DNA of 64,000 bases from positions 40,715 to 104,714 of the forward strand of contig JAGCDQ010000034.1 of assembly GCA_017651245.1 (NCBI GenBank), written 5' to 3'. The translations under genes and the position numbers were made by a program. This document shows, one piece after another, positions 1 to 64,000 of this stretch; the stretch's first letter is position 1, and each line of letters starts with the position of its first letter. The DNA is from Bacteroidaceae bacterium (GTDB lineage Bacteria > Bacteroidota > Bacteroidia > Bacteroidales > Bacteroidaceae). The notes under the pieces were generated by a model. It ran no database searches, had not been told where the DNA came from, and was given only the letters and a program-made list of their open reading frames with translations.

Positions 1-791
1 CAGATGGGGCGCAAATCCTTCGTGCCAACCTGCTGCATGGGTTCCTGTCCTGCTTCGCCTTTATGGTTGTTGACAAAGGGTGGATGACGATTCACTATAA
101 TGGGAGAGAACTGACGCTCGGCCCCAACGATCTGTACGTCTATTCGCCAGGCCTCCCTGTCACCATCATCGCCACCTCCGACGACTTTCACGGCTACTGC
201 CTGATGGCCGATGAGCATGTCACCATCGAAGCGCCATCCGTCCACGACCTCGTACATCTGGCCTACCTGCCCATCGTACAGCTGCATGAGCCGAAGCAGA
301 CACTGGCCACAGATGCCGCACAGCATCTAATCATGAAAATGCGCGAGATTATCGGCTATCTTCACTCTGACCATATATATAAAGGTGAGGTGTTGCGCAT
401 GCTCTATTCCATCTTCCTGCTCGACCTGCAGAATGCCCAGAACAGTGCCATCGTACACCGCCAGACGCCCCAGCGCGTTGAGGAAATCTTTATCGGCTTC
501 ATCCGTCTGCTGCCCAGCCACTTTGCCGAGCACCACGACATCGCCTTTTATGCCGACCAACTCAACATCTCTCCCGTCTATCTTTCCCGCGTGGTTCGTC
601 AGGTCACGGGGCGTACCGTCATCGACTATATCAATCAGATGCTGCTGATGGAAGCAACATTCCTGTTGCGAACCTCCCGACTGAGCATCACTCAGATTGC
701 CGACCAGCTCCACTTTGCCGACACTCCCTCCTTCAGCAAATTCTTCTCGCGCCTGAAGGGTGTGAGTCCGAAGGACTATCGGAAGGGGTGA
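1..791 (+). CDS. AraC-family transcriptional regulator (5' partial)
   Basis: The reading frame is already open at base 3, so the start lies outside the window and the ATG at 63 is probably internal. The first ~100 visible residues look like a cupin-type sensor (GWMTIHYNGRELTLGPND). The last ~100 residues carry the two helix-turn-helix units of the AraC/XylS family: LNISPVYLSRVVRQVTG and, near the C-terminus, IADQLHFADTPSFSKFF. It is therefore a DNA-binding regulator acting in the cytoplasm; its ligand and targets cannot be read from sequence. It converges with the phosphatase gene on the other strand, 47 bases away. Confidence 0.88.
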   Translation, partial: DGAQILRANLLHGFLSCFAFMVVDKGWMTIHYNGRELTLGPNDLYVYSPGLPVTIIATSDDFHGYCLMADEHVTIEAPSVHDLVHLAYLPIVQLHEPKQTLATDAAQHLIMKMREIIGYLHSDHIYKGEVLRMLYSIFLLDLQNAQNSAIVHRQTPQRVEEIFIGFIRLLPSHFAEHHDIAFYADQLNISPVYLSRVVRQVTGRTVIDYINQMLLMEATFLLRTSRLSITQIADQLHFADTPSFSKFFSRLKGVSPKDYRKG

Positions 792-838
792 GTCTCATGA
801 GATACCCTTTCCCGTATTCGTTCACGCTCTTGGGTGCG

Positions 839-1975
839 TCAATTCGTTGTCAAGACTTGAATCAGCGCGTCTAACTCCTGACGGCTCATGCCGTGAGAGA
901 GCAGAAAGTCGGAGAATGCCTTTGCATAGTCAATGTTTGGCAGTTGTGCCTCGTCGCTGACACCGGCATAGAACATCAGGCATGGGTTGAGTTTCAACAC
1001 CACTAACATGTCGCATACATCACGGTCTTTTTCGGGTGTGACGCCATAAAAATTGTCATAGGTGGTCAGATAGTCTGCCACCATCTCCTCATACGTCGCT
1101 CCGCACAATCCCTCCAGCAAGGCACATACATAACCTGTGCGGTCCTTGCCCTCCATGCAATGCACGACATAAGGGGCTGGGTGCTTCGGAAGTTCCTTCA
1201 GTGCTGCAATCAGTCGGTTGTTGAAGTCATCTGCCGTAGGATTAGCCTTCAGTGGGCACAGTATCACGTTGCCTTCATCCCAGAGTGAGCGGCTGTAGGG
1301 AGGCATGTCGTAGCCCAGTATATCCTCCTCTGTGTCAGCGAGGTTGAGCACAGTCTTCACCTTTGACTTTTCCAGATATTCCGATACATAGTTGCATCGG
1401 CTGATAATGTTGGAGAACGGTGTTGTACTGCGATGCAGCACGCCGTTGACAATCTTGCCGGTTTTCACGGCGCGGGCATTAGCAAACTGCGCATCGGAGA
1501 TGTCGGCATAATTGTTGCGGTCGTAGGTGTATGACAAACTCATCGCTTTTTGTACGTCGAGACAGCCCCCCTTTTGCTTCATCCTGATGGTGATGCTGTG
1601 TCCCTCCAGTCCTTTGAGTTCCTGAGGCAGTCCGGTGTTGGTGGCTGTGAAACTGATGCTGGGATAGCTGGGATAAGCCACACACAGGAATTCTCCATTG
1701 CGGTTGTAGTACCCATTGTAGTAGGGCACATCGTATGTTTTGCCGTCAAGAGTGATGCTGACGAGGTCGCCGAGTGTGAATCCAGCTTTTTCCATATCTG
1801 CTTCCGTGAAATCCAGCATGGCTCCGTCAAATTCGTTATACGACGAAATCTTGCCTTGCAGCATGGGTTCCTCAACGGAGATGCCACTGTTGTCGGTACA
1901 ACTTGTCAGCACCGACATGACCATGAGCAGCGATAGGGTCGCTGCCATCATAAAGTACTTCTTCTTACTATCCAT
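839..1975 (-). CDS. Lipoprotein tyrosine phosphatase (Y_phosphatase3-like)
   Basis: The protein begins with a lipoprotein signal (hydrophobic run ending LTSC), so it should be anchored in the envelope. The second half contains HCMEGKDRTG, the CX5R phosphate-binding loop of protein tyrosine phosphatases, with catalytic Cys near residue 273, and an upstream FSNIISRCNYVSEYLE segment typical of the bacterial tyrosine/serine phosphatase family PF13350. The N-terminal ~110 residues are an unrecognised beta-rich domain. I chose the ATG at 1975 (MDSKKKYF) over the one at 1984; both lie just after a promoter at 2007-2014. It is transcribed divergently from the esterase gene. The substrate is unknown. 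Confidence 0.85.
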   Translation of the reverse strand: MDSKKKYFMMAATLSLLMVMSVLTSCTDNSGISVEEPMLQGKISSYNEFDGAMLDFTEADMEKAGFTLGDLVSITLDGKTYDVPYYNGYYNRNGEFLCVAYPSYPSISFTATNTGLPQELKGLEGHSITIRMKQKGGCLDVQKAMSLSYTYDRNNYADISDAQFANARAVKTGKIVNGVLHRSTTPFSNIISRCNYVSEYLEKSKVKTVLNLADTEEDILGYDMPPYSRSLWDEGNVILCPLKANPTADDFNNRLIAALKELPKHPAPYVVHCMEGKDRTGYVCALLEGLCGATYEEMVADYLTTYDNFYGVTPEKDRDVCDMLVVLKLNPCLMFYAGVSDEAQLPNIDYAKAFSDFLLSHGMSRQELDALIQVLTTN

Positions 1976-2003
1976 AATTCTCATATATTTTTTTCAAAAT
2001 CAA

Positions 2004-2051
2004 TTGCAAAGATAATGATTGTTACCTGAATTATCGTTATCTTTGCATCGA
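2004..2051. promoter_or_regulatory. Bidirectional promoter module, copy A
   Basis: A TATCTTTG box faces right at 2038-2045 (toward the esterase) and its mirror CAAAGATA at 2007-2014 faces left (toward the phosphatase), giving divergent transcription from one palindromic 48-bp block. A copy with about 43 of 48 bases identical lies at 12491-12538. Confidence 0.8.
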
Positions 2052-2083
2052 TTTATATGAATGTTTACCCAAAGAATGACAAT

Positions 2084-3475
2084 ATGAAGACTTTGAAGCA
2101 CTTTTTCGGGACAATGCTGATGGCGTGCATCCCATTCGCAGCAAACGCACAGTTCATGATGTTAGGAGGCGGTAATCCTGCCAGACAGGACAGCCTTCGC
2201 AAGATCGCTGCTGCCGACTATGCCGACATGCTGGCAAAGGTGGGGGTAGGGCAGCCTCGTGAAGGTCGCCAGCCCAACAGTCAGGACGAAAGCAAGCATC
2301 CCAACTATGATGAGCTGATAGCGAATCCTTATCCTTTCTATCCTGATCCGCTCGTGACTGAAAGCGGCAAGAAAGTCACCAGTGCCAAGATGTGGAATAA
2401 GGTGCGCCGTCCAGAAATCGTGCGCCTGTTCGAGGACAATGTCTATGGGCGTATTCCCGACAATGTGCCAGGTGTGAAATGGGAAGTCACCAACGAAGAG
2501 AAAAAGGAATTTGCCGGAAAGCCTGTGGTGGTGCGTTATTTGAAGGGTGTGGTCGATCATTCGAGCTATCCTGCCATCACCGTGGAGATTCAGGCCAATG
2601 TGGTCTATCCTGAGGGCAAGCAGAACCTGCCTGTCATCATAGAGTTTGGATTCGGAGGCGGTGACCCCACGCGCAGTCGTGCTGGTTCCGTGTCGTGGCA
2701 GCAGATGGTCATCGAACGTGGATGGGCTGCCGCCACCATCAACCCCTCTTCCATCCAAGCCGATTCAGGCTCTGGTTTGACGAACGGCATCATTGGTCTC
2801 TGCAACAAAGGGGAGCATCGTCAACCCACCGACTGGGGTTCACTCCGCGCATGGGGCTGGGGACTGTCACGACTGATAGATTACCTTGAGACCGACAAGA
2901 CTTTCGATGCCACCAAGTGTGCCATTGAGGGTGTGTCCCGTTATGGCAAGGCATCCCTCGTGGCGATGGCATTCGAGGAGCGCATTGCAGCAGGGTTCAT
3001 CGCCTCGTCAGGCAAGGCTGGTGCAGCAGGATGGCGTCGTGACTGTGGTGAGAGCATCGGCAACATCGTCTCCAACGAGGAGTACCACTGGGTGTGCGGC
3101 AACCTCATCAAGTATGGCACAGACCCGATGACGGAAAATGACCTCCCTGTCGATCAGCACGAATTGATAGCCCTTTGTGCCCCACGCGCCTGTTTTATTT
3201 CCACAGGCAGTTGGAACGGTGATAAATGGCAGGATGTGGTGGGCTCGTTCATCTCAGCCTCCAAGGCATCGCCTGTCTATGAACTGTTGGGTTACAAAGG
3301 TGTGGGCACCGACCTCTTCCCGTGCATGGACAATGGTCTGATGGAGGGGCGTCTCACTTATCGTCAGCACCACGGCGGTCATGAAGCAGGTCCCAACTGG
3401 CCGTTTTTCCTCGACTTCTTCGAACGTGAAGTGGTCAATCAGTCCACGTCAGACTCTCTAAGGAGCATACAATAG
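2084..3475 (+). CDS. CE15-like glucuronoyl/carbohydrate esterase, secreted
   Basis: This is an alpha/beta-hydrolase with a cleavable signal peptide (hydrophobic run ending AANAQ). The nucleophile motif GVSRYGK is the G-x-S-R-x-G-K signature of carbohydrate esterase family 15, whose characterised members cleave ester bonds between lignin and glucuronic acid on xylan. A late RQHHGGHEAGPNWPFFLDF segment supplies a plausible catalytic His. The ATG at 2084 (MKTLKHFF) is preferred to the one at 2057 because it starts the signal peptide and leaves a normal leader after the promoter box at 2038. No SusC/SusD genes are adjacent, so it is not visibly part of a polysaccharide utilisation locus. Exact substrate is inferred only from family. 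Confidence 0.8.
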   Translation: MKTLKHFFGTMLMACIPFAANAQFMMLGGGNPARQDSLRKIAAADYADMLAKVGVGQPREGRQPNSQDESKHPNYDELIANPYPFYPDPLVTESGKKVTSAKMWNKVRRPEIVRLFEDNVYGRIPDNVPGVKWEVTNEEKKEFAGKPVVVRYLKGVVDHSSYPAITVEIQANVVYPEGKQNLPVIIEFGFGGGDPTRSRAGSVSWQQMVIERGWAAATINPSSIQADSGSGLTNGIIGLCNKGEHRQPTDWGSLRAWGWGLSRLIDYLETDKTFDATKCAIEGVSRYGKASLVAMAFEERIAAGFIASSGKAGAAGWRRDCGESIGNIVSNEEYHWVCGNLIKYGTDPMTENDLPVDQHELIALCAPRACFISTGSWNGDKWQDVVGSFISASKASPVYELLGYKGVGTDLFPCMDNGLMEGRLTYRQHHGGHEAGPNWPFFLDFFEREVVNQSTSDSLRSIQ

Positions 3476-3601
3476 CCTTCAAAGAAGAAAGGTTAACATC
3501 AAAAAATGGTTCCTCGATGTGAAAGCATAATCCATGCCTATCATCGTTTTTGGGTATCAGGTTACGCCAAGTGAGTATGGTGTGATAAAGAATAGGTATC
3601 A

Positions 3602-3636
3602 GCCACCCCCTTTCTAACAGGGAGTGGCTTTGTTTT
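3602..3636 (+). terminator. Rho-independent terminator
   Basis: A hairpin with arms GCCACCCCCT / AGGGAGTGGC (one mismatch) and an 7-base loop is followed by TTTGTTTT. It ends the esterase transcript. Confidence 0.75.
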
Positions 3637-3651
3637 ACTGAATTTAAGGTA

Positions 3652-3683
3652 TTGCAGGCATGGTTCTTTTCATCGTACCTTTG
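3652..3683 (+). promoter_or_regulatory. Promoter of methyltransferase gene
   Basis: TTG at 3652-3654 and TACCTTTG at 3676-3683, 21 bases apart, fit the Bacteroidetes -33/-7 pattern. The leader is about 70 nt. Confidence 0.7.
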
Positions 3684-3758
3684 CAAAAAAATTATAACTG
3701 TTTTACAAAAAAGAGCATAAGGTATGAGGATTAGGATCTCAAGTAAAAGATAAGAACT

Positions 3759-4370
3759 ATGGGACTTTTAAAGACTTTTTTTACTAATTGCGCGCATCCG
3801 CAAGGACGGATGGGACGCGCGATGCTGAAGTTTATGAATTGGTGTCATGCACCATTGACGAACTGGGGACTGAGCCTCGTTGAGATTCAGGACGGATGGA
3901 CGATGCTCGACATCGGATGCGGGGGTGGAGCAACCCTGCAGCGACTCCTGAAACGAAGCAAGAACGGAACGGTCTATGGCATTGATATCTCGGAGGAGAG
4001 TGTGGCAAAGGCTCGTGCGGTCAATGCAGACGTGCTCAACAAACAGGTGTTCATCCGTCAAGGATCTGCCGAGAAGCTGCCTTACAAGAACGAGTCGTTC
4101 GATCTTGTGACAGCTGTTGAGACGGTGTATTTCTGGCCAAACCTCCCCAACTGCCTGCAAGAGGTGCGCCGAGTGCTGAAACCTGGTGGCCATTTCGTCA
4201 TCATGGTGGAGGTGGCTGACGAGGACTCCAAGTGGACGAAACTGGTGGACGGTATGACGGCATATCCACCAGAACAGCTGAAAGCCATGCTGGACGATGC
4301 AGGCTTCATCCAAACAACGTTCCATCGTAAGAAACCTTCATACGCCACTATTCTCGGTGTGAATGCATAA
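3759..4370 (+). CDS. Class I SAM-dependent methyltransferase
   Basis: The protein carries motif I LDIGCGGGATLQRLL (SAM-binding glycine loop, about residues 51-65), an acidic ribose-binding position (YGIDISEES), motif II-like KLPYKNESFDLVTAVE and KPGGHF, all in the order expected for a Methyltransf_11/25 fold. There is no signal peptide, so it works in the cytoplasm. At 203 residues it is of normal length for a single-domain enzyme. The methyl acceptor cannot be named: neighbours give no pathway clue, and it has its own promoter and terminator. Confidence 0.85.
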   Translation: MGLLKTFFTNCAHPQGRMGRAMLKFMNWCHAPLTNWGLSLVEIQDGWTMLDIGCGGGATLQRLLKRSKNGTVYGIDISEESVAKARAVNADVLNKQVFIRQGSAEKLPYKNESFDLVTAVETVYFWPNLPNCLQEVRRVLKPGGHFVIMVEVADEDSKWTKLVDGMTAYPPEQLKAMLDDAGFIQTTFHRKKPSYATILGVNA

Positions 4371-4385
4371 CAAAAGTGGATAGGG

Positions 4386-4408
4386 CAGACATCTTGACGT
4401 CTGTTTTT
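4386..4408 (+). terminator. Short terminator after methyltransferase
   Basis: CAGAC / GTCTG arms around an 8-base loop, followed by TTTTT. Confidence 0.5.
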
Positions 4409-4537
4409 CTCTGTTTTTCTTGGAAGTGCTGCCAGCCGTAGGCTATTCTGAGTTGTCGGGCAAGGGCTGTTGAGCTCGTTTGAACAGAACTTGAACGATG
4501 ACTTAGAATGTAACCTTTAAAATTAATCAGTAAAATA

Positions 4538-4570
4538 TTTGGAGGAGTGGGGAAGAAAGTTGTACCTTTG
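4538..4570 (+). promoter_or_regulatory. Promoter of GH3 lipoprotein gene
   Basis: TTTG at 4538-4541 and TACCTTTG at 4563-4570, 21 bases apart. Confidence 0.75.
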
Positions 4571-4617
4571 CCCAAGAAACCTAAATGTATAATTAAAACA
4601 TACCCAAACTACAAACT

Positions 4618-5790
4618 ATGAAACAATCAAAGCTATGGATGCTCGCCGCCATCCTTGCCTGTGGCACACTTTTATTCACATCATGTTCGGACGATGACTC
4701 ATCCTCTGGTTCATCAAATGAGGAGGAAGAACAACTCCGACAAATGACGCTGCGCGAAAAGGTGGGACAGATGTTCTACGTTCGTCCAGAGACGCTCGCT
4801 CCCTCGATAGAGTGGAATTCTTATGATGACTTGCAGATAGACCCTCTGCAGGAAGTGACGGATGAAATGAAGCGCGTGAATGAGCAGTACCCTGTGGGCG
4901 GTGTCATCCTCTATGCTTGGAACATTGATGATGAGAAACAGTTGGCACAGATCATCTCAGACATTCGGAAACTCAAGGGACAGCCCGTGCTGTGCATCGA
5001 TGAGGAAGGCGGTCGTGTTGCCCGCATTGCTCAGAACCCGAACTTCGACGTGGAGGTGATTGGTCCGATGGGTGATATTGGCAAGACGGGCGACCCGAAA
5101 AACGCTTATCATGCAGGCAACGTGATAGGCACCTATCTGAGCAAGTATGGCTTCGACATTGACTTTGCACCTGTGGCAGACGTGAACACGAACCCCGACA
5201 ACATCATCATTGGCGCCCGTGCGTTCTCAGACGATCCTCAGGTGGCTGCCCCGATGGTGACCAACTATCTGCAGGGCTTGAAGGATGCCGGAATCGTGGG
5301 ATGCGTCAAGCATTTCCCTGGTCATGGAGACACTCAGAACGACTCGCACACAGGCTATGTGCAGTCGCTGAAGACGTGGGAGGAGATGAAGGACAGCGAG
5401 ATGGTCACTTTCAAGGCTGGTATCCAATGGGGCTGTCAGTTGATCATGACCGCTCATATTGCCGTGCCTAATGTGACGAACTCCGACATTCCCTCTACGC
5501 TCTCGTCTGTTGTTCTGCAAGACAAGCTCCGTGGTGAACTGGGCTATCAGAACATCATCATCACCGATGGCATGGAGATGGGCGCCATCACCCAGCACTA
5601 TTCCAGTGGCGAAGCTGCTGTGCGCAGCATTCAGGCAGGAGTGGACATCGTGCTGGGTCCAAAGGATTTCATCGAAGCCTTTGATGCTGTGATGGAAGCA
5701 GTGGAGACTGGAACCATCACCGAGGAGCGCATCAATCAGAGTGTGCGCCGCATCCTGAAAATGAAAAAGGGCTTGAAAAGCAATCGCTAA
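4618..5790 (+). CDS. Glycoside hydrolase family 3 lipoprotein (NagZ-like beta-N-acetylhexosaminidase)
   Basis: A lipoprotein signal (LLFTSC, then DDDSSSG) points to envelope anchoring. The 340-residue body is a single GH3 barrel: CIDEEGGRVARI, the NagZ hallmark VKHFPGHGDTQNDSHTG (His/Asp dyad loop), and IITDGMEMGAI with the likely nucleophile Asp near residue 317. Presence of the KH(F/Y)PGHGDT loop and absence of the second (C-terminal) GH3 domain place it with beta-N-acetylglucosaminidases such as NagZ, which trim GlcNAc from peptidoglycan fragments or glycans. Its export makes it different from cytoplasmic NagZ. It is a single-gene unit between a promoter and a strong terminator. Confidence 0.87.
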   Translation: MKQSKLWMLAAILACGTLLFTSCSDDDSSSGSSNEEEEQLRQMTLREKVGQMFYVRPETLAPSIEWNSYDDLQIDPLQEVTDEMKRVNEQYPVGGVILYAWNIDDEKQLAQIISDIRKLKGQPVLCIDEEGGRVARIAQNPNFDVEVIGPMGDIGKTGDPKNAYHAGNVIGTYLSKYGFDIDFAPVADVNTNPDNIIIGARAFSDDPQVAAPMVTNYLQGLKDAGIVGCVKHFPGHGDTQNDSHTGYVQSLKTWEEMKDSEMVTFKAGIQWGCQLIMTAHIAVPNVTNSDIPSTLSSVVLQDKLRGELGYQNIIITDGMEMGAITQHYSSGEAAVRSIQAGVDIVLGPKDFIEAFDAVMEAVETGTITEERINQSVRRILKMKKGLKSNR

Positions 5791-5810
5791 CCGCTGAACG
5801 CTAACCGAAA

Positions 5811-5850
5811 AGAAGAGACTCTCACTCAATAGGGTGGGAGCCTCTTCTTT
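5811..5850 (+). terminator. Strong terminator after GH3 gene
   Basis: A 15-position stem (AGAAGAG...CTCTTCT outer arms, CTC/GAG and CAC/GTG inner pairs, one mismatch) is followed by TT and a T-rich stretch. Confidence 0.75.
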
Positions 5851-5894
5851 GACCTTTGACCTTGAACTTTTGCAAAAAAAAAGTTGGGTAAATG

Positions 5895-5926
5895 TTTGGA
5901 GGTTTCGGCGAAATGATGTAACTTTG
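5895..5926 (+). promoter_or_regulatory. Promoter of C10 protease gene
   Basis: TTTG at 5895-5898 and TAACTTTG at 5919-5926, 20 bases apart, about 100 nt before the start codon. The surrounding 30 bases resemble the GH3 promoter (TTTGGAGG after the -33 box in both). Confidence 0.75.
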
Positions 5927-6024
5927 CCCACAGAAATAGTTTATGTAAGAATTGACTAGAAAGGCACCTTGCTGTGAAGTTTGATGCCCTTGCGCGCAGA
6001 ACAACTTAACACATAACACATACT

Positions 6025-8478
6025 ATGACAACAAATCAAGCAATGAGATGGTATTCTAAGGTGGCGGTGACGCTGCTCTTGATGCTTGCGACCATGATGG
6101 CGTGGGCAGAGCCTGTTTCGGAGAGTGAGGCACGTGAGAAGGCTGCTCAGTTCTTGCTTTCCTTGAGGGGCAATGCCTCGTCTGTGAGAAATGCGCAGCG
6201 CCTCGGCGGTTCCGAAGGCTTCGGTGCAACGCTCAGGGCTGTTGAAGTTCAAAAGGATTATTATGTGTTTAACATCGAATCGGATGGTGGTTACGTGATA
6301 GTGAGTGGTGATGACTGCGTGGGTGACAACCTCGTGCTGGGTTACGCCACTCAAGGTGGTTTCAACGCTGAACGCATCCCTGACAACCTGAAGTGGTGGC
6401 TCGACACCACGGCAGAAGGCATCGCCCACCTCAGAGCCCTTGGCGTGAAGGCGACCAGTGTGCCGCTCCACGAGGACATTGCTCCCATGGTGACCGCCAA
6501 GTGGGATCAGAGATATCCTTACAATATTACCTGCCCTATGAAAGGCGAGAAACAGACTCTCTGCGGCTGTATGGCTACGGCACTGGCACAGGTGATGTAC
6601 TATCACCGCTGGCCACAGGCTCCCATTGCTGGAGAATTGCCTTCATATACTATGGCTGACGGCACGGTGATTCCCGCTCTTGAGCCCGTGGCGTTCGACT
6701 GGGAAAACATGACGGACCATTACGATGAATCCTCAACCGAAGAACAGATGTTGCCTGTTGCCACACTGATGCGTTACTGCGGACAGTCGGTGCAAATGGA
6801 TTATGCTCCTGAGGTATCCAATGGTGTGTTGTATGATCTTGACCTGCTGGTCAACAGCTTCGGCTACGACCCTGGAGTCTATTGTGTTCAATCCGACGAT
6901 TACACCGTGAGCGGCTGGGATGCTCTGCTATACAGCGAGCTGAGCGAGGGTCGTCCACTGGTCTTTGCCGGACACTCCATGATCGGTGGTCATGCCTTTG
7001 TCATCGATGGCTACAAGGTGCAGAACGGTGAGGGCTACTTCAGCGTCAACTGGGGCTGGGCTGGTGGTTATGACGGCTTCTACAAACTCAATCTGCTCAA
7101 CCCTCCTGCCTCCGGCAATAGCAACACCAAGGACGGCTACACCCTTCGCCAGATAGCGCTCATCGGACTGAAGCCGTGCCTCGCCCCCCCGGCTAAGTAC
7201 TACCGCCAACTCTACTCAAGCGAATGGAATCATAAGACGGAGAAAGGACCGGAGATTTCCATGGCGAACCTGTCTTACCGACCTGGCACTTTCGATATCG
7301 CCCTCGTCAGCCGTAACAGCGACGGCACGCCCGATTACTATAGTGTCGTTTTCCAGAACAAGGTCACAGTCCCGGGCTTCAGCGTTGCCTCACTCCTTTC
7401 AGGTGGATTCGTGGGCTTCTATCAACTGGTGCTGACAGAGGAAGTGTGCAACGATATGTTCAAGAACCTTGCTCCCGGACGCTATGACCTCATGTTTGTC
7501 GGCAGGGAGGATGTTGAGGGCGCCCCATGGCAGCCAGTCTTTGGCTCTAACAGCTACATCGAAGTGGTCGTCGGAGAGGCTGGCAAGATGACGGAGTTGA
7601 TTCTCCATCCGCACCCACAGCTCTCACTCATCGACTCGGACATCCATGTGGAGGGTCTGAAGCAGTGGGGCATCAGGCAGGAGGTCACTGCCAGCTTCCA
7701 CAACGCTTCTGCCGATGACTATATGGGGTCAGTGAATTGTGGATTATATCGTATTGAAGACGGCGTGCTGACGGATAAGATTTTCGAAAACCCAACCGGC
7801 ATCATGATAGAAGCGAACGTCAGCGCAGATATTGACTTCTGTTTCTCCGCCCCAAAGGATGGGGAGTATGTGCTTCTGCTGACAAAGGTTGGGAACGAGG
7901 ACGTAAAGGACATGGCGCTGGCTGACATCATGCAGCTATCCGACTATCTGGGACACAAACTCATCACTTTCGACAATCTGGGCTTCGTCTGCCGAGGTGT
8001 CGAATATAGCGAGACAAACAAGGATGACAAAACTGTAGGTGTCTTCAAATACTCTCTGGAAAATGGCACACCGTTGGACTACGATGCCGCTATCGAGTTC
8101 ATTTTCTATCGCCGTAACGATTCCGGTGAGGAAGAAGTCGTGATGTTCCAAGGCATACCTTTCTTCTATGAGAACATATGGGTCAGCAGTAACAACAGCC
8201 TCGACCACACCATCACGCTTCCTGAGCCGCTGGCGCCCGGCGTCTATGACATCAAAATGTACATCGCCTGCGATTTCTATAGCCTTTTTATGTCAGACTA
8301 CTTTGTCTTTGACACAAAAACTTTGACCATCGGCGACGAAACTATAATTGACAATGGACAATTGACAATGGACAATGATGGTGAGTGGTACACCATTGAT
8401 GGGCGTAAGCTGGATGGCAAACCGACCGTGAAGGGCATCTACATTGCGAACGGAAGAAAATTGAGTATTGAAAATTAA
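6025..8478 (+). CDS. C10-family (streptopain-like) cysteine protease with T9SS-type tail
   Basis: After a signal peptide (ending MAWAEP) comes a propeptide (about residues 30-140, with YYVFNIESDGGYVIVSGDD, the Spi-type inhibitor motif) and the papain-like C10 catalytic domain. The nucleophile is Cys182 in CGCMATALAQVMYYH and the general base His is in GGHAFVIDGY (about residue 323), followed by the oxyanion-stabilising NWGWAGGYDGFY. Residues 380-770 are beta-rich and unassigned. The last ~35 residues (WYTIDGRKL...KGIYIANGRKL) match the short tail of Prevotella proteins exported by type IX secretion. A short peptide encoded by a DNA micro-repeat (8346-8377) sits just before that tail. Likely a surface or secreted protease related to interpain/SpeB. 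Confidence 0.9.
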   Translation: MTTNQAMRWYSKVAVTLLLMLATMMAWAEPVSESEAREKAAQFLLSLRGNASSVRNAQRLGGSEGFGATLRAVEVQKDYYVFNIESDGGYVIVSGDDCVGDNLVLGYATQGGFNAERIPDNLKWWLDTTAEGIAHLRALGVKATSVPLHEDIAPMVTAKWDQRYPYNITCPMKGEKQTLCGCMATALAQVMYYHRWPQAPIAGELPSYTMADGTVIPALEPVAFDWENMTDHYDESSTEEQMLPVATLMRYCGQSVQMDYAPEVSNGVLYDLDLLVNSFGYDPGVYCVQSDDYTVSGWDALLYSELSEGRPLVFAGHSMIGGHAFVIDGYKVQNGEGYFSVNWGWAGGYDGFYKLNLLNPPASGNSNTKDGYTLRQIALIGLKPCLAPPAKYYRQLYSSEWNHKTEKGPEISMANLSYRPGTFDIALVSRNSDGTPDYYSVVFQNKVTVPGFSVASLLSGGFVGFYQLVLTEEVCNDMFKNLAPGRYDLMFVGREDVEGAPWQPVFGSNSYIEVVVGEAGKMTELILHPHPQLSLIDSDIHVEGLKQWGIRQEVTASFHNASADDYMGSVNCGLYRIEDGVLTDKIFENPTGIMIEANVSADIDFCFSAPKDGEYVLLLTKVGNEDVKDMALADIMQLSDYLGHKLITFDNLGFVCRGVEYSETNKDDKTVGVFKYSLENGTPLDYDAAIEFIFYRRNDSGEEEVVMFQGIPFFYENIWVSSNNSLDHTITLPEPLAPGVYDIKMYIACDFYSLFMSDYFVFDTKTLTIGDETIIDNGQLTMDNDGEWYTIDGRKLDGKPTVKGIYIANGRKLSIEN
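8346..8377 (+). repeat. Micro-repeat TTGACAATGGACAA inside C10 gene
   Basis: Two tandem units of ATTGACAATGGACA lie in frame in the linker before the sorting tail and encode IDNGQLTMDN. Related strings occur at 13666-13700 and 14857-14873. Confidence 0.7.
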
Positions 8479-8511
8479 AAGTTCAAGAGTTCAAGAAGTT
8501 CAAAGTTGGGG

Positions 8512-8550
8512 GAATCTGCTCACACTCGAAAGTGTGGGCAGATTCTGTTT
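8512..8550. terminator. Shared terminator between convergent protease genes
   Basis: GAATCTGC-t-CACACT / AGTGTG-g-GCAGATTC arms with loop CGAA, then TGTTT. It lies between the ends of the C10 and M6 protease genes and can serve both. Just upstream, GTTCAAGA-like octamers repeat three times (8481-8503). Confidence 0.8.
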
Positions 8551-10069
8551 AATTCTTGTGAATGACCTTTCGGATATTGCCGTTGGCATCACGCACGATG
8601 TCAATCATGCCAAAGCGGTAGAGCAACTGGTCTGTTCCCGTGGTCACCTCGTTCACATCCGATGTGATGGGAAGTACGGTGAAATCGAACGATGCATAGC
8701 CACCATTGATGGCTATGTTCGTAATCGGTTTGGACATCAGCGTCGTGCCATCGATATTGTCATGATACAGGGTGGCAGCCGGATCCGACGTGTTGGTCAG
8801 CGAGTTATTCTCCTGAAAAGGATATGCCCATCCATTTGTTCCCTGCTCCAAATTATTGTTGCCATAGAAGATAGTATAACGCTTGATGAGGAAAGTGTTG
8901 GTAGTTTCTTTCGTACTCGTCCAGACAGAGGGGTCAAAGTCAATATGGAAGATCAGGATGCCTTTGCCTGGAAGTGATTCATCCCAACCCAACGGTTGGC
9001 GGTTCTCCACGATGTAATACTCGTTCTCATATCCTTCGTTACGGATAAGATAGGCACGGTCTTCGTCTTCCAATGCAGGCATATCGACGATGGATGTCGT
9101 CTCTTTCAGTTCGATGGGTGTGAGCCATCCCATCAACCAACGTTCGTGGGCAGAGTAAGCGGCAGGTTGGAAACCACCACCATTGTAGTTGCCAGAATCC
9201 ATGAGGTCCCAGTGGTCTAACAGCTTAAGACCCTGATAGTAAAAATCGGGGAATCCGAAACAATGGGTGTATTCGTGACAGATGGTGCCAAAGGTGGAGT
9301 AGGTGTCTTCTTTGCTCAGTTCCGCCAAGGCACAGTAGCAGTCGACCAGATAGTCATTGCCGTCATAAGAAACAGGGATGGGGTCACAATAGACTCCCTG
9401 TTGGCGATCCTTTAAGTGTTCACTCATCCACCACTGGTGAGGCCATATCAATTGGGAATACTCTCCAGGATTATAGTCGTTCATGCCCTGACCTGCATAG
9501 ATGATTAGCACCTGGTTGACGTAGCCGTCACCATTCCAGTCGTACTTGCCCCAGTCTATTTGAGAATCCCGATTGAGTATATCCATGATGTCCTCAACCA
9601 GATACTGCGAGTTCTCATCATCCGTATGAGTGCTGGCGTACTTCTCGACATCGCCAATGACCTGTACATATACCAAGTCGAAGATGACGTTGAATTCACC
9701 ATAGCTCTGATCAAGGAAATAGTCATGGACAGAACCCTTGAAAGGCTCCTCGTACAATTCCTTGCCATTGAAAATCTTGTTCCATTGCTCCAATGTGGCA
9801 TCTTCGTCTCCTGCGAACTGGCGATCGTTGAAAGCCGCCATGACAACCAGCTGGTGACGCTCCCCATGATAGAAGTTGCCACCCGGTGTTCTGCTCACAC
9901 TGCCTCCACGGCGAAGCTGCATGCTCTCAGGACGTGGCGTACCACGCCGACAACCCTGCGGCGATATGATTTCTTGCGCATTGGCTGTGGGAGTAAGCAG
10001 CGACAGCAGCATCAGGAGCATTGCGATGGCAACGATGATGGGCTTGTGGTAAGAAAAGTTTCCTTGCAT
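8549..10069 (-). CDS. M6-family metalloprotease (immune inhibitor A-like), secreted
   Basis: The ATG at 10069 (MQGNFSYHKP) is preferred to the one at 10120 because the latter lies upstream of the promoter box at 10096-10103. A signal peptide ends TPTANAQE. The catalytic zinc site is HEYTHCFGFPDFYY (HExxHxxGxxD, the M6/metzincin form) near residue 262, followed by WDLMDSGNY, the Met-turn region. The M6 domain spans roughly residues 60-400. The C-terminus is shorter than in many M6 enzymes and does not show the YTIDGRKL-type tail seen in the neighbouring protease, so the export route is uncertain. It faces the C10 protease gene tail to tail. Confidence 0.87.
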   Translation of the reverse strand: MQGNFSYHKPIIVAIAMLLMLLSLLTPTANAQEIISPQGCRRGTPRPESMQLRRGGSVSRTPGGNFYHGERHQLVVMAAFNDRQFAGDEDATLEQWNKIFNGKELYEEPFKGSVHDYFLDQSYGEFNVIFDLVYVQVIGDVEKYASTHTDDENSQYLVEDIMDILNRDSQIDWGKYDWNGDGYVNQVLIIYAGQGMNDYNPGEYSQLIWPHQWWMSEHLKDRQQGVYCDPIPVSYDGNDYLVDCYCALAELSKEDTYSTFGTICHEYTHCFGFPDFYYQGLKLLDHWDLMDSGNYNGGGFQPAAYSAHERWLMGWLTPIELKETTSIVDMPALEDEDRAYLIRNEGYENEYYIVENRQPLGWDESLPGKGILIFHIDFDPSVWTSTKETTNTFLIKRYTIFYGNNNLEQGTNGWAYPFQENNSLTNTSDPAATLYHDNIDGTTLMSKPITNIAINGGYASFDFTVLPITSDVNEVTTGTDQLLYRFGMIDIVRDANGNIRKVIHKN

Positions 10070-10095
10070 AGTAGTTGTTATTATTAAATCTGCTG

Positions 10096-10103
10096 CAAAG
10101 GTA
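10096..10103 (-). promoter_or_regulatory. -7 box of M6 protease gene
   Basis: CAAAGGTA on the + strand reads TACCTTTG on the - strand, 27 bases before the chosen start codon. Confidence 0.65.
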
Positions 10104-10202
10104 CGAAAAATCCTCCACATCGTGGCGAAACGGAGGATTCTTTTGTGTCTTTTTAGGAGATTAGGTATTCATACCTTGTTCCCCCAAAAAGTTAGGGTTA
10201 TG

Positions 10203-11678
10203 TCATTCTTCCAACAACTGCTCCAGCGTCACACCTTTGCGCTGCCGGCCCTGCTTGTCGAAAACTACACTGAAGGGGGGAGCATAGAACTGGAACTTGG
10301 CGTCAAGGAACTTCCATTCTTCGTGCGTCACGTAGATGTGCTCGCCCTTGATGTTGTTCTTCTGCAGCCACTGTTCGGTAGATTCACGCGGACTGTCTTT
10401 CTCGTCGCAGATATAAAGGAAACGTACTGGAAGGTCTTTCATCTGCTCCACCCGCTCGCGCTCTTTCAGCATGTCAGCCCGGCAGGGACCGCAGTACATC
10501 CCCCAGAAATGGACCTGAAGGACATTCCCCTTATAGGGTGCAATGATGCGTTCGAAGATGGCGTCGCCCTCAGGAGAATTGGAGACTTCCTGTAGGGGCT
10601 GTCCCTCACGACTGATAACGTACTGGCGGTAGCGCTCAACAGCGTATTTTGCCACGATGGGATTGTTGAGGAAGGGAATGATGGCGGAGAAGGTGGCTGC
10701 CACGTTGTCAGGCGATGAATTCTCGTCAATCCGATCCTCGCGAAACGCATAATGAGAGAACACAATCTGATGCATCAAGTCAACATGGTTCAGGTTGTAT
10801 TGCGTATTGACCTTTTGCAAGACCCGTTGGAAGTCTTGTGTGTCAGGCTGGTCAGTCTTCAAGCTGCGTAAGTAGACGAGTTCTATCAGGGCGTAATACT
10901 CAATACGGTTAATCAGGTTATCGGAGTTCTGGACTCTGAACAGCATGGCAGGGTTGTCGAGCAGCCATTTCTCGCGAGCAGCGAGGAAATCGTAATATTC
11001 ATCCAACTTGGCTGTATCAGGGTTGAGAATGTACAACGTTCCTTCTGGTGTCATGTTATAGCGATAATTCTCCATCGTGGCCCAAAAAGGCTCTGCCAGC
11101 AGACTGGCGCCCAACACCTCCTTGACGAAGTCACTCGTGCCGGCAGGCAAAGGCAGATGGTCAGCCTCGATGTCGGCTATGATGGTATCCATCAGCCTAA
11201 CCATTTCTTGTTTCCATGCAGGAACCTCAGCCTTTGGCATACCTAGGACAAACAGTTCCCTGTCGCCAAAATACTGTCTTCTCAGCTTAGGCCACAGCTG
11301 ATTGATAGTCGCGCTTGTGCTGTGTCCAACGTAGGCAAGGCCTTCATCATCAACCTTTGTCGCATCCTTTGTTATCTCAAGCGTGTCGCCCACAGCCAGG
11401 AACATAAAGTCCATATCTATCACCCTAATGCTTTGAGAATGAAGCAAGGGAATGGTACCCTCAAAGCTACCGTCAGCTGCCACGGGAATGGAGAGGGTTT
11501 GTTCTTCATCGGAAAACAGGTTGAAGGTATTGACGGACAGGGTGTTCCACTCTCCTGCGGGCTTGTTCAGTATGCGTCCTTTTAATACTGCTGTTCCGCT
11601 TTGGAACAGCTTTGCATCAATGGCCTGCACTGTCAATGCAACGATTGCAAGCACTATGGTTATGGTGGTTTTCTTCAT
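10203..11678 (-). CDS. TlpA-like periplasmic thioredoxin-fold protein
   Basis: A signal peptide (ending VQAIDA) precedes ~340 residues of mostly helical, unassigned sequence. The C-terminal ~130 residues are a TlpA/AhpC-TSA thioredoxin domain with active site FWGMYCGPCRADM. This architecture is common in Bacteroidales thiol-disulfide oxidoreductases thought to reduce or shuffle disulfides in the periplasm. No promoter is visible in the 48 bases upstream, so it is probably cotranscribed with the flavodoxin gene; a redox role for the pair is an inference. Confidence 0.8.
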   Translation of the reverse strand: MKKTTITIVLAIVALTVQAIDAKLFQSGTAVLKGRILNKPAGEWNTLSVNTFNLFSDEEQTLSIPVAADGSFEGTIPLLHSQSIRVIDMDFMFLAVGDTLEITKDATKVDDEGLAYVGHSTSATINQLWPKLRRQYFGDRELFVLGMPKAEVPAWKQEMVRLMDTIIADIEADHLPLPAGTSDFVKEVLGASLLAEPFWATMENYRYNMTPEGTLYILNPDTAKLDEYYDFLAAREKWLLDNPAMLFRVQNSDNLINRIEYYALIELVYLRSLKTDQPDTQDFQRVLQKVNTQYNLNHVDLMHQIVFSHYAFREDRIDENSSPDNVAATFSAIIPFLNNPIVAKYAVERYRQYVISREGQPLQEVSNSPEGDAIFERIIAPYKGNVLQVHFWGMYCGPCRADMLKERERVEQMKDLPVRFLYICDEKDSPRESTEQWLQKNNIKGEHIYVTHEEWKFLDAKFQFYAPPFSVVFDKQGRQRKGVTLEQLLEE

Positions 11679-11726
11679 CTTTTATTTTAAAGAAGTGCAA
11701 TCTGACTATCATTAAGGAGAACAAAA

Positions 11727-12317
11727 TTACAGACGACTTGCTAATTCTTGAATCTTCTGCTTGGTCTCGTCAGTCTTCTGCTCGTCAATCTTGGCAGTGA
11801 CGGCACCCATGTTCTCTACTTTCCAGTAGTTGCAGATGTCGCGGAATTCAGCGGTGGCACCATCATAGACATTAGGTGAGTAGGAGGACATCAGCAGCGC
11901 CATCTTCTTGACCTTGGCAGGAGCATTCACGCAATACATGCGCTGGATGGGAGCCTGAATCTGAGCGCAGAGCGTGAAGTAGTAGATAGGCGCTGCCAGA
12001 ACCAGTGCCTCTGCCTCATTCATCAGCGGATAGAGCTCCTGCATGTCATCCTTCTGAATGCAAGCACCATTACCCTTGTTATGACAGTACTCGCACGCCA
12101 GACAGCCTGCAATCTTCTTCTTCGACACATTCACCAGTGTCACTTCATGGCCTGCTGCCTCAGCAGCCTTTTTGTACTCTTCCGCCATCCATGCGGTGTT
12201 GCCGTTTGCTCGTGGAGAGCCTTGTAAAATCAGGACTTTGCACTTCGTGCGAACATTCTCACACTCGGCAGAATCGGAGCAAGCTCCATTCTGCTCTCGT
12301 TTAATCGAATCTTTCAT
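11727..12317 (-). CDS. Flavodoxin-like NAD(P)H-dependent FMN reductase
   Basis: The ATG at 12317 (MKDSIKREQ) is used because the longer frame runs through its own promoter. The body begins KVLILQGSPRANGNT, the phosphate-binding loop of FMN reductases/flavodoxin-fold enzymes, then CLACEYCHNKGNGACIQKDDM, a Cys-rich loop seen in iron-sulfur flavoproteins and related quinone/azo-type reductases, and AAPIYYFTLCAQIQ, which contacts the isoalloxazine ring. Expected to be a cytoplasmic FMN-dependent oxidoreductase. Palindromes around its promoter suggest it is regulated. Confidence 0.85.
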   Translation of the reverse strand: MKDSIKREQNGACSDSAECENVRTKCKVLILQGSPRANGNTAWMAEEYKKAAEAAGHEVTLVNVSKKKIAGCLACEYCHNKGNGACIQKDDMQELYPLMNEAEALVLAAPIYYFTLCAQIQAPIQRMYCVNAPAKVKKMALLMSSYSPNVYDGATAEFRDICNYWKVENMGAVTAKIDEQKTDETKQKIQELASRL

Positions 12318-12340
12318 AATCGTATTTGTTTTAGTGTGAT

Positions 12341-12397
12341 TGCAATATTGCAGTGCAAAGATACAAAAATTCCCCCGTACCACCAACGGTACGGAGG
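12341..12397 (-). promoter_or_regulatory. Promoter and two palindromes of flavodoxin gene
   Basis: The -7 box TATCTTTG (CAAAGATA at 12356-12363) is flanked by two inverted repeats: TGCAATATTGCA at 12341-12352 close to the expected transcription start, and CCGTACC/GGTACGG at 12375-12394 (extended arms 12372-12397) over the spacer/-33 region. Their placement fits repressor operators. Confidence 0.5.
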
Positions 12398-12490
12398 AAA
12401 TTTTTTTATGATTATTTAGGAAAAAAGTTTCTTTTTCAGCCATTCACGCACAGCCGGTGACCATTAGCCTAAGCTGTTTTGATGAATTAT

Positions 12491-12538
12491 TTGCAAAGAT
12501 GGTGATAATTACCTGAATTATTGTTATCTTTGCATCGA
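12491..12538. promoter_or_regulatory. Promoter module, copy B, before PPC gene
   Basis: TATCTTTG at 12525-12532 faces the PPC-domain gene. The block is about 90% identical over 48 bases to the divergent promoter at 2004-2051, but here the left-facing box is degraded to CATCTTTG and no gene starts there. Confidence 0.7.
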
Positions 12539-12585
12539 CAATGGATCATTGTATCGTAAGAAATGATTGAAACAGGGCTATAAGT

Positions 12586-13026
12586 ATGGAATATAAAAAG
12601 ATTGGTGAAACATACTATGTCAGAATGGATCGAGGTGATGAAATCATCAGTAATCTCCTTGATATTTGCAGGAAAGAGTCCATTCCCTCAGCCATTTTCT
12701 CTGGCATCGGAGGATGCAGTAGTGCTGAGTTGCAGGTGTTCATCCCTGAGAGTGGCACTTTTGAGACCGAGAAGATTGAGGGGATGCTGGAACTGGTGTC
12801 TCTCAACGGTAATGTCGTTTCTGCTGATGACGGGCAGCTTTATCACCATACTCATGCCTTGTTTTCTTTCAAGAAGGACGGTCAGCATGGAATGGCAGGA
12901 GGACACCTGAAAGCAACAACGGTACTCTATACTGCCGAGATTGAACTGCGACCCACTGTTGGAGGTTCAATCGGGAGAAAGTTTGACCCTGAGACTGGGA
13001 CAGGATTCTGGAACTTCAAATCATGA
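12586..13026 (+). CDS. PPC (DUF296) domain protein
   Basis: The entire 146-residue protein matches the PPC/DUF296 fold: IPSAIFSGIGGCSSAEL, a central LVSLNGNVV strand, HTHALFSFKKDG with paired His residues that may bind metal, and GGHLKATTVLYTAEIEL. In plants this fold is fused to AT-hooks; bacterial members stand alone and are annotated as DNA-binding proteins, with little experimental support. No signal peptide is present. A small membrane protein gene follows after 22 bases on the same strand and may be cotranscribed. Confidence 0.82.
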   Translation: MEYKKIGETYYVRMDRGDEIISNLLDICRKESIPSAIFSGIGGCSSAELQVFIPESGTFETEKIEGMLELVSLNGNVVSADDGQLYHHTHALFSFKKDGQHGMAGGHLKATTVLYTAEIELRPTVGGSIGRKFDPETGTGFWNFKS

Positions 13027-13048
13027 TTTCCCAAAACTACCTCAACGA

Positions 13049-13249
13049 ATGAAACTCAAGAAACGAAAAATCAAGTATGCTGTTCTCTTTTTCCTCTGCT
13101 GGTTTGCCTTTTTAGTCTTTCTGGTGGATGGGGTGCTGAAATTCCAGACATTGGTTGACTATTTTGGCTCATACGCATTCGTGGAGATTGCGTTGTTGCT
13201 GTTGGTCATTCTCCCCACATGGGCAGTTTACAAATTGACAAAAGAATAA
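13049..13249 (+). CDS. Small two-helix membrane protein
   Basis: A 66-residue protein from the ATG at 13049: a strongly basic start (MKLKKRKIKY), a hydrophobic helix (VLFFLCWFAFLVFLV), a short loop, and a second helix (FVEIALLLLVILPTWAVY) ending in KLTKE. The longer upstream frame would overlap the PPC gene and is not used. No family recognised; its position right after the PPC gene suggests a shared transcript. Confidence 0.65.
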   Translation: MKLKKRKIKYAVLFFLCWFAFLVFLVDGVLKFQTLVDYFGSYAFVEIALLLLVILPTWAVYKLTKE

Positions 13250-13261
13250 AAAGAATCCGTT

Positions 13262-14035
13262 TCATGAGTCAAGCCAGCGTTTGACAGTGGCAACCTTGTC
13301 TTTGCTGACAATGATTTCCTCATCGGGGGCGGCAATCATGTGGATGCGCATCTTGCCGAGGAAATAGGTGGAGAGTTTTTGTACGGCAGCGGCGCTGATG
13401 ATGAACTGACGGTTGACACGCATGAAACGCTGGGGATCGAGCTGGCTCTCTATTTCTTCGAGGGTCATATTCAGGGTGTGATGCTTACCGGTATGCGTAC
13501 AGAGGCGCACCACGCCGTCGCGGATGGTGATGTGGCTCACCTTGCTGACGGGGATAATCAAGTATTCGTCACTGCGATAGGGTATGAGGAAACGTTCGCG
13601 ATAGCGGATGGTCTGACTTTTGACGGATTCTAAAAGTTGGGCGATAGCATCAGTCGTTGAGACAGAATTGACCATTGATGATTGAGAATTGACCATTGAC
13701 GTCACCTTTTCAAGTGCCGCATGCAGTTCCTCACTGTCAATAGGTTTCAGGAGATAGTCGATGCTGTTGAAACGGAAAGCTTGAACAGCATAGTGGTCGT
13801 AGGCTGTGGTGAAGATGACGGGGATGGATTCGGGTACCATTCGCAGCGACTCGAAACTGAGTCCGTCACCTAACTGGATGTCACTCAGTATCAGGTCAAC
13901 ATCAGCTTGGTCAGTGAAAAACGCCTTCACTTCAGCATTACTGGCACATACACCGACAATCTCATGCTCGTTTTCAATCATCCTCCGCAAGCGGTCGGCA
14001 TTGCTCTGTTCGTCTTCTATAATCAGTATTTTCAT
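13262..14035 (-). CDS. LytTR-family response regulator
   Basis: Start chosen at 14035 (MKILIIEDEQ), five bases after the kinase stop. Residues 1-118 form a receiver domain with acidic pocket ED at 7-8 and phosphorylatable Asp52 in LILSDIQLGD, plus TTAYDHYAVQAF and the conserved Lys in LLKPID. Residues ~155-257 form a LytTR DNA-binding domain (IPVSKVSHITIRDGVVRL; MRVNRQFIISAAAV). The linker contains MVNSQSSMVNS, encoded by a micro-repeat also found elsewhere in the window. Works with the adjacent histidine kinase; the outer-membrane barrel gene upstream is a plausible target or signal partner (inference). Confidence 0.92.
   Translation of the reverse strand: MKILIIEDEQSNADRLRRMIENEHEIVGVCASNAEVKAFFTDQADVDLILSDIQLGDGLSFESLRMVPESIPVIFTTAYDHYAVQAFRFNSIDYLLKPIDSEELHAALEKVTSMVNSQSSMVNSVSTTDAIAQLLESVKSQTIRYRERFLIPYRSDEYLIIPVSKVSHITIRDGVVRLCTHTGKHHTLNMTLEEIESQLDPQRFMRVNRQFIISAAAVQKLSTYFLGKMRIHMIAAPDEEIIVSKDKVATVKRWLDS
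13666..13700 (-). repeat. Micro-repeat in response-regulator linker
   Basis: Two units of GAATTGACCATTGA separated by a few bases lie in frame between the receiver and LytTR domains; on the coding strand they read MVNSQSSMVNS. Same family as 8346-8377 and 14857-14873. Confidence 0.65.
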
Positions 14036-14040
14036 CGTTT

Positions 14041-14829
14041 CTAACTCAATAGCGGTATTGTAACACAATAGTCCTCAGGGGAATTGTTGATGACCACCTT
14101 TTGCGAGGTCAACAGACGGTAACGTTCAGCTATGTTATGCTGTCCCACGTTGGTGCTCTCAGCAGTCGTGATGGGTTGCTTTCGGTTGCTCACACTGATA
14201 CGTTGTTCCTCTGTGGTCACGTTGATGATGAGCGGACGTGCCTGCGTGTGCTCATTGTGCTTGATGGCGTTTTCTATGAGCATCTGCAGGACAGCTGGTG
14301 GCAGTTTGCCCTGTTTGGCGGACACCTCTGGTGCTATCCTTACTTGAATTCCCTCGCCAAAGCGTTGCTGCAGGAGTGCAAGATAACGGTCGAGGAATGC
14401 CAATTCTTCTTGTAGCGTCACCTTGTCGTGGTCGAGATGTGACAATGTGTAGCGATACACCTTCGAGAGGTTCATCAGATAGTCCGATGCCTGTTTGGGA
14501 TCAACTTCTATCAGGTCTGCCAAGATGCTGAAATTGTTGAACACGAAGTGCGGACTCAACTGGTTCTCCAGTGCCTGCAGACGGAACTTGTCGCGCTCCC
14601 GCTCTGTCTTTTCACGTGAGCGCCAGTAGTACAGCGTCACCAGCGTCGTCACCAAACATGTGGCGATATAGTCCATCAGCACCATCCATGATGTCCAGGG
14701 CCATCCGTATTGCCACATTTCCCTGAAATCTTCATCAAGGATCAGCCACACAGCGTAGTAGAACATCAGTCCCACTGCCGACAGCCCCAGTACCAGGAGC
14801 ACTCCCTGTATGATTCGTTTCAGTTTCAT
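14041..14829 (-). CDS. LytS/YehU-type sensor histidine kinase
   Basis: A short (262-residue) kinase with two membrane helices (about residues 8-30 and 48-68) and almost no extracytoplasmic sensor loop. The His_kinase PF06580 motif is ALENQLSPHFVFNNFSIL with phospho-acceptor His94, and the ATPase N-box is LIENAIKHNEH. It lies five bases upstream of its LytTR partner. A -7 box (TAACTTTG, - strand) ends only five bases before the ATG, so a transcript from it would be leaderless or nearly so; read-through from the barrel gene is the alternative source. Confidence 0.9.
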   Translation of the reverse strand: MKLKRIIQGVLLVLGLSAVGLMFYYAVWLILDEDFREMWQYGWPWTSWMVLMDYIATCLVTTLVTLYYWRSREKTERERDKFRLQALENQLSPHFVFNNFSILADLIEVDPKQASDYLMNLSKVYRYTLSHLDHDKVTLQEELAFLDRYLALLQQRFGEGIQVRIAPEVSAKQGKLPPAVLQMLIENAIKHNEHTQARPLIINVTTEEQRISVSNRKQPITTAESTNVGQHNIAERYRLLTSQKVVINNSPEDYCVTIPLLS

Positions 14830-14833
14830 GTGG

Positions 14834-14873
14834 CAAAGTTACAAATAATTTACTATTTGACAATTGACAATTT
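14834..14873 (-). promoter_or_regulatory. Near-leaderless promoter of kinase gene, with micro-repeat
   Basis: CAAAGTTA at 14834-14841 reads TAACTTTG on the - strand, immediately before the kinase ATG. The -33 region coincides with the micro-repeat TTGACAATTGACAA at 14857-14870. Confidence 0.55.
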
Positions 14874-14900
14874 ATGTTTTTTTATTTTGTCACCACTTCA

Positions 14901-17807
14901 TCACCATCCGCCACCCCAGCTTCCGAAGTCACCATCCCATTCACCATGATGTTTCTTTTCTTCGGTGAGGGCATTCTTGCCTCCCAAAATGTTGAACCGA
15001 TAAATGGCGCGGAGCATGCCGTACTGGTAGATGGCGTTGTTGCGTGAGTCGGTACGCATGAGGGCAGAGATGTTACGGCTGATGTTGGTCTGTTGACCCA
15101 GAATGTCGTTGACTTCGAGCATGATGGTGAGGGCGCGCCCTTTGAGGAATGAATGAGATAACTGTGCATTCCACAGCAGTTCGTTGGTGTTCATTTCCCG
15201 GGCAGAATACCCCCTGCGGCTGCTCATGCCAATATCGGTCGATAGGGATGTACCCCAAGGAGTCGTCCATTCCAATTCCGCTCCGTAGGAGAAGTCATAG
15301 GTCTTCATGTTTCCCATGTCATTCAGGCTGTTCTTGGAGTGTGCATAGTTGAGCCGTCCGTTGAGAGAGGCACTGAATAGCTCTGTGCGATAGGAGAAGT
15401 CGAGTCCGGTGTCGAGGCTGATGCTTTTGGTGATGGATTTAAGATCTGTGGTGTTGTCATCCCCTGTCGCATTGTTGTAGAAACCCACATTGCGTGCGTA
15501 GTCTCCTCCAAAATCAACATCGATATTAAATGCCTTTTCTTTTCCCAAGCCGGTGCTGAATCCTAAGCCACCTCCTCCGTTCCAGTTGCCGTTGATGTTC
15601 ATTGGCATCGTTGTGCGCACACCCGTTGTGTTGTCGAAAGTGGTCTTGTTGTCGATGCTGTTTCGGGTGGCATTGAACCAGAACCAAGAGAAGATGCCTC
15701 GTTGCTGTTCGGCATTGAAGGTGTCGAAGTCGGCAAAGATGTTATGCGAGAACGAGGGTTTCAGTCCTGGATTGCCTTTAGTGATGACGAGCGGGTTGGA
15801 GTCGTCCTTGATGTCGAGCAGGTTGGTCATGCTGGGCTGACGTGTACGTCCGTTGTAGCGCACGTGGAGGTTGGTCTGCTTGTCGGGGTTCCAGCGGAAG
15901 TTGATGCGTGGTGCGATATTGAACACGCTGCGTGTAATCTCTGGATAGGTGTAACCCATGTATTTGTAGTTCAGCGTGGTGCGTTGAGGCAGGAGGTCGA
16001 GTCCGATGCTGAAGTTATACTTCTCACGCACCCTGCGGAAGCTGAGGTTGATGGTCTGGTTGTAGTTGCGGTATTCTGAGAATTGACTCAGCCTGTTGGC
16101 AACGGAGTCTGTGCCATCCAGTACGTATTTCATGTCGTTCATGAACTGTAGCACGGCATTGATGTTGTATCGGTTGTTCGCCATGCTCTGTGCCAGGGTC
16201 TGATAGGCATCGCTGTCGTAGATGAAGGCACGTCGGTCATTCTTGCTATAGTTGTAATCGTAGGTGTAGCTCATTTGCAAATAGGTCCGGTCTGCAATCG
16301 GTTCGCTGTAGGTGAGTTGCCCTTGTATGCCATAGTTCTTCGACGGTGTGTCGTAGAATCGGTTGTTCTGCTGATTGGTGCCCATCGTGTTGTAAGTGAT
16401 GTTGGCTGCTGACAGCTGCTTACTTTTGCCATCGCTGAAGTTTCCATTCACACGCAGGGTTATGTCTCTTCCTTTATTGTTCAATTTGCGGTTTGCCTGC
16501 AGTTCTCCGCTGAAGTTAGTGTTGGTGTTGTTGCTCAGATTGTAGTTCGTGTTGGTATTGACCACGATGTCAGCCAACTTATTGAGCAAGGTGTCGTTAG
16601 GATCACCGCTGTAGGATCCTGAGGAACTATGTCCTCTTCCCCTGTTGCGTGAATAGGAGAAGTTGGGGCGGAAAATGATGTTGGTCATCGTGTCGGGCTT
16701 CCATTCCAGACGGAAATTGCCTGACACACGCTGGTTCGATGTGAAGTTCTTGCTATAGTCCTCATTGAACTTCGCCAACGAAGCATTGAAGTATTCCGTG
16801 GAAGACTTGTTCTCGTTGTCGCTGCCGTCATAGCGATAGCGAAAGCTTCCACCTGTCTCTAACTTAGGTTTGGCTGTTGCGAAATTGCCACCAATCTCTT
16901 TGCTGTTGCGCAGACCTCCGCCCCAGCCACCCCAGCGACCACCACCGCCTCCGAAGCCCATGTCAGCCACGTTGTTGGCACCACCAAGGAGGGTGGCTTG
17001 GAAATCATCTTTGAAACGGTTCACATTGAAGCGTTCGGCGTAGCGATGCTTCGTGCCCACACCCAGATTCACATTGCCGTGCCATCCATTTTTCATCCCC
17101 TCCTTCACCGTCAGGTCAAGCACCGTCTCCTCTTCACCGTCATCAATGCCCGTCACACGCGAGAGGTCGCTCTTCCTGTTGTAGGTTTTAAGCTTGTCAA
17201 TCATTTCTGTAGGTATGTTTTTCATTGCCACCTCTTTGTCGTTCAGGAAGAACTCCTTGCCGTCCACCAGAATTTTGCTGACACTCTTACCATTGATGGT
17301 GATGTTGCCTTCTTTGTCCACCTTCGCACCAGGCAACTGCTTGACGAGCGCTTCCAGCGTCGAACCTTCGGGCACACGATAGGCGGCTGCATTGTAAACC
17401 AGTGAGTCACCCGATACCGAAACCTTGGCGGCATTGGCTGTCACTTTAGCTGCATTCAGAAGGATGGCATCTGCCGACATCGTGATGTATCCGATGTTCA
17501 CATTCCCTTTTTTTTGCGTGGTCAGATCTACATTGACATATTTAGTGGTGTAGCCGACAAATGAAATCTTCAGTGTATAGGCTCCCTTCTTGACATTTTT
17601 AAATGTGAACTCACCCTGAGAACCGGTCGTGGTTCCTGTCACAAACGCACTATCGGGCAATGCGAGCAACTGCATGGTGGCAGCCACGACGGCTTCACCC
17701 GTTTCTTTCTCAATCACAGAACCGCTGACATTAAACGTGTTTTGTGCCAATATGCCGACACACGACAAAAATGCGGTGACGACCAACAAAATGATTTTCT
17801 TCTTCAT
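14901..17807 (-). CDS. Outer-membrane beta-barrel receptor with carboxypeptidase-regulatory-like N-terminus
   Basis: After a signal peptide (ending GILAQN) residues 25-115 form a CarboxypepD_reg-like beta sandwich (GSVIEKETGEAVVAATMQLL), residues 120-230 resemble a TonB receptor plug (ALVKQLPGAKVDKEGNITINGKSVSKILVDGKEF), and the rest is a large barrel rich in aromatic/asparagine strands, as in OMP_b-brl_3 proteins. A Gly/Trp-rich loop (GFGGGGGRWGGWGGG, ~280-295) and a Gly/Trp-rich end (GDFGSWGGGW) are unusual. At 968 residues it is a complete protein. It is followed on the same strand by the LytS/LytTR genes, suggesting a surface sensing or uptake unit; no SusD partner is present. Confidence 0.85.
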   Translation of the reverse strand: MKKKIILLVVTAFLSCVGILAQNTFNVSGSVIEKETGEAVVAATMQLLALPDSAFVTGTTTGSQGEFTFKNVKKGAYTLKISFVGYTTKYVNVDLTTQKKGNVNIGYITMSADAILLNAAKVTANAAKVSVSGDSLVYNAAAYRVPEGSTLEALVKQLPGAKVDKEGNITINGKSVSKILVDGKEFFLNDKEVAMKNIPTEMIDKLKTYNRKSDLSRVTGIDDGEEETVLDLTVKEGMKNGWHGNVNLGVGTKHRYAERFNVNRFKDDFQATLLGGANNVADMGFGGGGGRWGGWGGGLRNSKEIGGNFATAKPKLETGGSFRYRYDGSDNENKSSTEYFNASLAKFNEDYSKNFTSNQRVSGNFRLEWKPDTMTNIIFRPNFSYSRNRGRGHSSSGSYSGDPNDTLLNKLADIVVNTNTNYNLSNNTNTNFSGELQANRKLNNKGRDITLRVNGNFSDGKSKQLSAANITYNTMGTNQQNNRFYDTPSKNYGIQGQLTYSEPIADRTYLQMSYTYDYNYSKNDRRAFIYDSDAYQTLAQSMANNRYNINAVLQFMNDMKYVLDGTDSVANRLSQFSEYRNYNQTINLSFRRVREKYNFSIGLDLLPQRTTLNYKYMGYTYPEITRSVFNIAPRINFRWNPDKQTNLHVRYNGRTRQPSMTNLLDIKDDSNPLVITKGNPGLKPSFSHNIFADFDTFNAEQQRGIFSWFWFNATRNSIDNKTTFDNTTGVRTTMPMNINGNWNGGGGLGFSTGLGKEKAFNIDVDFGGDYARNVGFYNNATGDDNTTDLKSITKSISLDTGLDFSYRTELFSASLNGRLNYAHSKNSLNDMGNMKTYDFSYGAELEWTTPWGTSLSTDIGMSSRRGYSAREMNTNELLWNAQLSHSFLKGRALTIMLEVNDILGQQTNISRNISALMRTDSRNNAIYQYGMLRAIYRFNILGGKNALTEEKKHHGEWDGDFGSWGGGW

Positions 17808-17835
17808 AATTTTACCTTTTTGCTGAATTTTGCTG

Positions 17836-17843
17836 CAAAGGTA
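17836..17843 (-). promoter_or_regulatory. -7 box of barrel receptor gene
   Basis: CAAAGGTA on the + strand reads TACCTTTG on the - strand, 28 bases before the start codon. Confidence 0.65.
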
Positions 17844-17982
17844 CGCCCTCTATGCGCGAAATGAAAGAAGAAAGTGGGTGAAACGGGAAAAATCAAAGGT
17901 GAACTGTTTGTAAAGATGGTCATTCCATTCCCATAAGCAGTTTATAATTTTCCTTTTTTTTACCCCTTTTTTACCGCTTGAC

Positions 17983-18020
17983 TTTCAAAATATGCAAAAA
18001 TTGTTTCAAAATATGCAAAA
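17983..18020 (+). repeat. Direct repeat upstream of membrane-protein gene
   Basis: TTTCAAAATATGCAAAA occurs exactly at 17983-17999 and 18004-18020, a 21-base period equal to two helical turns, 49 bases before a -7 box. It may bind a regulator. The rest of the 325-base intergenic stretch 17808-18132 holds only the two promoters and T-rich runs. Confidence 0.55.
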
Positions 18021-18068
18021 TTTGGGGGGTGGAAAGCTTTTGATGTGTTATTGTTGTAAAAGTTTTAT

Positions 18069-18076
18069 TAACTTTG
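18069..18076 (+). promoter_or_regulatory. -7 box before membrane-protein gene
   Basis: TAACTTTG at 18069-18076, about 57 bases before the ATG at 18133; it excludes the longer frame beginning at 17992. Confidence 0.6.
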
Positions 18077-18132
18077 CGACTCAAGACCGTGAAAAAAAAT
18101 TTAATACAAATAACCCAAAACCTGAATCGCTA

Positions 18133-18681
18133 ATGCTAAGATTTAAGAAAAAGGCCAAGGTATTCGACATCGTGATCACCGCAGTCGGTGGCACGCTTTC
18201 AGTCGGCGTGATGATTTATGCCATTTTCCATTTCGGACTGAGCGAGTCGTGGCCCGAACTGGTGCTCAACCTTTTCTACATTGCCTGTCTGGCGATGATC
18301 TGGATGTACTTCTTCAACAAGCTTGACAGCCACCATTTCAACTACTGGTGTTCCATTTCCGTGGGCATGACGGTGCTGCTGCGCGACATCCTCTTTCCAC
18401 CCCCCTTGGCGTTTTTCTCCCTTCGCCTGACGTGCCTCATCCTCTCCGTGCTGTTGCTCTGCACGCTCACCTTCTTCTATGCACGGAAGGACTGGAGAAG
18501 CTACACCAAGCGCAACCTGTGGATTATTTGTATCATCGACATGGTCATTGCCTCCCTCTACAACTACGACCTCTACATAGAACCGATCAACGAATACACC
18601 AACTATCTGGTCACCGAAATCTGGATTCGTCCCACCATCACCTACGGGCTGGTGGCGTGTTTCGTGACGGAGAGGGAGTGA
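18133..18681 (+). CDS. Polytopic membrane protein of unknown function
   Basis: 182 residues beginning MLRFKKKAKVFD, chosen because the promoter lies downstream of the earlier in-frame ATG. Five or six hydrophobic helices are visible (VITAVGGTLSVGVMIYAIF; LVLNLFYIACLAMIWMYFF; WCSISVGMTVLLRDILF; FFSLRLTCLILSVLLLCTLTFFY; LWIICIIDMVIASLY; the last segment YGLVACFV), connected by short loops and ending in a charged tail. I do not recognise the family. It lies 59 bases upstream of the fimbrillin gene on the same strand, so it could be the first gene of that transcript. Confidence 0.65.
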   Translation: MLRFKKKAKVFDIVITAVGGTLSVGVMIYAIFHFGLSESWPELVLNLFYIACLAMIWMYFFNKLDSHHFNYWCSISVGMTVLLRDILFPPPLAFFSLRLTCLILSVLLLCTLTFFYARKDWRSYTKRNLWIICIIDMVIASLYNYDLYIEPINEYTNYLVTEIWIRPTITYGLVACFVTERE

Positions 18682-18740
18682 AGCGGGCGATGCCCTGAAC
18701 GAAAAATGAGAAATACAATAACAATCTAAAACTAATCATT

Positions 18741-19778
18741 ATGAAACAAATCTTAAACATTTTGCGAGGATGGTCGTGGCTGATGCTGCTGGCTCTCTTG
18801 GCTGGTTGTTCAAATGACAGCGATGAGCCAGAACCACCACAGCCAGAGAACCCTAAACAGTCATTCCCGTTAACCATTGAGGTAGAGGAGAACCCCATGA
18901 TTCCTGAGGGAGTAAGAAGTGTAGGTACAAGAGCTGCCATCACTACCACATCTTCGCTTGAAGCGTTCAATATGAGCTATGTGTATGGTACAGCAGAGCC
19001 AGGTTCCGTGTCAGCCTCGAAAAACGAAGAGGGGAAATGGAGCGGAGGAGACTGGCCTAATGATGCAGCGTTGAACAACTACAATGTTAATTGGTATGCC
19101 TATACAAGTTACACATCCGATACAGGTTCTGCTCAATTTGTGGGAAATGATGGTAATCCCTACATCGACTTTACGGTCGACGGGGATGTCGCAAATCAGC
19201 ATGATTTATTGGTGGCTCAAACCAGCGGTACCTACGCCGGAACTGGCGGTAACCTTAAGTTGACTTTTGACCATGTCTGCTCCGCATTGCGCTTGTTCAT
19301 CAAGAAATCGACAAACCTTAGTGCTTATACACTGAGCGTTAGCAACGTCACACTCTGCAATGTCGTTAAGCAAGGCTATTATTACTTCGGCACAGGGACG
19401 TGGACGCTGACCACGAGCCGCGCCAGCTACGACATTTATCCTGGTTCGGAGCCGCAGACACTGGGCTCTACAGACTACATACCCATGGACGGTGATCAGA
19501 GCAATAACGAGGCTACACATACCTACCTCTTCATGATTCCGCAGACGCTGACAGCATGGGATGGTACCACAGCCATTGCCTCTGCAACCGCACAAAGCTA
19601 CCTTGAGATTGAGTGTTCCATCACCAAAACAAGTGATAGCTCACCAGTTTATATTGGCACAGCTTATATCCCCTTCGCTGCCACTTTTTTGCAAGGTGTA
19701 CAACACGACGTGAAGATCAATATCGGCCAGAACTCGCTCTATAACAGTAATGGCACTAAAATCTTTAATAATAATTAA
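18741..19778 (+). CDS. Fimbrillin-family (Mfa/FimA-like) lipoprotein
   Basis: A lipoprotein signal with lipobox LLAGC begins MKQILNILRG, nearly the same peptide that starts the giant protein two genes downstream. The 345-residue body fits the Bacteroidales fimbrillin-like family (PF13149 type): a low-complexity DEPEPPQPENPKQ spacer, then HDLLVAQTSG and LTFDHVCSALRLFIKK, the hallmark strand pair, and a C-terminal YIPFAATFLQGVQHDVKINIG. Such proteins are pilus subunits or tips processed after lipidation by gingipain-like proteases. No Mfa2/FimB-type anchor gene is seen next to it; instead the peptide, giant protein, lipoprotein and DUF4421 genes follow. Confidence 0.85.
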   Translation: MKQILNILRGWSWLMLLALLAGCSNDSDEPEPPQPENPKQSFPLTIEVEENPMIPEGVRSVGTRAAITTTSSLEAFNMSYVYGTAEPGSVSASKNEEGKWSGGDWPNDAALNNYNVNWYAYTSYTSDTGSAQFVGNDGNPYIDFTVDGDVANQHDLLVAQTSGTYAGTGGNLKLTFDHVCSALRLFIKKSTNLSAYTLSVSNVTLCNVVKQGYYYFGTGTWTLTTSRASYDIYPGSEPQTLGSTDYIPMDGDQSNNEATHTYLFMIPQTLTAWDGTTAIASATAQSYLEIECSITKTSDSSPVYIGTAYIPFAATFLQGVQHDVKINIGQNSLYNSNGTKIFNNN

Positions 19779-19781
19779 GTT

Positions 19782-19928
19782 ATGAAGAAAACCTATATAC
19801 AACCCAAGATGAAAGCCGTTGCCTTAAAGGGTCCAAGCATGATGACAAGCGGCTCGTACACTGTGACCAAATTCAGAAGAAGTGATGACAAAAATAACTA
19901 TGACATCACCATTGGTGACAAAGACTAA
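19782..19928 (+). CDS. 48-residue peptide between fimbrillin and giant-protein genes
   Basis: An ATG three bases after the fimbrillin stop opens a 48-codon frame: MKKTYIQPKMKAVALKGPS, then MMTSGSYTVTK, then a hydrophilic end FRRSDDKNNYDITIGDKD. It has a basic N-terminus but no hydrophobic stretch long enough for a signal peptide. I recall many short Bacteroidales proteins starting MKKxYIxP with the same layout; they have no known function. Its tight placement inside the locus argues it is translated. It could be a regulator, a secreted peptide substrate, or a small structural subunit; none is shown. Confidence 0.6.
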   Translation: MKKTYIQPKMKAVALKGPSMMTSGSYTVTKFRRSDDKNNYDITIGDKD

Positions 19929-19963
19929 GAAGAATAGTTATATAATTTTTAATCTATAATATT

Positions 19964-22900
19964 ATGAAACAAACCTTAAACATTTTGCGAGGGCGGCCGT
20001 GGCTCGTGCTGCTGGCGCTTTTCGCTTGGATGCTGCCACAGAGGGCGGCGGCTGATGACGGTTACGACAGATACACCGATTTGTCGTACATGTACAACGT
20101 CTATGTGAGCGGTACGAACACCGTCACCATTACCGTGCCTTTATACGACATGGAGGGTGCTGACGCTTACATCATTGACGGTAACCTCTATGCCTCATGG
20201 GAAGGCCAAAGCGAGATTAATCTGTTTCACTGGGCGCTAAACAACAATAATAGCAGTATCGCCGGTGATGCAAGTACCTGTCCCGTCATGGTTTACTCTC
20301 AGGCTCCTGGCTACTTCAACTTGAAGTTGGGTAACACGAATGGTGTTGAAAGGCTGAACCCTCATGACTGGTCATCCAGAAAAGTTGCTCGCAACGATGA
20401 TGCATGCACCTTCGACATTTCTGCCGTTTGGGTGTTCCCCCAGGAGTTGCTAGGCAAGACCATCAAGTTGAGGTGGCATGTGCAGCGCGATGGTACAGGC
20501 CGTAATAAGGTATGGTTGGAGGAAAGCGCCGGACTCAAACAGCCCGACCCCATCACCCTGCCAGAGGCAAATGCTGTGACACCGCCCTTCATCAGCCTTG
20601 CAGTGCCGAGCAACGACAGCAAAGGTATGATTGAAGTGCCTTGGACGATGATTCCGGAGAAAATCAGCAAACTCCGCTATGAATATATCGACGCTAACAA
20701 CAGACTGGTCAGCAAGGATATGCCAGCCACCGCGAACAACGGTTCTATCAAGCTCAATGCCTACGAGCCTCACCGTAACTTCCGCATCATTGCCGACTAC
20801 TATGAGGCACAAACCATAGGCGACTATCTCATCAAGGACGCTGCGTCAGAGCCGCAGGACCTGGCAATGATTCATGCGCCCCACGGACTGACCGTCACCC
20901 CTTTGGGTGGCGCCACTTCGAAGGTGGAGGTGAAGTGGAACATTGGCAGCGTCACCGATGAGGATATCGCTGATATCGACTTCTTCGAGATTCAGCGCTC
21001 GCTGACGGGTAAGGAGGAAGACTTCGTCGGCATCGGTCAGGTACCATTCGCCCGTATCGGCGATGCTGCCCAGACGGTCTATACCTACGTTGACAGCACC
21101 TTTGTGGATGCCCTTGCCGAGCCAATGCTGACGGATGGCTATAACTTGGAGAACCTCACCTATCGCGTACGCCGCGCCATCACACAGAATTGGGGATGGG
21201 GGTTGGACAACCCCTGTGCCAGCACCGCCAAGTGCGTGTTGGACAACCTGCACCTGCTGCGCATTGCCAACTACTCGGCACAGTGGGAGGACAAGGATGC
21301 CTACACAGTCCGCGTGTCGTGGCAATATGCCGACGAGCCTAATGGCATGTGGGATGACCGCGCCAAGATGAAGATACACATCACCTCGACCAATCTGGCT
21401 GGCGAAGTGGTGGAAGAGAAGGACGTCGAACTGAATCAGGAAGATCGCGAACTGTGCTACAAGGTGATCGACCTCAGCCGTCCTTGTCTGAAGTATGACA
21501 TCAAACTATATGTGGACCGTAACAAATCGCCCCTCAACCTCTATGACGAGACCCAGATGAAGGACTACTACTTCCCCATCCGAAATGCAGCCGACTGGGA
21601 GACGTTCCGCAGCAAGGTGCAGGGTGCCAAGGGGCAGTACGACGTGAATGCTCGCCTTTATACCGATATCAACACTGGTATTGCTATTGGCTGGGAAAGC
21701 GACAGACCTTATCGTGGTATATTTGACGGCAACGGCCACACGCTGACCTTCAACATCAATAGTTCAGAACAATACGTCGCTCCTTTCCGACATGTCGGAA
21801 GTGCTACCATCAAAAATCTGCATGTGACAGGAACCATCAATACGACGGCTCAATATGCAGGCGGATTGGTTGGCTATATCTTTAACGAAAACAATGCCAC
21901 TATTGAGAACTGTCACTTGTCGATGACCATCAAGACTACGAACTATACCAATGGTGGATTCGTTTCCCGTCTGGGTGACAAGTCAAAAGTCGTATTGCGC
22001 AACTGTAAGTTCGATGGTTGCTTTGAGGGAGAACAAAGCCACCATAATGGCGGATTCATCGGCTATTGTCAGGCAAAGAGCTTTGCAATTATCGACAATA
22101 GTCTTTTTGCACCAGACCATATCAACACCAACGTTACAAGTTGCGAGACATGGGCACGAGGAACCTCTGATGCCACCATACATGTAATGAACAGCTATGC
22201 CACGATGGAGTATTCGTCGATGCTCACCATCCGCAATGCCAGCGATTGGCACAAGTTCGCCGTGATGGTGAATGAGGCATTGAACCAGTACGACGTGAAT
22301 GCCGTACTTGCTGCCGACATCACAATCAGTGAGCACGTGGGTGTAACCGAGGGAGCCATGTATCGTGGCACCTTCAACGGAAATGGCCATACGATAACTT
22401 TCAACAAGGAGTGGAAACCGACAACTGATGAAAGATTTATTGCTCTTTTCCGGCATGTAAGCAATGCCACCATCAAGAACTTGCATGTTGCAGGTACCAT
22501 CGAGTCTAACAGGATGTATCCTGCTGGTATCGTTGCACAAGTCAAAGATGGCACGGCAACCATCGAGAACTGCCAATCATCGGTCACCCTGAAGGGCACC
22601 ATGGATGGCGAAGGCACTCTCGCCGGTATCGTAGGACGCGTATCCAAATCCAAAGTTACGATACGCAACTGTAAGTTTGACGGAAGTTTTGAAGGTGATA
22701 AGTGCTATGGTAACGGTGGTTTCATCAGCTGGGTTGATGAAGGTAGCTCGGCAACCATCGATAACTGTCTCTTTACGCCTACGGCTATCAACACCAAGTT
22801 TGATAAGTGTAAGACGTGGGCACGTCAGGATAATAGTGGTAAAGTGACTGTTACTAACAGCTATGCCACCAAGGAGTATTCGGTATTCACCATCCGTAAC

Positions 22901-25900
22901 GCCGCCGATTGGGATACGTTCTGTGACATGATCAACACCTCAGACGGTCAGTATTACGTGGATGCCGACCTTGCCGCCGACATCAGTATTACGAAATCGG
23001 CTGCCGACAGCAGAATGTGGACTGGCACGTTCAACGGCAATGGTCATACTATCACCGTCAATATCGATGGCGGGAGAAATCAACACGTTGCCCTGTTCCG
23101 CTACACTAAAAACCATACCATCAAGAACCTGCACCTTAAAGGCACCATCAAGGGTGGACCTTACGTGGCGGGACTTGTAGGTGACACAAGGGGTGACTAT
23201 AATCACATTGAGAACTGCCGAGTATCAGCCACCTTAGAGTATGACTCTACTAGCGATGAAGAATATGCTGGTGGATTCGTCGGTGAAGGCTATGACCTAC
23301 CGCAGGTCATCACGAACTGCTTGTTCGATGGCTCAATCGCGGGTAATCGTCTTCATTATGCTGCTGCATTCATTGGCTGGCAAAGTTATTTTGGTAGACA
23401 AGTTAGTGGCAATGTGTTCAATAATAACCTTGAAAACGGATCGTCCTACCCCGCAGGCACTTCTTCTTATTCTCAGACTCTTGTAGGAATGAACTTTTAT
23501 CAAACTAGTTCTCTAGAGCCTAACTGGGCTAACGGACAATACGGTTCTAACAACTGGACGTACCACGCCGTAGATCGTCGTTCCGCCAGCGGTTCCATTG
23601 GTGTTACCGGATATGACTGCTGGACGGAAGCCTACCAGGTAGGTGACAAGTCGGCAAACGACTTGGTTGCCCAGTTGGGTACCGGCAACTGGAAGGTTGA
23701 CAGTGAAGGCAAGGTGGTGCCGAAGATGGAAGACTCCTATTCTACCAATGCCTGGTATAGTGGCAGCATCACGGCGAGTCAGCAGGTTGAAGCATTAGAC
23801 AAGGACAACTGGCATGTTGTTGATGGCAAGGCTGTGCCAAGGGCAAAGATAGCAGCGGAAATCACAGAGGAGGATGCTCTGGCGAACCTCGGTACGTGGA
23901 CAAAGGTCGGCGACACCATCGTGCCACCGACCACGACAGTAGCTGAGCCTAACTACGCAACCATCACACCGCCTACGCTGGACGACTTCTACCATTCAAG
24001 CACTGGTGTGATAGACGCTGAGCTGCTGGTGGAGCAACACCAGAGCAGCGTCGTGCTGACATGGAACACCGACGGCAACCCGATAGACTACTTCGTAGTG
24101 ATGCGCCGTGAGGTGGGACAAGGCGATGATGCATGGCAGGATGTATCGCCCAATATCGACCAGATGACCTACGAGGACAAGACTGTGTCGCCTCTGAAGA
24201 CCTATGAGTATAAGGTACGCGCGACAGCCGACTGTGAAGGGTCGCACCATACCTATACCAATGTGGTAGGTGGAGCATGTAAGAACACTGGTCGTCTGGA
24301 GGGCTACGTGCGCTTCAACGACGGTACAGGCATTGCCGGTGCAACGATAAACATCGTGGGCGGAAGCGTACAGACAAGTACTACCACCGACGAGAGCGGA
24401 CGCTACGTGGTTGATGAGCTGCCTTATCAGGGAGGAACAAGAATTACCTATGAGGTGACAGTCGGAAGTGGACTTGAAGCTGAGACACAGACGTACACTG
24501 CAACCTTCGATGACGAGATTAACGACGTTACGGTGCATGAGTTTACCGTTACCAACGGTAAGCGCTTCTCGGGCTATGTCACCTACGAGGGCACCAGCAT
24601 CCCCGTGAAGGGTGCCAACTTCATGGTGAACGGCAAGATGCTACATAACGCCACAGGCAAGTATGTGGAGACCGACGACGAGGGTGCTTTCTCGTTCCGT
24701 GTGAAACCAGGCGACAACACCATCCAGGTAGTCAAGGACGGTCACAAGTTCGTGAATAAGGGCTGGTATAAGGGACCTGGTGGTCATTATTTCACGGGCG
24801 ACGTGGCAGGCGTACAGTTCCAGGATTCTACTAAGGTGAAGCTGATTGGCCGCGTGGTTGGAGGTAACGACCAGGGCAAGCTGCCACTTGGCAACAACCT
24901 GTCGAAGAACAACCTGGGTGACAACCTGCAGATGGTACTCACCCTTGAGGGCGATAACAAGTCGTGGTTGGTTTATGACAACCTGAACCGTGAGCGCACC
25001 GAGCGCGACACCGTATATATGCATGTAGGCTCGGGCGGTCATAAGACGACGGTGAAGACCCAGCGTAAGCGCATGGAGGTGACCCCAGACCCGGCTACCG
25101 GCGAGTATGTTCTGATGCTGCCACCAGTGCGCTGGAAGGTACAGCAGGTTTATTGCACCGGCTATCCCACACTGTTCCAGGAGGGACAGGCAAGCGAGAT
25201 TGTCGACCTTACTAAGAGCCTCGTCCAGAAGGATACCACCTCTGTGGGTAGCTTCATGGATGTTGATGGAAATACCATCAGTAATCCTCATACAACATAT
25301 AACGCTATCTACAACCGAATCTATCGCAGCCCAATACAGCTGACATATAAGCAGCTGAGCTACGACGCGTTCGAGTACTTCGGTGACAAGAGCTATAACT
25401 CCCAGAACCTGAGTGGTGAGAGAGCCGTAGTGCCACTTGCCTACAAGAACCCAGCCGACACAACGAAGGCACTCTACACCTTCAACTATCCCGTGTTCAG
25501 TCTGGAGCGCAAATATAATATCCAGGTACAGGTGGCAGAGAGCTATCCGTACAATAACGACTATGCGAGCGAGAGAGTTGACTACGTGAAAGTGGGCGGT
25601 GGTGTAGCTACCATGCACAACGGCTTTAAGAACGGCGTGGCCGTGGATACGCTGCACTTGGATGACCAGGGACAGGCCGTCTTCATGCTGCAAGCCGACC
25701 ATGTATCGCAGCTGTTAGGTGTGGAGAACGCACTGAAGACTGTTACCTTCAGCGCGGAGCAGAATGGCAACCACTACACGGCAGAGCCCCTGCATGGCTA
25801 TGTGCTCAACATGTTCCCCATCGGAAAGGGTAAAGATCTGCTGGTTGAGGGTCAGCCTCTGCTCTTCGACATCCTGCGCGACCCACCAGGATCCTACAGC

Positions 25901-28900
25901 TCGGCGACACTCGCCAAGGGTGCTACCCTCAACAGTACATATATGATGAACATATCGATGGCTGGTGGTGTGGCGTTTAGCTTCACATTAGCAGACAAGC
26001 CAACGTGGTTCAATGGCAGTTTTGCTGGTGATGGCTGGGGTATGGTGCAAACTGTATTTGACGGTGGATTCTACGGCGTTGAGCACTCTGCGGAGAAAGT
26101 AGATGTATCATATACAGACCTTGTGTTCAACTATAATGGCAGCAAGGCATGGTCATACACGATGGCTATCGGTCAGAACATCAGCACCAGCGGTGACCCA
26201 TCGATGGTGGGTGCCGATGCTGACCTCTACATCGGTATGGTACAGAACGTACAGGTGACACCTATGTCCACCATCCGTGCCATCTCTGACGAGATGTATA
26301 ACACTATGCTGGCACGCTTAGGCGTAGGCCAGATAAACCCCACAGGTGAGATGACACAGTATGCCCAGTACGGCACACTGGCACACCTTGCCGAGGGTGT
26401 GGATGCCAATGGTAACAGGTTCCACCTGGTGCGCGACCAGTCGTTAGCTCACGGTCCGAAGATCAAGTCGAACTTCATCTACTCGCAGAAGCAGATACTC
26501 GACGATATTATTCCTGGCAAGGCCAAGGAAATCTTGGACTTGATGTTCACTGGTACTCGCGAAGAAGCAATACAGGTTGCCAACGCAAAGAATAAGCCTG
26601 TATATCTCTCGCTGCGTCTGCCTGATGATCCGAAGTTTGCCCTTAAGAACCGCTTATACAATACGGATAAATTCGTAGCAGACGACACTACCCACTATGC
26701 CATCATCCTGCCGGCAGGCAAGACAAAGAACGACTTCCCCGATGAGATCGCAGAGAAGAGTGAGATTATCTATGCATGGACAAAGATGATTGCCCAGAAC
26801 GAGCTTGAGAAACTCAATGCCACAGACCTGATTGGCAACTATGACATTGCTGGTGCACAGGGTATAAACTACAGCGAGACCTTCGACAGCAACTACTCGA
26901 ACTCCACATCGATGTACTTCCCATGGGGCAAACAGCCCGACTACTTCGCAGGCACGGGTAGTGGCATCGGTACGACGGCTGCTTCGACAATAGTAAATTA
27001 TGTGGGTGGTGCTCTCTTGGGTTACTTAGAGTACTTGAAGAAACTCGATCCGAGTGTCAACAAGGATGGCACGTCTATTGACAAGAGCACTGGAACCAAC
27101 TCATCTATCAAGTTTGATGGCTGGTACTTCCGCTGGGCCCTTCTGCCTGTGCTTACCTCACAGATCGTTGGTACCAACGGTGTGACCAATGCCTATAACC
27201 GCACGGAGAGCTTCACCATCGCTGCGGGTCCGACAAGCCGACTGAACGTGGATGTCTATCGTGTGCCGATGGCAAACGGTACCGTGATTATGAATGGTAA
27301 GAATCCAGACGATGAGTTTGGTAACTACGAATACAATGCCAAGAATGGTGTTGATCCGGAGGATATCTTCAGCAACTACAACTTCAATGGCTTGACATCC
27401 GACGCGGTTGCTTATCTCAAAGATAACACCAACGCACCTGACCATGGCGGACCATGCAGCTTCGTCTATCGCACCCGCGGTGGCCATACTGCCAACCCAT
27501 GGGAGGATCAGCGCAAGACCAAGTTCTGTCAGGTAGGTTCCATCCTTGACGAGCGTACGCTGAAGATAGACAACCCGACTATCAGCCTCGACAAGCACAG
27601 CGTGAGCGGTGTGTCAGTCAATGACGCAGTCCGCTTCACCGTATTCCTTGCCAATGAGAGCGAGAAGCCCGAGGCTACCAACGGTCTGAGCGCATATCAG
27701 TTGTTCTCTGTAGACCAGAAAAATCCTAACGGTGCTAAGCTGAGCGTGAACGGACAGACGCTGACCACCGCCGGTATGACCGTGAGCCTTGTGCCTGGCG
27801 TGACGACCCAGCTGCAGCTGGAGGTACGTCCCGGCAACGGCTTCGACTATGAGGGGTTGACCATCGGACTGATGTCGCCCACCGATGCCGAGCATGCCGT
27901 AGCAACCACCACGTTCGACGTACACTTCCTGCGTGAGGCTGGAGCGGTGAATATCTCTGTTCCTTCCGACAAGTGGGTGCTGAACACCAATGGGCAGCAG
28001 GACAGCGAGCGTGGATGGTACATACCTGTAACCATCAGCGGCTTCGACAGACATCAGCAAAACTTCGACCACATCGAGTTCCAGTATAAGGAGTCGCAAC
28101 GTGGCGATGATGCCTGGACTAACCTCTGCTCGTTCTATGCCGACTCTACACTCATGGCTAATGCCAACGGTGTATGCAAGCTGATGGGACCTAACGACAA
28201 TATCGTGACCGAGTTCTTCGGTGAGGGAACGGTGATAGAACGCACCTACGACCTGCGTGCCGTATTGTTCTGCAGCAACGGTGGTACGTTCCTCTCATCG
28301 CCGTCGAAGGTTATCAGTGGTATCAAGGACACACGTCGACCGCAGCTGTTCGGCACACCTGAGCCGAAGAGCGGACTGCTGACGCGCGGTGATAACATCA
28401 TATTCAACTTCTCAGAGGATATCGAATACAACAACCTCAGTGCCATCACCAACTTCGAGGTGAAGGGTGAGGTGAACAACAACGACCTATCTGAGACGGT
28501 GAGCCTGCAATTCACGGGTCAGGCTAGCATGGAGAGCGAGGCTAAACGCAACTTCAGCGGAAAGAATCTGACCATCGACATGAGAATCAAGCCTGACACT
28601 CTTGCCAGACGCGACATGCCGCTGTTCTCACATGGCACCAACGGACAGGAGCTGCAGCTGTGGCTGACCTCGGACTTCAAACTGAAGGCTGTGGTCAATG
28701 ATCAGACCTTCACGTCAGTAAGTGCTATCAAGCCGAATGCCTTCCGCCATGTCGGTCTCTGCATCGACCAGGCTAAGGGCAACCTGATGTTCTACTGTGA
28801 TGATCATGTTATCGGTGATGACAACAAACTGAAAGGTCAATACACTGGTACCGGTCCGCTCATCTTCGGTCGTACCAATGAGCTCAACCGTACTACAAGC

Positions 28901-31741
28901 GACTACTATTCTGGACGTATGATGGAGGCCCGTCTGTGGTATACCGCCATGGATATCGGACTGTTCAGCACCTATGGCTTGCATCGTCTGACGGGCTATG
29001 AGAAGGACCTCATAGACTACTACCCGATGAATGAGGGCTCAGGCGAGTTTGCCACCGACCTCACACAGGGTGCCAACGCCCGACTGATAGGTACCAACTG
29101 GGCAATGCCACATGGTATGTCACTGCGTCTGGAGAAGGAAGACAATGGATTGGAGATGACGCAGAATGCCCTGAGCTGTACCGACGATCAGGACTACACG
29201 CTGATGTTCTGGTTCAAGACCGATGCCGACGGACGCGGTACGTTGTTGAGCAACGGCAGCGGACTGAAGGATAACAGCGACAGCAAGAACCAGTTTAACA
29301 TTGGATTCGAGAACGACAAACTGATGTATCGCTCGAACGGCTTTGGTATCGAGGTACCGGGCAACTGGAGCGACAACCAGTGGCACCACTATACCATGAC
29401 GGTGAACCGCGCTCGCAACGTGGTGAACATCTACGTGGACAAGGAGCTGCGCGCAACGTTCGGAGCCGACAGCCTTGGCGGTATGGGCGGCAGGTCGTAC
29501 ATCGGTGTGACACCTGATGGTATCAGACCGCTGAAGGGTAACATTGACGAGCTGTTGTTGTTCGGTCAGGCTCTGCCTGTGCAACTCATCAGCACCTACG
29601 CTACGAAGAGTCCTAACGGTGATGAGGTGGGCTTGCAGACATACTTGGGCTTCGACCACCAGGAGCGCAATCAGCAGAACGAGATTGTCCTGACACCATA
29701 CGTCTACAGTAAGAGAATCTACCTGGATGCTAATCGCAATATACGCTATCAGGAAGATCCAGTGACGAAGGAGCCTACGAACATACCTGCACGCGACTAC
29801 CTCTTCACAGACAATATGGATAAGATCCTGGCACATATCGATGACGCACTGGCTGCTCCTGTGGTGCCTTATGAGGAGGTGACGAACCTGAAATTCTCGT
29901 TCATTGGAAGGGGCAACCAGATCATGATAGAGCTCGACGAGGCGGCTGCTAAGCTGAACCACCGTAACGTCTATGTGACGGTGCGCGACGTTGAGGATAG
30001 GAATGGTAACACGATGGCTTCGCCGCAGACAGCATACTACTACGTGACCAACGGTAGCCTGCAGTGGCTGGTGAACCGACTGGATTACACCATCAAGTAT
30101 GGTACGGGCGAGGATGCCGACCAGGTGCTGACACTGCCGTTCTACAACAACGGTGCGTCGAACCATACCTATACTATCGAGAACTGTCCAAGGTGGCTCA
30201 CGCTCAACAAGTATGGCGACGTGATAGCACCACAGACCTTAGATGGTGTTATGGCTACGGTTAGCAAGGACCTGAACATCGGTACGTACAACGAAATCCT
30301 CTACCTCATTGACGAGGAGGGTATCATCGAACCGTTCTACCTCAACCTGACCATCGAGGGCGAGCAGCCAGGCTGGTCACAGAGCGTCAACGGCGACCTG
30401 CTGGAGAACTCCATGAGCATCAGCGGAATGGTATATCTCTATGGCGAGCTGGATTCTGACGAGCGTGACATCGTGGGTGTCTTCGACAATGAGAACGTAT
30501 GTCATGGCTTCGCAAACATCAGTCGTGACCCGCAGACTGGCGATGTAGGTCTGTATCTGACCGTCTACGACAGCAAGGCGAACGGCAGACCGCTGAAATT
30601 CCGCTTGTGGCAGTATACCACAGGACGTGAAATCGTGCTGACCACTACTCCATCCATCGTCTTTAAGAAGGATGAGGTATTGGGTTCCGACCAACCCGTT
30701 CGCTTCGACGGCGGCGAGGCCTTCATACAGAACTTCAAGCTGCAGGAGGGCTGGAACTGGGTATCATTCAACGTCAAGAGCGACCAGCTGAATGACGTGA
30801 ACGAACTGCTCAGCAGCATGCGATGGAACGAAGGCGACATCCTGACAGACCTCGGCAGCGACATGACGCTGAACTATGAGGCTACGAAGAAGCAATGGAT
30901 AGCCTCGGGAAGCACGAAGAGCATGGCTATCTTACCGCAGAAGTCGTATGCTATCAAGGTGAAAGAGCCTTGCACCTTCCAGATTGGCGGTACCATCATC
31001 AAGGAAGAGAAAGAGCGTACCATCAAGGTAACGAAGGGCTGGAACGACATTGGCTACACGCCGATGGCCAACCTGACCGTGGAGGCGGCACTGAGCGACT
31101 ACTTTGACTATGCTGAGTCGGGCGACGTGATTAAGAGTCACACCGAGTTTGCTTACTTCACCAAGACGGGTAGCTCCGGACGCTGGCGTGGTAGCTTGCA
31201 GTACATGAAGCCTGGCGAGGGCTACATGTTGCTACGCAAGAACGCCTCGGATGCATCGTTCACCTATCCGTTCTACGAGTTGGGTAGCTACTTCTTCCGT
31301 GAGGAGCCGACGGCAGACATCACACCAAATGCCGCTCCGCGTCGTCGTAGCACGATGAGCGTGAGTGCCGTGATAGAAGGCTTCGAGGCTGAAACCGGTG
31401 ATGCCCTGATTGCTTACTCTAATGGCGAGGAGGTTGCCAATGTGATTGTTGGCTCGCAGTCGGATGATGTAAACTACCTGAGCATCGCTGGTGACAGTCA
31501 GGCACCAATCTGGTTCGCCATCGAGCGCGACGGCGAGATAGTGGCTACTACTGGTGAGGTGATGATGTTCAAGTCAAATGATGTCGTCGGTACTCCTGAC
31601 GAGCCGACAGCAATCAACTTCGCTCGTGCCGACTATGAGAAGGACGGCAAGTGGTATACCATCAGTGGTCTGCCGCTGCAGAAGAAGCCGACACTCAGAG
31701 GAGTCTATATCTTCAATGGTAAAAAACTAATAATCAAGTGA
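19964..31741 (+). CDS. Giant multidomain surface protein (3,925 residues)
   Basis: A signal peptide starting MKQTLNILRG (copy of the fimbrillin leader, but with no lipobox Cys; cleavage probably after RAAA) is followed by about 500 residues of beta-rich sequence. Residues ~539-1150 are three tandem modules of ~200 residues, each beginning IRNA(A/S)DW and containing GxFDGNGHT and IKNLHVxGTI strands, typical of GLUG/right-handed beta-helix surface proteins. Then come an Fn3-like segment (~1348-1430), two CarboxypepD_reg/Cna-B-like domains (~1443-1495 and ~1533-1598), a long unassigned core (~1600-2850), two LamG/concanavalin-like domains (~2855-3040 and ~3051-3215), a BACON-like domain (~3365-3466), and a module shared with the next gene (~3467-3590). 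The last ~45 residues (WYTISGLPLQ...RGVYIFNGKKLIIK) match the short T9SS sorting tail. Probably a cell-surface adhesin or matrix protein. No catalytic motif was recognised. The frame is intact throughout. Confidence 0.85.
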   Translation: MKQTLNILRGRPWLVLLALFAWMLPQRAAADDGYDRYTDLSYMYNVYVSGTNTVTITVPLYDMEGADAYIIDGNLYASWEGQSEINLFHWALNNNNSSIAGDASTCPVMVYSQAPGYFNLKLGNTNGVERLNPHDWSSRKVARNDDACTFDISAVWVFPQELLGKTIKLRWHVQRDGTGRNKVWLEESAGLKQPDPITLPEANAVTPPFISLAVPSNDSKGMIEVPWTMIPEKISKLRYEYIDANNRLVSKDMPATANNGSIKLNAYEPHRNFRIIADYYEAQTIGDYLIKDAASEPQDLAMIHAPHGLTVTPLGGATSKVEVKWNIGSVTDEDIADIDFFEIQRSLTGKEEDFVGIGQVPFARIGDAAQTVYTYVDSTFVDALAEPMLTDGYNLENLTYRVRRAITQNWGWGLDNPCASTAKCVLDNLHLLRIANYSAQWEDKDAYTVRVSWQYADEPNGMWDDRAKMKIHITSTNLAGEVVEEKDVELNQEDRELCYKVIDLSRPCLKYDIKLYVDRNKSPLNLYDETQMKDYYFPIRNAADWETFRSKVQGAKGQYDVNARLYTDINTGIAIGWESDRPYRGIFDGNGHTLTFNINSSEQYVAPFRHVGSATIKNLHVTGTINTTAQYAGGLVGYIFNENNATIENCHLSMTIKTTNYTNGGFVSRLGDKSKVVLRNCKFDGCFEGEQSHHNGGFIGYCQAKSFAIIDNSLFAPDHINTNVTSCETWARGTSDATIHVMNSYATMEYSSMLTIRNASDWHKFAVMVNEALNQYDVNAVLAADITISEHVGVTEGAMYRGTFNGNGHTITFNKEWKPTTDERFIALFRHVSNATIKNLHVAGTIESNRMYPAGIVAQVKDGTATIENCQSSVTLKGTMDGEGTLAGIVGRVSKSKVTIRNCKFDGSFEGDKCYGNGGFISWVDEGSSATIDNCLFTPTAINTKFDKCKTWARQDNSGKVTVTNSYATKEYSVFTIRNAADWDTFCDMINTSDGQYYVDADLAADISITKSAADSRMWTGTFNGNGHTITVNIDGGRNQHVALFRYTKNHTIKNLHLKGTIKGGPYVAGLVGDTRGDYNHIENCRVSATLEYDSTSDEEYAGGFVGEGYDLPQVITNCLFDGSIAGNRLHYAAAFIGWQSYFGRQVSGNVFNNNLENGSSYPAGTSSYSQTLVGMNFYQTSSLEPNWANGQYGSNNWTYHAVDRRSASGSIGVTGYDCWTEAYQVGDKSANDLVAQLGTGNWKVDSEGKVVPKMEDSYSTNAWYSGSITASQQVEALDKDNWHVVDGKAVPRAKIAAEITEEDALANLGTWTKVGDTIVPPTTTVAEPNYATITPPTLDDFYHSSTGVIDAELLVEQHQSSVVLTWNTDGNPIDYFVVMRREVGQGDDAWQDVSPNIDQMTYEDKTVSPLKTYEYKVRATADCEGSHHTYTNVVGGACKNTGRLEGYVRFNDGTGIAGATINIVGGSVQTSTTTDESGRYVVDELPYQGGTRITYEVTVGSGLEAETQTYTATFDDEINDVTVHEFTVTNGKRFSGYVTYEGTSIPVKGANFMVNGKMLHNATGKYVETDDEGAFSFRVKPGDNTIQVVKDGHKFVNKGWYKGPGGHYFTGDVAGVQFQDSTKVKLIGRVVGGNDQGKLPLGNNLSKNNLGDNLQMVLTLEGDNKSWLVYDNLNRERTERDTVYMHVGSGGHKTTVKTQRKRMEVTPDPATGEYVLMLPPVRWKVQQVYCTGYPTLFQEGQASEIVDLTKSLVQKDTTSVGSFMDVDGNTISNPHTTYNAIYNRIYRSPIQLTYKQLSYDAFEYFGDKSYNSQNLSGERAVVPLAYKNPADTTKALYTFNYPVFSLERKYNIQVQVAESYPYNNDYASERVDYVKVGGGVATMHNGFKNGVAVDTLHLDDQGQAVFMLQADHVSQLLGVENALKTVTFSAEQNGNHYTAEPLHGYVLNMFPIGKGKDLLVEGQPLLFDILRDPPGSYSSATLAKGATLNSTYMMNISMAGGVAFSFTLADKPTWFNGSFAGDGWGMVQTVFDGGFYGVEHSAEKVDVSYTDLVFNYNGSKAWSYTMAIGQNISTSGDPSMVGADADLYIGMVQNVQVTPMSTIRAISDEMYNTMLARLGVGQINPTGEMTQYAQYGTLAHLAEGVDANGNRFHLVRDQSLAHGPKIKSNFIYSQKQILDDIIPGKAKEILDLMFTGTREEAIQVANAKNKPVYLSLRLPDDPKFALKNRLYNTDKFVADDTTHYAIILPAGKTKNDFPDEIAEKSEIIYAWTKMIAQNELEKLNATDLIGNYDIAGAQGINYSETFDSNYSNSTSMYFPWGKQPDYFAGTGSGIGTTAASTIVNYVGGALLGYLEYLKKLDPSVNKDGTSIDKSTGTNSSIKFDGWYFRWALLPVLTSQIVGTNGVTNAYNRTESFTIAAGPTSRLNVDVYRVPMANGTVIMNGKNPDDEFGNYEYNAKNGVDPEDIFSNYNFNGLTSDAVAYLKDNTNAPDHGGPCSFVYRTRGGHTANPWEDQRKTKFCQVGSILDERTLKIDNPTISLDKHSVSGVSVNDAVRFTVFLANESEKPEATNGLSAYQLFSVDQKNPNGAKLSVNGQTLTTAGMTVSLVPGVTTQLQLEVRPGNGFDYEGLTIGLMSPTDAEHAVATTTFDVHFLREAGAVNISVPSDKWVLNTNGQQDSERGWYIPVTISGFDRHQQNFDHIEFQYKESQRGDDAWTNLCSFYADSTLMANANGVCKLMGPNDNIVTEFFGEGTVIERTYDLRAVLFCSNGGTFLSSPSKVISGIKDTRRPQLFGTPEPKSGLLTRGDNIIFNFSEDIEYNNLSAITNFEVKGEVNNNDLSETVSLQFTGQASMESEAKRNFSGKNLTIDMRIKPDTLARRDMPLFSHGTNGQELQLWLTSDFKLKAVVNDQTFTSVSAIKPNAFRHVGLCIDQAKGNLMFYCDDHVIGDDNKLKGQYTGTGPLIFGRTNELNRTTSDYYSGRMMEARLWYTAMDIGLFSTYGLHRLTGYEKDLIDYYPMNEGSGEFATDLTQGANARLIGTNWAMPHGMSLRLEKEDNGLEMTQNALSCTDDQDYTLMFWFKTDADGRGTLLSNGSGLKDNSDSKNQFNIGFENDKLMYRSNGFGIEVPGNWSDNQWHHYTMTVNRARNVVNIYVDKELRATFGADSLGGMGGRSYIGVTPDGIRPLKGNIDELLLFGQALPVQLISTYATKSPNGDEVGLQTYLGFDHQERNQQNEIVLTPYVYSKRIYLDANRNIRYQEDPVTKEPTNIPARDYLFTDNMDKILAHIDDALAAPVVPYEEVTNLKFSFIGRGNQIMIELDEAAAKLNHRNVYVTVRDVEDRNGNTMASPQTAYYYVTNGSLQWLVNRLDYTIKYGTGEDADQVLTLPFYNNGASNHTYTIENCPRWLTLNKYGDVIAPQTLDGVMATVSKDLNIGTYNEILYLIDEEGIIEPFYLNLTIEGEQPGWSQSVNGDLLENSMSISGMVYLYGELDSDERDIVGVFDNENVCHGFANISRDPQTGDVGLYLTVYDSKANGRPLKFRLWQYTTGREIVLTTTPSIVFKKDEVLGSDQPVRFDGGEAFIQNFKLQEGWNWVSFNVKSDQLNDVNELLSSMRWNEGDILTDLGSDMTLNYEATKKQWIASGSTKSMAILPQKSYAIKVKEPCTFQIGGTIIKEEKERTIKVTKGWNDIGYTPMANLTVEAALSDYFDYAESGDVIKSHTEFAYFTKTGSSGRWRGSLQYMKPGEGYMLLRKNASDASFTYPFYELGSYFFREEPTADITPNAAPRRRSTMSVSAVIEGFEAETGDALIAYSNGEEVANVIVGSQSDDVNYLSIAGDSQAPIWFAIERDGEIVATTGEVMMFKSNDVVGTPDEPTAINFARADYEKDGKWYTISGLPLQKKPTLRGVYIFNGKKLIIK

Positions 31742-31742
31742 T

Positions 31743-32531
31743 ATGAAAAAGACAAAGTTAATATTCGTTCTGCTGGCAAGCCTCGTATTGGGGGCTTGCG
31801 GCAGCAGCAGCGACGATGATGGTGGTAACAACAGCGGCAAGAATGCTGCCTATACGGAGACCTCACTCAGTGAGGCTCCCGTGTGGCAGATCGACTGGAA
31901 CAACAACCAGGGACGTCCCAACTGGTCTAATCAGGACATCTCGCAAGACTATGGTAACTTTACCATACTGAAAGTGCAGTTGGAGGATGCCCTGAGACCC
32001 TACGTCTCCGAAGATGACATGCTGGCGCTCTTCATTGATGGTGAGCTGCGCGGACTGACTCATCCGGCTGTCATCGTTGGCAGTGATGAGATGTTGGATG
32101 ATGGTAAGTTCGTGATGAAGGCATGGGGTGACGAGTCGGCATCGGAAACCGTGACCATGTCACTGCAATATTATAGTCAGACCCTGAAGCACATCTTTAC
32201 GCTGACAGGCGACATCACCTTAGACCCTGACGAGACCACTGGTATCGACGAGGACTATATCCCTGAATTCACACTCGGCTCTGCCAAGTACCCTGTGATG
32301 AAGTCGGTGATGGTGGAGAGTATCCTTAACAAGGTAGGTATCATACCCGTCAGTGGCAACACGCTGGCAGCCTTCGTCGGCAGCGAGTGTCGTGGTACGA
32401 CTACGCTGTCGGTCAATGGTGGTACGTCGCTGCTTATCTTCGGTCGTAACACTGGCGAGTCGGTGACGTTGAAGTACTTTGATACCGCAACGATGACGTT
32501 GTATACAATCCCCGATATTGTGAAACTGTAG
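31743..32531 (+). CDS. Lipoprotein sharing a module with the giant protein
   Basis: Starts one base after the giant gene's stop, so the two are translationally close. A lipoprotein signal (LVLGAC, then GSSSDDDGG) is followed by two similar halves: DDMLALFIDGELRGLTHP in the first and GNTLAAFVGSECRGTTTL in the second. Both resemble ERDIVGVFDNENVCHGFA near residue 3,490 of the giant protein (pattern: D-hydrophobic-A/G-hydrophobic-F-x2-x-E/N-x-C/R-G). The shared fold suggests assembly with, or anchoring of, the giant protein; that is an inference. No named family recognised. Confidence 0.65.
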   Translation: MKKTKLIFVLLASLVLGACGSSSDDDGGNNSGKNAAYTETSLSEAPVWQIDWNNNQGRPNWSNQDISQDYGNFTILKVQLEDALRPYVSEDDMLALFIDGELRGLTHPAVIVGSDEMLDDGKFVMKAWGDESASETVTMSLQYYSQTLKHIFTLTGDITLDPDETTGIDEDYIPEFTLGSAKYPVMKSVMVESILNKVGIIPVSGNTLAAFVGSECRGTTTLSVNGGTSLLIFGRNTGESVTLKYFDTATMTLYTIPDIVKL

Positions 32532-32552
32532 TAACTCAAGAAACTAAATACT

Positions 32553-33794
32553 ATGAAACGAAAACTTGTAATCAGTCTGTGTGCTCTACTCATGTCTTCT
32601 GCTGCAATGGCGCAAGAGGGTAGTGCCTCGGTTAGTCTTATCGATCGTGTGAAGAAATATGCTGATGCCAGTGAGGTGCACGGCGTGGACACCAACTATA
32701 TAAAGGTTCCTGATCGTCCTTGGCAGGTAAGCGTCAAAAGCCGTGTGGCACAGACAGACCTACAGATGCACTCCAGCGTAGACGGAGGCGAACTGCTCGA
32801 CGGACAGGGTATGATGCCGTTGATAATGGGTGTTGGCGACATGGCAACAAGCCCTCGTATCAGGACACGCGTGTCCACGGCGATGGGTGTGAAGGTTGGA
32901 TATAAGGGTATCAGTGTAGGCTACTCCTTCCCTGTCAGCGGTGACAAGGAACAGAACTTCACCTTCGAGACCACGGGCAACCGATACAGCGTCAACCTGC
33001 GCTGGCATAAGTTCAAGACTGATGAGGCAAAGGTACGATACGCTGGAGCGGCAAAGGTAAGATGGTTGGAGAGTTTTGACGAGGAAACGGGAGATGTTGC
33101 CTTCACCGACTGGTCAGAGCCTATATCATGGTCGGAAACATATAAGGAAAAGTTTGCTTCACCTGTCACTATCCAAACCTTGATATTCGATGGCTTCTAC
33201 ATTTTCAACCACAGGAAGTTCTCCTACGCGGCAGCCTACAACCAAGAGACCGTCCAAGTGCGCTCTGCCGGCTCTCCCATCGCAGGAGTGATGGGCTACT
33301 ATGCTGACTTCAAATACAACGAAGATCGCAATGCCGATCTCATCTATGCGATGGACAACATCGGACGCTTGCGTCATTACCAGTTAGGGGTGGGGGCTGG
33401 ATATGCATACAATTACGTACCAGCTAAGGGATGGCTCATACATGGTATGGTCATGCCAATGTTGACGCTTCTGAACCGTACGAAAGTTAATACATACAAA
33501 AGCAACTTCAAGGACGTGTCACAATATCACCTCTTGGAGTTGGTTTTGTCGGAAGAGGAAGATGCTGAATATCCTGATGTCTCAGACGAGTATAAGATAG
33601 AAAGCACAGGAGCGAACTCACATAGCAATCGCCTGGCTCTCAACTATACCGCTCGCGCTTCCGTCACGTACAACTGGGATCGTTATTTTGTTAATGTCAA
33701 CGGACAGTTCAATAACTTCAACTATAGGCATAATGCCATGCACGGACACCTGAACGACTGGTATGTCAATGCGTCGGTGGGTGTTAGGTTCTAA
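32553..33794 (+). CDS. DUF4421-like outer-membrane barrel protein
   Basis: A signal peptide (SSAAMAQE) precedes 390 residues of alternating beta strands ending in an aromatic C-terminal residue (VNASVGVRF), the signature of an outer-membrane barrel. The motif VDTNYIKVPDRPWQVSV near the N-terminus is characteristic of DUF4421, a Bacteroidales family of unknown function. It is 21 bases downstream of the lipoprotein gene and is the last gene of the fimbrillin/giant-protein locus. A channel, anchor or export role for the locus is possible but not shown. Confidence 0.75.
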   Translation: MKRKLVISLCALLMSSAAMAQEGSASVSLIDRVKKYADASEVHGVDTNYIKVPDRPWQVSVKSRVAQTDLQMHSSVDGGELLDGQGMMPLIMGVGDMATSPRIRTRVSTAMGVKVGYKGISVGYSFPVSGDKEQNFTFETTGNRYSVNLRWHKFKTDEAKVRYAGAAKVRWLESFDEETGDVAFTDWSEPISWSETYKEKFASPVTIQTLIFDGFYIFNHRKFSYAAAYNQETVQVRSAGSPIAGVMGYYADFKYNEDRNADLIYAMDNIGRLRHYQLGVGAGYAYNYVPAKGWLIHGMVMPMLTLLNRTKVNTYKSNFKDVSQYHLLELVLSEEEDAEYPDVSDEYKIESTGANSHSNRLALNYTARASVTYNWDRYFVNVNGQFNNFNYRHNAMHGHLNDWYVNASVGVRF

Positions 33795-33812
33795 TACATG
33801 TTCTCATACTGT

Positions 33813-33850
33813 CAGCGAGGAACGGCTCTTGCAGAGTTGATTCCCCGCTG
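33813..33850 (+). terminator. Hairpin after giant-protein locus
   Basis: CAGCGAGGAA / TTCCCCGCTG arms (one mismatch) with an inner CTC/GAG stem. No T-run follows, so termination is uncertain. Confidence 0.4.
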
Positions 33851-33908
33851 ATGCTTGGAAACCTAAAAGAAAATGTGGCTTTCTTTTTGCATTGTTCTCA
33901 CTTAATTG

Positions 33909-33916
33909 TATCTTTG
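33909..33916 (+). promoter_or_regulatory. -7 box of pyrH
   Basis: TATCTTTG at 33909-33916, 18 bases before the start codon. Confidence 0.7.
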
Positions 33917-33934
33917 CAATATAATTAAAAGGTT

Positions 33935-34642
33935 ATGGCAAGATTTAAGAGAATACTATTGAAGTTGTCGGGCGAGAGCCTGATGGGTAAGCAGGGCTTT
34001 GGTATCGACCCGGAGCGCCTGAGTGACTATGCTGAGCAGATTAAGGAAGTGGCTCAGATGGGTGTGCAGATTGGTATAGTAATAGGAGGTGGTAATATCT
34101 TTCGAGGACTTAGTGGCTCGCAGAAGGGCTTCGATCGTGTGAAGGGCGACCAGATGGGTATGTGCGCTACGGTAATCAACTCGCTGGCATTGAGCTCCGC
34201 CTTGGGTGCCATTGGTGTGAAGAACAAGGTGCTTACAGCTATTCGCATGGAGCCGATAGGCGAGTTCTATACCAAGTGGAAGGCTATAGAGGCAATGGAG
34301 GCTGGCTGTGTGTGCATCTTCTCTGCAGGAACTGGCTCGCCTTATTTTACTACCGACACAGGTTCGTCGTTGCGTGGCATAGAGATTGAGGCCGACGTGA
34401 TGCTCAAAGGTACTCGTGTGGACGGCATCTATACTGCAGATCCGGAGAAAGATCCAACGGCAACGAAGTTCGATGAGATTACATATGACGAGATTTACAA
34501 CCGAGGACTTAAGGTGATGGATCTGACGGCAACAACAATGTGCAAGGAGAATGGCCTGCCTATTTATGTGTTCAACATGGATAAAAAAGGCAACCTGAAG
34601 CGTGTGATGGACGGGGAACCAATAGGTACGCTGGTGAAGTAG
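33935..34642 (+). CDS. pyrH: UMP kinase
   Basis: Cytoplasmic kinase converting UMP to UDP with ATP, the first committed step of UTP/CTP supply. The 235-residue protein shows the amino-acid-kinase signatures of bacterial PyrH: KRILLKLSGESLMG at the N-terminus, GIVIGGGNIFRG (phosphate loop), GTGSPYFTTDTGSSLRGIEI (nucleotide site) and YTADPEKDPTATKFDEITY. Length is normal and all motifs are intact. It has its own promoter and is followed after 54 bases by a small lipoprotein gene. Confidence 0.97.
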   Translation: MARFKRILLKLSGESLMGKQGFGIDPERLSDYAEQIKEVAQMGVQIGIVIGGGNIFRGLSGSQKGFDRVKGDQMGMCATVINSLALSSALGAIGVKNKVLTAIRMEPIGEFYTKWKAIEAMEAGCVCIFSAGTGSPYFTTDTGSSLRGIEIEADVMLKGTRVDGIYTADPEKDPTATKFDEITYDEIYNRGLKVMDLTATTMCKENGLPIYVFNMDKKGNLKRVMDGEPIGTLVK

Positions 34643-34696
34643 TGAGCACGAAATAACACATTTTGTGTTGTAGTAATAACCTAAATAATTATTCTT

Positions 34697-35194
34697 ATGA
34701 AGAAAGTGTTTTTCAGTTTTGTCATTGTGGCAGCAGGGCTGCTCGTGGCATCGTGTGGTAACAAGTCTGCAAAAGATGCAAGTGGAGTTGACAGTACTGT
34801 AACAGAACAGGCTGCTGGTAGCAAGGAACTCAAGGAAGGCGACAAAGGTCCTGGCATCGTGGCTACGGAGAAGTTCTCTTTTGATGTGCCTGAAGGATGG
34901 GAAATAGAGAACTATATAGAGTCGGGTTACGTCAAGGTGGCTCTAAGACAACCTTCTGATCAGGCTATTGCTGTGGAGATTAAGGATGGCAAGGTTGAGG
35001 ATGACCACAAGGACTGGAAACAGTTGGACGATAAGACCATAGGTGATAAAACGTATGTAGAAAAAGAGGATGGAAGTTTCCGATATATGTTGAGCCAGCT
35101 GGATGATAGCCATTATCTCGCTATATTCGCATTCCATGTGGCTTCAGGAGATCCGATACTTACAAAGGTGATTGAGTCAATCAATCTGAAATAA
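34697..35194 (+). CDS. Small lipoprotein of unknown function
   Basis: A 165-residue protein with a lipoprotein signal (LLVASC, then GNKSAKDAS). The mature part starts with an acidic/Lys linker, then a compact domain: FDVPEGWEIENYIESGYVKVAL, a hydrophilic middle and HYLAIFAFHVASGDPILTKVIESIN. The layout recalls small PsbP/DUF1795-like folds, but no confident family can be given. Its stop is one base from the stop of the convergent DUF4834 gene, leaving no room for a separate terminator. Confidence 0.7.
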   Translation: MKKVFFSFVIVAAGLLVASCGNKSAKDASGVDSTVTEQAAGSKELKEGDKGPGIVATEKFSFDVPEGWEIENYIESGYVKVALRQPSDQAIAVEIKDGKVEDDHKDWKQLDDKTIGDKTYVEKEDGSFRYMLSQLDDSHYLAIFAFHVASGDPILTKVIESINLK

Positions 35195-35195
35195 C

Positions 35196-35432
35196 TTATT
35201 CCTCATAGTCGACGTATTCTCCCTCGTCATCGGGGATGATGCGTTTCTGTGACTCTTCGGGTGAGCGGCTGTCGTAGATTACGTTGCCGTTCACCTTTGT
35301 TTGATGTGTGTTTTCGCGCTGTTGGAATCGCTTAGCACTATTAATAATCTTCCTGAAAAATGTATAGGCTGTGACTAATAACAGAATGAAGGTCACAAGG
35401 AAGAAAATAAAAATGAATTTTAATAATGCCAT
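35196..35432 (-). CDS. DUF4834 family small membrane protein
   Basis: 78 residues: one N-terminal membrane helix (FIFIFFLVTFILLLVTAYTFF), then a basic segment and an acidic end with GNVIYDSRSPEESQKRIIPDDEGEYVDYEE-like composition. This pattern (helix, short basic stretch, acidic EYVDYEE tail) is that of DUF4834, a Bacteroidales family often found next to pssA/psd. It is three bases downstream of pssA and so belongs to the phospholipid operon; its function is unknown. Confidence 0.8.
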   Translation of the reverse strand: MALLKFIFIFFLVTFILLLVTAYTFFRKIINSAKRFQQRENTHQTKVNGNVIYDSRSPEESQKRIIPDDEGEYVDYEE

Positions 35433-35435
35433 CTG

Positions 35436-36140
35436 CTATGCCTCCTTCTTCTTGCTGACAATGACAGACAGGATGATGTACCAAAGTATGATGGCAGCTA
35501 TACCGCTCACATGTAGCCACAGTAGTAAGGGGATGCATGAGAGAATGAACAGATAACGCACCTCGTTACCTTTCCAACTCCATTGCTTGAACTTCAAGGC
35601 AAACATCGGAACCTCGCAGATGAGTAGCCAACAACTCAGAAGGATGCCAGTGATGAGGATGAATACGACCCAAGGGGTGGTGTGCAAAACTTCAGGAGCA
35701 CCAACTATGAGTGAACCCCAAAAAAGTGCATTTGCAGGTGTCGGCAATCCTATGAATCCCATTGCTTGACGCTCGTCAAGGTTGAATTTTGCCAATCGGA
35801 GGGCAGAAAAAGCTGCCATAAGAAAGGCAACGAATGGTAGGAAGAATCGTGCGGACTCTAAAGTCTCTGGTAGAGCATGTGTGTTAAGTTCGTTGAATAG
35901 AATCATTGACGGAGCCACACCGAAAGTTACCACATCTGCTAATGAGTCAAGTTCTTTACCAATTGGGGAGCTGACATGTAGTAGTCGAGCGGTCATACCG
36001 TCAAAGAAGTCGAATATAGCACCGATAACAATCCACAATAATGCCATCTCTGCGTTGGATGATAATGCATAGACAATGGCAATGCATCCCGAAATGAGGT
36101 TACAGCATGTGATGCTGTTGGGTATATTGAGTAATTTCAT
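35436..36140 (-). CDS. pssA: CDP-diacylglycerol-serine O-phosphatidyltransferase
   Basis: Integral membrane enzyme that makes phosphatidylserine from CDP-diacylglycerol and serine. The CDP-alcohol phosphotransferase motif D-G-x2-A-R-x8-G-x3-D-x3-D is present as DGMTARLLHVSSPIGKELD followed by SLAD. Several hydrophobic helices span the remainder. It lies 32 bases downstream of psd on the same strand, so the two steps to phosphatidylethanolamine are encoded together, with the DUF4834 gene as third member. Confidence 0.96.
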   Translation of the reverse strand: MKLLNIPNSITCCNLISGCIAIVYALSSNAEMALLWIVIGAIFDFFDGMTARLLHVSSPIGKELDSLADVVTFGVAPSMILFNELNTHALPETLESARFFLPFVAFLMAAFSALRLAKFNLDERQAMGFIGLPTPANALFWGSLIVGAPEVLHTTPWVVFILITGILLSCWLLICEVPMFALKFKQWSWKGNEVRYLFILSCIPLLLWLHVSGIAAIILWYIILSVIVSKKKEA

Positions 36141-36172
36141 TATATTATAACCTTTTCAGACTCCTTGGCTTC

Positions 36173-36877
36173 TTAATTTTGAATATTGGGAAGCTTGGCA
36201 ATAATTGTTTGGTCACCTGTGGTGCTCTGTCCCATAGTGACGCAAACTTCAGTACCTAATGGTAAATATACATCAACGCGTGATCCCAACTTGATGAATC
36301 CAAGATGTTCGTCGATGTAGCAATCTTCGCCTTCCTTTGCGTATGTGACGATTCGTCGTGCTACTGCTCCAGCAATCTGACGACATAAGATATCCTCATC
36401 TTCAGGCGTGGTGATCATGATGTCGGCATGTTCATTCTCCTCGCTAGCCTTTGGTAGCCAAGCTTTATGGAAGTTTCCATCTTTATGCTTCACGAGTTTT
36501 ATCTTGCCATCTACAGGGAACCAATTGGCATGTACGTTCCATAAACTCATAAAGATGCTTATCATAAGTCGCTTGTCATGAAAATATTCATGTTCTTCCA
36601 CTTCTTCGATTACCACAATTTTACCATCGGCAGGAGCCACAACAATTCTGTCGGTATCATCAGTCCCAAAATACCGAATAGGGCATCTGTAAAAATTTGT
36701 TACAATGCCATACACAGTTCCGAATATTACCAAGAATGTCCAGAAAGGTATTTTTGTGTCGAAGAGGAACCACAGAGCAATGGCTATCGTGACCAAAGCT
36801 ATTGCCCCGTAGAGCAAAGTGTTTGTTCCTTCACGGTGGATCCTTATTTTTTTAAGTTTTTTGATTCTTTTACCCAT
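36173..36877 (-). CDS. psd: Phosphatidylserine decarboxylase
   Basis: Converts phosphatidylserine to phosphatidylethanolamine using a pyruvoyl group formed by self-cleavage. Two N-terminal membrane helices ([35 protein letters not shown]) precede the catalytic domain with [35 protein letters not shown] and the cleavage-site region [15 protein letters not shown], where the Gly-Ser bond is processed. The 234-residue length fits the short (archaeal/Bacteroidetes-type) Psd group. First gene of the psd-pssA-DUF4834 operon, with a promoter at 36910-36917. Confidence 0.95.
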
Positions 36878-36909
36878 TTACATAAGTTATGTAGATTGTT
36901 AGTCGCGTG

Positions 36910-36917
36910 CAAAGGTA
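36910..36917 (-). promoter_or_regulatory. -7 box of psd operon
   Basis: CAAAGGTA on the + strand, reading TACCTTTG on the - strand, 33 bases before the psd start. Confidence 0.65.
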
Positions 36918-36996
36918 AGAAATAAATGTGTAATGTGTGGTTAGGATTGGATATTTTTTTCCAAACTTTGAAAAAAAGATAATATTTTCTGTCTTC

Positions 36997-37028
36997 TTTG
37001 GTGGGCTCATGGGAATGTGTTAACTTTG
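36997..37028 (+). promoter_or_regulatory. Promoter of dnaE
   Basis: TTTG at 36997-37000 and TAACTTTG at 37021-37028, 20 bases apart, 22 bases before the ATG. It is divergent from the psd promoter. Confidence 0.75.
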
Positions 37029-37050
37029 AAGTCAAAATATTGCTTAATAT

Positions 37051-40000
37051 ATGGAAGATTTTATACATCTGCACGTACATACTTATTATTCTATCCTTGA
37101 TGGTCAGTCGCCTATACGGAAGTTGGTAGACAAAGCAGTAGCTAATGGAATGAAGGGAATGGCAATAACCGATCATGGCGACATGTTTGGTGTGAAGGAG
37201 CTGTTTGACTATTGTAAGACTGTTAACAAAAAACTCAAGGATGAAGGCAAGGAACCCTTTAAACCGATATTTGGATGCGAGGTGTATGTTGCAAGAAATG
37301 GTGGAAAAGAACTGAAGCGTGACAAGAGCGACATGGGTGGATATCACCTGATATTGCTCGCAAAGAATTATCAGGGTTATAAGAATCTGGTGAAGATCGT
37401 GAGCCGTGCATGGGTGGATGGTTTCTATATGCGACCACGTACTGATCGTGCAGATTTGGAACGTTATCATGAGGGTATTATTTGTTGTTCGGCATGTATT
37501 GCAGGTGAGGCACCCCATAAAATTCTTCAGGGAGATATAGCTGGTGCCAGAGAGTCGATAGAATGGCACAAAAGAGTGTTTGGCGATGACTATTATTTGG
37601 AACTTCAACGACATGAGGTTACAGATTCGAACATACGTGCCAACCGTGAGACTTTCCCGTTACAGCAAAAGGCAAACAAAGTGTTAATTGAGTTGGCACG
37701 CGAGTATGGTATAAAATTAGTATGTACCAATGACTGTCATTTCGTTGATAAGGAAAATGCTGAGGCTCACGATCACCTGCTGTGTCTTGCTACATCAAAG
37801 GATTTGGATGATCCGACACGTATGCTTTATTCCAAGCAGGAGTGGTTCAAGACGCGTGAGGAAATGAATGCCATCTTCTCTGATGTGCCTGAAGCCCTTT
37901 CTAATACGTTAGATGTGCTCAGCAAGGTTGAGACATATAATATAAACCATGACCCTATCATGCCATTCTTTCCTATCCCGGAGAGTTTCGGAACAGAGGA
38001 AGATGTCAGAAAAAAGTATAGCGAGGAAGACTTGTTCTTGGAGTTTACCTCCGATGAAAACGGTAAAAATCCGCTTCCGAAAGAAGAAGGAGAAAAGAAA
38101 ATAGCTCACCTTGGAGGTATCGATAAATTATACCGAATAAAGTTCGAAGCAGAGTATCTTGCCAAATTGGCATATGATGGGGCAAGCCGACTCTATGGTG
38201 ATCCCCTGCCAGAAGATGTGCATGAGCGTATCAACTTCGAGTTGCATATTATGAAGACGATGGGCTTCCCTGGTTACTTCCTCATAGTACAGGATTTCAT
38301 TAACTCGGCACGTAATGAATTAGGTGTTATGGTAGGACCGGGACGTGGCTCTGCAGCGGGTTCTGTGGTGGCATATTGCTTGGGAATCACTAAGATTGAC
38401 CCGATGAAGTACGACCTTCTGTTTGAGCGTTTCCTCAATCCCGACCGTATATCTTTGCCAGATATTGATACCGACTTCGATGATGATGGTCGTGGAAAAG
38501 TGCTTCAGTGGGTGGAAGATAAGTATGGTCACGAGAATTGCGCCCATATTATAACATACTCGTCAATGGCAACGAAGAACTCTATCAAGGACGTTGCTCG
38601 TGTGGAAAAAGTACCTCTTGATGTGTCGAATGCCTTGTGTAAGGCTATTCCTGATCGCTTGCCGAACGATATGAAAATGAATCTGCCCAACGCTATCAAG
38701 TGTACACCGATGTTGCAAGATGCAGAGGTATCGGACGATCTCAGACTTCGCAATACTATTAAATATGCTAAGATGCTTGAGGGAACAATCCGTGGTACTG
38801 GTATTCATGCATGTGGATTCATTATTTGTCGAGACCCTATCAGTGACTGGGTGCCAGTCTCCACTGCCGACGATCCTGATGAGAAGGGCAGAAAGGTAAA
38901 CTGTACTCAATATGATGGTCACGTGATTGAAGAGACGGGTTTGATAAAGATGGACTTCCTTGGATTGAAGACACTGTCGGAGTTGAAGGAGGCTGTGGAG
39001 AATATACGCTTGAGTACTGGCAAGGTGATAGACCTTGATACAATACCTATAGACGATCCTAAGACCTATGAACTGTATCAGAAAGGACAGACGATTGGAA
39101 CCTTTCAGTTTGAGTCTGGAGGTATGCAGAACTATCTGCGCCAGTTACATCCAACGGTGTTTGAGGATCTTATAGCCATGAACGCTCTCTATCGACCAGG
39201 ACCAATGGATTATATTCCCGATTTTATCAAGAGAAAAAATGATCCGTCGCTGGTGAAATACGATATTCCTTGCATGGAGAAATACCTCAAGGATACATAC
39301 GGTATTACCGTGTATCAGGAGCAAGTGATGTTGTTGTCACGTCAGCTTGCTGACTTCACCCGAGGAGAGAGTGATGCCCTCAGAAAGGCGATGGGAAAGA
39401 AGAAAAAGAACATCGTTGATGCGATGAGACCGAAGTTTATTGAGGGTGGAAAGAAAAACGGACACGACCCGCAAGTGCTGGAGAAAATCTGGGCGGACTG
39501 GGAGAAGTTTGCGTCCTATGCATTCAATAAGAGTCATGCTACATGCTATTCTTGGGTTGCATATCAGACGGCATATTTAAAAGCAAACTACCCGGCTGAG
39601 TATATGGCAGCTATCATGAGCCGGCGTAAGGATCAGATAACGGAAATCACCAAGCTAATGGATGAGTGTCGTGCATTGGGAATAGAGACACTCGGCCCTG
39701 ATGTTAATGAGAGCCGAATTAAGTTTACGGTAAACAAGAAAGGAGAGATTCGTTTTGGACTTGCTGGTATCAAAGGTATGGGCGAAGGTCCTGCTGAGTG
39801 TATCATCAAGGAGCGTGAGAAGCATGGCGTTTATAAGGATATCTATGATTTTATGGAACGTGTAGACTTGCGTAATGTCAACAGAAAAGTGTTGGAAAGT
39901 CTTGCATATAGCGGTGGATTCGATAGTTTTGGACTGATGCGTGAACAATTCTTTGCACCGAATTCAAAGGGTGAGACTTTTATCGATGTTATATTGAGAT

Positions 40001-40770
40001 ATGGTCAGTTGTTCCAACAAGAGAAAGCCGAAATGCGGAACTCGCTCTTCGGAGATGATAACGAGGTTGAGATTTCTAAGCCTGTAGCTCCGCAGTCTGC
40101 TGCGTGGCCTTCAATAGAAAAACTTAATAAGGAACGTGAACTTGTTGGTATTTACCTTTCTGCTCATCCGTTGGATGAGTATGAGGTGGTTCTCAATCAT
40201 ATGTGTAATACTAAGTGTGGAGAAATCGGGCGAGACAGTGATGTGTCGGAGCTTATCAAACGTGAGGAACTGACCTTTGGCGGTATTATTACAAATGTTA
40301 GTGAGCGTTTCTCGCAGAAGACGGGAAAACCATTCGGTATTGTAACTATAGAGGATTTTGAGACGTCAGGCGAACTGGCTCTGTTTGGTGATGATTGGGC
40401 ACGTTGGGGCGGACAACTAAAAGAGAATTATACCATCTATGTAACTGGTAAGTATGTTGAGCGATTCCGAGGAAGTGGACGCTATGAGTTACGCATAGAA
40501 AAAGTTGATCAGTTGTATGATGTGAAGCAACGCCGACTCGAGAGACTGACAGTAAAGATCAATAGTAATGATATGGATGACACTCTTGCATCAGATTTGT
40601 CAGCTGTTGTCGGTGCTCATCCTGGCGAAACAGCATTCTTTGTACAGATGTATGATGTGGAGACCCAAACGACACTCCTGCTTAGAAGTAATGGTCAGGG
40701 TGTGGATGTCGACCGTCGACTGCTGATGGCTCTCAAGGGGATGAAAGGACTCGAGTACAGTATCAACTAA
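37051..40770 (+). CDS. dnaE: DNA polymerase III alpha subunit
   Basis: Replicative polymerase of 1,239 residues. Domains in order: PHP (FIHLHVHTYYSILDGQSPI, ITDHGDMFG), the PolC-type palm with GPGRGSAAGSVVAYCLGI and PDIDTDFDDDGRGKVLQW carrying catalytic aspartates, the fingers (YRPGPMDYIPDFIKRK; MGKKKKNIVDAMRPKF), a helix-hairpin-helix region (ALGIETLGPDVNESRIKF), and a C-terminal OB fold (LTFGGIITNVSERFSQKTGKPFG). No proofreading exonuclease is present, as expected for DnaE. The frame is intact. trxA follows after 60 bases. Confidence 0.97.
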   Translation: MEDFIHLHVHTYYSILDGQSPIRKLVDKAVANGMKGMAITDHGDMFGVKELFDYCKTVNKKLKDEGKEPFKPIFGCEVYVARNGGKELKRDKSDMGGYHLILLAKNYQGYKNLVKIVSRAWVDGFYMRPRTDRADLERYHEGIICCSACIAGEAPHKILQGDIAGARESIEWHKRVFGDDYYLELQRHEVTDSNIRANRETFPLQQKANKVLIELAREYGIKLVCTNDCHFVDKENAEAHDHLLCLATSKDLDDPTRMLYSKQEWFKTREEMNAIFSDVPEALSNTLDVLSKVETYNINHDPIMPFFPIPESFGTEEDVRKKYSEEDLFLEFTSDENGKNPLPKEEGEKKIAHLGGIDKLYRIKFEAEYLAKLAYDGASRLYGDPLPEDVHERINFELHIMKTMGFPGYFLIVQDFINSARNELGVMVGPGRGSAAGSVVAYCLGITKIDPMKYDLLFERFLNPDRISLPDIDTDFDDDGRGKVLQWVEDKYGHENCAHIITYSSMATKNSIKDVARVEKVPLDVSNALCKAIPDRLPNDMKMNLPNAIKCTPMLQDAEVSDDLRLRNTIKYAKMLEGTIRGTGIHACGFIICRDPISDWVPVSTADDPDEKGRKVNCTQYDGHVIEETGLIKMDFLGLKTLSELKEAVENIRLSTGKVIDLDTIPIDDPKTYELYQKGQTIGTFQFESGGMQNYLRQLHPTVFEDLIAMNALYRPGPMDYIPDFIKRKNDPSLVKYDIPCMEKYLKDTYGITVYQEQVMLLSRQLADFTRGESDALRKAMGKKKKNIVDAMRPKFIEGGKKNGHDPQVLEKIWADWEKFASYAFNKSHATCYSWVAYQTAYLKANYPAEYMAAIMSRRKDQITEITKLMDECRALGIETLGPDVNESRIKFTVNKKGEIRFGLAGIKGMGEGPAECIIKEREKHGVYKDIYDFMERVDLRNVNRKVLESLAYSGGFDSFGLMREQFFAPNSKGETFIDVILRYGQLFQQEKAEMRNSLFGDDNEVEISKPVAPQSAAWPSIEKLNKERELVGIYLSAHPLDEYEVVLNHMCNTKCGEIGRDSDVSELIKREELTFGGIITNVSERFSQKTGKPFGIVTIEDFETSGELALFGDDWARWGGQLKENYTIYVTGKYVERFRGSGRYELRIEKVDQLYDVKQRRLERLTVKINSNDMDDTLASDLSAVVGAHPGETAFFVQMYDVETQTTLLLRSNGQGVDVDRRLLMALKGMKGLEYSIN

Positions 40771-40830
40771 TGTTGGCATACTTTTTGTTGTATGTATGTT
40801 GAAGTTATCTTTTAAAATAAATATGAGATT

Positions 40831-41148
40831 ATGGAAGTAAAGATCACACAAGAGAATTTCGAGACTTTGAAGAATGGCGAGTTGCCATTGGTTGTTGACC
40901 TGTGGGCACCCTGGTGCGGTCCTTGCAAGATGGTAGGACCTGTTATCTCGGAACTGGCGCGTGACTATGATGGTAAAATCGTGGTTGGTAAGTGCGATGT
41001 AGACGAGGAGGAAGACATTGCTATGGAACTTGGAGTGCGCAACATCCCAACCATCCTCTTCTTCAAGGGTGGAGAGATTGTTGACAAGTTCGTGGGAGCA
41101 GCTCCTAAGAGTGTGCTTGATGCCAAGTTTAAAGCATTGTTGGCATAA
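40831..41148 (+). CDS. trxA: Thioredoxin
   Basis: A 105-residue single-domain thioredoxin with the classical active site LWAPWCGPCKMVGP, the conserved Asp in VVDLWAP and the cis-Pro loop RNIPTILFF. No signal peptide, so it is the cytoplasmic disulfide reductase that donates electrons to ribonucleotide reductase and others. It lies downstream of dnaE and converges with tsaE. Confidence 0.95.
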   Translation: MEVKITQENFETLKNGELPLVVDLWAPWCGPCKMVGPVISELARDYDGKIVVGKCDVDEEEDIAMELGVRNIPTILFFKGGEIVDKFVGAAPKSVLDAKFKALLA

Positions 41149-41183
41149 GCTTTCCAGTACATAATTGGGCAATATGCCTGAAA

Positions 41184-41597
41184 CTAAAAGACTATCGTCC
41201 GTGTGCCGTCAGCCTGTTCGGTGATGGTTACGCGGACGGTGTCGTTTGGCAGGATGTCCTCTATTAGTTCGGGCCATTCCAAGAAACAGATTTTTCCAGA
41301 GTAGAAATAATCCTCATACCCCATGTCGTACACTTCTTCCAACTTCTCTATGCGGTAGAAGTCGAAATGGTATATGGTGTTACTGTTCCTGTCGGTGTAC
41401 TCATTTACGATGGCAAAGGTCGGTGATGTGACAACATCCTCTACTCCCATCTGCTCACATATAGCTTTAATGAATGTGGTCTTACCTGCTCCCATGTTTC
41501 CATAGAATGCAAAGATACGATTGCTGCCTATATTTTCAACAAACGTTTTGGCAGCTAGTTGCAATGATTCAGAAGTGTCTGTAACGTGTATTTCCAT
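41184..41597 (-). CDS. tsaE: tRNA threonylcarbamoyladenosine biosynthesis ATPase TsaE
   Basis: ATPase that works with TsaB/TsaD in adding threonylcarbamoyl to A37 of ANN-decoding tRNAs. The Walker A motif is FYGNMGAGKTTFIKAIC, followed by VTSPTFAIVNEY, HFDFYRI and CFLEWPELIEDILP, all conserved in TsaE. At 137 residues it has the usual size. It lies 13 bases downstream of porX and is the last gene of the aroA-porW-porX-tsaE run. Confidence 0.95.
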   Translation of the reverse strand: MEIHVTDTSESLQLAAKTFVENIGSNRIFAFYGNMGAGKTTFIKAICEQMGVEDVVTSPTFAIVNEYTDRNSNTIYHFDFYRIEKLEEVYDMGYEDYFYSGKICFLEWPELIEDILPNDTVRVTITEQADGTRTIVF

Positions 41598-41610
41598 CTT
41601 TGTTTTATTG

Positions 41611-43164
41611 TTATCTTTTTCTTGGAGTCAATGTTATTATTGGAATCAGCATTTCTTCCATGGAGATCCCTCCATGTTGGAAAGTGTCCTTGTAGTAGCT
41701 TACGTAATAATTGTAGTTGTTTGGATAAGCGAAGAAGGCGTCTCCGTAAGAGAATACATATGAGGTACTTATGTTAGGCGATGGCAGTTGAGCCTTTGAC
41801 GGTTCCTTGATAACAAACACTTCTTTCTCGTTGTAGTTGAGATTTTTGCCGAGTTTGTATCTTAGATTGGTGTTGGTGTTACGATCGCCAATAATCTTTA
41901 TTGGGCGTGTTGCACGTATTGACCCGTGATCGGTGGTGATTATCACCTTGTAGTCGGATGTTGCCAGTAGTCGAAAGAGCTCGGATATGGCAGAATGACG
42001 AAACCAGCTCAGTGTGATACTCCTATAAGCACTCTCGTTACTTGCCAGTTCGCGTACCATCTTCATTTCTGTACGAGCATGTGAGAGCATGTCGATGAAG
42101 TTGACAACAACCACGTTTAGGTTATTGCCGTGCAGGTTGGGGTACTGTTGTATCAGTTTCTCTGCACCGGTTGAGTCATTAATTTTGTGATAAGAGAATT
42201 TGTCGTGGCGACGGAAACGATTTATCTGAGTTTCAATGAGTGGCGCTTCGTTGAGGTTTTTGCCCTCTTCCTCTTCTTCGTCCACCCATAGCTCGGGGAA
42301 CATCTGTGCTATCTGTCGTGGCATTAGTCCACTAAAAATGGCATTGCGTGCATATTGTGTGGCGGTAGGGAGTATGCTCATGTATATGTCATCCTCAATG
42401 TCGAACATGTCGCCAATCTCTTGAGACAGTATACGCCATTGGTCATATCGGAAATTGTCGATAACGATCATGAATACCTTCTCGTTCTGGTTGAGCAATG
42501 TGAAAACCTTTCGTTTGAAGATGTCTGGTGACATCATAGGCTTGTTCTCGTCATACCCTTCAATCCATCTCATGTAGTTCTTCTTGATGAACTTTGCAAA
42601 GCCGTTGTTGGCTTCCTCTTTTTGCATTTCCAGCATTTCGGTCATGGCACTCTCGGTGCTGCTGAGTTCCAGCTCCCAGCGTACAAGTCGTTTGTATACT
42701 TCAATCCAGTCCTCTACCGTATTGCTGTCTTGTATCTGTGAAGAGATGTCCATGAAGCTTTGTTGATAGCTTGTTTGAGTGACTTCCGTTACAATCTCTT
42801 TCTGATGAATGTTCTTTTTTAGCGTGAGCAGAATCTGCTTTGGGTTCACAGGCTTGATAAGATAGTCAGCTATCTTCGAACCTATAGCCTGATCCATGAT
42901 ATCCTCCTCTTCGCTCTTGGTGACCATCACAACGGGTGTTGCAGGTTGTATGTCCTTGATTTTTTGAAGCGTTTCCAGACCACTGAGTCCAGGCATTTGC
43001 TCATCGAGTAAGATGAGGTCAAAGGTCTGTTGTGAGCAAAGGTCAATGGCATCGCTGCCATTATTGACCGTTGTTACGTCATAACCCTTGTTCTCAAGAA
43101 ACATTATGTGGGCGCGAAGCAGTTCTATTTCGTCATCGACCCATAATAACAATCCGTTGCTCAT
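41611..43164 (-). CDS. porX: PorX: response regulator with PglZ phosphatase-like domain, T9SS regulator
   Basis: Residues 1-120 are a receiver domain (VDDEIELL; phospho-acceptor Asp54 in LILLDEQMPGLSG; VMVTKSEEEDIMD; YLIKPVNP). Residues ~200-510 are a PglZ/alkaline-phosphatase-superfamily domain (FMIVIDNFRYDQWRIL, TTDHGSIRATRPIKIIGD). This architecture and length (517) is that of PorX, which with kinase PorY controls type IX secretion genes in Porphyromonas gingivalis and interacts with sigma factor SigP. The window contains its neighbour PorW but no PorY. No DNA-binding domain is present. Confidence 0.95.
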   Translation of the reverse strand: MSNGLLLWVDDEIELLRAHIMFLENKGYDVTTVNNGSDAIDLCSQQTFDLILLDEQMPGLSGLETLQKIKDIQPATPVVMVTKSEEEDIMDQAIGSKIADYLIKPVNPKQILLTLKKNIHQKEIVTEVTQTSYQQSFMDISSQIQDSNTVEDWIEVYKRLVRWELELSSTESAMTEMLEMQKEEANNGFAKFIKKNYMRWIEGYDENKPMMSPDIFKRKVFTLLNQNEKVFMIVIDNFRYDQWRILSQEIGDMFDIEDDIYMSILPTATQYARNAIFSGLMPRQIAQMFPELWVDEEEEEGKNLNEAPLIETQINRFRRHDKFSYHKINDSTGAEKLIQQYPNLHGNNLNVVVVNFIDMLSHARTEMKMVRELASNESAYRSITLSWFRHSAISELFRLLATSDYKVIITTDHGSIRATRPIKIIGDRNTNTNLRYKLGKNLNYNEKEVFVIKEPSKAQLPSPNISTSYVFSYGDAFFAYPNNYNYYVSYYKDTFQHGGISMEEMLIPIITLTPRKR

Positions 43165-43197
43165 ATTATCTAACCTTTAAACTTTTTACTCTAAACT

Positions 43198-46100
43198 TTA
43201 AAAACCATCCAAGTCATAGTATTCATCCTCAATATTGAAGTCTAACTTTTGTTGAGGCTTATTGCTTGGAGTAGCAGGAGTATTGCCAAAGTCGTCAAAG
43301 TATATTACATCCTCTTTTGGCTTTTGTGGCACTTCTGTTGGCTTTGTTGGTTCAACGGGCTTTATAGGCTCAACATACTCCGAAGATTTGTTTGGTTCAA
43401 CAGGTTCTGTTGGCTTTGGGTCAGCGCCCACTTCTATTTGCTTTGGAGCTTCCACGGGTATCTCGATTACGCCTTGACTGGTTTGTGGTTTCATGTTAAC
43501 TTCTTCAGGTATGCTTATCTCCTCTGTCGAAGTGTTTGGCTCCTCGTTGGGAATCCTGATTTCCTCAGTTGGAATGGTTATTTCCTCAGCGGGTTGTACT
43601 TCAACTTCAGTTGATTGCGTTTCTTCTTCCTCCACAGAAATCTCGAAGGTATTTTGTTCCTGTTCATTGTATTCTCCTTCAGCGTTCATGTCATCAACCG
43701 TCTGCACCTTTCTGCTGATTTCCTCCTTCAAGTCTCGTTCTTCCGGCATCGTTACCTCAGCAGGTTCAGAAAGCAGGTACCGCTTGCTAACTGTCAGTGG
43801 TGCAAAATGTTTGGCATAGAAATCGTCATAGTCTTTATAGCTATATGTTGAGCCAATTAGTTCAAGGTTCTCCTTGCTTATTATGGTTCCCCTTGTCCCT
43901 GCAAGTTGTTGTGCCGCAGTCTTGTTTTGATATAGTTCGCGTGCATACTGGAAAGCTTCGTCGTAGCTACGGAAACCGTCTATCCGCATCTGGTGTGGAC
44001 CGTCCATGTTCTCAATGTTCAGTTCGAAGTTGCGAACGAGGAAGTGTGTGAAGTTGAATTTTGCTACCTCATACAGCAGTTTGTTCTCGTTTATAGAGTC
44101 GGGCTCGTAGGTTAGCAGGAACATAAAGTTGCCTATTCGGTCTGCAGAGAATACCCTTGCCTGCAGGCTGTCTTGATTGGTTAGCACTTCGGATCGTCTG
44201 TCCCATACCTGTCCGAGATCGAAACCGCCGCTATGCAAGCGTTTTCCATCCTTTACTCCGTTGATTATCATGCCTGCCATCTCACTGAGTCTACTTTGTG
44301 GATAGTTTTCTACCAAAGTTTTCATGTCGTCAAGACAGCCTGCAGGGTCTCCGTCGTTCAGTTTATTCAGACCACCGATAAACAGGAATTTGTCACGGTT
44401 GGCACCCATAGGGAATCTTGTTTCAGACATCTTTACTCCACTCTTGACATCTTGATTGCGGTTAGCCTTGAATGCTTCGTATGTAGCTGCGTAGATAGAG
44501 TCCTCTATGTGTATTCCAAACTGTGAGTTCTCGCGGAAGTAGGGGTCGGTGAGCAGTGTGGTCCATTTGCTGTCGGGATGGTTGTTTTTCAGTGAGTCGA
44601 TGTATAGGTCAGCTTTGCTGGTATCACCTTTCCTGGAGTATAGTAGGAAAAGATGATACAATACATCGTCCATCTGTTCGTAGTTGGGATGCTGATCAGT
44701 GACCCTCCTGAGATGCTTCTCGCTTAAGTAGAGGTTGTCCAGCCTATCCTTGAAGATGATACCTGCGTGATGAAGACCGTCGGCAAGAATCTTATTGCTT
44801 GCGTCCATCTGTTCTTCTGTGAATGGAATTTGTGCCAGATAGTATTCTCGTTTGTGCGGATCGTTTTGTGCACTGTCAGTGATTTGTTCCAGAGAGTCTT
44901 GCTGTAGCTCTTCACGCATTATAGAGTCGCGTTGTTCCTCAGTCAACTCTTCTATGTCATTTGAGCCGAAGTCGCTCACCACTGTTTTGTTGCTTCGTCG
45001 CCAGTTGTCTATGTTTTCGCGTTTGCCCCATTGCTTTTGGAAGGCAGCCTTACCCTGAGCCACAGCCATAGGATTGTAGAAATACCATGTGGCATTGTTT
45101 ATGCCTGGTATCTGTTGCTGCTGTTGTGGAGTGTTGCGTTGTCCACCCCTTGTGTCAATGTCAGACATGCCTTGTTGTGAGCGCGACTGTACTTCAGCCT
45201 CTGCCTGTTGCTTCCTTTCTTCTTTCTCTTTCTTTTTGAGCGCCTCTATCACACGATCGATGGCTGCATTACGCTCAGTCTCGGGCATGTGTGCCAACTC
45301 TTGAAGTGAGTCTTGTAGTTGTATGGCATCAGTATATGGCACAAGTTCGTCGAGTACCTTTGACCTTTCTGACATCTGTTCATAGTCAGCACGGTCCTTG
45401 TCGAGCAGTCCTATGGCCTCGCCATAGCATCGTCTCGCATCAGCAAATTTCTCCTTTGTCCAGTATAGGTCTCCCAGGTGCAGCAGTAATACGCCTTTTT
45501 CTATGCCATTGCGTTGTGACTTTTCGTTACCCTTTTCATAGGCCGCTATTGCCCTTGTGGTATCCTTGTCTGCCAGATAAATGTTTCCTATGGCATAGTA
45601 TATCTGGTCAAGATAGTCTTTGTTGTTATCGTTGGCAGCCATTCGCCGCAGTTTGTTTATCATTTGCTTAGACCTACCGTGTGCCATCACCTCAGTCATT
45701 GATATACGAGCGTTGAAATCGAGTTCGTATGGCGGATTCATTCTTACCACGTGTCTGAAAGCCTTGTATGCCTCTTCCTTGCGTCCTTCCGCTGCCAGCA
45801 ACTGCCCCATCAGGTACCATTCGCGTGCTTTCTGCTTTCTTCGCATCTCGTGCTTGATAACTTTTCTTAGGTATGGTATGGCTTGCTTGTAGTCACCAGC
45901 GTGTATGTAGTAGTCAGCATAGGTGTAGTCCCATTCCTTCACCGCACGCCAGTCCATAGAGTCGCGTTGCATGGTGCGTATTACGTCTTCTGCATCATAT
46001 TGCCACCCCGCCTCTACGTAACTTTTTGCAAGCCATGCGCGTGCTTTGCCGAGGATAGCTGGTTGTGTGTTATATAGACGTGCCATGTATGCGAATGTTG

Positions 46101-46743
46101 CAGAAGCCTCTTCGAAAGCACCCTGATGAAACTGTGATCGTCCCATGAGCATCCATGCCTTCCACAGGAATGGGTTGTATTCCCTTCGGCTCAGCCATTC
46201 TATGTCCTTGGCGGTCTTTCTGCGTTTCTTCGTCCATTCTGGCTTGTGTTTGATACTGTGCTGGTGGATGGCTTTCTGTGACTTCTCTATGGCACGGTCG
46301 AAATTTCCTTTTCCCAGCTCGCGACTACCCTTGTTTGCTACGGTATAGAGTGGGATTATCTCTGTGTAGTTGTCCTTGTTCCCGTTTTCCTTTTCCAGAC
46401 TTCCGTCAATATAGGCTACTGCTCCGTTATAGTAGGTGTTGTATTTTGCATTAAACGAATGCCACCATCTGTGTGATGATGTATTCTTCTGTGTGGAGCA
46501 TGCCGTAAGCATTGTTATAGTGAGGAGGATGAGAACTGTTGTGGCTTTCTCTGTATTGGCAGCCGCAGCCTTTTTCTGCTTGCTCTTGGTGGCAATCTCT
46601 TGAAGCTTACAGTCGCTTTTGCTGACGCATCCGTCACAGTTATTGGCGACTTTGATGCAATCATCTTTGTCGCCAAGTGAGGCAAGAGCTGCTATGATGC
46701 CCAGTACCACGAGTGCTACTATTGCTACTATTGCAAACTGCAT
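43198..46743 (-). CDS. porW: PorW/SprE-like TPR protein of type IX secretion, with extra Cys-rich membrane N-terminus
   Basis: The central ~700 residues are tetratricopeptide-type repeats (for example YLRKVIKHEMRRKQKAREWY, AYKAFRHVVRMNPPYEL) matching PorW/SprE, a lipoprotein needed for the T9SS. The C-terminal ~200 residues are Glu/Pro/Thr-rich low complexity (EEITIPTEEIRIPNEE). The lipobox-like LTITMLTACSTQKN sits at residues 75-86, not at the start: the frame begins with a separate membrane helix and a Cys cluster (DDCIKVANNCDGCVSKSDC, residues 27-45). No ATG, GTG or TTG codon lies in frame in the stretch just before the internal lipoprotein-like signal. At 1,181 residues it is longer than the usual 600-900. 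Cotranscribed with aroA (8 bases upstream) and porX. Confidence 0.85.
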   Translation of the reverse strand: MQFAIVAIVALVVLGIIAALASLGDKDDCIKVANNCDGCVSKSDCKLQEIATKSKQKKAAAANTEKATTVLILLTITMLTACSTQKNTSSHRWWHSFNAKYNTYYNGAVAYIDGSLEKENGNKDNYTEIIPLYTVANKGSRELGKGNFDRAIEKSQKAIHQHSIKHKPEWTKKRRKTAKDIEWLSRREYNPFLWKAWMLMGRSQFHQGAFEEASATFAYMARLYNTQPAILGKARAWLAKSYVEAGWQYDAEDVIRTMQRDSMDWRAVKEWDYTYADYYIHAGDYKQAIPYLRKVIKHEMRRKQKAREWYLMGQLLAAEGRKEEAYKAFRHVVRMNPPYELDFNARISMTEVMAHGRSKQMINKLRRMAANDNNKDYLDQIYYAIGNIYLADKDTTRAIAAYEKGNEKSQRNGIEKGVLLLHLGDLYWTKEKFADARRCYGEAIGLLDKDRADYEQMSERSKVLDELVPYTDAIQLQDSLQELAHMPETERNAAIDRVIEALKKKEKEERKQQAEAEVQSRSQQGMSDIDTRGGQRNTPQQQQQIPGINNATWYFYNPMAVAQGKAAFQKQWGKRENIDNWRRSNKTVVSDFGSNDIEELTEEQRDSIMREELQQDSLEQITDSAQNDPHKREYYLAQIPFTEEQMDASNKILADGLHHAGIIFKDRLDNLYLSEKHLRRVTDQHPNYEQMDDVLYHLFLLYSRKGDTSKADLYIDSLKNNHPDSKWTTLLTDPYFRENSQFGIHIEDSIYAATYEAFKANRNQDVKSGVKMSETRFPMGANRDKFLFIGGLNKLNDGDPAGCLDDMKTLVENYPQSRLSEMAGMIINGVKDGKRLHSGGFDLGQVWDRRSEVLTNQDSLQARVFSADRIGNFMFLLTYEPDSINENKLLYEVAKFNFTHFLVRNFELNIENMDGPHQMRIDGFRSYDEAFQYARELYQNKTAAQQLAGTRGTIISKENLELIGSTYSYKDYDDFYAKHFAPLTVSKRYLLSEPAEVTMPEERDLKEEISRKVQTVDDMNAEGEYNEQEQNTFEISVEEEETQSTEVEVQPAEEITIPTEEIRIPNEEPNTSTEEISIPEEVNMKPQTSQGVIEIPVEAPKQIEVGADPKPTEPVEPNKSSEYVEPIKPVEPTKPTEVPQKPKEDVIYFDDFGNTPATPSNKPQQKLDFNIEDEYYDLDGF

Positions 46744-46751
46744 TGTGCCTG

Positions 46752-48008
46752 TCAGTCGTTACTTTCTTCAATTATGAACCCCGCTTTTTTCAGATCTTCC
46801 CAATAGTGTGGGTATGATTTGCTTACCACCTCCGGGTTGTTTATGCGTATTTCTCCGAGTGGTATGGCAAGAGGGGCGAATGCCATTGCCATGCGATGGT
46901 CTTGATAGGTGTCAATGGCAGGCTCGAACTGTGCCTCGCATCGTTCACCATCCCATGATAGTTCCGAGTTGTTGTGGTCATGTATGACATATCCCAGCTT
47001 TGCAAGTTCTGTCTTTAGAGCTTCGATGCGGTTGGTTTCCTTGATTATCAAGCTTGCCAGTCCGGTGAAGTGGAACGGAATGCCCATGGCACAACAGGTT
47101 ACCACCAGTGTCTGTGCCAAGTCTGGTTGCTTTATAAAATCATAGTCAAAGCGTGATGGCTGGTATGGTTTTGCTGAGAGAGTGACATCTGAAATCTCCG
47201 ACCCACTGTTGGCAAAGGTTGTTTTCACTCCAAGGAAATTGAACAGATATCTAATCACCGAATCGCCTTGTCGTGATGAGTCCACGAGTCCGGAGAGTGT
47301 GAAGTTAAGCTGTGGCTTGTGTGACAGAGCCAAGATCTCATACCAGTATGATGCTGCACTCCAGTCGTTCTCAATATGATAGTTATTAGTTTTGTATGGT
47401 TTTGGCGCTACCTCTATGGTGCTTATGTCAGCCCATTCTGCTGTACTGCCAAAGGCATGCATCAGGTGTAGTGTCAAGTCTATATACGGTCTTGATACGA
47501 TTTCGCCTGTTAGGTGTATTCGCAAACCGTTTTTCAGCATTGGCGCTATAAGTAATAGTGCGGATATGTATTGTGAACTTACGTTGCCGGCAATCTCGAT
47601 GTCGCCGCCATCCAGTTGACATCCGTTTATTGTCAGTGGTGGAAATCCCTCCTCACCGGCATATTCTATATCGGCACCAAGCTTTCTCAAGGCGTTCACC
47701 AGAGGCTCTATCGGTCGATGCAACATTCGCTCTGTGCCAGTGATGGTGTGCTTTCCTGTTGTCGCACTCAGGTAGGCAGTCATGAAACGCATGGCGGTAC
47801 CTGCTGCCATGATATCTATCACCTCCGGGTCTTGCTCGAGTGCCTCTACCATAACTCTTGTGTCATCACAATCGGAGAGATTGGTTAGTTGTCCTTGTCT
47901 GCCGCTCAGCGCATGTATTATTAGTGCTCTGTTACTAATGCTTTTTGAGGCTGGCAGCTGTATTGTTGTGTTGTGTAGGGCAGGAGCCTTTATTATGTAT
48001 TGTGTCAT
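46752..48008 (-). CDS. aroA: 3-phosphoshikimate 1-carboxyvinyltransferase (EPSP synthase)
   Basis: Sixth step of the shikimate pathway, joining shikimate-3-phosphate and PEP. Conserved segments: LPASKSISNRALIIHAL (substrate-binding N-terminus), GTAMRFMTAYLS, GNVSSQYISALLLIAP, KETNRIEALKTELAKLG and TYQDHRMAMAFAPLA, in the right order over 418 residues. Cytoplasmic. It leads a same-strand run with porW, porX and tsaE, with gaps of 8 to 33 bases. Confidence 0.96.
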   Translation of the reverse strand: MTQYIIKAPALHNTTIQLPASKSISNRALIIHALSGRQGQLTNLSDCDDTRVMVEALEQDPEVIDIMAAGTAMRFMTAYLSATTGKHTITGTERMLHRPIEPLVNALRKLGADIEYAGEEGFPPLTINGCQLDGGDIEIAGNVSSQYISALLLIAPMLKNGLRIHLTGEIVSRPYIDLTLHLMHAFGSTAEWADISTIEVAPKPYKTNNYHIENDWSAASYWYEILALSHKPQLNFTLSGLVDSSRQGDSVIRYLFNFLGVKTTFANSGSEISDVTLSAKPYQPSRFDYDFIKQPDLAQTLVVTCCAMGIPFHFTGLASLIIKETNRIEALKTELAKLGYVIHDHNNSELSWDGERCEAQFEPAIDTYQDHRMAMAFAPLAIPLGEIRINNPEVVSKSYPHYWEDLKKAGFIIEESND

Positions 48009-48038
48009 GTGAGTTGTTTACTTCTGTATATTACCATG

Positions 48039-48046
48039 CAAAAGTA
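48039..48046 (-). promoter_or_regulatory. -7 box of aroA-porW-porX-tsaE operon
   Basis: CAAAAGTA on the + strand, reading TACTTTTG on the - strand, 31 bases before the aroA start. No clear promoter is seen in the gaps further down the operon. Confidence 0.6.
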
Positions 48047-48085
48047 GTAAATATAATTCGTATAGTCGAAAAAGATGCCTTAAAA

Positions 48086-48117
48086 TTTGCAATTCTCATG
48101 CGAATGCATTACTTTTG
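48086..48117 (+). promoter_or_regulatory. Promoter of tRNA-Pro gene
   Basis: TTTG at 48086-48089 and TACTTTTG at 48110-48117, 20 bases apart, 40 bases before the tRNA. Confidence 0.7.
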
Positions 48118-48157
48118 CATCCGCAATTAAGCCACTGTGGCTGCTTTTTGCAGGCAT

Positions 48158-48233
48158 CGGGATGTGGCGCAGTTGGTAGCGTACGCGTCTGGGGGGCGTG
48201 TGGTCGCCAGTTCGAGTCTGGTCATCCCGACCA
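48158..48233 (+). tRNA. tRNA-Pro (anticodon GGG)
   Basis: The acceptor stem CGGGATG pairs with CATCCCG, followed by discriminator A and an encoded CCA (48231-48233). The D arm GCGCAGTTGGTAGCGT, the anticodon stem CGCGT/GCGTG with 7-base loop CTGGGGG (anticodon GGG), and the T arm GCCAGTTCGAGTCTGGT are all in place. Length 73 plus CCA. Confidence 0.95.
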
Positions 48234-48242
48234 TTATTTAAT

Positions 48243-48278
48243 GAGGACATGTTGTAAGACACGTCCTCTTTTTGTTTT
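48243..48278 (+). terminator. Terminator after tRNA-Pro
   Basis: GAGGACATGT / ACACGTCCTC arms (one mismatch), 6-base loop, then TTTTTGTTTT. Confidence 0.8.
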
Positions 48279-48297
48279 AAGGCACATGCAGGGAGGT

Positions 48298-48951
48298 ATG
48301 AGAAAACAGATAATATATATAATGTGGGTGGCTCTCGCAGTTGTACTTACGGGATGTCACTCGTCTAAGTTTGTAGGCGAGGGGCAGACTTTTGTGGCTA
48401 ACAGTGTTAATGTGAGTGCTGACTATGCCTTCAAGGATGCCAATGTCATGACTTTGAAGGAGGCGGAGCGCATAGGTATTCTGCCGATAGAAAACAGGGA
48501 AGAGGCAAGAAAGAAAGTACGCCATCTTAACCACATCACTGATACTAAATATTATAAGTTGGATCCCATGACGCACTCCATACCGTATCTTGCCGACGGC
48601 GCTGCTAAATTGTTGAAGACTATTGGTAAGAAGTTCCAGAAGAAGCTAAAGAAGAACGGATACCGCCAGCATCGTATCATTGCCACGTCTATGTTGCGTA
48701 CACGTGCGGATGTGAACAGTCTTCGCAAGGTTAATGGCAACGCCTCGAAGAATTCTGCGCACATGTATGCCACTACGTTCGACTTGTCGTACACACGTTT
48801 CAACCGTATCAGTACCGATGGCGACCCTGTGAATAACGACCAGATGGCAAACTATCTGGGAGAGGTGTTGCTGAAACTTAGGGAAGACGGTAAGTGTAGG
48901 GTCATCTTTGAGCGCAATCAGCATTGCTTCCATATCATGAGCAATGAGTAG
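48298..48951 (+). CDS. DUF5715-like lipoprotein
   Basis: From the ATG at 48298 the protein starts MRKQIIYIMW and has a lipobox LTGC; an in-frame ATG at 48286 adds only MQGG and is the alternative. The rest fits DUF5715, a Bacteroidales family related in fold to M15-type peptidoglycan peptidases: RIIATSMLRTRADVNSLRKVNGNASKNSAH and FDLSYTRF, with late His residues (HCFHIM). Any hydrolytic activity is an inference. The much longer upstream frame runs through the tRNA and is not coding. Confidence 0.8.
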   Translation: MRKQIIYIMWVALAVVLTGCHSSKFVGEGQTFVANSVNVSADYAFKDANVMTLKEAERIGILPIENREEARKKVRHLNHITDTKYYKLDPMTHSIPYLADGAAKLLKTIGKKFQKKLKKNGYRQHRIIATSMLRTRADVNSLRKVNGNASKNSAHMYATTFDLSYTRFNRISTDGDPVNNDQMANYLGEVLLKLREDGKCRVIFERNQHCFHIMSNE

Positions 48952-48972
48952 GGTATGAGTGGATGAATACAA

Positions 48973-49012
48973 CAACGGGAACCTCCATGCGTGGGTTCCC
49001 GTTGCCTGTTTT
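48973..49012. terminator. Shared terminator between convergent genes
   Basis: Perfect 11-bp arms CAACGGGAACC / GGTTCCCGTTG with a 10-base loop, followed by CCTGTTTT. It separates the DUF5715 gene from the TonB receptor gene. Confidence 0.85.
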
Positions 49013-51080
49013 ATAATTTGATGTTTATACCGCCTATCACCCAGATGCCCGGTTGTGGCACACAACCATAGTCCACATATTCCTTGTCCAGTAGGTTGTT
49101 GCCTTCTACATATATATTATAATATGGCTGTTGCCATGTAAGTCGTGCGTCCAGTACCCCATAGCTTGCATAGTTTACTACCGTTCCGTCGGTGTTAGTG
49201 TATGTTCCGGTACGGTCTTGCCAGCGATAGTGGGCGTCAAATGTCACGTTGCGCACAATGTTCAGTCCAAGGTGGCATGTCAGCTTGTGCCTGAGATACT
49301 CCAGTGCATACCGGCTCTGTATGTTCTCTTCCTTGTTTTGGTTCTGGTGTTGGTAGCAGTAAGCCACTGACAGCGTCCGCATTACCGTTTGTGTCGGCAG
49401 CAGTTGGTTCAGTTGCAGTGCGATCGAAGCCTCTGTGCCGATGTTGTTGATTTGTCCGAAGTTCACTGACTGCCACGGGGCATCCTCGCCCTCGTCGGTA
49501 TGGCGAATCCAATCGATCAGGTTCTTGTGTCGATTGTAGAAGATACTCCATTTGGCTGTTATGCCGTTGCTGTGGTGCTCCAGTCCAGCTTCCCATGCAC
49601 TCACCTCCTCTGGCTTCAGGTGCTTGTCTGCCTTGTGACCTCCCACGGAGTAGTACAGCTCCGTTACAGATGGCATCCTCAGTGATGTGTTGTATGATGC
49701 ATACGCTTTCAGATAGTCTGTCAGCCAGTAGCTCATGTCTATGCCTGGGTATACTTTCAGGTCGATGTCTGCCCAGTTGTTGTGTACGGCTGTCAGTCCA
49801 GCAGAGAGGGTAAACCTCTCCAGCAAGATGTTGTGCTCCAGAGTGATGCTGACGTTCGAGCGGTTCAGCCCGTATTCGTATTTGCGGTCGGTGCCGTGAA
49901 TGTGTTTCGGGTTGTCCAGTGGCTCTCCGAGGTTACTGCTTACCAGTTCCTCGTTGCGCATCTCTGCGCCTATGGCTGTGCGTCCTCCCCACCAGTCGAA
50001 CCAGCTGTTAATGCTCATTCCGTATACGTTCGTGCGATGGTAGTTGAACGGATATTTGTCGGGCTCGCCTCGAAACAGTTCAAAGCGGTCCTGCGTATGG
50101 TTCCAGTATATTGCTGGTCGGACATGGAAGGCACCGCGTGTGTTCTCGGCATATAGGGCGGTGAAAGTCTTGAAGACATGTTCAAACTGGTTGTCCCACT
50201 TCGCTCCGTAGAAGGTGTTCGATCCGAAATCCTTATGTGACAATCCAGCATGCCAGCGTACCCTCATCAGCGTATTGGTGTGGCTGCCCTCATAGAAAGC
50301 TTTCCATCCTTCATAGTCCGCATTCAGTCTGCCATCCTTGTTCCTGCTGTAGCCGTCGCTACGGGTGTAGCTTGCCGACAGCGATTGGGAGAATGGCGCC
50401 TCTATGCGTGCTCCAATGTTCAGGTAGCCGTAGCTTCCACCCTCTAATCGAAAATTTAATGGTGAAGTCTTTCTTGACGGGTTTCCGTTTTTTGTTACAA
50501 TGTTTATGGCACCTAATAATGAAGATGTACCATAAACCCTTCCTGCGGGACCTTCCAGAACCTCTATGCGCTCGATGTCGCTAATGTCCACGGGGAAGTC
50601 GAAGGCGTTATGACCTGTCTGCGGGTCTCCGATGTTGATGCCATTCAACAGAATAGCTATCTGTTCGTAGTTGCTGCCTCGTATGCTCATGTCTGTCTGT
50701 GCTCCAATCGGACCACGCTGTCTGACATCCACTCCTACGAGTTGCTTCAGCAGGTCGTTTACACTTTGTACTGGCGCCGCCTGAATATCCTGTCGGCTCA
50801 GTACAGTTACCATTCTCGCTTGCTGACGTTCTGTCAGCGGCGCTCGCGTACCCGTCACGCTCACCTCCTCCAGTTCCACCAGCCTTTGGTTCAGGGTTGA
50901 GTCTGTTGTCACCTTCTCGGTCTCTATGCTTATGCCCGCTGCCGTTGCGTGCTGCAACGTAGCGACACTCAGCGTACCGATGACAACCACCCTGCCAAGG
51001 CAAGCGAAGAGGGCATAGCCCTTCCTGGTGAAGTGTGTGAACTTCAGCACTCTGCGCTTGTTGAAAGTTGGTTTGTACAT
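49011..51080 (-). CDS. TonB-dependent outer-membrane receptor (BtuB/vitamin- or metal-receptor type)
   Basis: A long N-terminus with a signal-like helix (ACLGRVVVIGTLSVATLQHATA) leads to a TonB-box-like LEEVSVTGTRAPL, a plug domain (QSVNDLLKQLVGVDVRQRGPIGAQTDMSIRGSNYEQ in outline, then VLEGPAGRVYGTSSLLGAINIVTK) and a 22-strand-type barrel ending GIWVIGGINIKL. 689 residues is normal for a BtuB-like receptor without an added N-terminal domain. The ligand is not evident; no B12-box riboswitch is seen upstream and no SusD is adjacent. Confidence 0.9.
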   Translation of the reverse strand: MYKPTFNKRRVLKFTHFTRKGYALFACLGRVVVIGTLSVATLQHATAAGISIETEKVTTDSTLNQRLVELEEVSVTGTRAPLTERQQARMVTVLSRQDIQAAPVQSVNDLLKQLVGVDVRQRGPIGAQTDMSIRGSNYEQIAILLNGINIGDPQTGHNAFDFPVDISDIERIEVLEGPAGRVYGTSSLLGAINIVTKNGNPSRKTSPLNFRLEGGSYGYLNIGARIEAPFSQSLSASYTRSDGYSRNKDGRLNADYEGWKAFYEGSHTNTLMRVRWHAGLSHKDFGSNTFYGAKWDNQFEHVFKTFTALYAENTRGAFHVRPAIYWNHTQDRFELFRGEPDKYPFNYHRTNVYGMSINSWFDWWGGRTAIGAEMRNEELVSSNLGEPLDNPKHIHGTDRKYEYGLNRSNVSITLEHNILLERFTLSAGLTAVHNNWADIDLKVYPGIDMSYWLTDYLKAYASYNTSLRMPSVTELYYSVGGHKADKHLKPEEVSAWEAGLEHHSNGITAKWSIFYNRHKNLIDWIRHTDEGEDAPWQSVNFGQINNIGTEASIALQLNQLLPTQTVMRTLSVAYCYQHQNQNKEENIQSRYALEYLRHKLTCHLGLNIVRNVTFDAHYRWQDRTGTYTNTDGTVVNYASYGVLDARLTWQQPYYNIYVEGNNLLDKEYVDYGCVPQPGIWVIGGINIKL

Positions 51081-51103
51081 AATGATATTTTAAAAAACGA
51101 GTG

Positions 51104-51212
51104 CAAAGTTACGATTAAGCGAGCGGAATACAAAACAAAAGCGTGCTTTTGTTTTTATTCCCGAGCGCAAGTAACTTATCCAAAAGTTACGAAAGTCGAG
51201 TGGAATACAAAA
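51104..51212 (-). promoter_or_regulatory. Promoter region of TonB receptor with repeated elements
   Basis: CAAAGTTA at 51104-51111 gives a -7 TAACTTTG on the - strand. A ~30-base block (AAAGTTACGA...CGAGCGGAATACAAAA) beginning at 51105 recurs with changes at 51183-51212. Between the copies lie two palindromes: AAAACAAAAGC/GCTTTTGTTTT at 51132-51155 and GTAACTT/AAGTTAC at 51170-51189. Confidence 0.5.
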
Positions 51213-51297
51213 TTATCTAAAGTAAAAAAATACGCATTCTTTGCATGCAAAGCGAAAATAAATTTCGAATCTGTATTACGCATTACGAATTATTTCG

Positions 51298-51305
51298 TAT
51301 CTTTG
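51298..51305 (+). promoter_or_regulatory. -7 box of structured RNA / BspA leader
   Basis: TATCTTTG at 51298-51305 with expected transcription start near 51312, facing the structured region and the BspA-like gene. No other -7 box is found before that gene. Confidence 0.65.
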
Positions 51306-51309
51306 TCAC

Positions 51310-51660
51310 CGACATAGCCAGTCCATTAGTGGACAGGGCGGGTCAAGACATCGATGGATCAGTCCCTGACTATCGCACACCAGAGCCTTCGCGGCTCTCC
51401 GTGCCTTCAGGGACGAAGGACGTTTTCTAACGTTATCTTCTACACTCAGATCTCGCAACTCTGATAATCCAAGAAGATACCGCAACGAAGCGTCCACGTT
51501 GGGTGTGTTATATCCCGATGTTTGTAAGCCACCATTGGCTCACGGCATTACCTATATAATACGCAATGGCGTGGGCTGGCTTGGTTGCTTATCCTTGGAT
51601 TAGGCATGCGAGAGCCAGAGTGTGGGATAAGCAACGGAAGGTATCTCCCACGTCTTTTTT
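51310..51660 (+). ncRNA. Unidentified structured RNA or long riboregulatory leader
   Basis: Between a promoter and a T6 run lie ~350 bases with no convincing reading frame but dense pairing potential: GTCCA/TGGAC at 51331-51344; a compound hairpin GTCCCTGA...TTCAGGGAC enclosing GCAC/GTGC and AGAGCC/GGCTCT at 51362-51414; GGACG/CGTCC enclosing TATCTTCT/AGAAGATA at 51417-51495; CCATTG/CAATGG at 51532-51568; and CGTGGG/CCCACG enclosing GTTGCTTATCC/GGATAAGCAAC at 51570-51652. RNase P, tmRNA, SRP and common riboswitch signatures were looked for and not seen. It may be a free small RNA, or the leader of the BspA-like gene that begins 76 bases after the T-run. Confidence 0.6.
51622..51660 (+). terminator. 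Terminator ending the structured RNA
   Basis: GTGGGATA at 51622-51629 can pair with TATCTCCCAC at 51642-51651 and is followed by GTCTTTTTT. The same CCCAC can instead pair with CGTGGG at 51570-51575. Confidence 0.65.
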
Positions 51661-51735
51661 GTATCCGTAAACTACTGCTTGAATATTAATTAGCCGAAGT
51701 AGGGAGAGTTGTAGGCAGAGAAAAAGTTTTGTTTT

Positions 51736-54700
51736 ATGAAACACATTAAACTTGTATTTCTTCTTACCATGCTCATGAGTATGGTAGGGAAAACGTCCTT
51801 AGCTCACGACATTGAGGTGGCGAATGATGATGGTGTTACCATTTATTATAAATGGATAAATAACAATACGGAATTAGCAGTTAGTTTTCGAGGGACGTAT
51901 GTCAGGAGTTATTCAAATGAATATACAGGCAAAATAGTAATTCCAGAAATAGTCACATACGAAGGGGCATCATATAAAGTGACGAGTATTGGTAACTCTG
52001 CTTTCAATGATTGCGGCGGACTTGTCTCATTGGAGATTCCCAACAGTGTAAATAGTATTGGCGATGGTGCTTTCTATGGCTGCAGTAGCCTAACTTCAAT
52101 CGAGATTCCGAATGGTGTGACTACTATTGGTAGCGATGCCTTCAACAACTGTAGTGGTCTGACTTCATTAATCATTCCATTGAGTGTGACAAGTATTGGT
52201 AACTATGCGTTCTGTCGTTGTAACAGCATAGTTTCGATAACCATTCCATCGAGCGTGAATAGCATCGGTAGTAGTGTTTTCTCTGGCTGTAGTGGCCTAA
52301 CTTCAATCGAGATTCCAAATGGCGTAACAAATATTGGTGATGGTGCTTTCTCTGGATGCAGTGGTCTGACCTCAATCGAGATTCCGAATAGCGTAACAAA
52401 TATTGGTGCTGGTGCTTTCTCTGGATGCAGTGGTCTTACCTCAATTGAGATACCAAATAGTGTGACAAATATTGGTGGGGCTGCTTTCTATGGCTGCAGT
52501 GGTATGACTTCAATAGAAATCCCAAACAGTGTGGTGAGTCTCGGTAGTGAAACTTTTCGTTTTTGTAGTGGTCTTACCTCAATAATCATTCCTAAGAAAG
52601 TGACAAGTATTGGGGATTATACTTTTGAGGATTGTAGTAGTCTTGTCTCAATAATCATTTCATAAAATGTGACGAGAATTGGCGATCATGCTTTCTCTGG
52701 ATGCAGCGGTCTTATCTCAATAATCATTCCTGAGAGAGTGACAAGCATTGGCGACTATGCTTTCAACGGTTGTAGTAGTCTTACTTCAATAGAGATTTCC
52801 AAAAATGTGAAAAGCATAGGCAGTTGTGCTTTCCAAGTTTGCGGTGGTCTTACCTCAATCAATATCCCCAATAGTGTGACGAGTATCGGTAGCTTTGCTT
52901 TCAGTGGCTGCAAAGGTCTTACCTCAATAATCATTCCTTCGAGTGTGACAAGCATTGGCGGTTGCGCTTTCAATGCTTGCAGCGGTCTTACTTCAATTGT
53001 TGTGGATGATGGGAATCCCGTATATGACTCTCGTGACAACTGTAATGCTATTATAGAATCATTGTCAAATACATTAATTATGGGTTTTGTGAATACTGTA
53101 ATTCCCAGCAGTGTGACTAGTATTGGTAATTCTGCATTCGCCAATTTAAGAGATTTGACCAATATTGAAATTCCTAATAGTGTGACAAGGATTGGCGAAC
53201 GTGCTTTCGAGCATTGCAGTGGTTTGACTTCAATAGAAATTCCTAATGGTGTGACAAACATTGGTTTTTGGGCTTTCCATGTATGCGGCAGTCTGACAAA
53301 TGTTGCAATTAATAGTAATGACATAATGTCAAAGACGTATACGTCGTCCTCAAACCTGAATACAATCTTTGGTAATCAGGTGAAGGAATTTGTCATTGGT
53401 AGTGAAGTGACTTCTGTCGGCAACTATGCTTTCTATAACGGTTCTAATCTGAACGGTGTGACGTTAGGTAGCGGGGTTACTTCTATTGGAGCTAATGCTT
53501 TCGATGGCTGTACAGCATTGGCCGATTTAACAAGTTGGGCAACTATTCCACCTGTGTGCGAAGGCGGTGCGCTGACGGGTATAAGCAAGGCGAATAGTAC
53601 TCTGACGATACCAAATGGCTCTCTTGCCAAATATCAGGAGGCTGACCAATGGAAAGACTTTACCAGAATGGTAGAGGTAAACAATAGTGTCAACATGCTA
53701 ATATTGCCCGATCTCTCAGCGTATGTGGCAAAGCAGGCTTTGTTAAATGTTGGTATGGCGAATGATGATGCCATCACTGGAATGCAGTTTAAATTGACGG
53801 TTCCGACAGGTGTTACGGTGGCTGAAGACAATAAAGGGAAGCTAATGCTCTCAAAAACAGAGAGGGATGAAGACCATACTTTGGATGGAAGCAAGAATGA
53901 TGACGGCACTTATACTATCGCTCTCAAAAACAGAGAGGGATGAAGACCATACTTTGGATGGAAGCAAGAATGATGACGGCACTTATACTATCTTGTTGTT
54001 CTCTAATGGCTCCGATGCGATAACAGGAAATTCTGGGGACATAATTGGCATAACCTTGGATGTGAGCAATACCTTGGCTGAAGGAGATTACGAAATCAAA
54101 CTCTCAGACATCGTTCTTTCCACTACCAATGCAAAGAAAATCAACTTGGAAGATATTACAAGCGTTTTGTCAGTTAGCGTGATGAACGGAGATGTAAACA
54201 ATGACGGAGACGTTGATGTCGTGGACGTTACTGCTGTGGCAAATTATATTCTTGGCCAACAACCGACATCCTTCATGGTCAAGGCTGCAGATGCGGATTA
54301 TGACGGCGTGATAGATGTGAATGATATAGTAAGCATAGCCAACATTATTCTTTATGGCAATACGACTGGTGCAAGCAATGTTAAAAGAAAAGCAAAGTCC
54401 TCCACTATCATGGAAGCCAACAACGATGGTATCTTTGTAAATAACCTGACAATGCAAAAGGGGGAAACAAGCACATTGGATTTTGAGTTGGTAAATATGG
54501 ATCATGCATATAGTGGTGTCCAGTTTGAAATACAGTTACCCGAAGGCTTGAGTTTTGCTTTGAATAACAAGGGCAAGGTGAAAGTAACTAAAGGCGACCG
54601 ATTAGAGGATGAGGAATTTACGTTGTCAGTGGCTCCGCAAGGAGAAAACCGTTATAAGGTTCTTGGATACTACTCTGATGCAAGCAGTATTCCAGAGCAT

Positions 54701-55006
54701 GGTGGCGTGTTGTTCTCTTTGTCTTTGGTGGCAGACGAGAATGCTCCAAGTGGGGATGCCCGTTGCAATGTGACGGATGTCGTTCTGTCTACTCCTGATG
54801 CTCAGAAGATCAAACCGGCAAACAAGACATTTACCGTTACTATTGCCGATCCCTCTGGCATCAACGCCATAACGATGGATGATGGTACGGAGATGGAGAT
54901 AAAGGAGACTTATGACATCGATGGTAAGAAGACTACGGGACTGCAGCGAGGAATGAACATAGTGAAGCTGAAGAACGGAACGCTATTTAAGGTCGTTGTG
55001 AAATAG
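51736..55006 (+). pseudogene. BspA-like leucine-rich repeat surface protein gene, broken by a stop and a frameshift
   Basis: The intact ancestor would be ~1,065 residues: signal peptide (ending TSLAHD), then about 20 BspA/TpLRR repeats of ~23 residues (pattern SVTSIGxxAFxGCSGLTSIxIP), a cohesin/dockerin-like region with two DxNxDGxxDxxD calcium loops (NNDGDVDVVDV; DADYDGVIDVNDI near 54190-54330), and a T9SS-type tail (YDIDGKKTTGLQRGMNIVKL). Two lesions interrupt it: an in-frame TAA at 52663-52665 inside a repeat (the frame continues unchanged after it) and an exact 73-bp tandem duplication at 53847-53992, which shifts the frame (73 is not a multiple of 3). The pieces are 51736-52665, 52669-53943 and 53867-55006. 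BspA proteins bind host matrix and other bacteria. The gene may be dead, phase-variable, or miscalled if the duplication is an assembly error. Confidence 0.85.
53847..53992 (+). repeat. Exact 73-bp tandem duplication
   Basis: Copies at 53847-53919 and 53920-53992 are identical by eye, starting GCTCTCAAAAACAGAGAGGG and ending CTTATACTATC. Removing one copy joins the two flanking BspA-like frames without loss. Confidence 0.95.
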
Positions 55007-55029
55007 TCACAGCTGGAAATGTGGTTAGT

Positions 55030-55074
55030 CTAAGAGCCGCGGCAAGGACGTATGAGTCCTTCCGTGGCTCTTAG
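55030..55074 (+). terminator. Terminator after BspA-like gene
   Basis: Long hairpin: CTAAGAGCC / GGCTCTTAG outer arms, CGG/CCG, and AAGGAC/GTCCTT inner arms with loop GTATGA, followed by a T-rich stretch. Confidence 0.8.
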
Positions 55075-55154
55075 TTATGCTTATTTCTTACATGAGATTT
55101 TTCTGTGAATTTGTTGTTTTGTTGCAATATGTCGCATAAAATTCCTTCACTAAA

Positions 55155-55186
55155 TTTGTGAATATTGAAAGGAATGTTTATCTTTG
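55155..55186 (+). promoter_or_regulatory. Promoter of higBA
   Basis: TTTG at 55155-55158 and TATCTTTG at 55179-55186, 20 bases apart. The toxin start at 55204 is only ~11 bases past the expected transcription start. Confidence 0.7.
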
Positions 55187-55203
55187 CACACAAAAGAGAT
55201 GGC

Positions 55204-55509
55204 ATGGTTGTTGAATACGAGAAAGAGTATTTGGAAGAGCTCTACGAGAATGGTCGTTGTAAGAATAAGAAATGTCGTTTTCAAAAGGCTGTTGTCAGTA
55301 AATACCAGAAACGTATTGATACGTTGATGGCTGCAACTCGTATTGAGGATTTGTTCGTCTTTAACTCATTGAACTTTGAGGCACTGGATAATGGCTATTA
55401 TTCGATTCGAATATATTATCATTATAGACTTGAATTTAAACTGAGACAAGAAGGGACTGAAAGAGTTCTGACTATATGCACGATTACAGATATTACAAAC
55501 CACTATTAA
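55204..55509 (+). CDS. higB: HigB-type toxin (RelE/ParE superfamily)
   Basis: The start is set at 55204 (MVVEYEKEYL) because the earlier in-frame ATG at 55165 lies upstream of the promoter's -7 box. The 101-residue protein shows the plasmid maintenance system killer (HigB) pattern: FQKAVVSKYQKRIDTLMAATRIEDLF, LNFEALDNGYYSIRI and YHYRLEFKL. HigB toxins are ribosome-dependent mRNA endonucleases. It precedes its antitoxin by 15 bases, the usual toxin-first order of higBA. Confidence 0.88.
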   Translation: MVVEYEKEYLEELYENGRCKNKKCRFQKAVVSKYQKRIDTLMAATRIEDLFVFNSLNFEALDNGYYSIRIYYHYRLEFKLRQEGTERVLTICTITDITNHY

Positions 55510-55524
55510 TAAGATAATATAGAT

Positions 55525-55824
55525 ATGAATAGAATACCAACTCATCCTGGTGATGTCCTGAAAGAAGAACTGGAAACAAGGGGAATTTCGCAGAAGAAGT
55601 TCTCAGAAGTGCTTTGCGTGCCGTATACACAACTCAATGAGATCTTGAATGGCAAGCGTCCTGTTACTACAGACTTTGCACTGATGGTTGAGGCTGCATT
55701 GGGAATAAATCCCGAACTGCTGGTCAATATGCAGGCTCGATATAATATGTCTATATCCAGGCAAAAGAAGAACTTGGTGGCAAGGTTGGTGGATATAAAA
55801 AGGGCGTGTGCAGCATTGTTTTAA
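55525..55824 (+). CDS. higA: HigA-type antitoxin (XRE helix-turn-helix)
   Basis: 99 residues beginning IPTHPGDVLKEELETRGISQKKF, the HigA/VapI signature, with an XRE-type helix-turn-helix (VLCVPYTQLNEILNGKRPVT) and a C-terminal helix (ISRQKKNLVARLVD). It should neutralise HigB and repress the shared promoter. It lies 15 bases after higB. Confidence 0.92.
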   Translation: MNRIPTHPGDVLKEELETRGISQKKFSEVLCVPYTQLNEILNGKRPVTTDFALMVEAALGINPELLVNMQARYNMSISRQKKNLVARLVDIKRACAALF

Positions 55825-55870
55825 TTGTTTTTTATCTCGTTTAATCCCGACAAATTAGAAGTATAGTAAT

Positions 55871-56290
55871 ATGAAACACAAGAAACTTTTTCTACGTATC
55901 TTCGCTGGAATAGTGGTGATACTGTTTATAATGGTGATATACAACTGTGTTGTAAGGACTGATGACGATCCTCAGAAACTGGAGAAGCTGGAGGAGGAGA
56001 AGGCTCGCGAGGCAATGTATGCCGATACGTTCGATGTGGTAGGCGACTACCTGTTCCCTAATCAGAAGGTTTCCAACGAGGATATGGCATTGGAAAGTGA
56101 CAAGGACAAGAAGGACGAAAAGGCCTCTGACGATACAAAGAAGAAACTGGAGAAGAGCATTGTGGATGACGATGATGAAATAATAGAGTCGGCTGACATC
56201 TCATCCGACCCTACTCCTGCACCACCAGCTCCGCCCGCACCGCAGGTGGAGAAGATGGATAAACCTACCGTAACCTCGGTAGAGAATTAG
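55871..56290 (+). CDS. Single-pass membrane protein with acidic, Pro/Ala-rich tail
   Basis: 139 residues: basic start (MKHKKLFLRIF), one membrane helix (AGIVVILFIMVIYNCVV), then a highly charged Lys/Glu/Asp region and a PTPAPPAPPAPQVE stretch. No conserved domain is recognised; the layout is that of an inner-membrane anchored linker protein. Its stop codon directly abuts the stop of the convergent patatin gene (no bases between). Confidence 0.65.
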   Translation: MKHKKLFLRIFAGIVVILFIMVIYNCVVRTDDDPQKLEKLEEEKAREAMYADTFDVVGDYLFPNQKVSNEDMALESDKDKKDEKASDDTKKKLEKSIVDDDDEIIESADISSDPTPAPPAPPAPQVEKMDKPTVTSVEN

Positions 56291-57304
56291 TTATCTCAAT
56301 TTATTGCGCAAGGCTTCCAAGGCTTTGCGCTCTTTTTTTGCTGCTGCGTAGCCACGTAATATCATCTCTGCTATGGCTTCTTGCTTGAAACTGGCAGCGC
56401 CATAGCCTTTCAGGTCGGGGTTGATGTACACGTCGGCATGCTGTCTGTTCTCCTGATATTTCTCCAAGTCAGGGCGTTCTATCGCCCAACCTACCATTCC
56501 CCTTATGCCGAGGGGGTTCTTGCGGTCGGATTTGTCGTCCTCGTGTTTGTTTTGTGTCAGGTCGATGGCGATGACGATGTCGGCACCCATCTCCTTGACA
56601 ATATCCACTGGAAGGTTGTTTAGCATGCCGCCGTCGAGCAGTTCCAGCGAGTCGATGGTCACGGCTTTGAACACTCCTGGGATGGACATGCTCGAGCGCA
56701 TGGCAGTGGATAGCTTGCCGCACTTGAATACAACCTCCTCCTTTTTCTCCATGTTGGCGGCTACACAACGGAAGGGGATGGGCAGTTTGTCGAAGTTCAT
56801 GGAGTCCTTATACTGTCCCAGCATGGAGTCGAGCAGTGCAATCACGTTGTCGCCTCGAATGATACCCTTTGATTCATCAGCCTTCCTTGTGCCTTTGCGG
56901 TGTACGGGAAAGCCGAAGACATAGCCTACTCCGTCCTCGTCCTTGCCGTAGACTCTGTGACGCAGGCTGTCGTGACGGTCGGTGAGCAACGATGACCATT
57001 CCTGTGAATGGAACATATCCTGGATGTCCTTGGCGCGATAGCCGCAGGCATACAGACCTCCGACGATGCTGCCGATACTCGTGCCGGCGATATAGTCAAT
57101 GGGTATGCCTACCTCTTCTATTATCTCCAATGCTCCTGCATGGGCGGCACCCTTGGCGCCACCGCCTCCCAGTACGAGCCCAACCTTGGGGCGCTGCTTG
57201 TTGTTCTGTGCAAAAGCGATGCCTATTCCGATCCTCCCAGATGAGGACAGGAGGAATAGTAGTGTTCCGATAATTATTGCCCTGTTTATAATATAACCTC
57301 TCAT
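56291..57304 (-). CDS. Patatin-like phospholipase, exported
   Basis: Start taken at 57304 (MRGYIINRAI), giving a signal peptide that ends AFAQN; a longer frame to 57346 runs into a repeat. The patatin fold is complete: VGLVLGGGGAKGAAHAGAL (oxyanion Gly loop), nucleophile GTSIGSIVGG, and the catalytic Asp in LLDGGMLNNLPVD. Members hydrolyse membrane lipids; the RssA-like/PlpD-like group is meant, but there is no C-terminal barrel here (337 residues), so it is probably periplasmic. PafA lies upstream on the same strand, 80 bases away across a GC-rich repeat. Confidence 0.9.
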   Translation of the reverse strand: MRGYIINRAIIIGTLLFLLSSSGRIGIGIAFAQNNKQRPKVGLVLGGGGAKGAAHAGALEIIEEVGIPIDYIAGTSIGSIVGGLYACGYRAKDIQDMFHSQEWSSLLTDRHDSLRHRVYGKDEDGVGYVFGFPVHRKGTRKADESKGIIRGDNVIALLDSMLGQYKDSMNFDKLPIPFRCVAANMEKKEEVVFKCGKLSTAMRSSMSIPGVFKAVTIDSLELLDGGMLNNLPVDIVKEMGADIVIAIDLTQNKHEDDKSDRKNPLGIRGMVGWAIERPDLEKYQENRQHADVYINPDLKGYGAASFKQEAIAEMILRGYAAAKKERKALEALRNKLR

Positions 57305-57340
57305 TTTCTGATTACTCTGATAATTCTGATTATTTTTGAA

Positions 57341-57380
57341 CCCCAACTTCCCTCCCTTTGGGAGGGGCAGGGGGGTAGGC
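57341..57380. repeat. GC-rich palindromic intergenic repeat
   Basis: CCTCCC-TTT-GGGAGG at 57351-57365 inside a stretch of C runs on the left and G runs on the right (CCCCAACTTCCC...GGGGCAGGGGGG). It differs sharply in composition from its surroundings. Confidence 0.6.
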
Positions 57381-57384
57381 TTTC

Positions 57385-58875
57385 TTATTCTACAATGTCC
57401 TCAATTGCGTTGCCTATGCAAGAGCTTGGCATCTCTGTATGCAGCAATTCGCACACCGTTGGTGCTATGTCTATCATGTATGTTGGCCTCGATGTGCTGC
57501 CATGCTTTACATGCCAGCCAAAGAATACGGCAGGGATGTGCGAGTCGTAGGGATTCCAGTTGCCGTGGGTCGTGCCCTTGTAGGTGGGTGAGTCCTCTGT
57601 GTCTGTGTATTGTGAGCGTGCTATGGCATAGATGTCGCCCGAACGGCCGTAGTGGTATCCGTTGCAGATGCGCTCGCGAATGGTCTTTGGCAGTGGTGCC
57701 GTGGCTGCCTGCTCGAAGTCGATGACCTGCAGGAAACGTCTGTCTTTCTTCAGCCATGCTATTGCTTCCTGCTTCACCTTTTGTGGATCAAGGCCTGCCT
57801 TCTCGATATTCTCGTAGTTGAGGTAGTAGCGCAGGCTGTGCGAGCCAAGAATGAGGTCACCTGCTCCAGGATGTTTCTCGCTGAGGTGTTGGTTCAGAGT
57901 CTTTACGTGTTTCCATGACTCCAGTCCTCCACCTGGTATCTTATGCTCATTCAGGTAGTTGTAGTTGTGGGCAGCTCCGTGGTCGGCGGTGAGGAACAGT
58001 AGGTAGTTGCCCTTGCCCACTTGGTCGTCGAGTTTCTTCAGGAACTTGGCGATGTCACGGTCGAGCTGCAGGTAAACGGATTTGTTTTCTGGTCCGCGGG
58101 TGCCTACCCTGTGGCCAATGATATCGGTAGACGATACGCTGACAGCGAGCATGTCGGTCTCGCCACGCTGTCCCAGGTGCTCGTTGTCGAGCACTGCCTC
58201 AGCCATCTTAAATGTCATAGTGACGCCCTGGTCGGTGTCCCTGATGTCGAAATTGGGTGCGGTGTGGTTCTCCTTGTTGAACTCCTCCACCCATTTTGGC
58301 AGTTTGTCCATGTAGTAGGTGCTGGTAATATAGTGACCCACGGTGGTGTCCCACCAGTAGGCTGCGTCGGCAGAATGACCTGCAGGCAGGATGGCGGCAC
58401 GGTCCTTCAGTGCCACTCCTATGACCTTTGACTTCCAGTTGGTGGCTATTTTCAGTTCGTCACCGATGGTTGTTGCTATCATATTGCGTGGTGACATCTG
58501 TCCTTTCTTGCTGTTGGAACCCACGCTCCTTACGGTGCTGTCACCGCAGCAGTACACGGCTTTGCCGTCGATGAAGAAGTCGTTGCCGCAGATACCGTGC
58601 AGGGCAGGGGTGCTACCTGTATACACGCTGGTGTGTCCGATGGCGGTGATGGTGGGGATATATGGTATCATCGTGTTCTCGCACGAGAACCCTTCAGCAA
58701 GTAGTCGCTTCAGTCCTCCCTCTTCGTAGTCGGAGTAATAGTAATAGAGATAGTCCCATCTCATCTGGTCTACCATTAGTCCTACTACCAGTTTTGGTCT
58801 GTCTACCTTTGTTCCTGCTTGAATACTGCCTGCATACACGCAGAGCATGGCGATAATAATTAAGAGTCTTCTCAT
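57385..58875 (-). CDS. pafA: PafA-type alkaline phosphatase
   Basis: Secreted/periplasmic phosphate monoesterase of the alkaline phosphatase superfamily, common in Bacteroidetes and not dependent on calcium or phosphate starvation in characterised species. Start at 58875 (MRRLLIIIAM; signal ends SIQAGT). Residues matching PafA: metal ligand Asp36 in VVGLMVDQMRWDYL, nucleophile Thr77 in IPTITAIGHTS, Asn in HGICGNDFF, and the Lys/Arg pair in ALKDRAAIL; later FLTADHGAAHN supplies further metal ligands. 496 residues, intact. Confidence 0.92.
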   Translation of the reverse strand: MRRLLIIIAMLCVYAGSIQAGTKVDRPKLVVGLMVDQMRWDYLYYYYSDYEEGGLKRLLAEGFSCENTMIPYIPTITAIGHTSVYTGSTPALHGICGNDFFIDGKAVYCCGDSTVRSVGSNSKKGQMSPRNMIATTIGDELKIATNWKSKVIGVALKDRAAILPAGHSADAAYWWDTTVGHYITSTYYMDKLPKWVEEFNKENHTAPNFDIRDTDQGVTMTFKMAEAVLDNEHLGQRGETDMLAVSVSSTDIIGHRVGTRGPENKSVYLQLDRDIAKFLKKLDDQVGKGNYLLFLTADHGAAHNYNYLNEHKIPGGGLESWKHVKTLNQHLSEKHPGAGDLILGSHSLRYYLNYENIEKAGLDPQKVKQEAIAWLKKDRRFLQVIDFEQAATAPLPKTIRERICNGYHYGRSGDIYAIARSQYTDTEDSPTYKGTTHGNWNPYDSHIPAVFFGWHVKHGSTSRPTYMIDIAPTVCELLHTEMPSSCIGNAIEDIVE

Positions 58876-58905
58876 GATATTGTAAATATTTAAGCCACAA
58901 CTTTG

Positions 58906-58913
58906 CAAATTTA
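58906..58913 (-). promoter_or_regulatory. -7 box of pafA
   Basis: CAAATTTA on the + strand reads TAAATTTG on the - strand, 31 bases before the start codon. It rules out the earlier TTG start of the longer frame. Confidence 0.55.
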
Positions 58914-59147
58914 ATCGTTTATTTTAAAACGACCAATTTTTGCTGGCAATTCTTTGTGTTTCTTTGGTTTTATTTCTACTTTTGTGCAGTTGAAATATAT
59001 TTTAAACCTAACTTCCACCTACATCAGGCGATTGTCTCATGAACCACGGCCTTGAAATCCCGTATCGTCATGAGGGTGAATGGAACAAGAAAAACGACAG
59101 GTCGAGTGGGGTGTTGAACCTTAAAAGTGAAAAAAGATAGGAGAAAG

Positions 59148-59180
59148 TTTGGTGTAATGCGATAAAATTTCTTATCTTTG
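59148..59180 (+). promoter_or_regulatory. Promoter of putative small RNA
   Basis: TTTG at 59148-59151 and TATCTTTG at 59173-59180, 21 bases apart, with no gene downstream on this strand. Confidence 0.7.
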
Positions 59181-59186
59181 CACTAT

Positions 59187-59289
59187 AAGAAAGTAACGCT
59201 AACAAACTATTACCATATAACGTTTATTCATGGTATTAGTTTTTAAGGTAGGGGTGCTTGAGTCGTGAGATTCGAGCACTTCGTTTTTT
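59187..59289 (+). ncRNA. Putative ~100-nt small RNA
   Basis: A well-formed promoter is followed ~100 bases later by a terminator (GTGCTTGA / TCGAGCAC arms at 59254-59279, then CGTTTTTT). The only frame inside is a 12-codon one from the ATG at 59230 (MVLVFKVGVLES), which overlaps the terminator. The 3' end reaches the stop codon of the convergent transposase gene, so it could also act in cis on that mRNA. The remaining intergenic stretch 58914-59147 shows nothing recognisable. Confidence 0.55.
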
Positions 59290-60559
59290 ATGCCCCAGTC
59301 TTCCACCATGCGTCGTCCTGCCTGCATAGTGCCTGCACAATGCAGTTCATTGCCTTGCATTCTGCCACGGAGATGCCCTCGGCGCTGTGCCGATAGGCAT
59401 ATTGCCAGGGAGTCATCAGTAATAGATGACGTGTGGCACAAAGGGTGATACGCTCCTTTGAGGGATGAAACACCTGTGGCATTCCGTTGTCGATGACGAG
59501 TATAATGGCAGCCCCATGTCTGATGGCTGCGTCCATAATCTCCTGCTCTCCCTTGGAAATACGGGCAGAAACGAGTATGGCTCCTTCTGCGGCAGCAGTC
59601 AGGCAACGCTCTTTCTGTATGGGGAAAAGGTGAGCGTCTCGCCTGTGGCATACAACAGGCAGTAGCCTGCCATGTAGCAAATCGATATCGCCATAGCTGT
59701 CGCAGACCACTCTGCCGTCTTTCAAGAGCAGGCGCTGTTTGATACTCTCCCAGATAATATCATCAAAGGCATGATGCCCGCATACTCGGTGCAGGTACCC
59801 TTTCAGTGCCGGCAGCGTTACAGCGCTGTCGGCAGTAGCCCTGTGTGGCATCAGCCATGCCTTGTTAGAGGTGCGGAGCAGTCGGCTGCGAGGGTTGTCT
59901 TTTATATATTGGCGCTGCTGTGCTAACTGCCCCTCGCGCAGGGGCATTACATCCACATACCTATAATCAAAAAGCGGCTCCCGCCCAGTGCTGGCATTTG
60001 AAGGAACCTTGTAGCCCTGCGGGTAAACCGCAGGGCGCAAGTGTGCGATCTCGCTTTCTGTTGTTGGGGCTTCGTCTCCAGCTGTTGTGGTTCCGTTTCC
60101 GGCAGCCGCAGGTTTGCCCTGCGGCGTATCTGTTTTCCCCTGCGGCGTGATTGGCGTTATGCCTTCGAGTGCCCAGTATTGGCGGTTGCATCCCTTTTTG
60201 AAGCCAGCGATGATCTGTCCGAGGTGTGCCTCTCTTCCGCTCTTACTGATAATGGTTTTATTTACCACCACGATGAAGTGCAGATGGTCGGGCATTATGA
60301 CATGGTCTTGCACCTCCACCATCGGGTAGTGGCTGCTAATGCTATGCAGCAGTTCGTGCTCTACCATCCGCCCTATGGGTGTTAGCTCCACCCTTGGCGC
60401 ATCTGCATCGCCGTCGGGTTTACTCAGGTTGCCTGTGATTCTTCCAAGTGGTTGCATCTTCCAATTCTTCACCTTTATGGTGATATGGTATGTTCCTGGC
60501 CATCGATAGTTCTTGGTTAGGCAGCGTTTGCCCATTATGTCTTTATCCTTATTGTTCAT
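59288..60559 (-). CDS. REP-associated (IS200/Y1-type) transposase with DprA-like C-terminal domain
   Basis: Residues 15-130 are a Y1 HUH domain: YRWPGTYHITIKV, the metal-binding HUH motif MPDHLHFIVVV (His92, His94) and GQIIAGFKKGCNRQYWAL, where Tyr128 is the likely nucleophile. Residues ~135-185 are a low-complexity linker (TPQGKTDTPQGKP) encoded by palindromic DNA. Residues ~195-300 complete the transposase-like part (YVDVMPLREGQLAQQRQYIKDN). Residues ~310-385 (SARISKGEQEIMDAAIRHGAAIILVIDNG) resemble the Rossmann-like nucleotide-binding part of DprA/Smf. No flanking insertion-sequence ends are seen, so it is a single-copy RAYT-type gene. It lies 25 bases after the HU gene and probably shares its transcript. 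Confidence 0.8.
   Translation of the reverse strand: MNNKDKDIMGKRCLTKNYRWPGTYHITIKVKNWKMQPLGRITGNLSKPDGDADAPRVELTPIGRMVEHELLHSISSHYPMVEVQDHVIMPDHLHFIVVVNKTIISKSGREAHLGQIIAGFKKGCNRQYWALEGITPITPQGKTDTPQGKPAAAGNGTTTAGDEAPTTESEIAHLRPAVYPQGYKVPSNASTGREPLFDYRYVDVMPLREGQLAQQRQYIKDNPRSRLLRTSNKAWLMPHRATADSAVTLPALKGYLHRVCGHHAFDDIIWESIKQRLLLKDGRVVCDSYGDIDLLHGRLLPVVCHRRDAHLFPIQKERCLTAAAEGAILVSARISKGEQEIMDAAIRHGAAIILVIDNGMPQVFHPSKERITLCATRHLLLMTPWQYAYRHSAEGISVAECKAMNCIVQALCRQDDAWWKTGA
60014..60146. repeat. REP-like palindromes inside the transposase gene
   Basis: GCCCTGCGG/CCGCAGGGC (60014-60036, loop GTAAA), GCCGCAGG/CCTGCGGC (60105-60125, loop TTTGC) and an extra CCCCTGCGGC half at 60137-60146 all share the core CCCTGCGG. 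They encode the PQG repeats of the linker. Confidence 0.75.
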
Positions 60560-60584
60560 CCGCTCTCTCTGACTAATTATTTAG

Positions 60585-61034
60585 TCATTCTTCTTGTACC
60601 TTGGTTGTCGTATCCATCTTTGGAGAGATGTATTCCTCAGCCATGTACAAGTTGACTCCATCGGTGAAGGGGCGCTCCAGATGGCGGTCGAACTGGTTGC
60701 GTCGGGCGGCTGGGGTGAACTTGCATAGGATGCGTTTTACGTGCTTGCTCAGGTTGAAATCCTCAGGCTTTTCTACCATGTCGCTCTTGATGGTGAGGTG
60801 AAAACGGCCGAATCCATCGAGCACCACGGTCCTTCCGTCCTGTAGTTGTCTTTTCATTTCCTCTACCAAGGCGATGATAGAAGCGTGTACATCGGCTTCT
60901 GTCAGCGTTGTGTCATGACAGATGTTTCGTGCCAGTTCCTCAGTGTGTACTTCGCCCGTAGATGTAGCCTTGCCATACCATTTTCCGTTAAGTTCTTTCT
61001 TCTTGTGTTTAAATAGTCGGATTGATAGTCCCAT
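60585..61034 (-). CDS. HU-related DNA-binding protein
   Basis: 149 residues of the HU-like family found in Bacteroidetes: WYGKATSTGEVHTEELARNI, then a HU-type dimerisation core, the strand LQDGRTVVLDGFGRFHLTI (equivalent to the G-F-G-x-F signature of HU/IHF) and a basic C-terminal end KHVKRILCKFTPAARRNQF. A further ~25 residues extend beyond canonical HU. It is expected to bend or bind DNA. It lies upstream of the transposase gene on the same strand, and two AT-rich palindromes lie upstream of its promoter. Confidence 0.87.
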   Translation of the reverse strand: MGLSIRLFKHKKKELNGKWYGKATSTGEVHTEELARNICHDTTLTEADVHASIIALVEEMKRQLQDGRTVVLDGFGRFHLTIKSDMVEKPEDFNLSKHVKRILCKFTPAARRNQFDRHLERPFTDGVNLYMAEEYISPKMDTTTKVQEE

Positions 61035-61083
61035 AACTCTTTTCCTTTCCTTTTTTTAGTAAAATATTATCTTATTATGGATG

Positions 61084-61091
61084 CAAAGATA
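61084..61091 (-). promoter_or_regulatory. -7 box of HU-related gene
   Basis: CAAAGATA on the + strand, reading TATCTTTG on the - strand, 50 bases before the start codon. Confidence 0.65.
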
Positions 61092-61124
61092 CTGAATTTT
61101 GTCGAGAAAAAGCATTTTTCTCAA

Positions 61125-61189
61125 AGTAATATAATATATATTACTGATCAATAGAATAATTATTACCGAGTAATATAATATTTATTACT
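61125..61189 (-). promoter_or_regulatory. Two AT-rich palindromic operator candidates
   Basis: Two near-identical 21-base palindromes (AGTAATATAATA... ending TTACT) at 61125-61145 and 61169-61189, 44 bases centre to centre, lie just upstream of the HU promoter. They differ at one position. The rest of 61190-61281 shows nothing recognisable. Confidence 0.6.
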
Positions 61190-61281
61190 TTTTCAAACGA
61201 ATGATTTTGTCATTTCGTTTGACTGCAATTGTCTAATGATTTGATAGGAGTGGATGTGTAGTTATAGGGATATAATACAAT

Positions 61282-61309
61282 AAATCCTGCACCAAAAGGT
61301 GCAGGATTT
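61282..61309 (-). terminator. Terminator after carB
   Basis: Perfect 12-bp arms AAATCCTGCACC / GGTGCAGGATTT with a 4-base loop, eight bases beyond the carB stop, followed on the - strand by ATTGTATT. Confidence 0.8.
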
Positions 61310-61316
61310 GTTGTTG

Positions 61317-64000
61317 TTATGCATTGTATTCTTGCCAGCTCTTGATGGGGATGTCCTCCTCTTTGAGTTCGCAGAATGCCTCAATGAATGCTTTGGCGAG
61401 ACGCACGTTTGTCATCAACGGGATGTTGTGGTCGATGGCAGCGCGGCGAATCTTGTAGCCGTTGGTGAGCTCTCGCTTGGTATGGTTCTTTGGAACGTTC
61501 ACGATCAGGTCGATGTCGTGGTTGGCGATGAGCTGCATCACTGGTACTCGCTTCTGTCCGAAGTCACGCTCGTCGCGGAGCTTCTCAAGGTATTCCAGTT
61601 CCACTCCCTTGAAGGTTGGCTCCTCGTCAGGCCAGCTAACGGGGATTGCCGGTACCTTGTTCTCGGTGAGGAAGCGTGCTGTACCCTCTGTAGCATACAC
61701 GTTATAGCCCTTCTCCACGAGCAGGCGAGCAGCATTGAGCATGTCAACCTTACCCTGTACAGGACCAGAGCTGATGAGAACGCCCTTCTTTGGCAGTTTG
61801 TAGCCTGTGGCGATGAGAGCATTCAATAGTGCCTCGTTGAAGTCGTCGCCCAGACAGCCCACCTCACCGGTACTGCTCATGTCTACACCCAGTACTGGGT
61901 CGGCATTCTGCAGACGTGCGAAGGAGAACTGACTTGCCTTCACTCCGATGCGATCGATGTCGAATTCCGACTTGTCGGCAGTCTCGTATGGGGCGTCGAG
62001 CATAATCTTCGTAGCTGTCTCGATGAAGTTGCGCTTGAGGATTTTGCTGACGAATGGGAACGAACGGCTGGCACGGAGGTTACACTCGATGACCTTCAGA
62101 GTACGGTCCTTGGCAAGGAACTGTATGTTGAATGGTCCTGAGATATTGAGTTCCTTGGCGATGCGGCGGCTAACCTTCTTGATACGACGGATAGTGTCAT
62201 AGTAGATGTGCAATGCAGGGAAGCACATGGTAGCGTCGCCAGAGTGTACACCAGCGAACTCGATGTGCTCAGAGATGGCATATTCTACTACCTCGCCCTT
62301 GTCGGCAACGCCGTCAAACTCAATCTCCTTAGTGTCAGTCATGAACTTGGATACCACTACCGGGAAGTCCTTCGATACCTCGGTTGCCATCTGGAGGAAA
62401 CGCTCCAGCTCCTCGTTGTCGTAGCAAACGTTCATGGCAGCACCAGAGAGCACGTAGCTTGGACGTACCAGAACAGGGAATCCTACCTCTTCTACAAACT
62501 CCTTGATGTCGTCAAGACTGGTCAGTGCGCGCCATGCTGGCTGGTCGATGCCTAGTTTGTCGAGCATAGCAGAGAACTTGTCGCGGTTCTCGGCACGGTC
62601 GATGTCAACAGGACTTGTTCCCAGTACGGGTACTCCCTGACGATAGAGCTTCATTGCAAGGTTGTTAGGAATCTGTCCTCCCACACTGACAATGACACCA
62701 CGTGGCTGCTCCAGATCCATCACGTCGAGTACGCGCTCCATTGTGAGCTCGTCGAAGTAGAGACGGTCGCACATGTCATAGTCGGTAGACACGGTCTCTG
62801 GGTTGTAGTTGATCATGATGGACTTATAACCCAGCTTGCGAGCTGTCTGAATGGCATTGACAGAGCACCAGTCGAACTCCACGCTTGATCCGATGCGGTA
62901 GGCACCAGAACCGAGCACTACTACTGACTTCTCGTTCTTGTAGTATTCGATGTCATGGGCTGTGACGTATGGCTTGCCGTCAGGTGTGGCGAATGCCGGG
63001 GTGTGGGTGTATGTCATATAGAGATAGTTGGTCAGCTCAGGATGTTCGCTGGCAACGGTAGGTATGCGCTTCACTGATGGCAGGATGTTCTGCTGCTTAC
63101 GATAGCGACGAACGCTGAGGTTGGCTTGTTCCATGTTGCCAGTTGGCTTCAGAACGAAGCGGGCAATCTGGAAGTCAGAGAAGCCAGCTTGCTTAACCTC
63201 TAACATCTTCTCGTCGCTGATATCCTCGAGACGGTTGATTGCCTCCAACTCGTGCTTCAGATCAACGATGTGCTTCAGGCGCTCCAGGAACCATTTGTCG
63301 ATCTTTGTCAGTTCCTCTATGCGGTCGATGCTCATGCCTTCCTCCATTGCCTGTGCTATGGCGAAGATGCGCAGGTCGGTAGGGTGAGATAGTTCCTTCT
63401 CTACGTCATCGAAGCGTGTGTGGTCGTTGCCTACGAAGCCGTGCATGCCCTGTCCAATCATACGAAGACCCTTCTGGATCATTTCCTCGAAGGAACGACC
63501 GATAGACATTATCTCACCAACAGACTTCATTGACGAACCAATCTCGCGACTAACGCCAGCAAACTTGGTGAGGTCCCAGCGAGGAATCTTGCAAATCATA
63601 TAGTCGAGCGATGGGGCTACGTATGCTGAGCTGGTAGTTCCCATCTCACCAATTTGGTCGAGAGTGTAGCCCAGCGCAATCTTTGCAGCCACGAAAGCGA
63701 GCGGATAACCCGTAGCCTTGGATGCAAGGGCAGAAGAACGACTCAGACGAGCGTTGATCTCGATGATACGATAGTCATTTGTCTCGGCATTGAAGGCAAA
63801 CTGAATGTTGCACTCACCCACGATATTCAGGTGACGAACACACTTGATGGTGATCTCTTGCAGCATCTTAACCTGCTCCTCGGTGAGCGAACAAGTAGGT
63901 GCAACAACGATACTCTCACCCGTGTGGATGCCCAGTGGGTCGAAGTTCTCCCTGGATGCAACGTCTCCTTCAGCTCCGACGTCGCGGAGGGCATAGCCCC
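61317..64000 (-). CDS. carB: Carbamoyl-phosphate synthase large subunit (N-terminal part beyond window)
   Basis: The frame is open through the right edge, so the start lies outside. Present are the end of the first ATP-grasp domain (FDPLGIHTGESIVV; NARLSRSSALASKATGYPLA), the oligomerisation domain, the second ATP-grasp domain (VLGSGAYRIGSSVEFDW; VLVRPSYVLSGAAM; EHIEFAGVHSGDA) and the C-terminal allosteric MGS-like domain (GKVDMLNAARLLVEKGYNVYATEGTARFL in outline). It makes carbamoyl phosphate for pyrimidine and arginine synthesis, with glutamine-derived ammonia from CarA. About 890 of the usual ~1,075 residues are visible. Confidence 0.95.
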   Translation of the reverse strand, partial: GYALRDVGAEGDVASRENFDPLGIHTGESIVVAPTCSLTEEQVKMLQEITIKCVRHLNIVGECNIQFAFNAETNDYRIIEINARLSRSSALASKATGYPLAFVAAKIALGYTLDQIGEMGTTSSAYVAPSLDYMICKIPRWDLTKFAGVSREIGSSMKSVGEIMSIGRSFEEMIQKGLRMIGQGMHGFVGNDHTRFDDVEKELSHPTDLRIFAIAQAMEEGMSIDRIEELTKIDKWFLERLKHIVDLKHELEAINRLEDISDEKMLEVKQAGFSDFQIARFVLKPTGNMEQANLSVRRYRKQQNILPSVKRIPTVASEHPELTNYLYMTYTHTPAFATPDGKPYVTAHDIEYYKNEKSVVVLGSGAYRIGSSVEFDWCSVNAIQTARKLGYKSIMINYNPETVSTDYDMCDRLYFDELTMERVLDVMDLEQPRGVIVSVGGQIPNNLAMKLYRQGVPVLGTSPVDIDRAENRDKFSAMLDKLGIDQPAWRALTSLDDIKEFVEEVGFPVLVRPSYVLSGAAMNVCYDNEELERFLQMATEVSKDFPVVVSKFMTDTKEIEFDGVADKGEVVEYAISEHIEFAGVHSGDATMCFPALHIYYDTIRRIKKVSRRIAKELNISGPFNIQFLAKDRTLKVIECNLRASRSFPFVSKILKRNFIETATKIMLDAPYETADKSEFDIDRIGVKASQFSFARLQNADPVLGVDMSSTGEVGCLGDDFNEALLNALIATGYKLPKKGVLISSGPVQGKVDMLNAARLLVEKGYNVYATEGTARFLTENKVPAIPVSWPDEEPTFKGVELEYLEKLRDERDFGQKRVPVMQLIANHDIDLIVNVPKNHTKRELTNGYKIRRAAIDHNIPLMTNVRLAKAFIEAFCELKEEDIPIKSWQEYNA

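Follow-up and report, generated by a model that had tools for sequence, protein, structure and literature searches.

A recurring gene pair encoding a giant probable T9SS cargo and a module-sharing partner suggests a type of surface adhesin not yet described

The described systems closest to the locus reported here, as presented in the passages cited, include SprB-SprF and other type B adhesin-shuttle pairs (PMC12618676; PMC9143113). The likeness lies in gene order, a T9SS adhesin gene and then a surface-retention gene, and in far relatives of our giant system, where a type B partner is followed by a PorP/SprF gene; the differences are that the giant's tail is type A-like, that the second-gene partner appears to be anchored by type B, lipid, type A or dockerin, and that the third gene in the window (the whole 64,000-nucleotide stretch analysed) encodes a DUF4421 protein. 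Mfa1 fimbriae with their T9SS tip protein Mfa5, in the part of PMC5954841 cited, likewise combine a fimbrillin-family lipoprotein with a large T9SS cargo, but the giant here is 3925 aa long, Mfa2-4-like genes are absent by Pfam and the fimbrillin is optional. The short type A CTD of Prevotella intermedia, as described in passages of PMC11969387, resembles the giant's 43-aa tail in its GxY motif, the Ile that follows and its basic residues; the cleavage site is PT/GI there versus PT/AI in the giant, whose tail was matched by eye and not by a curated model, and partner genes are not mentioned in those passages. In surface-exposed Bacteroidota lipoproteins, acidic residues following the lipidated Cys form an export signal (PMC5080379, passages cited); the lipoprotein of our locus likewise has an acidic stretch right after that Cys, but here it precedes a fusion partner, the module of the giant in two copies. 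No description of such a giant-partner pair was found in the literature searched, as judged by titles, abstract openings or passages.

Gene layout and the giant protein

Five intact ORFs lie on the + strand with gaps of 3, 35, 1 and 21 nt, and their coordinates confirm the gene order, common strand and gaps given in an earlier note on this DNA. The features are:

17992..18681, +, conserved upstream gene, membrane-like segments by eye; its homologues start near 18130
18741..19778, +, fimbrillin-like lipoprotein (Mfa_like_1), 345 aa, lipobox by eye, acidic residues after Cys; optional part
18741..18806, +, signal-peptide segment of the fimbrillin, matching the start of the giant (19964-20029) at 55/66 nt
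19782..19928, +, MKKxYxxP-family peptide, 48 aa
19964..31741, +, giant, probable T9SS cargo, 3925 aa
24731..27733, +, conserved core, residues 1590-2590 of the giant, with no Pfam assignment past its first residues
30353..30715, +, G1, a copy of the shared module, residues 3464-3584 of the giant
31334..31630, +, G2, a further copy of that module, residues 3791-3889 of the giant
31610..31738, +, short type A-like T9SS tail of the giant, 43 aa after the PT/AI site, by eye
31743..32531, +, lipoprotein, the steady partner, 262 aa, shared module twice in tandem, acidic residues after Cys
32553..33794, +, DUF4421 protein, 413 aa; optional part

The + strand has no terminator-like site within the four intergenic gaps and no promoter-like match between 5926 and 33886. 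The upstream gene, for which a Pfam search gave no family, precedes the giant in 13/55 loci (window included).

The giant's architecture comprises an F(D/N)GNGHT-type repeat present three times (one copy matching Glug), CPDR domains, the core, a LamG region and C-terminal modules. Pfam reports two Laminin_G_3 and two CarboxypepD_reg domains and one Glug stretch, an FN3 match solely below the cut-off, and neither BACON nor von Willebrand domains; of the domains first read from the sequence, the LamG-like and carboxypeptidase-regulatory-like ones are found by Pfam, the Fn3-like one stays below the cut-off and the BACON-like one goes unreported. A PDB profile search with the core found no sequence relative. 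The AF2 model of the core is poor (pLDDT 66.5, pTM 0.40), and its four fold-search matches at E <= 0.001 (alpha-2-macroglobulins, TEP1 and an S-layer protein) reach a TM on the query of 0.10 or less; no fold was therefore assigned.

The giant is probably T9SS cargo, judging from its sequence: the tail agrees by eye with the Prevotella short-CTD motifs in the cited passages of PMC11969387, and the genome encodes T9SS machinery, with PorV at E 8.3e-150 and GldM at E 3.6e-168, all of which supports the T9SS export proposed earlier. No NCBIfam model recognises a T9SS domain in the tail, and TIGR04131, the type B CTD of SprB/SprF-type pairs, gives no match in the giant; its far homologues L152 and L153 match TIGR04183 over the cut-off.

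The partner and the shared module

The lipoprotein consists of two copies of an Ig-like module (internal profile-profile comparison, P 9.6e-11; ten column-shuffled control runs all gave P >= 0.16), and the giant carries the same module twice near its C terminus (P 8.6e-7). The first lipoprotein copy matches the first giant copy at P 4.3e-8, bearing out the earlier suggestion of a module common to both proteins, while the remaining comparisons are weaker (LB-G1 P 2e-4, LB-G2 5.9e-5, LA-G2 0.0018). No Pfam family passes the cut-off in the lipoprotein. Its structure model shows two beta domains (pLDDT 86.9), with which Foldseek finds nothing at E <= 0.001; most entries below that level are Ig pairs or other beta-sandwich proteins. 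The top entry is EbpB, a basal pilin (E 0.013), and the biofilm-protein domain 7c7u has the best probability in the first ranks (0.94; query TM 0.23). PDB profile searches with the lipoprotein and the giant's C-terminal region gave weak matches at best (E 0.05 to 0.9 for the two together).

A lipoprotein gene stands behind the giant in 71 of the 72 loci with room for one, window included, a count in which six lipoprotein genes missed in ORF calling have whole frames; the lipoprotein, previously read as the giant's module-sharing accessory, is thus its steady neighbour. Far loci belong to genera other than the window's; the well-matched ones (core E <= 4e-56) almost all stay within its order. 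A partner-module gene lies directly behind the giant, on the same strand, in 20/24 of these well-matched loci and in 2/8 of the weaker-matched ones; no partner is detectable beside the giant in 10 of the 32, and outside the order one was found in 3/7. When the module profiles were compared with the ORFs of at least 80 aa called across the 32 far loci, matches at E<0.01 fell only on giants and the gene or genes right behind them. The window has the same arrangement, a core-bearing giant and then a same-strand shared-module protein. Besides the pairing and the module sharing, both evident from sequence, dN/dS against relatives indicates purifying selection on giant (0.14) and lipoprotein (0.23).

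Partners differ in their anchors. Alignment A5 holds 54 of the 60 distinct partners (the four that bear a dockerin were set aside, as were two near-duplicates): a lipobox-like site is present in 54/54, and two or more acidic residues follow the Cys in 49/54; among the five misses, the script picked an earlier Cys in four and the fifth has one acidic residue. In the window the site reads GAC, then GSSSDDDG, so that the lipoprotein has both the lipobox and the acidic residues of a surface-exposed lipoprotein. Dockerin-like ends occur in 4/65 near partners (two tested, both Pfam-confirmed). A type A CTD exceeds the cut-off in the partners at L207, L210, L214 and L215, and a type B CTD in 8 far partners; a PorP/SprF gene is third in line for 7 of these 8, versus 0/13 other partners (Fisher 6.9e-5). 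The sequences thus show that the partner's anchor signal has been exchanged between lineages.

Variable neighbours of the pair

What is conserved as a unit is the giant with its lipoprotein, not the set of five genes. L056, the locus most closely related (79.5% nt identity across the giant), has giant and lipoprotein only, at odds with the earlier view of five genes as one coherent locus; checked in relatives, the five-gene order is not kept as a unit, and it is ruled out as a whole because its parts come and go between loci.

The fimbrillin and the tiny peptide are a second, optional pair. The first gene, taken for a fimbrillin from the start, is one by Pfam (Mfa_like_1, PF13149, E 1.3e-13; dN/dS against relatives 0.21 and 0.30). 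A fimbrillin lies upstream of the pair in 5/55 loci and directly downstream in 4/64 (window counted where applicable), and all nine matches to the window's fimbrillin subfamily (E <= 1e-5, 61 genomes) lie beside giant/lipoprotein loci and nowhere else. Pfam finds no Mfa2/FimB anchor or Mfa3/4 tip gene in the cluster (it assigns no family to genes 2 and 4 and places genes 3 and 5 in others), in support of the remark that the accessory genes differ from the usual Mfa2/FimB type. Behind the fimbrillin there is a small ORF in 13/14 loci with room; its position says little, since such an ORF (30-110 aa, start within 80 nt) also accompanies 249 of 695 other long ORFs, and what is special is the K..Y..P start, found behind 3 of those 695. 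The window peptide gives no Pfam family over the cut-off, six members of its family give none in NCBIfam, and its dN/dS is not measurable because synonymous sites are saturated. Members of the MKKxYxxP family lie right behind T9SS-cargo-like genes in 19/29 sampled cases versus 10/287 in the background.

The fifth gene matches DUF4421 (Pfam E 8.9e-43; dN/dS against relatives 0.15), as had been noted; its product is presumably an outer-membrane barrel. It directly follows the lipoprotein in 7/64 loci, window counted, and is absent there in 57; of 16 close homologues 6 lie within a giant cluster, and of the other 10 the 9 inspected do not. The barrel is thus optional and not specific to the giant, and lives elsewhere as well, so that the earlier picture of a T9SS-exported adhesive fibre with its own anchor and barrel keeps its likely T9SS cargo and module-sharing lipoprotein neighbour and loses the barrel as a fixed part. 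The DUF4421 protein has no NCBIfam family over the cut-off and no convincing profile match as a relative of PorP/SprF or PorV (hhalign P 0.014 for PorP, 0.023 for PorV), and the window pair has no PorP/SprF-family neighbour; a literature search for DUF4421 returned nothing. At L047, a single small gene separates a near pair from a porP-family gene, with GldM ~5 kb further on in the same contig, and at L137 a DUF4421 homologue sits directly behind porN. A tie of the cluster to the T9SS operon was not counted, because these, with L139 by start-residue resemblance alone, are single cases.

A proposed docking mechanism and its alternatives

That the two-gene pair recurs while the other three genes vary suggests a type of surface adhesin not yet described. 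We consider it somewhat probable that the giant is a T9SS-exported adhesin docked on an obligate surface partner built of the same Ig-like module, and infer export route, surface display, docking contact, adhesive function and binding target as follows. The giant would be exported by Sec and then cross the outer membrane through T9SS, where it would probably be handled by PorV, cleaved at its short type A tail and linked there to LPS. The partner would be displayed on the surface via an anchor of its own (in the window, a lipid one carrying an acidic export signal) and would hold the giant's base by like-with-like contacts between the shared modules; the repeat-rich N-terminal part would reach outward and bind the target. 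The fimbrillin-peptide pair and the DUF4421 barrel would be optional additions at the window locus.

The module may instead be a general surface module, co-located for reasons other than contact. Giant and lipoprotein would then act independently on the surface, sharing a common Bacteroidota building block; we think this unlikely. The Ig-like look of the module and the Foldseek list described above are consistent with such independence, and the tail alone would anchor the giant to LPS should it act like its P. intermedia counterpart (PMC11969387, passages cited), but the pairing is near-invariant and is found again, with different anchors, in other genera, and the confinement of the module to giants and the genes behind them across the far loci also argues against independence.

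We regard as improbable a mixed pilus of polymerising fimbrillin, with the giant as T9SS-exported tip adhesin (cf. Mfa5 and Mfa1) and the lipoprotein as base. The restriction of the fimbrillin subfamily to these loci would suit it, as would Mfa5, which the cited part of PMC5954841 presents as exported by the T9SS and as belonging to the tip complex of a fimbrillin pilus, though with mfa5 transcribed alone; most giant loci, however, have no fimbrillin adjoining the pair, and the lack of Mfa2-4-like genes in the cluster and of a von Willebrand domain in the giant (Pfam) argues against it. We give least credence to lipoprotein and barrel as accessory export factors for a very large T9SS cargo rather than surface anchors: seven far loci too have a third-position barrel gene, there PorP/SprF, and the surroundings at L047 and L137 fit, but near loci mostly lack a barrel after the lipoprotein, PorP/SprF tracks the partner's type B tail, and DUF4421 resembles neither PorP nor PorV convincingly.

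Docking of the giant on its partner, our preferred reading, may extend further. Tentatively, and with slightly more doubt than belief, we propose a two-partner T9SS adhesin class, order-wide and thinner across the phylum, in which a giant type A cargo would dock via the shared module and the partner's anchor (lipid, type A, type B with its own PorP/SprF barrel, or dockerin) would be swapped while the docking module is kept; the window lineage would have recruited a fimbrillin and a peptide of a T9SS-cargo-linked small-protein family. Many of the 79 named loci have record titles that name ruminant samples (others name none), and for this reason our guess for the giant's target is plant fibre or other rumen microbes. 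If docking is true, Bacteroidota would place very large T9SS cargo at a chosen site, beyond what the cargo's own tail alone provides, and the module with its swapped anchor would be a sequence marker for finding such adhesins.

The giant-lipoprotein pair among near relatives

All five plus-strand genes of the earlier note were present where it had placed them, with intergenic gaps of 3, 35, 1 and 21 bases. Pfam assigned Mfa_like_1 to the first gene (the fimbrillin) and DUF4421 to the fifth (the barrel gene), while neither the window's 48-residue peptide nor its lipoprotein had a family over cut-off. Among the domains claimed for the 3925-residue giant, CarboxypepD_reg and Laminin_G were recovered by Pfam (two CarboxypepD_reg, two Laminin_G_3 and one Glug stretch), but FN3 fell below cut-off and BACON was unreported. 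No plus-strand terminator-like site was found in the four gaps between the five genes. The pattern TTTG-N17-22-TANNTTTG, which we take to be a Bacteroidales promoter consensus, occurs 11 times in the window versus 0.99 expected; it had no plus-strand match between 5926 and 33886, and the next match, at 33886, lies just ahead of the next gene (AA_kinase family). At 6025-8478 the window also encodes a C10 peptidase of 817 aa, which has both a Spi inhibitor domain and a tail of T9SS-like type.

Scanning contigs with an alignment (A1) of the giant core (residues 1590-2590) revealed 315 relatives, the best 79 of which were analyzed together with the window; eight of these 80 loci were dropped where the contig ends right behind the giant. 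A lipoprotein-family gene lies directly behind the giant on the same strand in 71 of the remaining 72 (sole exception: relative locus L091). These 72 are not independent cases, since near-duplicates and loci sharing a genome are among them. Six of the 71 lipoprotein ORFs were uncalled at first, the whole frame being present in each. Across the same set (best 79 of 315 plus window), 64 loci have room behind the lipoprotein; a DUF4421 gene directly follows it in 7 of these, window counted, and a fimbrillin does so in 4 of the 64. Upstream of the giant, with the window counted, a fimbrillin was found at 5 of 55 loci (one, L077, by a weaker match) and UPS, the plus-strand gene ahead of the window fimbrillin, at 13 of 55. 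UPS (17992-18681) has membrane-like segments and no known family. The closest relative among the matches listed, L056 (79.5% nucleotide identity over the giant), carries giant and lipoprotein only. The five genes had been read as one coherent unit; among near loci this did not hold, as the pair is kept while the fimbrillin-peptide and barrel genes come and go.

Pairwise dN/dS is rough here because several dS values exceed 1. Compared with L056, the giant gave 0.14 and the lipoprotein 0.23; the fimbrillin gave 0.21 with L063 and 0.30 with L132, and the barrel 0.15 with L075. In the window peptide synonymous change was saturated, and two pairs of peptide relatives gave 0.21 and 0.59.

Barrel, fimbrillin and peptide genes

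DUF4421 lies beside the pair in 6 of 63 other loci, far above the level expected from five per genome of 2400 genes (P 5e-9, a value for related loci and an assumed gene number). In 61 genomes, 16 DUF4421 proteins had at least 60% identity, and six of the 16 are inside a giant/lipoprotein-type cluster, including one (contig G019:C33) preceded by a lipoprotein and by a giant-sized ORF that lacks the core, and one (G000:C3) with one further gene in between. Nine of the other ten had no giant or lipoprotein in the fetched stretch, and G010:C32 was outside the set.

At L137 the gene directly after porN in a T9SS operon encodes a close DUF4421 homologue, and at L047 one small gene separates the giant-lipoprotein pair from a gene of the porP family and another that is porK by resemblance only. 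L146 has a giant-sized ORF of 3476 aa (L146:4489-14919) with an antisense ORF of 3503 aa opposite (L146:4884-15395), and behind the former a short lipoprotein-like ORF together with a close DUF4421 homologue; a core search of its genome gave no match.

With the fimbrillin (P0001) as query, 8 of 61 genomes together gave nine matches at E <= 1e-5, all nine adjoining a giant/lipoprotein locus and one (G034:C31) sitting where a shortened giant begins. The window's order, fimbrillin-peptide and then giant, recurs at L063, L077, L078 and L132; other loci have the order giant-lipoprotein-fimbrillin, and L078 is a tandem array with both. A small ORF starts 2-29 bases behind 13 of the 14 fimbrillins with room (L055 has none; at L150 the called start is internal and the full peptide overlaps the fimbrillin stop), a position that alone is weak evidence because 249 of 695 other long ORFs are followed by a similar one. 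By eye, a K..Y..P start was seen in 12 of the 13 peptides behind fimbrillins (not L133) versus 3 of 695 others.

The first 66 nt of the window fimbrillin are identical to those of the giant at 55 of 66 positions, and at L060 and L082 UPS and the giant start align through UPS into the window fimbrillin's signal peptide. From these we infer that a fimbrillin-peptide block was placed at the giant's 5' end, taking over or copying its signal peptide. The upstream flank of L082 is 98.4% identical to window 8477-18803, while for the 3' end of its giant, its lipoprotein and the flank downstream the match, at 83-91%, is to a different locus in the window's genome (L036), a mosaic that reflects either rearrangement at giant loci or mis-assembly.

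Across 25 same-genus genomes, among them this one, there are 120 matches to the start pattern ATGAARAARNNNTAYNNNNNNCC of the MKKxYxxP peptide family versus 4 for a reversed control. Among 36 matches examined (L157-L192; seven in this genome and one in each of 29 others), 29 were peptides of 30-120 aa. An ORF with a T9SS-tail-like end lies directly ahead of 19 of these 29, versus 10 of 287 background ORFs that excluded giants and their C-terminal relatives (Fisher 2e-16); the tail rule is our own regular expression, no curated model, and falsely flags UPS, which has no T9SS tail. Our guesses for the peptide are co-translation or regulation with the cargo.

Putative export signals and the shared module

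The T9SS tail proposed for the giant was unrecognized by NCBIfam models, but its last 43 residues, which follow PT/AI, comprise the segment WYTISG, basic residues and RGVYI, and finish lysine-rich, agree by eye with short CTDs known from P. intermedia. For the latter, a PT/GI cleavage consensus, a length of 43-55, a motif B with conserved Tyr and Gly, a basic residue, GxY then Ile, and modelled PorV binding are described (PMC11969387). PorV and GldM are encoded in the window's genome, and T9SS export of the giant is likely right. As for the partner (the gene right behind the giant that carries a module common to it; in the window, the lipoprotein), alignment A5 covered 54 of the 60 that are distinct near the window, leaving out two near-duplicates and the four that bear a dockerin. 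In 49 of the 54, at least two of the eight residues after Cys are acidic, a stretch resembling SDDDD, the signal reported for B. fragilis surface lipoproteins (PMC5080379).

That the lipoprotein has a module in common with the giant was borne out: it consists of two tandem copies of one module (profile-profile P 9.6e-11), two copies lie close to the C terminus of the giant (P 8.6e-7), and the first copies of the two proteins match (P 4.3e-8). The remaining cross comparisons were weaker, at P 5.9e-5 to 0.0018. For the first module comparison, ten controls with shuffled columns gave P of at least 0.16, and P was 0.41 to 0.79 for the region that separates the giant's copies. In its AlphaFold2 model (pLDDT 86.9, pTM 0.78; residues 1-31 poorly modelled) the lipoprotein has two beta domains of similar element order, for which Foldseek found no match at E <= 0.001 and listed mostly Ig pairs. 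The most conserved stretches of the giant core had no PDB sequence relative; the core model was poor overall, though residues 1 to 360 of it, largely beta strands, came out better, and long strands were predicted at low confidence in the second half.

Partners beyond the genus

Of 393 genomes in the order, 34 had a match to a broader core alignment, as did 11 of 395 in the phylum; both counts include this genome. The far set held 32 loci from 31 genomes; genomes G477, G559, G613, G667, G761, G815, G186, G218 and G251, also with core matches, were left out, and three (L152-L154) were already known. At 22 of the 32 the next same-strand gene carries the module: 20 of the 24 whose core matched at E <= 4e-56 and 2 of the 8 with a weaker match. 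Outside the order it does so at 3 of 7 (L216-L222). Among called far-locus ORFs of at least 80 aa, the module profiles match giants and the gene(s) immediately following them, and no others.

Several anchor types were found on far partners: a lipobox at the start (by eye) at L152, L193, L194, L195, L197, L200 and L201; a type A domain over cut-off at L207, L210, L214 and L215 (below cut-off only at L206, none at L216); and a type B sorting domain over cut-off at L153, L198, L199, L202, L203, L204 and L208, all with a PorP/SprF-family third gene (over cut-off), and at L213, whose third gene is not PorP/SprF. PorP/SprF is thus next in line for 7 of 8 type B partners versus 0 of 13 others (Fisher P 6.9e-5; L205, masked, L221, cut, and L222, unclear, left out). 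L153 has TIGR04183 on the giant, TIGR04131 on the partner and TIGR03519 on the third gene; a striking feature of this locus is that a type B protein adjoins a type A giant (the giants of L198-L208 were outside the tail scan). Among near partners, 4 of 65 (L080, L083, L121, L127) have no lipobox and end C-terminally in a dockerin-like repeat, with Dockerin_1 confirmed by Pfam in both that were scanned (L080, L083).

On sequence grounds we lean slightly towards the giant docking on its partner through the module common to both. The conserved unit is the giant-partner pair, to which the fimbrillin-peptide and barrel genes are optional.
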